The translations under genes were made by a program, and so were the position numbers. A DNA stretch of 23,694 bases from IMG/VR virus record IMGVR_UViG_3300017764_000112, positions 1 through 23,694 of that record, one strand, 5' to 3'. The notes beneath the pieces were generated by a model that made no database searches, was not told the DNA's origin, and was given only the letters and a program-made list of their open reading frames with translations. Within the stretch, counting starts at the first letter, position 1. Each line of letters opens with the position of its first letter. This stretch comes from a virus. Below are positions 1-23,694 of the stretch, piece after piece.

Positions 1-2
1 TA

Positions 3-383
3 CCTGCTATGAAGGTACCTGAACGATCTTTATTTATTCTTCAGGAAATTGGTTGTAAAGTAACTCAAAATGAGTATATTACAATTAAAATCCATGATGG
101 TTTATATGATGATTCAAATAAATTTTATTTTATGTCAGGTCAAAAAGAAACCCGTTTACGTACTCATTTACCATTATTGATGCATCAAGCAGACCATATG
201 GCTGCTCAAATTGAATTTGAACAATGGAATAATAATACAAACTCAATACCTTCAGTTAAACCTAAAAATGCTTCTAAAGCAGATAAAATACAACGTAAAT
301 CTAAAGCTTTAAATGAAGCTAATAATCCGAACTTATCAGCAGCTACATTAGGTGTTATTGATTCGTTCTTTAATGAAGATTAA
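3..383 (+). CDS. C-terminal part of a probable HD-domain phosphohydrolase (5' end outside window)
   Basis: The reading frame is open to the window edge (codons for Pro-Ala precede the first Met at base 9), so this is probably the C-terminal part of a longer protein and the Met at 9 is not necessarily the start. The sequence contains IKIHDGLYDDSNK and, about 30 residues later, LPLLMHQADHMAAQIEFEQW. I recognise this pairing from HD-type metal-dependent phosphohydrolases carried by many T4-like phages, in which the Asp of the HQAD segment would be the last metal ligand; the N-terminal His and HD ligands would lie upstream of the window. The last 50 residues are a polar, Asn- and Lys-rich tail. 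All four Arg codons are CGN, unlike the AGA-dominated structural genes. The TAA stop abuts the ATG of the next gene. The substrate cannot be told; nucleotides are plausible. Confidence 0.5.
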   Translation, partial: PAMKVPERSLFILQEIGCKVTQNEYITIKIHDGLYDDSNKFYFMSGQKETRLRTHLPLLMHQADHMAAQIEFEQWNNNTNSIPSVKPKNASKADKIQRKSKALNEANNPNLSAATLGVIDSFFNED

Positions 384-635
384 ATGGAAATAATATTAGT
401 AATTTTATTAACTTTATCAATTTCAATTTCTTTTGCTGTAATAAGAAATCTTATTAAGAAAAATGAAGTGATGGAGGATTTTATAAACAAACAAAGCGAA
501 GCAATTGCAGCTTGCGATGCCCGATTAAAACAAATAGATCAAAAAGGGACATTTTACGCAGATGACGAAATTGGATGGTTTTTTGAAGAAATTAAAAAAA
601 TTCAAGAAGCATTAAATGAGTTTCGTATGAGATAA
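384..635 (+). CDS. Small membrane-anchored protein of unknown function
   Basis: An 83-residue protein whose first ~22 residues form a hydrophobic helix (Ile/Leu/Val/Ser/Phe-rich), followed by Arg-Asn-Leu-Ile-Lys-Lys, which suggests a single N-terminal membrane anchor with the Lys-rich side in the cytoplasm. The remaining ~60 residues are soluble and look helical, ending in an acidic-aromatic segment DDEIGWFFEEIKKIQ. The start directly abuts the TAA of the preceding gene, so translation is probably coupled; four bases separate its end from the late sigma factor start. I do not recognise a family. Small one-span proteins in phages include holins, antiholins, spanins and superinfection-exclusion proteins, but no lipobox or lysis-type motif is visible and no lysis partner is adjacent. 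Confidence 0.7.
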   Translation: MEIILVILLTLSISISFAVIRNLIKKNEVMEDFINKQSEAIAACDARLKQIDQKGTFYADDEIGWFFEEIKKIQEALNEFRMR

Positions 636-638
636 TAA

Positions 639-1394
639 ATGAATAAAACAGAAAAAAAAGAACCGACAAATGTCGGTTCTTCTACTCCAAAAAAGAAAAA
701 AAGAGGTAGAAAAAGTACTAGAATGTATTTTACTCATGATACTGAGTTAGCTATTAGCGAATACTTAGCATCTAATAATGAAGCTACCCGAAATAAAATA
801 TTTAATGAACGTATAAATTATTCATTTTATAAGTTAGCTGAAAACCTTATCCATACATTTAAATTTTATTATACAGAAGTAGATGATTTAGAAGATTTAA
901 AACATGAAGTTGTTTGTTTTCTTTTAGAAAAACTTCATTATTTTGATCCAACTAAAGGTTCAAAGGCCTTTTCTTATTTTAGTATTGTAGGTAAAAATTA
1001 TCTTATTCTTTATAATAATACTAATTATAAAAAGAAAAAAGTAACTACAACTGTATTAGCAGCAGATGAAGATGATAAAGTAATTCATGAACTTGGACGT
1101 CCTGAACGTAAACAAGATATGAAAGATTTTATTGATTATTTTACTGAATATATTGATAAACATATGTTTAGGTTATTTAAAAAAGATAACGATAGAAAAG
1201 TATGTGATGCAGTTAATATATTATTTAAACGTAGAGAAAATTTAGAAATTTTTAATAAAAAAGCACTTTATATTTATATTCGTGAAATAACAAATGTAGA
1301 TACTCCTGTAATAACTAAAGTAACTAAAGTACTTAAGAAAAAATATCGTGAATTATATAATGAGTATGATAAAACGGGATATGTAAAAATTTAA
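639..1394 (+). CDS. 55: Late transcription sigma factor, T4 gp55-like
   Basis: In T4, gp55 is a minimal sigma factor that binds host core RNA polymerase and directs it to late promoters, coupled to the sliding clamp through gp33. Here the N-terminal ~28 residues are a Lys/Arg-rich, probably disordered extension. Residues about 31-130 resemble sigma-70 region 2: a helix with DLEDLKHEVVCFLLEKL, then FDPTKGSKAFSYFSIVGKN and YLILYNNTNYKKKK. The segment 'FDP-x-KG-x-KAFSYF' followed by 'KN' is the strongest family signature I recognise. Length is 251 residues against 185 in T4; the extra lies in the basic N-terminus and an extended C-terminal region rich in Lys. The ATG at 639 follows a TAATAA stop context of the upstream gene. 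A perfect hairpin occupies codons 7-15. Arg codons are mixed (7 of 13 CGN), unlike the downstream structural genes. Confidence 0.85.
   Translation: MNKTEKKEPTNVGSSTPKKKKRGRKSTRMYFTHDTELAISEYLASNNEATRNKIFNERINYSFYKLAENLIHTFKFYYTEVDDLEDLKHEVVCFLLEKLHYFDPTKGSKAFSYFSIVGKNYLILYNNTNYKKKKVTTTVLAADEDDKVIHELGRPERKQDMKDFIDYFTEYIDKHMFRLFKKDNDRKVCDAVNILFKRRENLEIFNKKALYIYIREITNVDTPVITKVTKVLKKKYRELYNEYDKTGYVKI
652..681 (-). terminator. Candidate - strand intrinsic terminator inside the late sigma gene
   Basis: Bases 658-668 and 671-681 form an 11-bp perfect inverted repeat around a 2-base centre (core GAACCGACA / TGTCGGTTC, GC-rich for this genome). Bases 652-659 are eight A residues on the + strand, so on the - strand a 9-bp stem (660-668/671-679) is followed immediately by T8, the layout of an intrinsic terminator. 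On the + strand the stem is followed by CTACTCC with no T tract, so rightward termination is not expected. It lies within coding sequence, and no leftward gene is seen in the window. Confidence 0.5.
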
Positions 1395-1401
1395 AAGATT
1401 C

Positions 1402-1420
1402 TATATTTATAATAAAATAC
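1402..1420 (+). promoter_or_regulatory. Candidate late promoter element, site 1
   Basis: The block TATATTTATAATAAAATAC fills most of the 29-base gap after the late sigma gene and ends 3 bases before the ATG at 1424. It shares TATATTTAT plus an A-rich tail with the gaps at 4849 and 15548, and the 12-mer TATAATAAAATA with 19157. The complementary strand reads TATAAATA at 1404-1411, the T4 late consensus, so orientation is uncertain. The A+T-rich background makes single matches weak evidence. Confidence 0.35.
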
Positions 1421-1423
1421 AAT

Positions 1424-1771
1424 ATGGATTCATTAAATCAAATAATATTTGACGATAAAACCTTTTCTGATCTTCTTAAAGAAATTCACACTAATCAAAA
1501 GAAAAAAGGTAAACAAATAGGTCAGCTTATAGCTGAATTAAGACCCCTTATCCAAAACTTAGGAGACGCTACTGTTGTAGTTCCATTAATTAAAGAATAC
1601 ATGGAAATTAGCGTTAAAAATGATGACCATTTATTAAAAATGGCAGCCATTGTACAGCGTTTATCCACAGGAAATACTACTAACGGTGGAGGTGATATGT
1701 TAACTGAAGAAGAAATGAACCAATTACAAAATATAATAGAAGAAACAGAAAAAGATAATGGCAATAGTTAG
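1424..1771 (+). CDS. Hypothetical protein preceding the tail hub gene
   Basis: A 115-residue, mostly helical acidic/basic protein with no signal peptide or membrane segment. A central stretch (about residues 33-85, with LIAELRPLIQNLGDATVVVPLIKEYMEI) looks like a folded helical bundle, followed by an Asn/Gly linker and an acidic helix (MLTEEEMNQLQNIIEETEKD). It is the first gene after a candidate late promoter and its last 14 bases overlap the start of the hub gene, which argues for translational coupling and for a role tied to the tail hub, for example as chaperone, assembly factor or minor component. I do not recognise the family. The opposite-strand frame over this region has no supporting features. 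Confidence 0.75.
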   Translation: MDSLNQIIFDDKTFSDLLKEIHTNQKKKGKQIGQLIAELRPLIQNLGDATVVVPLIKEYMEISVKNDDHLLKMAAIVQRLSTGNTTNGGGDMLTEEEMNQLQNIIEETEKDNGNS

Positions 1772-3500
1772 AACTAATAATAATTTTCAAATATTACCTA
1801 CAATAAGAAAATTAACAGTTGTTAGGGTTACTGATATTATATTAGATCCCAGTCATGACCAGTTTGAAAAATATGGAAATTATGACTCAATAGGGACTAT
1901 ATTTTATACTGAATTAAATCAATCTAATTCTAATACTAATTCTGTAGCTAAACCCTTATTTACTTTTGTAAAAAATTATCCTTTAATAAATGAATTAGTT
2001 TTAATTACTTCTACTAAAAGTAAAGATAATAAAATATCTTCATATTATTTTCCTATATTAAATATATGGAACCACCCTCACCATAATGCTTTACCATATA
2101 TTAAAGATACTAAAAATCAAGATTATAATCAAACAATAAATAGAAAATTAGAAGAAGCTTCTACAAATATTAAATTAGGTAATTATTTTCAAGAAAAATT
2201 AAATATAAAACCATTATTACCTTATGAAGGGGACACTATTATAGAAGGTAGATTTGGTAATTCAATTAGATTTGGTTCAACTAATATAAGTGATAAAGTA
2301 GGGACTCCTAACGGTTGGAGTAATGTAGGTAAATTAGGTGATCCTATTACTATTATTAAAAATGGTCAACCTCAATTAGATGGTAAAGGATGGATTCCTA
2401 ATATAGAAGATATAGCAAACGATGTTTCTTCTATTTATATGACATCTAATCAACAATTATCTAATTTTATTCCTGCCTCATTAAATCAAAAATCTTTTGG
2501 TGCTGATTTAGTTATAGAACCTACTATACAAGAACAATTAACAGGTAATTATGAACAACCAATACAACCAGTAGAAACAATTCCACCAACACAAGATTTA
2601 TATACAGATACTGTAGAATCATTTGAAAGTACACCAGTCAATCTTCCCCCTACATCATCAGTAGAATCCGATGACCCTTTTGCAGATTATGCAGAAGAAA
2701 TATTAGATGGACCTGGAACTATGGAAATTACTGATATATCAGGTACTGATGGAGCAGGAGAAGATAATATAGAAGATATGGGAGATGGGGAAATTGTAAC
2801 TGAAGAAGATATAGAAAATCTTTCAAATACTTTACAAACTGGTACAACAATAACAGTTCCATCTAAATCATACCCACCTAAATCTGTTGTTTTACATCCT
2901 CCTTTAAGTATTTATGATTTAAAAACCCAAATTGAATTACAACCTACAGCTAATAGAGTAGAATATTTAGTTATCCACACTACAGCTATGGCATATGGAA
3001 CAACACATGAAAAAGTAGCTAAATTTTTCATGCAAGATGTTAATGGTGATGGTTGGAGTAGACATGGTTATCATACAACAATAGATTATACAGGTAAATG
3101 TATACAAATATATAAAGATGATGAAAAATCATTTGGAGTTGGTACAGCAGGTAAATCTCCAAATCAAAGTAAAGATATAGGTAATCATAATACTATCAAT
3201 TTAAATTGGATAGGTGGGCATGTTTTTGATTTGACTAAAGAACAAGCAAATGCATTAAATGAATTAGTTAAATTTTATGTAATAAGATATCCTAATATTA
3301 AAATATTAGGTCATAATCAAATATATTTTGATCCTGTAAAAAAAGGTAAAACTTGTCCTTGGTTAGATGTCCCTACCTATTGTAGAGAATTAGGAATTAA
3401 CTCAAATAATATAGAAACAGCTAACCCAGCCAATTATCCATTAAGTAAATTAACAACTAATTCTATTAATACAGCAAAATTAAATTTAAAATCAGCTTAA
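1758..3500 (+). CDS. 5: Baseplate hub protein, gp5-like, with C-terminal N-acetylmuramoyl-L-alanine amidase
   Basis: A modular 580-residue tail-lysin. Residues ~1-190 look like a beta-rich hub/OB-type region that includes the segment LPYEGDTIIEGRFGNSIRFGS (about 155-175), which I associate with gp5-type hub proteins. Residues ~270-375 are a Pro/Thr- and then strongly acidic linker. Residues ~395-545 match the Amidase_2 (T7 lysozyme/PGRP-like) fold: VIHTT with His407, GWSRHGYHTTIDY, GHNQ with His519 and TCPWLDV with Cys533, the expected His/His/Cys zinc ligands. The enzyme would cleave the amide between MurNAc and L-Ala to let the tail tube cross peptidoglycan. T4 gp5 instead carries an internal glycosidase-type lysozyme domain. 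The loop before GWSR reads DVNGDG, which resembles a calcium-binding loop. The start overlaps the upstream gene by 14 bases; the stop abuts the next ATG. Confidence 0.8.
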   Translation: MAIVRTNNNFQILPTIRKLTVVRVTDIILDPSHDQFEKYGNYDSIGTIFYTELNQSNSNTNSVAKPLFTFVKNYPLINELVLITSTKSKDNKISSYYFPILNIWNHPHHNALPYIKDTKNQDYNQTINRKLEEASTNIKLGNYFQEKLNIKPLLPYEGDTIIEGRFGNSIRFGSTNISDKVGTPNGWSNVGKLGDPITIIKNGQPQLDGKGWIPNIEDIANDVSSIYMTSNQQLSNFIPASLNQKSFGADLVIEPTIQEQLTGNYEQPIQPVETIPPTQDLYTDTVESFESTPVNLPPTSSVESDDPFADYAEEILDGPGTMEITDISGTDGAGEDNIEDMGDGEIVTEEDIENLSNTLQTGTTITVPSKSYPPKSVVLHPPLSIYDLKTQIELQPTANRVEYLVIHTTAMAYGTTHEKVAKFFMQDVNGDGWSRHGYHTTIDYTGKCIQIYKDDEKSFGVGTAGKSPNQSKDIGNHNTINLNWIGGHVFDLTKEQANALNELVKFYVIRYPNIKILGHNQIYFDPVKKGKTCPWLDVPTYCRELGINSNNIETANPANYPLSKLTTNSINTAKLNLKSA

Positions 3501-3989
3501 ATGAGTTATACACCAGATTCACCTAATATATACCAAGGAAAACAAGTAATTATTAATTCAGATCGTCTAATTTTTAATGCCAAAGATGATTCTATTTTAC
3601 TATTTTCAGATAAAGCTATAGGATTTAGTACTAATGGTAGTTTTAATTTTGATACAAGTGATAAAGAAGATAGTAAATTTATTGTTAATTCTCCTAATAT
3701 TTATTTTGGTTTGAAAGATGGAAATTTACCTACTGAACCTGTAATATTAGGTAATAAAATGAAAGAATGGATGATAGGAGATGATGACGAGTTAGAAGGT
3801 GGTTTAATAGGTATTTTAGAAGATATATTAGATATGATTAATGAAGAAATTTCTTACATAGCTCCTCCTTCTGGTCCTACAACCCCCAATGCTACTAATT
3901 TATTACCTATTAAAAAACGTCAAGATAAACTTAAATTAATTAGAAAACAATTTAAAGAAACATTAAGTAATAAAGTTAAAACTATATAA
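3501..3989 (+). CDS. Probable tail needle/spike protein (detached gp5 C-terminal-like)
   Basis: A 162-residue protein. The first ~90 residues are short beta strands in a repeating register, with SPNIY occurring twice (…DSPNIYQGKQVI… and …NSPNIYFGLKDG…) around strands of the type VIINSDRLIFNAKDDSILLFS and AIGFSTNGSFNFDTS. This looks like the beta-helical needle part that follows the lysozyme in T4 gp5, here as a separate gene. The second half holds an acidic helical region (EGGLIGILEDILDMINEEI), a Pro-rich linker and a basic helix. The ATG directly abuts the hub stop, so hub and needle are likely made together and probably assemble together. No catalytic motif is seen. A role at the membrane-piercing tip is inferred from the strand pattern and position. 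Confidence 0.6.
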   Translation: MSYTPDSPNIYQGKQVIINSDRLIFNAKDDSILLFSDKAIGFSTNGSFNFDTSDKEDSKFIVNSPNIYFGLKDGNLPTEPVILGNKMKEWMIGDDDELEGGLIGILEDILDMINEEISYIAPPSGPTTPNATNLLPIKKRQDKLKLIRKQFKETLSNKVKTI

Positions 3990-3990
3990 T

Positions 3991-4842
3991 ATGTCAACAA
4001 GAGCTATAACATCATTATTTCAACAAAGTCAACAAATATTAGATAATGTAGCACCTAGTGTAAAAGATGAAGCTAATAAAAAAATAGTTGAAATAAAACA
4101 AAAAATTCCAACTAAAGATACTGTTAAACAAATGATGATGGATGAAATTACGTCTAAAGGACCTGAATTAGTTTGTAGTATAGAAGTAAAAAATCGTATT
4201 GATTTTATTTATGGTAAAATGACATCAAAAGTAAAAAAATTACAAAATATTATTAATAAATCAAATGAAAAACTTTTAAAACTTCAAGAACAATTACTTA
4301 AAATTAATGCAGTAATACTTATTATTGAAGCAATTTTTAAAACCTTAAGAGCATTGATACCTGTACTTAATGTTATAGTACAAGTAGCTAAAGTAGGTAT
4401 TAATTTTTTAAAAGGACCAGCAGCAGATGGTGCAACTACTGTTAAATTAAAAGACCAAATAGATAAATCAAAAGCTAAAGTTCAAGAAATAAAAAATTCA
4501 ATAAAAGTTTTTGAAAAAAAAGTAACTAAAATAACTAATAAAATAAAAATCCCCGCAAGAATAATAACTTTAGCTTTAGGAGCTATAATTGTAATAAAAA
4601 ACACAATATCTTCAGTATTAGGGTTAATTGAATCATTTTATTTAAAATATACTTTAATGTGTAATGTTGAAGGAGATTCAATACAAGACGAAGATTATGC
4701 TGATGCTATAAATAATGCTCAAATTAATTTAGATAATGCAAATAGTACAAAAATAATTCTTATTGAAGATGATTTATTATCTAATACTATAGAAAGAATA
4801 CGAAATGCAAACTTTCAAGTAATTCAATATCGAATTGCTTAA
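3991..4842 (+). CDS. Coiled-coil protein with two long hydrophobic helices, unknown function
   Basis: A 283-residue protein with an apparent two-fold layout. A Lys/Gln/Asn coiled coil (about 77-104) leads into a long hydrophobic segment (105-139, …INAVILIIEAIF…), and after a Gly/Ala linker a second coiled coil (151-186) leads into another hydrophobic segment (187-216, …IITLALGAIIVI…). The C-terminal 60 residues are acidic and soluble. One base separates it from the needle gene. The architecture resembles tape-measure or membrane-interacting virion proteins, although it is far shorter than a tape-measure protein for a T4-size tail. It could be an internal tail-tube or hub plug protein that inserts into the host membrane. 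The family is not recognised, and the function is inferred only from layout and position. Confidence 0.75.
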   Translation: MSTRAITSLFQQSQQILDNVAPSVKDEANKKIVEIKQKIPTKDTVKQMMMDEITSKGPELVCSIEVKNRIDFIYGKMTSKVKKLQNIINKSNEKLLKLQEQLLKINAVILIIEAIFKTLRALIPVLNVIVQVAKVGINFLKGPAADGATTVKLKDQIDKSKAKVQEIKNSIKVFEKKVTKITNKIKIPARIITLALGAIIVIKNTISSVLGLIESFYLKYTLMCNVEGDSIQDEDYADAINNAQINLDNANSTKIILIEDDLLSNTIERIRNANFQVIQYRIA

Positions 4843-4848
4843 TTTAAT

Positions 4849-4867
4849 TATATTTATTAACAAACAT
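4849..4867 (+). promoter_or_regulatory. Candidate late promoter element, site 2
   Basis: TATATTTATTAACAAACAT lies in the 33-base gap before the gene starting at 4876. Allowing one inserted T and one missing A, it is identical to TATATTTATAACAAAACAT at 15548. Two long matches in two of the few real gaps suggest a functional element such as a phage late promoter recognised through the gp55-like sigma. It would give a very short leader. Confidence 0.4.
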
Positions 4868-4875
4868 CATTTTAC

Positions 4876-5310
4876 ATGAAAGCCACAGTTTTCGAAAAAT
4901 TAATTAGAAAAGTCGTAAGAGAAGAGATAGATTATGCTCTTCGACGTGAAATTAAAACACTTAAAGAAGATTTACGTGAAGAATTAAAACCACAAGTTGT
5001 AGAACAATCTTTACAACGTACACCTATTCCTAAAAATGTACAAACTTCTTTAAAAGAAAAAATTATAGGTAAAAAACCCATATCTAAAAATTTTACATCT
5101 AATAATACTCTTAACGATTTATTAAATGAAACAGCTCAAGGAAATACTAATTTAGAAACTACAACTTCACCTGTAAGTTTATCTCAACCTTTTAATACAT
5201 CTTCTCCTTTACCAGTAGAAACAATGCCTACAGAAGTAGTAAATGTTGTAAATAGAGACTATAGAGAATTAATGAGAGCTATAGATAAAAAGAAAAATAG
5301 TAAACCTTAA
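4876..5310 (+). CDS. Small helical protein upstream of gp25, unknown function
   Basis: A 144-residue protein. Residues ~1-45 form a highly charged amphipathic helix (FEKLIRKVVREEIDYALRREI then EDLREELK), the middle is a Thr/Ser/Pro/Asn-rich linker and the last ~20 residues are a second short charged helix. This dumb-bell layout with two helices joined by a flexible linker suits a linker or scaffolding component of the baseplate, but no family is recognised. The final A of its TAA stop is the first base of the ATG of gp25 (TAATG), so the two are translationally coupled. It follows a candidate late promoter at 4849. Arg codons switch from CGN in the N-terminal helix to AGA in the C-terminal helix. 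Confidence 0.75.
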   Translation: MKATVFEKLIRKVVREEIDYALRREIKTLKEDLREELKPQVVEQSLQRTPIPKNVQTSLKEKIIGKKPISKNFTSNNTLNDLLNETAQGNTNLETTTSPVSLSQPFNTSSPLPVETMPTEVVNVVNRDYRELMRAIDKKKNSKP

Positions 5311-5744
5311 TGGCATATATTAATGGAAATAAAAGAATTAGTCCTTTAGATATTAACAAAAATGTTACTATCGGGGTTGCTTTTCCTCTTGATGAAATTA
5401 ATATGTTTAAAAGTACAAATACAGTTAAAGAACAAGTTAAAAGTAATTTAATTAATTTATTATTAACTGAACCAGGTGAACGTATAAACGAACCCAATTT
5501 TGGTATAGGATTAAAAAAAATTTTATTTGAACAAAATCCAGATATAGAAATTTTAAAAGAAAAAATAAATAACCAAATAGAATTTTATATACCTACAATT
5601 TCTTTATCTGATGTAAATCTAGATTTTTTAGAAAATGAATATAAATTAAACATAATAATTTCATACACTTTTAATTTGGATAAGTCTAAAGATGCTATCC
5701 AATTGAATTTTAATTCTTCCTATTTCCCACGTGGAAATGGTTAA
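5310..5744 (+). CDS. 25: Baseplate wedge protein, gp25-like
   Basis: This is the gp25/W family: a small lysozyme-like fold that forms the sheath-polymerisation platform on the baseplate wedge. The diagnostic segment is at residues ~33-75: NTVKEQVKSNLINLLLT, then EPGERINEPNFGIGLKKILFE, the usual 'LLT-x-x-GER-x-x-x-P-x-FG-x-GL' core. It continues with a helix (NPDIEILKEKINNQIEFYIP) and beta strands (…LNIIISYTFNL…). At 144 residues it is close to T4 gp25 (132). The start shares a base with the upstream stop, and gp6 follows after 12 bases, giving the 25-6 adjacency common in contractile tails. An 8-bp CCACGTGG palindrome near its 3' end is probably incidental. Confidence 0.9.
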   Translation: MAYINGNKRISPLDINKNVTIGVAFPLDEINMFKSTNTVKEQVKSNLINLLLTEPGERINEPNFGIGLKKILFEQNPDIEILKEKINNQIEFYIPTISLSDVNLDFLENEYKLNIIISYTFNLDKSKDAIQLNFNSSYFPRGNG

Positions 5745-5756
5745 TAACTTATAAAA

Positions 5757-7646
5757 ATGGCTTATAATAAAATATCAAATAAAACACAAGATAAGGATGT
5801 AAAATATCTTAATAAAGATTATAATTCTTATAAAAATCAATTAATAGAATTTGCTGAAGTATATTTTCCAAATAATTTTAATGATTTTAGTGAAGGTAAT
5901 CCAGGAATGATGTTCCTTGAAATGGCCGCCTATGTTGGTGATGTTTTATCATTTTATACAGATACTCAATTAAAAGAATCTTTTTTATTATTAGCACAAG
6001 AAAGAGAAAATTTATATAATTTAGCTTATGCTATGGGTTATAGACCTAAAGTAACAGCAGCATCTAGTGTAGATTTAGAAATTAATCAATTAGTTCCATC
6101 AAAATTAATAAATAATGAATATAAGCCTGATTTTGATTACGCTTTAAGAGTTTTACCAAATTCAACTTTTATTTCTACTGAAGGTCCTACTTTTTATTTA
6201 TCAAATCAAGTTAATTTTTCAGTTTCATCATCAATTGATCCTACTCCATCTATATATAGTTATGATGATAATTTTAATCCTACATACTTTTTATTAAAAA
6301 GAAATATTAAAGCAATTTCAGGTGAACTTAAAACTAAAACTTTTAATATAGGATCACCTGAACGTTTTAAAACTTTAGAAATATTTGATAATAATATTAT
6401 ATCAATTGAATCAATAATTGATAGTGAAGGAAATAGTTGGTCTGAAGTACCATATTTAGCTCAAGATACAATTTTTGAAGATGTAGAAAATATAGGTACT
6501 AATGATCCTGAATTAAAACAATTTAATAATCAAACTCCTTACCTTTTAAAATTAAAAAAATCTACAAGAAGATTTATTTCAAGATTTAAAAACAACAACC
6601 AATTAGAAATCCAATTTGGTGCAGGTATAAGCGATAAAGCAGATGAAGAAATTATCCCAAACCCAGATAATATTGGTTTAGGAATAAATGATGGAAGATC
6701 TAAATTAGATACAGCTTATGATCCATCTAACTTTTTATTTACTAAAACATATGGTCAAGCACCTGCTAATACAACTCTAACTGTAACTTATTTAGTAGGG
6801 GGTGGATTAGAATCTAATGTTCAATCAAATACAATTACTGAAATAGGTGATTTATTATTATCTAATAAACCTAATTTAAATAATCTTTTACTAAAAGAAA
6901 TTAAATCATCAATCCAATCCAATAACCCCCAACCAGCTACAGGAGGAGGAAATGGAGATTCTATAGAAGATATTAGATTAAATGCAATGGCTAATTTTTC
7001 AGCACAAAAAAGAGCAGTTACTAAAGAAGATTATATTATAAGAACTTTATCTTTACCTTCTAAATTTGGTCATATATCTAAAGCTTTTATTATTCAAGAT
7101 GATCAAATATCCCCCTTAACAACAGAATATAATAGTATTCCTAATCCTTTAGCATTAAACTTATATACTTTAGGGTATGATTCTAGTAAACATTTGACAA
7201 CTTTAAATCAAGCTACTAAAACTAATTTATCTACTTATTTAGAACAATTTAGAATGTTAACTGATGCTATTAATATTAAAGATGCATTTATAATTAACTT
7301 TAGCTTAAATTTTGAAATTACAACATTAAAAAATTATAATAATGATGAAGTTAGAATAGAATGTATAACTGAGTTAAAAGATTATTTTAATATAGATAAA
7401 TGGCAAATTAATCAACCTATTATTATATCTGAAATAGCTAACCTACTAGCGAGTATTAATGGAGTCCAAACAGTTGAAAATATAAAAATAGAAAATAAAA
7501 ATGGAATATCTTTAGGATATTCACAATATAAGTATGATTTTGAAGGTGCCACACGTAATGGTATTATATACCCTTCAATGGATCCAAGTATTTTTGAATT
7601 AAAATACCCTAACCAAGATAATAACGGAAGCATAACAACATATTAA
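5757..7646 (+). CDS. 6: Baseplate wedge protein, gp6-like (P2 gpJ family)
   Basis: gp6 dimers form the continuous ring of the T4 inner baseplate and trigger sheath contraction. At 629 residues this is close to T4 gp6 (660). The N-terminus carries the family signature at residues ~47-97: EGNPGMMFLEMAAYVGDVL, SFYTDTQLKESFLLLAQERE and NLAYAMGYRP. The central region (about 405-440) has the J-like motif NFSAQKRAVTKEDYI followed by a 'FGHISKAF' strand. The C-terminal domain (about 500-590) shows INFSLNFEITTLKNY and IIISEIANLLASINGV, typical of the dimerising gp6 C-terminus. The ATG follows an A-rich leader with no Shine-Dalgarno sequence; the next gene begins two bases after the stop. Confidence 0.9.
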   Translation: MAYNKISNKTQDKDVKYLNKDYNSYKNQLIEFAEVYFPNNFNDFSEGNPGMMFLEMAAYVGDVLSFYTDTQLKESFLLLAQERENLYNLAYAMGYRPKVTAASSVDLEINQLVPSKLINNEYKPDFDYALRVLPNSTFISTEGPTFYLSNQVNFSVSSSIDPTPSIYSYDDNFNPTYFLLKRNIKAISGELKTKTFNIGSPERFKTLEIFDNNIISIESIIDSEGNSWSEVPYLAQDTIFEDVENIGTNDPELKQFNNQTPYLLKLKKSTRRFISRFKNNNQLEIQFGAGISDKADEEIIPNPDNIGLGINDGRSKLDTAYDPSNFLFTKTYGQAPANTTLTVTYLVGGGLESNVQSNTITEIGDLLLSNKPNLNNLLLKEIKSSIQSNNPQPATGGGNGDSIEDIRLNAMANFSAQKRAVTKEDYIIRTLSLPSKFGHISKAFIIQDDQISPLTTEYNSIPNPLALNLYTLGYDSSKHLTTLNQATKTNLSTYLEQFRMLTDAINIKDAFIINFSLNFEITTLKNYNNDEVRIECITELKDYFNIDKWQINQPIIISEIANLLASINGVQTVENIKIENKNGISLGYSQYKYDFEGATRNGIIYPSMDPSIFELKYPNQDNNGSITTY

Positions 7647-7648
7647 AA

Positions 7649-8824
7649 ATGGCATATTACTTTATATTTCCCGAAAAAGATACAACATTATATAGTCATC
7701 CTGATAGGAGTACTATGAATACTGGTAATGATGAAGTACTTGAACTTATAAAAGAAAAAGGATCAAATAATACTTTACATTATCCTTCAAGAATATTAAT
7801 CCAATTTTCTAATGATGATATTCAAAAAGTTATAAATAAAATAGGTTCTAATAATTTTACTGCAAGTTTACAATTATTTTCTACAGAACATAAAAATTTA
7901 GCAGCAGAACAATTAATAGAAGTATTTCCTATATCTCAATCATGGAACGAAGGAACAGGTAGATATTCTAATTTACCTTTATCATCTAATGGTTCTTCAT
8001 GGCTATATAGAGATAACTCAATTAACAAAATAGAATGGTCGACTTCAAGTTTTTCTCCTGGTACTACAGGGTCAATATTTTCTCCAAACATTACTAAAGG
8101 AGGTGGAGTTTGGTATACAGGTAGTGGTTTTGAAGGAAGCCAATCATTTGCAAATGCAGATTCTTTAGATTTAAATATAGATGTTACTTCTATAGTACAA
8201 AAATTTAGTTCCAGTTTATACGCTTCTCAAACATACCCAACAGGAATTCCTAATTATGGGTTTATAATTAAAAATCCAGAAATTACAGAAAATGCTGTAT
8301 CAGGTAGTAATGGTGAATTACAATATTTTTCAGTAGATACCCATACAATTTATCCACCAAGATTAGCTTTTAAATGGGATGATAGTACAGCTACTTCTGG
8401 TCCTTATTCAACAGATGGAAATAATGAAATTATTCACCCAACAGCTGATTCTAGTAGTCAATATATAAATGTATCTTTAACTAATACTAAAAATGAATAT
8501 AATAAAAATGAAGAAGCTACATTTAGATTACATGTAAGAAAAAAATACCCTACACGTACATTTGTATCTGGTTCTAATTTTTTAAAAACAGGATTTCTTA
8601 AAAAAACTTCTTATTATAGTATAAGAGATGCACATACAGAAGAAGTAATTATTCCTTTTGATAATAATTGTACTAAATTAAGTGTAGATAATAATGGTAT
8701 GTATTTTAAATTACATATGAATGGATTTCAACCAGAAAGATATTATCGTATTTTAATTAAACATATTAATGATTATGGTACAACTATATTTGATGATAAT
8801 TACTATTTTAAAGTAATCAGATAA
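7649..8824 (+). CDS. Structural protein with DNRLRE-like (CBM96-type) domain
   Basis: A 391-residue protein directly after gp6. Residues ~1-190 resemble the DNRLRE/disaggregatase-like beta-sandwich found in surface carbohydrate-binding proteins: FPEKDTTLYSH at the N-terminus, SRILIQF (47-53), ASLQLF (72-77), VFPISQSWNEGTGRYSNLP (92-110), a SSWLYRD element and LNIDVTSIVQKF (175-186). The C-terminal ~100 residues (TFRLHVRKKYP … YYRILIKHIND … DDNYYFKVIR) look like a second Ig-like beta domain. It occupies the place of gp7 but is far shorter than T4 gp7, so a peripheral wedge or adhesin role is inferred. The last base of its stop is the first base of the next ATG. The domain call rests on pattern recognition only. 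Confidence 0.65.
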   Translation: MAYYFIFPEKDTTLYSHPDRSTMNTGNDEVLELIKEKGSNNTLHYPSRILIQFSNDDIQKVINKIGSNNFTASLQLFSTEHKNLAAEQLIEVFPISQSWNEGTGRYSNLPLSSNGSSWLYRDNSINKIEWSTSSFSPGTTGSIFSPNITKGGGVWYTGSGFEGSQSFANADSLDLNIDVTSIVQKFSSSLYASQTYPTGIPNYGFIIKNPEITENAVSGSNGELQYFSVDTHTIYPPRLAFKWDDSTATSGPYSTDGNNEIIHPTADSSSQYINVSLTNTKNEYNKNEEATFRLHVRKKYPTRTFVSGSNFLKTGFLKKTSYYSIRDAHTEEVIIPFDNNCTKLSVDNNGMYFKLHMNGFQPERYYRILIKHINDYGTTIFDDNYYFKVIR

Positions 8825-10167
8825 TGGCTAAAGAAAATATAAAATTAACTAAAACTATATATAGTACTAAATCAACAGAAGGTTTAGTAGATAGATCTTT
8901 TTCAGAAATTTTTAAAACAAAAGATCCTATAGATTTATCTAATTTTTTTTCTATATATGGAGAATTATTTTACGATATTCCTAAAACAGGAAAAAATTCT
9001 CATACAACAATTATAAAACAAAGTACTGATTATATAAAAAATTATATTGATCCTAAAGAAGAACAAATAGCTCTTTTAACAGAAAGAATTGCTGAATTAG
9101 AAGAAGAACTTAATACACCTGAGGAAGAACATCCATTTTATGCTAATGGTACTATAATAGGACAATCTGATAAACCATATATATGTTATTATATGGATAG
9201 GGGAAAAAGAAGATCAATTCAAGGTGGGGAAGAAGGAGAAGTATTTAAAGCTCTTAAAGCATCATTAGGGTATAATGATGATCCTGAAAGTGTAAATTAC
9301 ATAAATGATTATGATATCATTATGAGAGTCCCTAAAACTGTAATAGATGGTATAACAGAAGGTACTATATTAGGTTTAGAAGATTTAACAGGTCAAACTG
9401 AAGATCAACAACTAGAACAACAATTAGAACAACTTCAAAATATAGTCGTTAGTGATTGGAAAGTAGAATTAAGAGATTTAGTTCAACCTATAGAAAATGG
9501 AAGTATTAGTTCTCAAGTAACATTTATAATTTTATTAAAATCTAAAATTAAATCTGAATTTCAAAGAGAAGGAGAACTTGAAAGTTTAGAATGGAAATAT
9601 TATTTAGATGCAACTGAAGGATATACTCAAGAAGAAAAGGATAATGGAGAAAAATTACTAAAATTAATAAGACCAAAAGTACAAAGATCTAGACAAACAT
9701 TAGCTATATTAAAAAGAATTTGGGATAAAAAATCAAACTTTCCTAATATAAATTTTAGTGAGATATTACCAAGTACTGCCGCAGTAAATGCTGATGGTAA
9801 AAGGGTTAATGATAAGGGTAGTGGAACACAAATGTATCCATTAACTGAAGAAGAAGTTAATGATGCATATAGTGGATGGGAAGAAGGTCAAAATTTATTT
9901 GAAGGAATTTTAGAAGGAAATGAATACGAAGTAGATATTTCTAATATAGAATATAAAGGAAATGATGCTACTATACTTTTAAATCAAGGATTAATTAAAG
10001 TTAGATATAAAAAAGAAAAATTCATAGGTACAGGTTTTGGTGGAGGTTATTACTCTAATAGGGGTTATGAAGAATTATCTCAACATTATGGATTTGATAA
10101 TGATATAAACCAGGTAATAGAAATAAATAATTTTAGATATACATTTGATAAATATGTTTATTCATAA
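8824..10167 (+). CDS. Structural protein with coiled coils and a wall-protein-like module
   Basis: A 447-residue protein. Residues ~1-75 (STEGLVDRSFSEIFKT, LSNFFSIYGELFYDIPKTG) probably anchor it to the wedge. A short coiled coil (76-100, EEQIALLTERIAELEEELN) leads into a compact module (107-183) reading 'KPYICYYMDRGKRRSI … VFKALKASLGY … DYDIIMRVPKTVIDGITEGTIL'. That pattern of aromatic strand, GK(K/R)R-x-I, F-x-x-L and a closing I-x-x-G-x-I resembles repeats in bacterial wall-associated proteins. A Gln/Glu/Leu coil (192-206) and a mixed beta region follow, with a Gly/Tyr-rich stretch (GTGFGGGYYSNRGY) near the C-terminus. Coupled by TAATG to the upstream gene and three bases ahead of the 1145-residue gene, it is probably a baseplate component. 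The exact family is unknown. Confidence 0.6.
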   Translation: MAKENIKLTKTIYSTKSTEGLVDRSFSEIFKTKDPIDLSNFFSIYGELFYDIPKTGKNSHTTIIKQSTDYIKNYIDPKEEQIALLTERIAELEEELNTPEEEHPFYANGTIIGQSDKPYICYYMDRGKRRSIQGGEEGEVFKALKASLGYNDDPESVNYINDYDIIMRVPKTVIDGITEGTILGLEDLTGQTEDQQLEQQLEQLQNIVVSDWKVELRDLVQPIENGSISSQVTFIILLKSKIKSEFQREGELESLEWKYYLDATEGYTQEEKDNGEKLLKLIRPKVQRSRQTLAILKRIWDKKSNFPNINFSEILPSTAAVNADGKRVNDKGSGTQMYPLTEEEVNDAYSGWEEGQNLFEGILEGNEYEVDISNIEYKGNDATILLNQGLIKVRYKKEKFIGTGFGGGYYSNRGYEELSQHYGFDNDINQVIEINNFRYTFDKYVYS

Positions 10168-10170
10168 AAT

Positions 10171-13100
10171 ATGGCAAATATTAAAACTGAAATAGAAAAA
10201 ACAAAAAACAAATATAGTTTTCCACGTGAATCAATAGCATCAAAAACTATTGATAGAAGGTTTGGTAGACCTGAAGATTATATGGAAGCCCATATTTTTA
10301 ATACAAGAAACCAACTTATAACTTCTATACTAAATTTTACAGATTTTGAAATAATAGGTGATACTTCTTTAACAAATGAAATATCTTTAGATCCTATATT
10401 ATTATTAAATAATAATGGTTTTACTTCAGGAGATTATAAAATAATTATTAATGTACTTCGTAAAAAGATATTTAATACATCTTTACAAAAATTCGTAATT
10501 AAATCTATATCTCCTTCACGAACAGAGTTAAATGTTAAAGTTCAAGACGTATCTAAACAAGATTTATTAAATGCATCTCAAAGATTTATAAATGAATTAA
10601 ATAATTCACCCTTTTTTAGAGATTTTATATTAAATTTTGGTGAAAACCAACTCATAACAGGAGTTAATATAAGAATTAATGAAAAATCACCTATTGCAGA
10701 ATTAGGTATAAAATTAAATAGTCCTTTACCTAATAATATTAATTTACTTGATACATTTTCAATAGCTGAAGAAATTATAGATCCTATAACTATTAATCAA
10801 GATTTAGGTATTCCTGAATTTACAGATAGTAATTTACCTCTTAAAGGTCCTAATTTTAATATAGATGTTAGATTAAATAACAGTATACCCTCAGGTTATA
10901 AAAATTATGATGAATTATTAAAATATAGTTTAACATCCTCATATCAAGAACTTTTAGGTAAATTAGAAAACAGAGAAATTCCTGAAATTCAATATGATTA
11001 TATTAGAACCCCTTCAGGTAGTAATGAAGGAGATCCCCAAGAAACAACTTATAATTTTGAAAATTTTGTACATTTTGGTAGTGCTTTAGAAAGACTTAAA
11101 AATTTTAAATATAAAGTTGAATTATTAGAACAATATGATAATAGATTATCTACAATAAATTCAATTACAGGTCCTACATCTGCTTCTGTTTTTGTATTAA
11201 ATGATAAAGAATCTACTATAACTAAAAAAACTAATTTACTTAAAAACTTAGATGGTTATGAAAGATTTTTATATTACGAATCAGGAGCATTGTCATGGCC
11301 TAAATCTACAACATCATCACCTCATACTTTATATTCAATATCTTCTTCACAAGTATTAAATTGGTTAGGAGATGAAAGGGATAGTTACCCATATTATGGG
11401 GGTCAACTTTTATCAGCTTCTTTATATGATAATCAAAATGAACATTCCTTAATAAGATTAATTCCTAATCATATCTTAGAAAACTCAGATAATTCATTTT
11501 ATGTTACATTTGTCCATATGATGGGTCATCATTATGATCAAATTTGGACCCATATTAAACATATTACTGAAGTTAATGATACTCATCATACAAGAGGTAT
11601 TTCTAAAGATTTAGTTTATTTTTCTTTAAAAAGTTTAGGATTAGAAACATTTGATCAATTTGAAAATTCAAATTTAATAGAATATATTTTAGGTGAAGGA
11701 ACAACAGGTAGTATATTTTATGATGTCCCTGAAAAACAAACTCTAGTAACTGCATCTAATGCAGGTTCAATTCCTAAAGGAGATATTACTAAAGAAATAT
11801 GGAAACGATTATACCATAATGCACCTTATTTATTAAAAACTAAAGGTACTGAACGTGGTCTTAAAGCTCTTATGAGTTGTTATGGTGTTCCATCTACTAT
11901 ACTTAATGTTAAAGAATATGGAGGTCCTACTAAAGACAAAACAACATATAAGACATTTAGTTATGAAAAATCTGGATTAGCTCTAAAGGGAGACTCAGGT
12001 ACAGGCAGTGGATATTTTATAAAAGCCCCTTGGAAGTCTAATCTTACAGATCAATTATCGGCATCTCAAAAAACTGTTGAATTTAGAATAAAACCTCATA
12101 GATCTAGTGAAAATTATCATTTATTTTCATTATCAGATTCAAGTTCTCCTTCTAGAGATGTGCATTTTATATTAGAACCTTATACAGGTAGTGATATATC
12201 ATCTTCAGGAGACGCTAATCAATATGGTAAATTAAGTTTAAAGTCTGGTGATGTTCTTTCACAACCATTTACATCTACAGAATTTCTCCCTATATATAAT
12301 GGAGATTTTTGGAACGTATATATAGGATCTAGAGAAGTTATTGGTAATCAACAAGAACTTGAATTTGGTGCTTATCAATCAAACTATTTAAAAAATACAT
12401 CATATTATACAGCATCAATAAACCAATCATTAGTTGCTAATACAGGAGGATGGGGTAGTTATTCAGGTGCTTTATTTCTTAGAGAAAACAGTAACCCAAA
12501 TTTTGAGGATTTTGTAGGGGGAGCCCAATTTAGTTATATAGGAGGAATCCCTCCTGGAGATCCCCCTTCTAATGTATCTTCTTTACGTTATTCAGGTTCA
12601 ATACAAGAAATAAGATATCATTTTGGTGAATTACTTTCACATGATACTCTTACACAACATGCACTTGAACCATTTATGTATTCAGGTAATACAATTTCTT
12701 CTTCATATGAAAATTTAGTTTTAAGACTACCATTAGGGAGTAATGATAAAAGAAGTTCAGCAAGTTTTCATCCTAATTCAGATATAAATTATTTAAATTC
12801 AATATCAAGTAGTATGGTTACCCAAGAATGGGAAGAAGTGATTGAAACCCATCATTTACCTACTCCTGATACAGTTGGTATTTCAATGACAAGTGAAAAA
12901 ACCAGAATAGATATAGGTACTATAGATGATGATTGGTTATCAGTTAATAAAAAAACAGAAACGTCTACATTAGATAGACAACCATTAGATTATCCAGATT
13001 TAGGAGTGTTTTTTTCTCCTACAACTGAAATTAATGAAGATATATTATATACTTTAGGTTCATTTAGATTGGATGATTATATAGGTTCACCTTTACCATC

Positions 13101-13608
13101 AGTTCAGTCTGCATCTATATATGAAGATTTAGCTGATATAAAAGATATATATTTTAAAAAAGTAAAACGACGATATAATTATTGGGATTATATTAAATTA
13201 ATTCAGTATATTGATCATACATTATTTAAATTAATAGAACAATTTACCCCTGCAAAAGCTAATTTAAAAACAGGATTATTAATTGAACCACATTATTTAG
13301 AAAGAACCAAATTTAAAAGAGAAATTCCTACTACAGGTGTAGGTCAAAGTATGTTAAATAATTCATACCAAACTTTTGAATTTGAAATAGATCCTGAAAA
13401 ACAATTTTCTTTAACAAATTCCTCAGTTATTGTAACTAATAATTTACTTCAAACAACTAGTAGTAATGGTCAAAGACAAGAACAAGGAACTAATGCTATT
13501 ATAAATGTTAAAGATCAGTGTGGATTTAAAGGTTCTTCAGATTTTGAAGGAAATATTACAAATGGAATTACTTCTAATAGGTATTATCAATTACGACGAA
13601 TTAATTAA
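10171..13608 (+). CDS. Large baseplate/tail protein (gp7 position) with inserted LamG-like domain
   Basis: At 1145 residues this is the largest gene in the window. Residues ~1-250 include a helix-rich start and SLDPILLLNNNGFTSGDYKI. Residues ~445-490 (VHMMGHHYDQIWTHIKHIT, …GISKDLVYFSLKSLGLE) and ~548-585 (NAPYLLKTKGTERGLKALM, CYGVPSTILNVKEYGG) resemble the tail protein I/wedge region that precedes fibre attachment. Residues ~620-835 look like a concanavalin/LamG beta-sandwich: KTVEFRIKPHRSSENYHLFS, WNVYIGSRE, GSIQEIRYHFGELLS. A helix near 1000-1050 (YNYWDYIKLIQYIDHTLFKL) and a Thr/Asn-rich tail close the protein. Size and position after gp6 suggest the functional equivalent of T4 gp7 (1032 residues), but I see no direct gp7 motif. 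Confidence 0.65.
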   Translation: MANIKTEIEKTKNKYSFPRESIASKTIDRRFGRPEDYMEAHIFNTRNQLITSILNFTDFEIIGDTSLTNEISLDPILLLNNNGFTSGDYKIIINVLRKKIFNTSLQKFVIKSISPSRTELNVKVQDVSKQDLLNASQRFINELNNSPFFRDFILNFGENQLITGVNIRINEKSPIAELGIKLNSPLPNNINLLDTFSIAEEIIDPITINQDLGIPEFTDSNLPLKGPNFNIDVRLNNSIPSGYKNYDELLKYSLTSSYQELLGKLENREIPEIQYDYIRTPSGSNEGDPQETTYNFENFVHFGSALERLKNFKYKVELLEQYDNRLSTINSITGPTSASVFVLNDKESTITKKTNLLKNLDGYERFLYYESGALSWPKSTTSSPHTLYSISSSQVLNWLGDERDSYPYYGGQLLSASLYDNQNEHSLIRLIPNHILENSDNSFYVTFVHMMGHHYDQIWTHIKHITEVNDTHHTRGISKDLVYFSLKSLGLETFDQFENSNLIEYILGEGTTGSIFYDVPEKQTLVTASNAGSIPKGDITKEIWKRLYHNAPYLLKTKGTERGLKALMSCYGVPSTILNVKEYGGPTKDKTTYKTFSYEKSGLALKGDSGTGSGYFIKAPWKSNLTDQLSASQKTVEFRIKPHRSSENYHLFSLSDSSSPSRDVHFILEPYTGSDISSSGDANQYGKLSLKSGDVLSQPFTSTEFLPIYNGDFWNVYIGSREVIGNQQELEFGAYQSNYLKNTSYYTASINQSLVANTGGWGSYSGALFLRENSNPNFEDFVGGAQFSYIGGIPPGDPPSNVSSLRYSGSIQEIRYHFGELLSHDTLTQHALEPFMYSGNTISSSYENLVLRLPLGSNDKRSSASFHPNSDINYLNSISSSMVTQEWEEVIETHHLPTPDTVGISMTSEKTRIDIGTIDDDWLSVNKKTETSTLDRQPLDYPDLGVFFSPTTEINEDILYTLGSFRLDDYIGSPLPSVQSASIYEDLADIKDIYFKKVKRRYNYWDYIKLIQYIDHTLFKLIEQFTPAKANLKTGLLIEPHYLERTKFKREIPTTGVGQSMLNNSYQTFEFEIDPEKQFSLTNSSVIVTNNLLQTTSSNGQRQEQGTNAIINVKDQCGFKGSSDFEGNITNGITSNRYYQLRRIN

Positions 13609-13618
13609 TAATTAAAAA

Positions 13619-14869
13619 ATGGGTTTTCAACAATTAACATTAAACGCTAATAATTTTTCACATAATTCTACCATTTCATCAGGAGATTTTGATGATATAG
13701 CTGTTACTTCTCCTGGTAAAATTATTTTTAGTAATAGTGATACTGATTTTGCTATAACTCATACATTTGATTCACCTCAAATTCTTACTAAATTAGTAAT
13801 AAATTTTACTTCAGATCACAAAGCCACCCATTATTTAGTTCAAGCATCAACAGATGGTATAAATTATATTACTATTTCAACTGTATCAGGACTAGCTAGT
13901 TCTAGTGATCAAGAATATCTTATAACTCAACCTTTAGTTAACCCTATAAAATATAAATCATTTAGATTTTCTTTTACTCAATTTCAAAACTCAAGTACAA
14001 CAGAAGTAGAAAGTATTACTGCTTTTATCCCTGATAACTTACAAGATTATAGATATAAAGATTATAATGTAGAATTTGATGATAGTCTTATAGATATGGC
14101 ATCATGGAAAAATTCTCGTTATAATGGATCTAAACTAACAGGAACTAGAATTAATTTTTATACAGAAGGAGATGGTCCTTATCCTTTTGGTTTAAAACCT
14201 ATTATAGAAAATAAAGTATGTGCTTTATTTGTTGGATCTAGTATTCTAACAGGAGACGCTGATAACACAGGTGATCATTTAACAGAGATTAAAAATCATA
14301 GTTATGTAACTATTGATACTATTTTATTAATAAATGTAGAAACAAATAAAGTAGAAAAAATTTCTCATGAACAATTTAATGAAACTGAAGAGAAAAAAAC
14401 ATCATTTAGACGTTTTATCCATGAAAGTTTTCCTGAAGGGTCTAAAATAGTTACAAAAATTATAAATAATATAGATAGTAAATTATTAAAAGAATCACAT
14501 CGTGTAAAATTTAATCAAGGTCTTTTAATGAAACTATATTCTTATACAGCAAACACAGGTAGTAATCAAGATGATGGAGTATTTGGGGGATATGGTGTTA
14601 GAGAATCAAAAGGTAATCTAACTCAAAATGTAGCTTCAGGGTCATCTTCTGGTGGAGGGTTATTTAGTTTTGGATCTTCTCATATTAATAGTAGATCAAT
14701 ATTTAATGCTACTTCAATTAAAACAGTTGATGAATTTCCAAGTGAATTATCATTCTATAGTACTAATATTGGGTCTATAAATTCACTTTTACCTTTAACA
14801 GCTTCAAATACACCACCACCTACTGAACCGTTAGTATATTATTTTCCTAATCAAAATTCAAAACTATAA
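13619..14869 (+). CDS. Structural protein with N-terminal F5/8C (discoidin)-like domain
   Basis: A 416-residue protein. Residues ~15-138 look like a discoidin/F5-8 type C beta-sandwich: ITHTFDSPQILTKLVINFTS, HYLVQASTDGINYITISTV and KYKSFRFSFTQF, the usual 'x-x-V-x-x-S-x-D-G-x-x-(W/Y)' core and return strand of glycan- or lipid-binding domains. Residues 162-182 (SWKNSRYNGSKLTGTRINFY) form a motif I have seen in other phage structural proteins at this location. Residues ~205-310 are a mixed region with HSYVTIDTILLINVETN, and the C-terminal 100 residues are Gly/Ser-rich and low in complexity. Ten bases of A-rich spacer separate it from the 1145-residue gene. It is probably an adhesin-like baseplate or fibre-base protein. 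Confidence 0.6.
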   Translation: MGFQQLTLNANNFSHNSTISSGDFDDIAVTSPGKIIFSNSDTDFAITHTFDSPQILTKLVINFTSDHKATHYLVQASTDGINYITISTVSGLASSSDQEYLITQPLVNPIKYKSFRFSFTQFQNSSTTEVESITAFIPDNLQDYRYKDYNVEFDDSLIDMASWKNSRYNGSKLTGTRINFYTEGDGPYPFGLKPIIENKVCALFVGSSILTGDADNTGDHLTEIKNHSYVTIDTILLINVETNKVEKISHEQFNETEEKKTSFRRFIHESFPEGSKIVTKIINNIDSKLLKESHRVKFNQGLLMKLYSYTANTGSNQDDGVFGGYGVRESKGNLTQNVASGSSSGGGLFSFGSSHINSRSIFNATSIKTVDEFPSELSFYSTNIGSINSLLPLTASNTPPPTEPLVYYFPNQNSKL

Positions 14870-14879
14870 AAATTAACAT

Positions 14880-15524
14880 ATGGGAGTAGCACCACCAATA
14901 TTTCAAGAATTAACTAGTAGCCTTGCACACTTTTATGATGAAGTAGTTTACTGGGAAATGGCTAAAAATACTAATAGATTTTTTGTTACTTTTGAAAAAG
15001 GACAATATGCTATTCCTAATAATGGACAAGAATCTATTGGAACATTAGAAATAACATATCCCCATGTAAATTCTAATACAGGTTCGCTTGATAGTTTTAA
15101 TTTAGGTGCTACAAGAAACACAGCAAGATATGATGCCTTTTTAGAGCATGAAGAAAAATTCATAGGAAATAATCATGATTATGATGGATTTATAACTACT
15201 ACAGAATTAAAAGGTACTCGTTTTTTTGAAACAACTTTAACTTCTTCAATATTTCAAACAAAAACTATAGACTATCAAATTTATAGTGGAAGTAGTGTAG
15301 TTTCAGCTTCTAGAACAGTTTCAGCATCTTATTGTTATCCTTATTCAAGTCATCAATTATCAGTATTAAGAAAAAGTCCTACTTTAATTATAGATTTAGA
15401 TAAAGATAATGAATTACCTGATAGTGTGGATGTAGAAGATTTATTTGTATTAATACCTGAACATACACACCCTAAAATAAAAGAAAATATAGATTTTTAT
15501 CTAAAACAAGCAGGATACAAATAA
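14880..15524 (+). CDS. Virion protein of unknown function
   Basis: A 214-residue protein with predicted beta-rich character in the middle and a helical C-terminus. The N-terminus has a charged, aromatic helix (LAHFYDEVVYWEMAKNTNRF) followed by FFVTFEKGQYAIP, and the end carries SPTLIIDLDKDNELP and HPKIKENIDFYLKQAGY. No signal peptide, membrane span or catalytic motif is visible. It is 10 bases after the discoidin-like protein and is the last gene before the longest gap (49 bases), so it may close one late transcription unit. A structural or assembly role is inferred only from its place in the virion cluster. A shorter opposite-strand frame inside it looks like a shadow. Confidence 0.75.
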   Translation: MGVAPPIFQELTSSLAHFYDEVVYWEMAKNTNRFFVTFEKGQYAIPNNGQESIGTLEITYPHVNSNTGSLDSFNLGATRNTARYDAFLEHEEKFIGNNHDYDGFITTTELKGTRFFETTLTSSIFQTKTIDYQIYSGSSVVSASRTVSASYCYPYSSHQLSVLRKSPTLIIDLDKDNELPDSVDVEDLFVLIPEHTHPKIKENIDFYLKQAGYK

Positions 15525-15547
15525 ACTAAACATTTTTTAAAATATTT

Positions 15548-15566
15548 TATATTTATAACAAAACAT
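15548..15566 (+). promoter_or_regulatory. Candidate late promoter element, site 3
   Basis: TATATTTATAACAAAACAT sits in the longest intergenic gap of the window (49 bases), 7 bases before the ATG at 15574. It is nearly identical to the block at 4849 and shares its first 11 bases with the one at 1402. The reverse strand reads TATAAATA at 15550-15557. The repeated block in three real gaps is the evidence; the direction and start site cannot be determined here. Confidence 0.4.
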
Positions 15567-15573
15567 AATTACA

Positions 15574-16281
15574 ATGGGATACTTAGATAACAGTTCAATT
15601 ACAGTAGATGCGATACTAACTAAAAAAGGTCGCGAATTATTATCACGAAATGATGGTTCATTTAATATTACATCATTTGCATTAGCAGATGATGAAATTG
15701 ACTATTCATTATTTAATGAAAATCACCCAGATGGGTCTCAATTTGCAGGTCAAGCTATTGAAAATATGCCTATATTAGAAGCATTTCCAGATGAAAATAA
15801 TATAATGAAGCATAAGTTAATTACTTTAAATAGAAATATGACTAAAATTCCTGTTATTACTATATCTAACCAAGAACCAAAATTAAATAAAGGAGGTTCA
15901 GATGTATTAAATCCTTTAACATTAAATGTAGACGGGTCCTCAGGTCCAGGAGGTATTGAGAGTGGCGGTTATTTATTTACTGTAAAAGATAGAAGATTAT
16001 TTTCTTCATTTATAGGTTCAGGACAAGGTACAGCACAATCTGGAACAACTACAGGTATATCAAGTACTGTAGCTGTTAGTGAAACAGTAATAGGTAATTC
16101 TTTATCATTTACAGCTATATCTTCAGATGCATTATTTGGTACTAATACCCAATTAGTAACTACTATTACAGTCGAAGGTAGAGACACAGGAGCTAGAGCA
16201 ACAATACCTGTTGTTATTAATAAAAATTTAACAACTAAAAATCAATTTGCGCAGGGTCAAACAGCTATAGAAGCACAATAA
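15574..16281 (+). CDS. Conserved virion structural protein with C-terminal Ig-like domain
   Basis: A 235-residue protein. The N-terminal ~100 residues (GYLDNSSITVDAILTKKGRELL, then FNITSFALADDEIDYSLFN and HPDGSQFAGQAIENMPILEA) form a recognisable conserved block that I associate with structural proteins of T4-like environmental phages. A Gly-rich linker (SSGPGGIESGG) leads to a Thr/Ser/Val beta-rich C-terminal domain of about 90 residues (VAVSETVIGNSLSFTAISS … LVTTITVEGRDTGARATIPVVI) with the look of a bacterial Ig-like fold. It is the first gene after the candidate promoter at 15548 and starts the second structural group. Its exact place in the particle (tail, neck or fibre base) is not known. 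Confidence 0.65.
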   Translation: MGYLDNSSITVDAILTKKGRELLSRNDGSFNITSFALADDEIDYSLFNENHPDGSQFAGQAIENMPILEAFPDENNIMKHKLITLNRNMTKIPVITISNQEPKLNKGGSDVLNPLTLNVDGSSGPGGIESGGYLFTVKDRRLFSSFIGSGQGTAQSGTTTGISSTVAVSETVIGNSLSFTAISSDALFGTNTQLVTTITVEGRDTGARATIPVVINKNLTTKNQFAQGQTAIEAQ

Positions 16282-16298
16282 TTAAAATAAAATAAAAA

Positions 16299-17354
16299 AT
16301 GGCACGAATAAATTATGATATACAAAATGATGTAGTAAATGATACTCAAAAAGTAGTTACATCTACATGGTCTAATAATACCAATGAATTAAAAGGTACT
16401 CACACATCATCAACTCAAGCAGATTTTTCTAGTGCTACAAGTAAAGGAGCATTTTTTATAGAAGTATATAATGAAGCTACTTCTTCAACTAATGCTGCTG
16501 TACAATACTCAATAGCATATGGACATCGAAATGGATCAGGATCATTTAATTTTGCCAATGATGTTGGAGCAAAAGGAAATAGTCCTTCAAAAGTTATATA
16601 TAACCAATACCGTCAATTAGTATTTGGAGATGAAACTAAAAATTTTCAATTCCCTAGTGATAAATCTAGTATAGATTCAGGAATTTCTATTACACCTGAT
16701 GATATTTATGTAATAAATGTTAATCGATCTCGTTATAAAAATAATTTAAAACCAGGATCTTTAAATTTAACATTATCAGGATCAGGAATAGGTACTCTTA
16801 AACTTACTGATGATTCTATTACATCAACAGGATCAGCAATTATTACTAATGCTGGTAGACAATTTAATATAATTTCAGGATCAAGTGGTGTCAGATCAGG
16901 TTCATCAAATGTTCAAGTTACAAACAGTGGTTCATATGGTTTATATTATCCTGATAGTGGTTTTATATTATTAAACCCAGCAGCAATTGATCATCAACTT
17001 ACAAGTTTAACTCCTGTAATAGCTGATAATACTGCTTCTAGTAACCATCAAAAGTTAGTTACTGCTATAAGTGGAGGAAATTCATTTATCTTAGATAGTG
17101 AAGAAAAAATAAGTTCTAAATACTATTTTACAAGAGTTAAAAACTCCCAATTTAATTTTACAACAAATCCTTCATTTACAGATAGTACTGGTAATTTAAG
17201 ATATAGTACAATGGAAAATAACCCAAAAGTATTTATTACAACAGTAGGATTATATAATGATACTAATGATTTAATAGCAGTAGCTAAATTAAGTCAACCT
17301 ATTGCTAAAGATTTTTCAAAAGAAGCCCTTATTAGAGTTAAATTAGATTATTAA
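16299..17354 (+). CDS. Virion structural protein sharing modules with the next gene
   Basis: A 351-residue beta-rich protein. Its N-terminal half includes KGAFFIEVYNEATSS, VQYSIAYGHRNGSGSFNF, then IYNQYRQLVFGDETKNF and YVINVNRSRYKNNLKPGSL (about 137-155). The middle is Ser/Gly/Thr-rich. The C-terminal ~70 residues (FNFTTNPSF … NPKVFITTVGLYND, DLIAVAKLSQPIAK, about 281-335) closely resemble the end of the 594-residue protein that follows, as does the 'LKPGSLNLTLSG' strand, so the two genes are partial paralogues. It follows the 235-residue protein after 17 A-rich bases. Similar ITTVGLYN-type endings are familiar to me from phage structural proteins; a fibre-linked or neck role is only a guess. 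Confidence 0.65.
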   Translation: MARINYDIQNDVVNDTQKVVTSTWSNNTNELKGTHTSSTQADFSSATSKGAFFIEVYNEATSSTNAAVQYSIAYGHRNGSGSFNFANDVGAKGNSPSKVIYNQYRQLVFGDETKNFQFPSDKSSIDSGISITPDDIYVINVNRSRYKNNLKPGSLNLTLSGSGIGTLKLTDDSITSTGSAIITNAGRQFNIISGSSGVRSGSSNVQVTNSGSYGLYYPDSGFILLNPAAIDHQLTSLTPVIADNTASSNHQKLVTAISGGNSFILDSEEKISSKYYFTRVKNSQFNFTTNPSFTDSTGNLRYSTMENNPKVFITTVGLYNDTNDLIAVAKLSQPIAKDFSKEALIRVKLDY

Positions 17355-17367
17355 AAATGTTAATTGA

Positions 17368-19152
17368 ATGTCAGTTTATAAAAAATTTTTACCTAAAGAC
17401 TACGCAGTAGTACCATTCAATGCTCATAAACAATATAATTTTAACTCAACATCTTCATTTAATTTAAATCAAATTAAATTTTTTAATACTGAGCATAATC
17501 AACTTAGTATTGATACTTATGATACTAGTAGTATTATAGGAAATAATCTAGAAGGTTTTGACCATGTTAAATATCATCAACTTGATCATTTATTTTATAG
17601 GAATTATCTTACAGATATAAGTAATAAATTTGGAGATATAAACTATTTAAAACATCATAGATATTTATCTAAAAGAGCTACAATAGTATCAATTCCTACA
17701 GGATTATATGGTCATAAGATAAAACCAGGTTCTTTAGAATTTAGCGCAGGAGGGAAAACTTTTATAGATGATTCCTATGGAAATTTAATACAAAAAGGAA
17801 CCAATGTAGATAATTATATTACAGACCCTCGATCAATTTTATTAAATTTAGGTCCTAATAATGGTTTTAAAAAATATAATTTAAATGTATATGATGATTT
17901 TATTGAAGGGATCTATTATAAAAAAGGACAACCTCGAGTAAATAAACTTTCTTCATATAGTACTCCATCAGATAAATATGAATATGATGATAGTTATTTT
18001 TTAAATAAAGTATATTATAATAAAGTTAATTTTAAAGAAATAGATTTAAAAAACTATAATGAAGCTCATAAATTTTTTCCTGGTATAGATTTTATAGAAA
18101 CAGAATCTGAAGTAAAAATCCCACATAATAATAATCTTGATTTTAATGATGATAATAATTATACATTACAATTTTGGATAAAATCTAATCAAATATCTAC
18201 ATCAGGTTCTTATGATAAAGTACATGTTTTAAGTAAATCAACATTAAAAGATATTGCACCTATACCATATGATAATGGTAATTTACCTGAAAATTCTTCT
18301 GAAATTTTATCTGGAGAAAAATATCCTTTTAAAATATACTTAACTAGACATTCAGATACTCAAAATAAAATACATTTTTCTGTAAGTGATGGTGAATCTG
18401 AATCTGATACATTTACTCTAATAGATACAGGATCATTTGATTATATAACTTGTTGTAGAGAAAATGATAAAATAAAAATATATAAAAACGGATATTCTCC
18501 TTCTCCACCTCAAAATTTATGTACTGATAAAAACACAAATAATTCTTCTCCTATTTATATTGGGGGTAAGTCTAGTTTAACTTCTAATTATAATAATAAT
18601 TCGTTTAGTGGTTCTATATGTAATTTAAAAATATATAACACTAAATTATCTTCTGTTAATATAAATAATCATTATTCGATAAAAAATGGTTCTCCATATT
18701 TAGGAAATATTTTTTATTCTCACGGATTAATTTCTGTTACTCATCCTGCCTATATATCTCAATATGATATGTTGGGGATAGGACATATGGATGTAGATGA
18801 TGATGAATTATTAGAACAAACTTTTACTGTAGGTGGGGTTATTTTATCTAATAACGATTGGTTACAAAATATTCAATTTCAAGGTTCTCATTTAATATAT
18901 GAAAATGAATATCAATGTAATATTGATGAATATGAATATAATATTACATTAAACCCTACAATAAGAAAAAATAGATCTCTTCATGATGAAAATTTAGCTA
19001 ATTTTGCTACAGGTTCACTTTTTAAACCTTATATTACAACTGTAGGTTTATATAATGAAAAAAATGAATTATTAGTTGTAGGAAAATTAGGTCAACCTAT
19101 AAGAACATCAAATGAAACAGATACTACCCTTATAGTAAGATGGGATACTTAA
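17368..19152 (+). CDS. Virion protein with central LamG-like domain
   Basis: A 594-residue protein. Residues ~105-135 contain IVSIPTGLYGHKIKPGSLEFS, matching a strand in the upstream gene. Residues ~245-440 form a LamG/concanavalin A-like domain: VKIPHNNNLDFNDDNNYTLQ, FWIKSNQIS, KIHFSVSDGE, DKIKIYKNGYSP, PIYIGGKSSL and FSGSICNLKIYNTKLS, the typical edge strands of such lectin-like sandwiches. The C-terminal ~75 residues (YEYNITLNPTIRK … KPYITTVGLYNEKNELLVVG, KLGQPI) repeat the ending of the preceding gene. It may have arisen by insertion of the LamG domain into a copy of the 351-residue protein. Glycan binding is inferred from the fold; neither a ligand nor calcium residues can be assigned. 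Confidence 0.65.
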   Translation: MSVYKKFLPKDYAVVPFNAHKQYNFNSTSSFNLNQIKFFNTEHNQLSIDTYDTSSIIGNNLEGFDHVKYHQLDHLFYRNYLTDISNKFGDINYLKHHRYLSKRATIVSIPTGLYGHKIKPGSLEFSAGGKTFIDDSYGNLIQKGTNVDNYITDPRSILLNLGPNNGFKKYNLNVYDDFIEGIYYKKGQPRVNKLSSYSTPSDKYEYDDSYFLNKVYYNKVNFKEIDLKNYNEAHKFFPGIDFIETESEVKIPHNNNLDFNDDNNYTLQFWIKSNQISTSGSYDKVHVLSKSTLKDIAPIPYDNGNLPENSSEILSGEKYPFKIYLTRHSDTQNKIHFSVSDGESESDTFTLIDTGSFDYITCCRENDKIKIYKNGYSPSPPQNLCTDKNTNNSSPIYIGGKSSLTSNYNNNSFSGSICNLKIYNTKLSSVNINNHYSIKNGSPYLGNIFYSHGLISVTHPAYISQYDMLGIGHMDVDDDELLEQTFTVGGVILSNNDWLQNIQFQGSHLIYENEYQCNIDEYEYNITLNPTIRKNRSLHDENLANFATGSLFKPYITTVGLYNEKNELLVVGKLGQPIRTSNETDTTLIVRWDT

Positions 19153-19156
19153 TATG

Positions 19157-19168
19157 TATAATAAAATA
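19157..19168 (+). promoter_or_regulatory. A-rich promoter-like block before the tail fibre gene
   Basis: TATAATAAAATA in the 29-base gap before the fibre gene is identical over 12 bases to 1408-1419, within candidate site 1. It lacks the TATATTTAT half. It could be a promoter -10 region or simply the A-rich leader that translation starts use in this genome. Confidence 0.25.
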
Positions 19169-19181
19169 AAAAATAAACAAT

Positions 19182-20759
19182 ATGCCAACGCAATCTAGAG
19201 AAGTCTTAAAAAGCTATTTTGAACATCATGATACTCCTGATGAACCAGAATTTATTGATCTAATAGATTCAATGTTAAATTTAGCAGATCCTGGTACCCA
19301 ATTTGTAGCAGGAACTATATCTGCTTCTGGTTTATTAGCAGATACTTATAATTTAGAAGCCTTTAATTTCCAAGATATATCTTCTATTTCTCTTACAGGT
19401 AGTAATCAATTTGGATCAACAGCCTCATCCCATATACATGGTTTTACAGGTTCTATTCAACAATCAGGTAGTTGTGATTCTTACTTTTTAAATAATTTAT
19501 CTATTGGTACTAAAACATCCTATCAATCTTGTTTAGGAGGATTAACTATACTTAAAAATAAAACAATAGGTAGTAATGTTAATCCTATTAATCAAGCTAA
19601 AAGTTCATCATTATTAATTTCTGGTGCAACTTCAAATGGTCAATTAGCTGTTGATAGTAATGAAATCTATCATTATGGAAATAATTTAGTATTATATTCT
19701 CAAGGAAACGGTTCTACAGATGGGAATATGGAATTTAAAGTTGGTAATACTGCTGCATTAAGTAGTATTACTAGTTCCTGTGCTTTATATCTTAAATATG
19801 ATAATAAAATAGGTATAGGAACAAGCACACCAACAAGACCCTTATCTTTAGAAGGTGCTAATGGAAGTTTACCTTTATTCCAAATAAAAAACACAGTCTC
19901 TAATAACACTGGTCAAGATGTTATTATGTCATTTAACCGTGATAATTCTGATTCACTTGGATTTTCTATTGGTATAGACTCACTGGATAATTCATTTAAA
20001 ATATCAGATGATGGAAATGATATAAATACTAATAATAGAATAACTATTTTAAGCTCAAGTGGTAATGTAGGTATAGGAACAACACTTCCAGGTAAAAAAC
20101 TTACAATACATGGTAATGTAAGTGCAAGTGGCCATTTATTTGCAAGCGCATCAGATGCATCAGGTACAAATTATCACACATTATTAGTAGATACAGCTTC
20201 AGGACAATTTTATCACACAGGTTCTTATGGTGGTGGAGGAGGTGGAGGTACTACAGTACAAGGTAACCAAGGAGGGTCAGGAGCTACTTTAGTAGATATA
20301 GTAATAGGTGGAACTTCTTTTTTAGTAGGAGGCGGATTTTGGAAAAATCATGCTAATGGAATAGAACTTTCATCATCAGCTGATAATGTAGGTATAGGAT
20401 CAGCTCCTTCAAACACTCATAAATTAGCAGTAGATGGTACTGGAGTTTTTTCAAATGATGTAATTGCATATTATACTTCAGATAAACGTTTAAAAGATAA
20501 TATTAAACCAATTGAAGATCCTATTGGAAAAATTAAACAAATAGGAGGTTATTCATTTGATTGGAATGATAAACAAAGTATATATGAAGGGACAGATTTT
20601 GGTGTTATAGCACAAGAAATCGAACAGGTATTACCTTCATTAGTTCAAACAAGAAAAGATGGTTTTAAAGGAGTTAAATATGATAAAATAGTTTCATTAT
20701 TGATTGAAGCTATTAAAGATCAACAAAAACAAATTGATGAACTTAAAAAACTAATCTAA
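19182..20759 (+). CDS. Tail fibre with C-terminal S74 intramolecular chaperone
   Basis: A 525-residue fibre. The N-terminus (MPTQSREVLKSYFEHHDTPD, EPEFIDLIDSMLNL) is a motif I associate with phage fibre proteins at their virion-attachment end. The shaft holds three copies of a strand-turn motif (IGIGTSTP, VGIGTTLP, VGIGSAPS) and a Gly7 run (GGGGGGG). The last ~95 residues are a Peptidase_S74 chaperone: YYTSDKRLKDNI with catalytic Ser433 and Lys438, YSFDWND, GTDFGVIAQEIEQVLPSLV and a terminal coiled coil (LLIEAIKDQQKQIDELKKLI). In this family the chaperone trimerises the fibre and then cuts itself off just before the Ser, here after residue 432. The mature fibre would be about 432 residues. 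One base separates it from the next gene. Confidence 0.88.
   Translation: MPTQSREVLKSYFEHHDTPDEPEFIDLIDSMLNLADPGTQFVAGTISASGLLADTYNLEAFNFQDISSISLTGSNQFGSTASSHIHGFTGSIQQSGSCDSYFLNNLSIGTKTSYQSCLGGLTILKNKTIGSNVNPINQAKSSSLLISGATSNGQLAVDSNEIYHYGNNLVLYSQGNGSTDGNMEFKVGNTAALSSITSSCALYLKYDNKIGIGTSTPTRPLSLEGANGSLPLFQIKNTVSNNTGQDVIMSFNRDNSDSLGFSIGIDSLDNSFKISDDGNDINTNNRITILSSSGNVGIGTTLPGKKLTIHGNVSASGHLFASASDASGTNYHTLLVDTASGQFYHTGSYGGGGGGGTTVQGNQGGSGATLVDIVIGGTSFLVGGGFWKNHANGIELSSSADNVGIGSAPSNTHKLAVDGTGVFSNDVIAYYTSDKRLKDNIKPIEDPIGKIKQIGGYSFDWNDKQSIYEGTDFGVIAQEIEQVLPSLVQTRKDGFKGVKYDKIVSLLIEAIKDQQKQIDELKKLI
19811..20402 (+). repeat. Three dispersed AGGTATAGGAACA-type repeats in the fibre gene
   Basis: AGGTATAGGAACA occurs at 19811-19823 and 20069-20081, with AGGTATAGGATCA at 20390-20402, each encoding the Gly-Ile-Gly turn of a repeated shaft motif. 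The copies are about 258 and 321 bases apart, so they are dispersed rather than tandem. They could support recombination between fibre segments. Confidence 0.7.
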
Positions 20760-20760
20760 A

Positions 20761-22974
20761 ATGGCAGGTGGAGTAGTCCAGGGAACAACAGGTACAGGTG
20801 GAACCATTCCAGGGGTTGATTGTGGTGAAGCTTATGAAGGAGGGGATTGGTATTTTGATCCTAGTATAGCTCAACAAGTTTATGGTATACAACCTGGGGG
20901 AAATGGTTGGGGTTTAGCTAACTCTCAAACTCCTATAACAACAGTTGATTTAGGACCATGTGAAGGTGATATTGATCAAAGTGGTTTTTTTCATAATGTA
21001 TATCATGATGTTGTTGATAATACTAATGATATAAGATGGGGTAATGCTAACACACAAAATGGAATTAATAGTGTTGCTCCTGTAATTAATCCTGCAAATA
21101 ATAGTATTAATGGAGATGGGGGTTGGGGTCATAATCAAAAAACTACCAAATACATTACAGAATTAATTGCGATGGATTGGGGTAAAGGAGAAGTAGATGA
21201 TAGTGGTTTTTCTTTAGCTAAAGGAATGGACTACAGACATAGATCATATGATGGAGAAAATACAGTAGTGGATGATTGGGAACCAAATATGGGTCATGAT
21301 TCACCCTATTTATTTAGCATTATAGAACAATCTCCAAATATTGTTGAAACTTTTGTAAACACATCAGGAAGTAATCTGCCTTATGCCGAACCAGGACCTC
21401 GAGGCTACGAATGGATCCAAGACATAAAAAATGAAACTAGAAACAATGCTACTTTTGATTTTGGGTGTTACCCCTCAGAATTTATTTCATGTAGTGGATT
21501 TAATCAAAAAAATTGTTCTTTAGCAGCTAGGATGCGTCAAATTTATGCTGATGAAAGAGCAGATGTTTTTAGATTAGTAACAAATGGATTACCTACAGAT
21601 CCTGGAATGTCTAATTATCGTCCTATAGTACTTTCAAAATCTCCACTTATGGGTTGGAATTCTGCTAATATTACACCTCTTGAAAATAATAATGGTGTTA
21701 ATGGTGGTGATGGGTATTCGTTAACTTCATTAGGAGATTTTATGACTGATGGAATTCCTTTAGAAGGTATAGTAAGTAATGCAGATTCTAGTGAAAGAGG
21801 ATTTCCTATGGGTTTCTTTTTTGATATATGTAAATTTATTGTATCAAAAGATGACCAAATAAATGATACTTTTTTTGGTTCTTGGTATTTTGCTTATGAT
21901 CTTACAAGAACTTATAGACTTAAAGCAGGTTTTAAATTTGTTCCATCTAAAAATGATATTCCAGGGTATAATGATATGGCTAATAATGGTGTACCTTTTA
22001 ACCCTGATAGTGGTAATGGAATTCATTTAGGGGGTAATAATGAAGTTAACCCTACAGATGAATTACAAATAGACACTACAAGTAATGATGATGACCAAAC
22101 ATATGATTCTGGAGGAGGATCAGGTAATTCTTATCAAGTATTTTCTTATTTACATCATGATTTAGGTGGTCCTTATATTGTAGCTACATTTACTTACCCT
22201 TCTTTTACTCTAATTTTAAATGGTCAAGATAATGTAGATGCCCCAACGTTGCATTTACCATTTACTTCAATAGGATTAAATAGTTTTAACGATGGTGTTG
22301 CACCTCTTAATAATGGTGTAAATGTATTTACATTTGGAGGTCAAGGTTACCTGCCAGATGGAAATGATGTTGCAAATCTTTTTCATTATGAATTTAAAGA
22401 TGATTATCATTTATTTAGTGGGGGAGTATTAACTTTAGGAGCAGGAGCCCCTGCTATTTATCCTTTTAGATTTATTAATGTTGCTACTAACTTTAATTTA
22501 AGAATAAATGATCCAGCTTTACATGGTTTACCATTTACAGCATCTTTTAGGGATCAAAATGGTGATATAATTAAAAATAATTTAGGACTAGATAATGTGC
22601 ATATGGATACTTTTAGTCAATATACTCCTAAAAATGTTAAACTTAATCAATTAACAGAAGGTGATAATGCTGTACAAATGCCATTAGCAATAGATGGTAC
22701 TACAGGTTGGACTTCTACAGATTATAATAATGGTTTAGCTGCACCTAGTAGTCCAAATGCACCCCAAGTAAATGGTGCTATTAATCAAATTTATGTAGGT
22801 TTAGAATTTCCTAGTGGAACTGATGATTTAATAGGTAAAAAAATATTTATTGAACATGTAGATAAACCAGACTTAGATTATCTTCCTTCAGCAAATGCAA
22901 CAACAAGAGGATTCCATTTTTCACCTGTAGAATTTGCTCCTGGGATAGGATTTACAGATACAGATATATATTAA
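20761..22974 (+). CDS. Large Gly/Asn-rich protein downstream of tail fibre; candidate adhesin
   Basis: A 737-residue protein with no recognised family. The N-terminus is Gly-rich (MAGGVVQGTTGTGGTIPGVD) and aromatic-Gly motifs recur (GGDWYF, GGNGWG, GDGGWG). Most of it is Gly/Asn/Asp-rich and beta-like, as in surface-exposed receptor-binding proteins. Residues 236-290 differ: CYPSEFISCSGFNQKNC gives Cys236, Cys244 and Cys252 at equal spacing, followed by a basic helix (SLAARMRQIYADERADVFRL). The gene starts one base after the fibre stop, the same arrangement as T-even gp37 and its Gly-rich adhesin gp38, but it is far longer than gp38 and no homology is claimed. It could alternatively be an independent fibre or head decoration. 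It is the last structural gene before the non-structural segment. Confidence 0.65.
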   Translation: MAGGVVQGTTGTGGTIPGVDCGEAYEGGDWYFDPSIAQQVYGIQPGGNGWGLANSQTPITTVDLGPCEGDIDQSGFFHNVYHDVVDNTNDIRWGNANTQNGINSVAPVINPANNSINGDGGWGHNQKTTKYITELIAMDWGKGEVDDSGFSLAKGMDYRHRSYDGENTVVDDWEPNMGHDSPYLFSIIEQSPNIVETFVNTSGSNLPYAEPGPRGYEWIQDIKNETRNNATFDFGCYPSEFISCSGFNQKNCSLAARMRQIYADERADVFRLVTNGLPTDPGMSNYRPIVLSKSPLMGWNSANITPLENNNGVNGGDGYSLTSLGDFMTDGIPLEGIVSNADSSERGFPMGFFFDICKFIVSKDDQINDTFFGSWYFAYDLTRTYRLKAGFKFVPSKNDIPGYNDMANNGVPFNPDSGNGIHLGGNNEVNPTDELQIDTTSNDDDQTYDSGGGSGNSYQVFSYLHHDLGGPYIVATFTYPSFTLILNGQDNVDAPTLHLPFTSIGLNSFNDGVAPLNNGVNVFTFGGQGYLPDGNDVANLFHYEFKDDYHLFSGGVLTLGAGAPAIYPFRFINVATNFNLRINDPALHGLPFTASFRDQNGDIIKNNLGLDNVHMDTFSQYTPKNVKLNQLTEGDNAVQMPLAIDGTTGWTSTDYNNGLAAPSSPNAPQVNGAINQIYVGLEFPSGTDDLIGKKIFIEHVDKPDLDYLPSANATTRGFHFSPVEFAPGIGFTDTDIY

Positions 22975-22991
22975 TAATAAAATAATAAAAT

Positions 22992-23432
22992 ATGAAATGG
23001 TTATATAATAAAAAGGAAATTAATGATATAGCCGACCTTCCACAAGAAACGTTCGGCTTTATTTATCAAACAACCCACACACCTACAGGTAAAAAATATA
23101 TTGGTAAAAAATCACTAATGTATAATTTAAAGAAAAAATTAGGTAAAAAAGAAAAGGCCCTTTGGGAAGGTAAAGGTCGCCCACCAATGTATAAACGTGT
23201 ATTAAAAGAAAGCGATTGGAAAACATATTATGGTTCACATCACTTAATTAAAGAATATTTAAAAGGTGGTTTTGAACATGAATTAAAACGTGAAATAATA
23301 GCAATCGCAACAGATAAAAAACATTTGACTTACTTGGAGTGTAAGCATCAGTTTGCGCTTGGTGTGCTTGAAAAAAGTGAATATTTAAATGACAATATTC
23401 TTGGTAAATTTTTTGATAAAGATTTTGCATAG
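22992..23432 (+). CDS. GIY-YIG-type endonuclease, free-standing
   Basis: A 146-residue single-domain protein. The core 'GFIYQTTHTPTGKKYIGKK' (residues ~22-40) gives the paired Tyr25 and Tyr36-Ile-Gly38 of GIY-YIG nucleases. WKTYYGSHHLIKEYL (76-90), ELKREIIAIA with Arg100, and HLTYLECKHQF with Glu116 (the likely metal-binding residue) follow in the expected order, and the end reads YLNDNILGKFF. Phage relatives include freestanding homing (Seg-like) nucleases and T4 endonuclease II; sequence alone does not decide between homing and host-DNA degradation. No flanking intron is visible. It lies between the fibre cluster and the primase, a common place for mobile nucleases. All three Arg codons are CGN, unlike the neighbouring late genes. 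Confidence 0.75.
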   Translation: MKWLYNKKEINDIADLPQETFGFIYQTTHTPTGKKYIGKKSLMYNLKKKLGKKEKALWEGKGRPPMYKRVLKESDWKTYYGSHHLIKEYLKGGFEHELKREIIAIATDKKHLTYLECKHQFALGVLEKSEYLNDNILGKFFDKDFA

Positions 23433-23458
23433 TTAATTATTTTTCGTATATTCCTTTT

Positions 23459-23694
23459 ATGAAGGAAGATCTACTTAAACATTTATTAGAATTAGTTTTA
23501 GGACCTAGTAAATCATCTAGAGGAGCTAGAGGAGAACAATCAGCTGTTTTTACCTGCCCAAGTTGTAACCATAGAAAGAAAAAACTAACAGTTAATTTAG
23601 TTACACAACAATTTCAATGTTGGGTTTGTAATTTTAAAGGTCATAGAGCATTTAAATTATTAAAAGAAGCTAAAGCTAACCCTAAAGCATATGA
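23459..23694 (+). CDS. DNA primase, N-terminal zinc-ribbon part (truncated by window end)
   Basis: The frame from the ATG at 23459 stays open to the window edge (78 codons). After a short basic helix it shows a zinc ribbon: Cys33-Pro-Ser-Cys36, then Cys54-Trp-Val-Cys57 seventeen residues later, followed by NFKGHRAFKLLKEAKAN. The C-x2-C-x17-C-x2-C spacing with an intervening basic beta hairpin (NHRKKKLTVNL) and 'F-x-C-(W)-x-C-x-F-K-G' is the template-recognition zinc domain of phage primases such as T4 gp61 and of DnaG-type enzymes. The Toprim catalytic domain would lie downstream of the window. The 26-base gap after the nuclease (TTAATTATTTTTCGTATATTCCTTTT) has no recognisable ribosome site. 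This gene marks the start of the replication module. Confidence 0.8.
   Translation, partial: MKEDLLKHLLELVLGPSKSSRGARGEQSAVFTCPSCNHRKKKLTVNLVTQQFQCWVCNFKGHRAFKLLKEAKANPKAY

Follow-up and report, generated by a model that had tools for sequence, protein, structure and literature searches.

A predicted gp7-type wedge protein and candidate P2-type collar motifs behind T4-like gp25 and gp6 in an IMG/VR viral contig

Contractile tails have in common a baseplate wedge unit, (gp6)2-gp7. The T4 block runs in the order gp25-gp6-gp7-gp8-gp9-gp10-gp11-gp12, and the P2-type module, seen also in R-pyocin and Vibrio phage XM1, in the order gpW-gpJ-gpI-gpH. Differences in the periphery between phages are already known. 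The sharing of the unit among contractile tails is described in excerpts of PMC10457771, which present (gp16)2-gp17, with XM1 gp17 as the partner of solved structure, as a homologue of (gp6)2-gp7. Excerpts of three further papers state that receptor-binding proteins attach to the gp7-type component in T4, A511 and R-pyocin, and by prediction in P2 and Mu (PMC10811340); that the P2-type collar domain is absent from T-even phages and is a likely fibre-to-baseplate contact (PMC6363177); and, from work on AlgoCIS, that the gp7-like part is an evolutionary hotspot (PMC8894135).

We analysed a window of 23,694 nucleotides from a marine virus (IMG/VR virus record IMGVR_UViG_3300017764_000112, positions 1 to 23,694). 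Like T4, it has gp25 and gp6 homologues, and its 1145-aa protein is similar in length to T4 gp7 and carries a KG signature (around residue 738 in T4). It differs from T4 in that no member of the gp8, gp9/10 or gp11 families was found, in that two further genes separate the gp7-like gene from gp6, and in its lectin-like domains. With the P2-type module it shares the KGT...E(Y/F)GG signature of gpI and XM1 gp17, and its 235- and 351-aa proteins appear to have short motifs in common with the N-terminal collar domain of P2 gpH; unlike that module it has a T4-like gp6, collar motifs in separate proteins, and a wedge protein of 1145 aa (220 aa for the XM1 gp17-like protein) plus two genes that seem to have been split off. 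Kyanoviridae (P-SSM2, HTVC008M) also combine a T4-like gp6 with a KG-motif protein at the gp7 position and non-T4 structural genes downstream, but HTVC008M has kept a detectable gp8, and gp7 of P-SSM2 has 5195 aa rather than 1145.

Genes of the gp6, 391-, 1145-, 235- and 351-aa types occur in the same order in Flavobacterium phage immuto (Immutovirus), Microcystis phage Mel-JY01 and LR756508, where the homologues are annotated as hypothetical proteins; Mel-JY01 differs from the window in having five consecutive 351-type genes and no match to the N-terminal domain of the 447-aa protein. We found no paper describing a tail of this type for immuto or Mel-JY01 (immuto is not mentioned in excerpts of PMC7077304, nor is such a tail described in excerpts of PMC9230969), and no virion proteomics or microscopy for any member of the module.

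Gene content and order of the module

Seven closely set plus-strand ORFs, of 391, 447, 1145, 416, 214, 235 and 351 aa, lie between 7649 and 17354 (Table 1). A sequence-only reading of this DNA had given their positions and lengths behind gp25 and gp6 exactly, and had called the latter two clear; this is borne out by matches to PF04965, phrog_261 and phrog_219 and by a profile-profile match of the window gp6 to T4 gp6 (97.5%, E 5.3e-12), our positive control. The module reaches past 17354, as the 594-aa gene that follows is a paralogue of the 351-aa gene.

Table 1. Predicted features of the baseplate region, in window coordinates
Feature	Coordinates	Strand	Basis
gp25-like sheath initiator/baseplate wedge protein, 144 aa	5310..5744	+	PF04965 E 1.7e-12; phrog_261 E 7.9e-16
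gp6-like baseplate wedge protein, 629 aa	5757..7646	+	phrog_219 E 1.6e-20
391-aa conserved protein between gp6 and gp7-like protein	7649..8824	+	directly 3' of gp6 in 122/127 loci
447-aa protein, conserved ~105-aa N-terminal anchor (putative) and variable C-terminal extension	8824..10167	+	N-domain conservation
1145-aa predicted gp7/gpI (BW3)-type wedge protein	10171..13608	+	39-column motif profile, prob 84.8%, E 6.5e-6; AlphaFold model pLDDT 72.1
gp7-family KGT...EYGG signature, about residues 541-585 of 1145-aa protein	11791..11925	+	motif profile
Laminin-G/pentraxin-like domain, residues 600-895 of 1145-aa protein	11968..12855	+	fold match of model
416-aa protein, optional F5/8 type C-like N-domain and conserved core	13619..14869	+	PF00754 E 5.6e-5 (sub-threshold)
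214-aa protein, proposed split-off part of wedge unit	14880..15524	+	fusions in relatives, gene order
235-aa protein, candidate motif of first half of P2 gpH collar domain, residues 13-40	15574..16281	+	hhalign prob 31%, E 5.2e-4
351-aa protein, candidate second-half P2 gpH collar motif, residues 312-333 (C-terminus)	16299..17354	+	hhalign prob 63%, E 7e-5
594-aa paralogue of 351-aa protein, inserted laminin-G domain (residues 247-432)	17368..19152	+	PF13385 E 7.8e-11
525-aa tail fibre, C-terminal S74 chaperone domain	19182..20759	+	PF13884 E 1.8e-16; first gene 3' of module

The module order recurs in 127 loci, picked for holding both gp6 and the 1145-type gene; the latter is downstream of gp6 in the gp25-gp6 block in all 127, with the 391- and 447-type genes between. 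The gp6 sequences of these loci are distinct; the conservation of order is strong and beyond chance. None of the seven proteins matched a PHROG at E<=0.01, Pfam gave no convincing match except the F5/8 type C hit in the 416-aa protein, and PDB sequence searches with profiles of the 1145-, 391-, 351- and 235-aa proteins and of the 1145-aa core gave no meaningful match. Alignments were made without L003, whose 1145-aa protein is 100% identical to that of the window; alignment A8 held 83 of 85 listed relatives (L093 and L154 left out), and the listed homologues used were 41/48 in A2, 25/64 in A3, 17/23 in A4, 16/17 in A5, 34/36 in A6 and 35/37 in A7.

The 1145-aa protein and the gp7/gpI family

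The core of the 1145-aa protein matched a 19-row gp7/gpI/XM1 motif profile with a score of 32.9 (probability and E value in Table 1), over a 39-column motif and not a whole domain. The motif region was chosen after a first gpI match had been seen; as controls, the best of 113 other windows gave E 0.0088 and score 17.6, and the best of 100 column shuffles scored 18.1. The KG(T/I) signature is shared by P2 gpI, XM1 gp17 and each of the seven T4-type gp7 proteins compared, and K558, G559 and T560 of the 1145-aa protein are near-invariant across 84 sequences. Mu gp48, which lacks the motif, was excluded from all motif profiles; profile superA was made without four of the seven T4-type gp7 proteins and L230, both of which are included in superB and superC. 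By the same method T4/cyanophage gp7 against P2 gpI gave E 1.1e-4, so the match of the 1145-aa protein equals those among accepted orthologues.

Compared as a whole protein, it did not match T4 gp7 (E 0.22); nor did T4 gp7 match P2 gpI (E 0.4). A single-sequence Pfam search with PF09684 (Tail_P2_I) found nothing in the window, and PF21428 (T4 gp7 helical domain) nothing in six relatives; because T4 gp7 itself fails against the P2 gpI profile, we take such Pfam matches as a weak sign of gp7 membership and not a defining one. With a model of the core (residues 286-605, pLDDT 70.8), the fold search gave no PDB match at E<=0.001 and no VIA-align row at Z>=5, with no wedge protein among the rows, a result still compatible with a wedge fold; in BFVD there were 11 matches at E<=0.001, to viral proteins uncharacterised or nameless in the tables.

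The motif evidence places the 1145-aa protein, as a predicted member, in the gp7/gpI wedge family (T4 gp7 = P2 gpI = XM1 gp17 = 'BW3'). The earlier statement that no T4 wedge motif can be recognised here holds for whole-protein profiles, which match nothing, but the family-wide comparison brings out the gp7 signature, and the claim of seven genes without T4 counterparts is not supported, given this probable counterpart of gp7 (E 6.5e-6) and, below, the fusions of the 416- and 214-aa proteins and the collar motifs of the 235- and 351-aa proteins. Taken in full, that claim would mean that the periphery is entirely unrelated, and that gp7 is absent or has its place taken by a protein not homologous to it. 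The lack of a whole-protein profile match to T4 gp7 and of Pfam gp7 or Tail_P2_I matches would fit; we nevertheless judge it improbable, since the signature stands well above the 113 control windows and 100 shuffles and since the (gp6)2-gp7 unit is common to contractile tails, as excerpts of PMC10457771 also hold.

Fold search with the full 1145-aa model matched the laminin-G part alone, with E values down to 5e-6 in Foldseek and, in VIA-align against 4dqa and many other LG/pentraxin chains, Z 17.6, rmsd 3.5 and 206 aligned residues. In the 594-aa protein PF13385 scores 42.8 bits (cut-off 27.6), and LamG_3 was found in 30 of 40 relatives' records. Laminin-G/concanavalin-like lectin domains are thus present in both proteins; sugar binding is putative.

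The 416- and 214-aa proteins are tied to the 1145-aa protein because relatives fuse them to each other or to it: 51 ORFs join the 416-aa core to the 214-aa domain, and 9 ORFs of the 1145 type contain that core, as counted with restricted profiles of the two proteins (earlier iterative ones drifted into the 1145-type protein). We propose that they are separately encoded pieces of the 1145-aa wedge unit. Between the 1145- and 235-type genes, 22 of 86 loci have only ORFs without assignment and 19 have no ORF, which limits the split-wedge idea to the other loci. The F5/8 type C domain of the 416-aa protein (23.7 bits, below the cut-off of 28.2) was found in 4 of 18 homologues.

Fibre-collar motifs and the place of gp8-gp12

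The assignment of short P2 gpH fibre-collar motifs to the 235- and 351-aa proteins is moderately supported. Both matches are local, spanning 17-28 columns; 21 other profiles gave E >= 0.022, and shuffles scored lower for both proteins. The Pfam HMM for the P2 gpH N-terminal collar, PF12571 (DUF3751), found nothing in the window, and elsewhere hit 3 of 36 proteins of the 351 type (best E 0.0047). In support of the 594-aa paralogue, the 351 profile spans homologous ORFs end to end. Short matches and the lack of a PF12571 hit in the window would also suit a reading of the 235-, 351- and 594-aa proteins as free-standing decoration, or as neck- or whisker-type fibres off the wedge. We think this rather unlikely: the genes sit in the wedge block, the 351 family lies directly 3' of the 235-type gene in all 83 loci where the next gene could be read, and the 351 profile covers about 350 C-terminal residues of longer Mel-JY01 proteins, as a shared attachment domain might.

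Whole-protein profile-profile comparison of the seven proteins with T4-type gp7, gp8, gp9, gp10, gp11 and gp12 gave E >= 0.016 throughout, and when it was extended to T4 gp5-gp12, gp53 and wac nothing matched besides the gp6 control. This check, which the sequence-only reading had itself suggested, yields no one-to-one mapping on gp7-gp12; the gp7 motif of the 1145-aa protein came from the family-wide motif comparison. While gp12 was compared by profile only, the gp8, gp9/10 N-terminus and gp11 families (PF09215, PF07880, PF08677) were also sought in six relatives' records searched whole, and found in none: those of Mel-JY01 and immuto 3-5A, which their titles give as complete genomes, that of the uncultured phage LR756508 (484 kb) and three IMG/VR contigs. 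The control searches found these families in T4 and Vibrio K571 (2/2), and gp8 in distant HTVC008M (E 1.8e-12). Profiles and family searches both support the alternative periphery proposed earlier.

The seven proteins might instead be one-to-one homologues of T4 gp7-gp12, so diverged as to be past sequence detection; gene count and position resemble the T4 block, and even T4 gp7 goes undetected when the whole protein is compared with P2 gpI. This is, in our judgement, improbable. The order differs, in that two genes separate gp6 from the gp7-like protein; the gp8, gp9/10 and gp11 families were found in none of the six relatives' records, yet gp8 is detectable in HTVC008M; the 235- and 351-aa proteins resemble P2 collars, not gp8-gp12; and the 416/214 fusions suggest that two of the seven proteins are parts of a single unit.

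Proposed architecture, spread and additional genes

Our main reading, to which we give a probability of roughly 70%, is a gp7-type wedge that bears lectin-like insertions and docks collars of the P2 type instead of T4 gp8-gp12, beside T4-like gp25 and gp6. The region would then encode the wedge and the periphery of the baseplate in a contractile-tailed phage. The 1145-aa protein would be the third of the universal wedge components, made larger by an N-terminal part rich in beta structure and by the laminin-G-like domain; the collar-motif proteins of 235, 351 and 594 aa would dock fibres on the wedge, replacing gp8-gp12; and the 447-aa protein would be an anchor with a variable end. Lectin-like domains and fibres may bind surface glycans, and a pull could be relayed by the collars first to the gp7-type protein and next to the gp6 ring and gp25, upon which the sheath would contract. 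Gene content and order, the gp7 signature, the laminin-G domains and the fusions are observed here; positions in the particle, glycan binding and the path of the signal are inferred. Given the gp7/gpI family of the 1145-aa protein and the collar motifs of the 235- and 351-aa proteins, host sensing probably follows the P2-type build, with a collar set on the gp7-type wedge, rather than an unknown principle.

The arrangement is most likely a variation on the known contractile-tail design, widespread in uncultured phages. A more far-reaching version, which we offer tentatively and with some doubt, is that a large, mostly uncultured clade rebuilt its whole outer baseplate, with a three-gene gp7-type wedge carrying its own lectin, a clade-specific joiner of gp6 and wedge, P2-type collars split from the fibres, and sensing and triggering via glycan-binding wedge domains rather than a gp8-gp12 ring.

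Scans of public viral contigs gave at least 574 confirmed matched stretches for the wedge protein and at least 589 for the 235-aa protein; the module is common there yet almost nameless in databases. Naming the gp7 counterpart and the likely fibre collars would allow many hundreds of environmental tails to be annotated and would supply initial candidates for host-binding proteins. The module also points to exchange of the outer baseplate while gp25-gp6-gp7 stays. A search of genome contigs for a host found none for the 235-aa protein, and for the 1145-aa protein three MAG contigs, which were uninformative.

Neither the wedge nor the collar reading explains the 391- and 447-aa proteins, which would be additions specific to the clade. 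The 391-aa protein is possibly a linker or clamp with a carbohydrate-binding-like jelly roll. Support for CBM96 is weak: its HMM matched two of 42 homologues, at E 5.5e-5 at best, but the match was not confirmed in 40 records, none of which reached E<=0.01. The N-terminal domain of the 447-aa protein sits between gp6 and the 1145-type gene in 124 of 127 loci; it occurs in 204 ORFs of 110-712 aa, and 33 of 171 loci carry it twice.

Conserved gene order behind gp6

The window, a viral record of 23,694 bases from IMG/VR, has no near DNA match among 50,697 phage records. ORF calling reproduced exactly the positions and lengths of the seven ORFs that the sequence-only reading had placed behind gp25 and gp6, and both of the latter calls are secure (Table). 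Scans of viral contigs confirmed at least 574 stretches as relatives of the 1145-aa family and at least 589 as relatives of the 235-aa family. Searches of named phages by tblastn, run in turn with the 1145-, 391- and 235-aa proteins, returned in each case the identical set of six records (Flavobacterium phage immuto, four records; Microcystis phage Mel-JY01; uncultured phage LR756508), and these six alone gave long matches to gp6. Two annotated regions list the 391-, 1145-, 235- and 351-aa homologues as hypothetical proteins, and in immuto the gene right behind the 1145-type gene is labelled a putative nucleic acid binding protein; the outcome of this analysis is useful for annotation.

Gene order was counted in 127 loci with distinct gp6 proteins, each also holding a 1145-type gene; most of these were retrieved as relatives of the 1145- or the 235-aa protein, which makes the presence of that gene a matter of selection and leaves its neighbours unselected. 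The interval from gp6 to the 1145-type gene contains a 391-type gene in 126 of the 127 loci (immediately after gp6 in 122) and the N-terminal domain of the 447-aa protein in 124. Directly upstream of gp6 is gp25 in 116 of 117 loci having a neighbour there, and the 235-type gene is followed directly by a 351-family gene wherever the next gene is present (83/83). Because this order recurs across the 127 loci, the block is a functional unit rather than a chance run of ORFs.

Features of the window, in nucleotide positions
Feature	Positions	Location	Profile match
Rz-like spanin, weak match	384-635	upstream	E 6e-4
Late sigma factor family, weak match	639-1394	upstream	E 8e-4
580-aa protein with C-terminal amidase domain	1758-3500	upstream of gp25	PF01510, E 1.4e-11
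gp25	5310-5744
gp6	5757-7646		T4 gp6, E 5.3e-12
Seven ORFs (391, 447, 1145, 416, 214, 235 and 351 aa; + strand)	7649-17354	behind gp6
447-aa protein	8824-10167
594-aa protein	17368-19152
SegE-type GIY-YIG endonuclease	22992-23432	just behind fibre genes	PF19835, E 1e-25

Relation to the T4 baseplate

The earlier claim that none of the seven proteins has a T4 counterpart is wrong for the largest: judged from sequence profiles, the 1145-aa protein is the counterpart of gp7. Its most telling stretch, residues ∼541-585, includes K558-G559-T560, each kept in at least 90% of 84 sequences. The same motif is found in gp7 of T4, P-SSM2 and HTVC008M, and all seven T4-type gp7 proteins examined have it. 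A P2 gpI-type profile has its best alignment to any window protein at this same stretch (E 0.0013, probability 18%), while the other 128 of the 130 windows compared give at best E 0.012. A combined motif profile was built from 19 sequences, one of them the XM1 protein corresponding to the solved gp17, and the 1145-aa core matches it at E 6.5e-6 (probability 84.8%); of 115 windows scanned only two are strong, both spanning the motif, and the remaining 113 reach at best E 0.0088. The score of 32.9 compares with 18.1 or less in 100 column shuffles. As a benchmark, the accepted orthologues T4/cyanophage gp7 and P2 gpI are related at E 1.1e-4 by the identical method. Whole-protein profile comparison gave no match between the 1145-aa protein and T4 gp7, and likewise none between T4 gp7 and P2 gpI; Pfam searches found no match to PF09684 in the window or to PF21428 in six relatives. 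In the whole-length AlphaFold model (pLDDT 72.1), residues 600-895 form a laminin-G/pentraxin-like domain (Z 17.6, rmsd 3.5, 206 residues). Fold searches with the core alone (residues 286-605; model pLDDT 70.8) gave no PDB match at E 0.001 or lower, a result compatible with a gp7-type core as well as with another fold.

The sequence-only reading of a periphery unlike that of T4 is right. The Pfam families of gp8, the gp9/10 N-terminus and gp11 were each found in none of six relatives' records searched whole; those of Mel-JY01 and immuto 3-5A carry ‘complete genome’ in their titles, and the other four may be fragments. All three families were detected in both positive controls, T4 and Vibrio K571, and that of gp8 also in HTVC008M (E 1.8e-12). 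For gp12, treated by profile comparison only, the best value was E 0.016, with the 351 family.

Some 1145-type ORFs are much longer, at 3024 aa (contig L185, 880-9951) and 2185 aa (contig L223), which suggests additional inserted domains; gp7 of P-SSM2 is as long as 5195 aa. In Pelagibacter phage HTVC008M a 1016-aa protein behind gp6 (1436-4486), annotated ‘head closure Hc2’, has the gp7 position and KG motif, and a second Hc2 lies elsewhere in the record; the label is likely a misannotation. One 1145-type gene is on a contig binned as the archaeon Candidatus Nitrosopelagicus, probably a binning error.

Peripheral proteins and a possible path to contraction

The simplest reading of the 416- and 214-aa proteins is that they would form part of one unit with the 1145-aa protein. 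Their conserved regions are joined in a single protein in 51 ORFs of relatives, the 416 core lies inside nine 1145-type ORFs (four of them weak, E 1e-8 to 4e-5), and three ORFs hold all three, some contigs being present twice in these counts. Among 86 loci reaching the 235-type gene, the gap behind the 1145-type gene is occupied by a 416/214 fusion in 30 and by the two genes apart in 15; it is empty of ORFs in 19, and in 22 it has only ORFs without an assignment. For the fused ORFs and for these 30 and 15 loci, as distinct from the other 19 and 22, this reading amounts to a single peripheral unit, split or joined by lineage.

The 391- and 447-aa proteins are the least explained, and both are conserved. 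The former ranks with the most conserved proteins, at a mean column identity of 54%, and support for a CBM96 domain in it is weak and contradictory between searches. The latter has an N-terminal anchor of ∼105 residues and a variable remainder; 447-type ORFs vary in length between 110 and 712 aa, and at 33 of 171 loci the N-domain occurs in two genes with highly variable C-terminal parts. This length range and the double copies fit an exchangeable appendage, and a possible role of the protein is that of a receptor-binding anchor subject to diversifying selection.

The 351- and 594-aa proteins have a domain in common, and the latter has an additional laminin-G domain (PF13385), a family also present in 30 of 40 relatives' records. 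Against a collar reference of five P2 gpH-type N-terminal domains, the 351 family aligned with the second half at E 7e-5, and the 235 family with the first at E 5.2e-4; E values for 21 other profiles were 0.022 or higher, and 100 shuffles of each scored about 20 or lower, against 38.2 and 31.0, respectively. Since the gpH sequence pattern prompted the choice of this comparison and the alignments span 17-28 columns only, we give kinship to the gpH collar moderate weight as a lead. According to PMC6363177, T-even phages lack this domain, and it is the probable fibre-to-baseplate contact. In Mel-JY01 (16573-25516), five consecutive 351-type genes (357, 352, 954, 718 and 591 aa) make up an enlarged set of fibre-like proteins.

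Receptor-binding proteins are attached to the gp7-type component in several tails, according to PMC10811340, and in XM1 a signal from the spikes may reach gp15 and the sheath by way of the wedge, according to PMC10457771. From these accounts and the anatomy of the module we infer a path in which collars and lectin domains would bind, the gp7-type protein would move, gp6 and gp25 would follow, and the sheath would contract.

Outside the block, the 580-aa amidase-domain protein is perhaps a hub-associated peptidoglycan enzyme. The SegE-type endonuclease gene recurs in many relatives.
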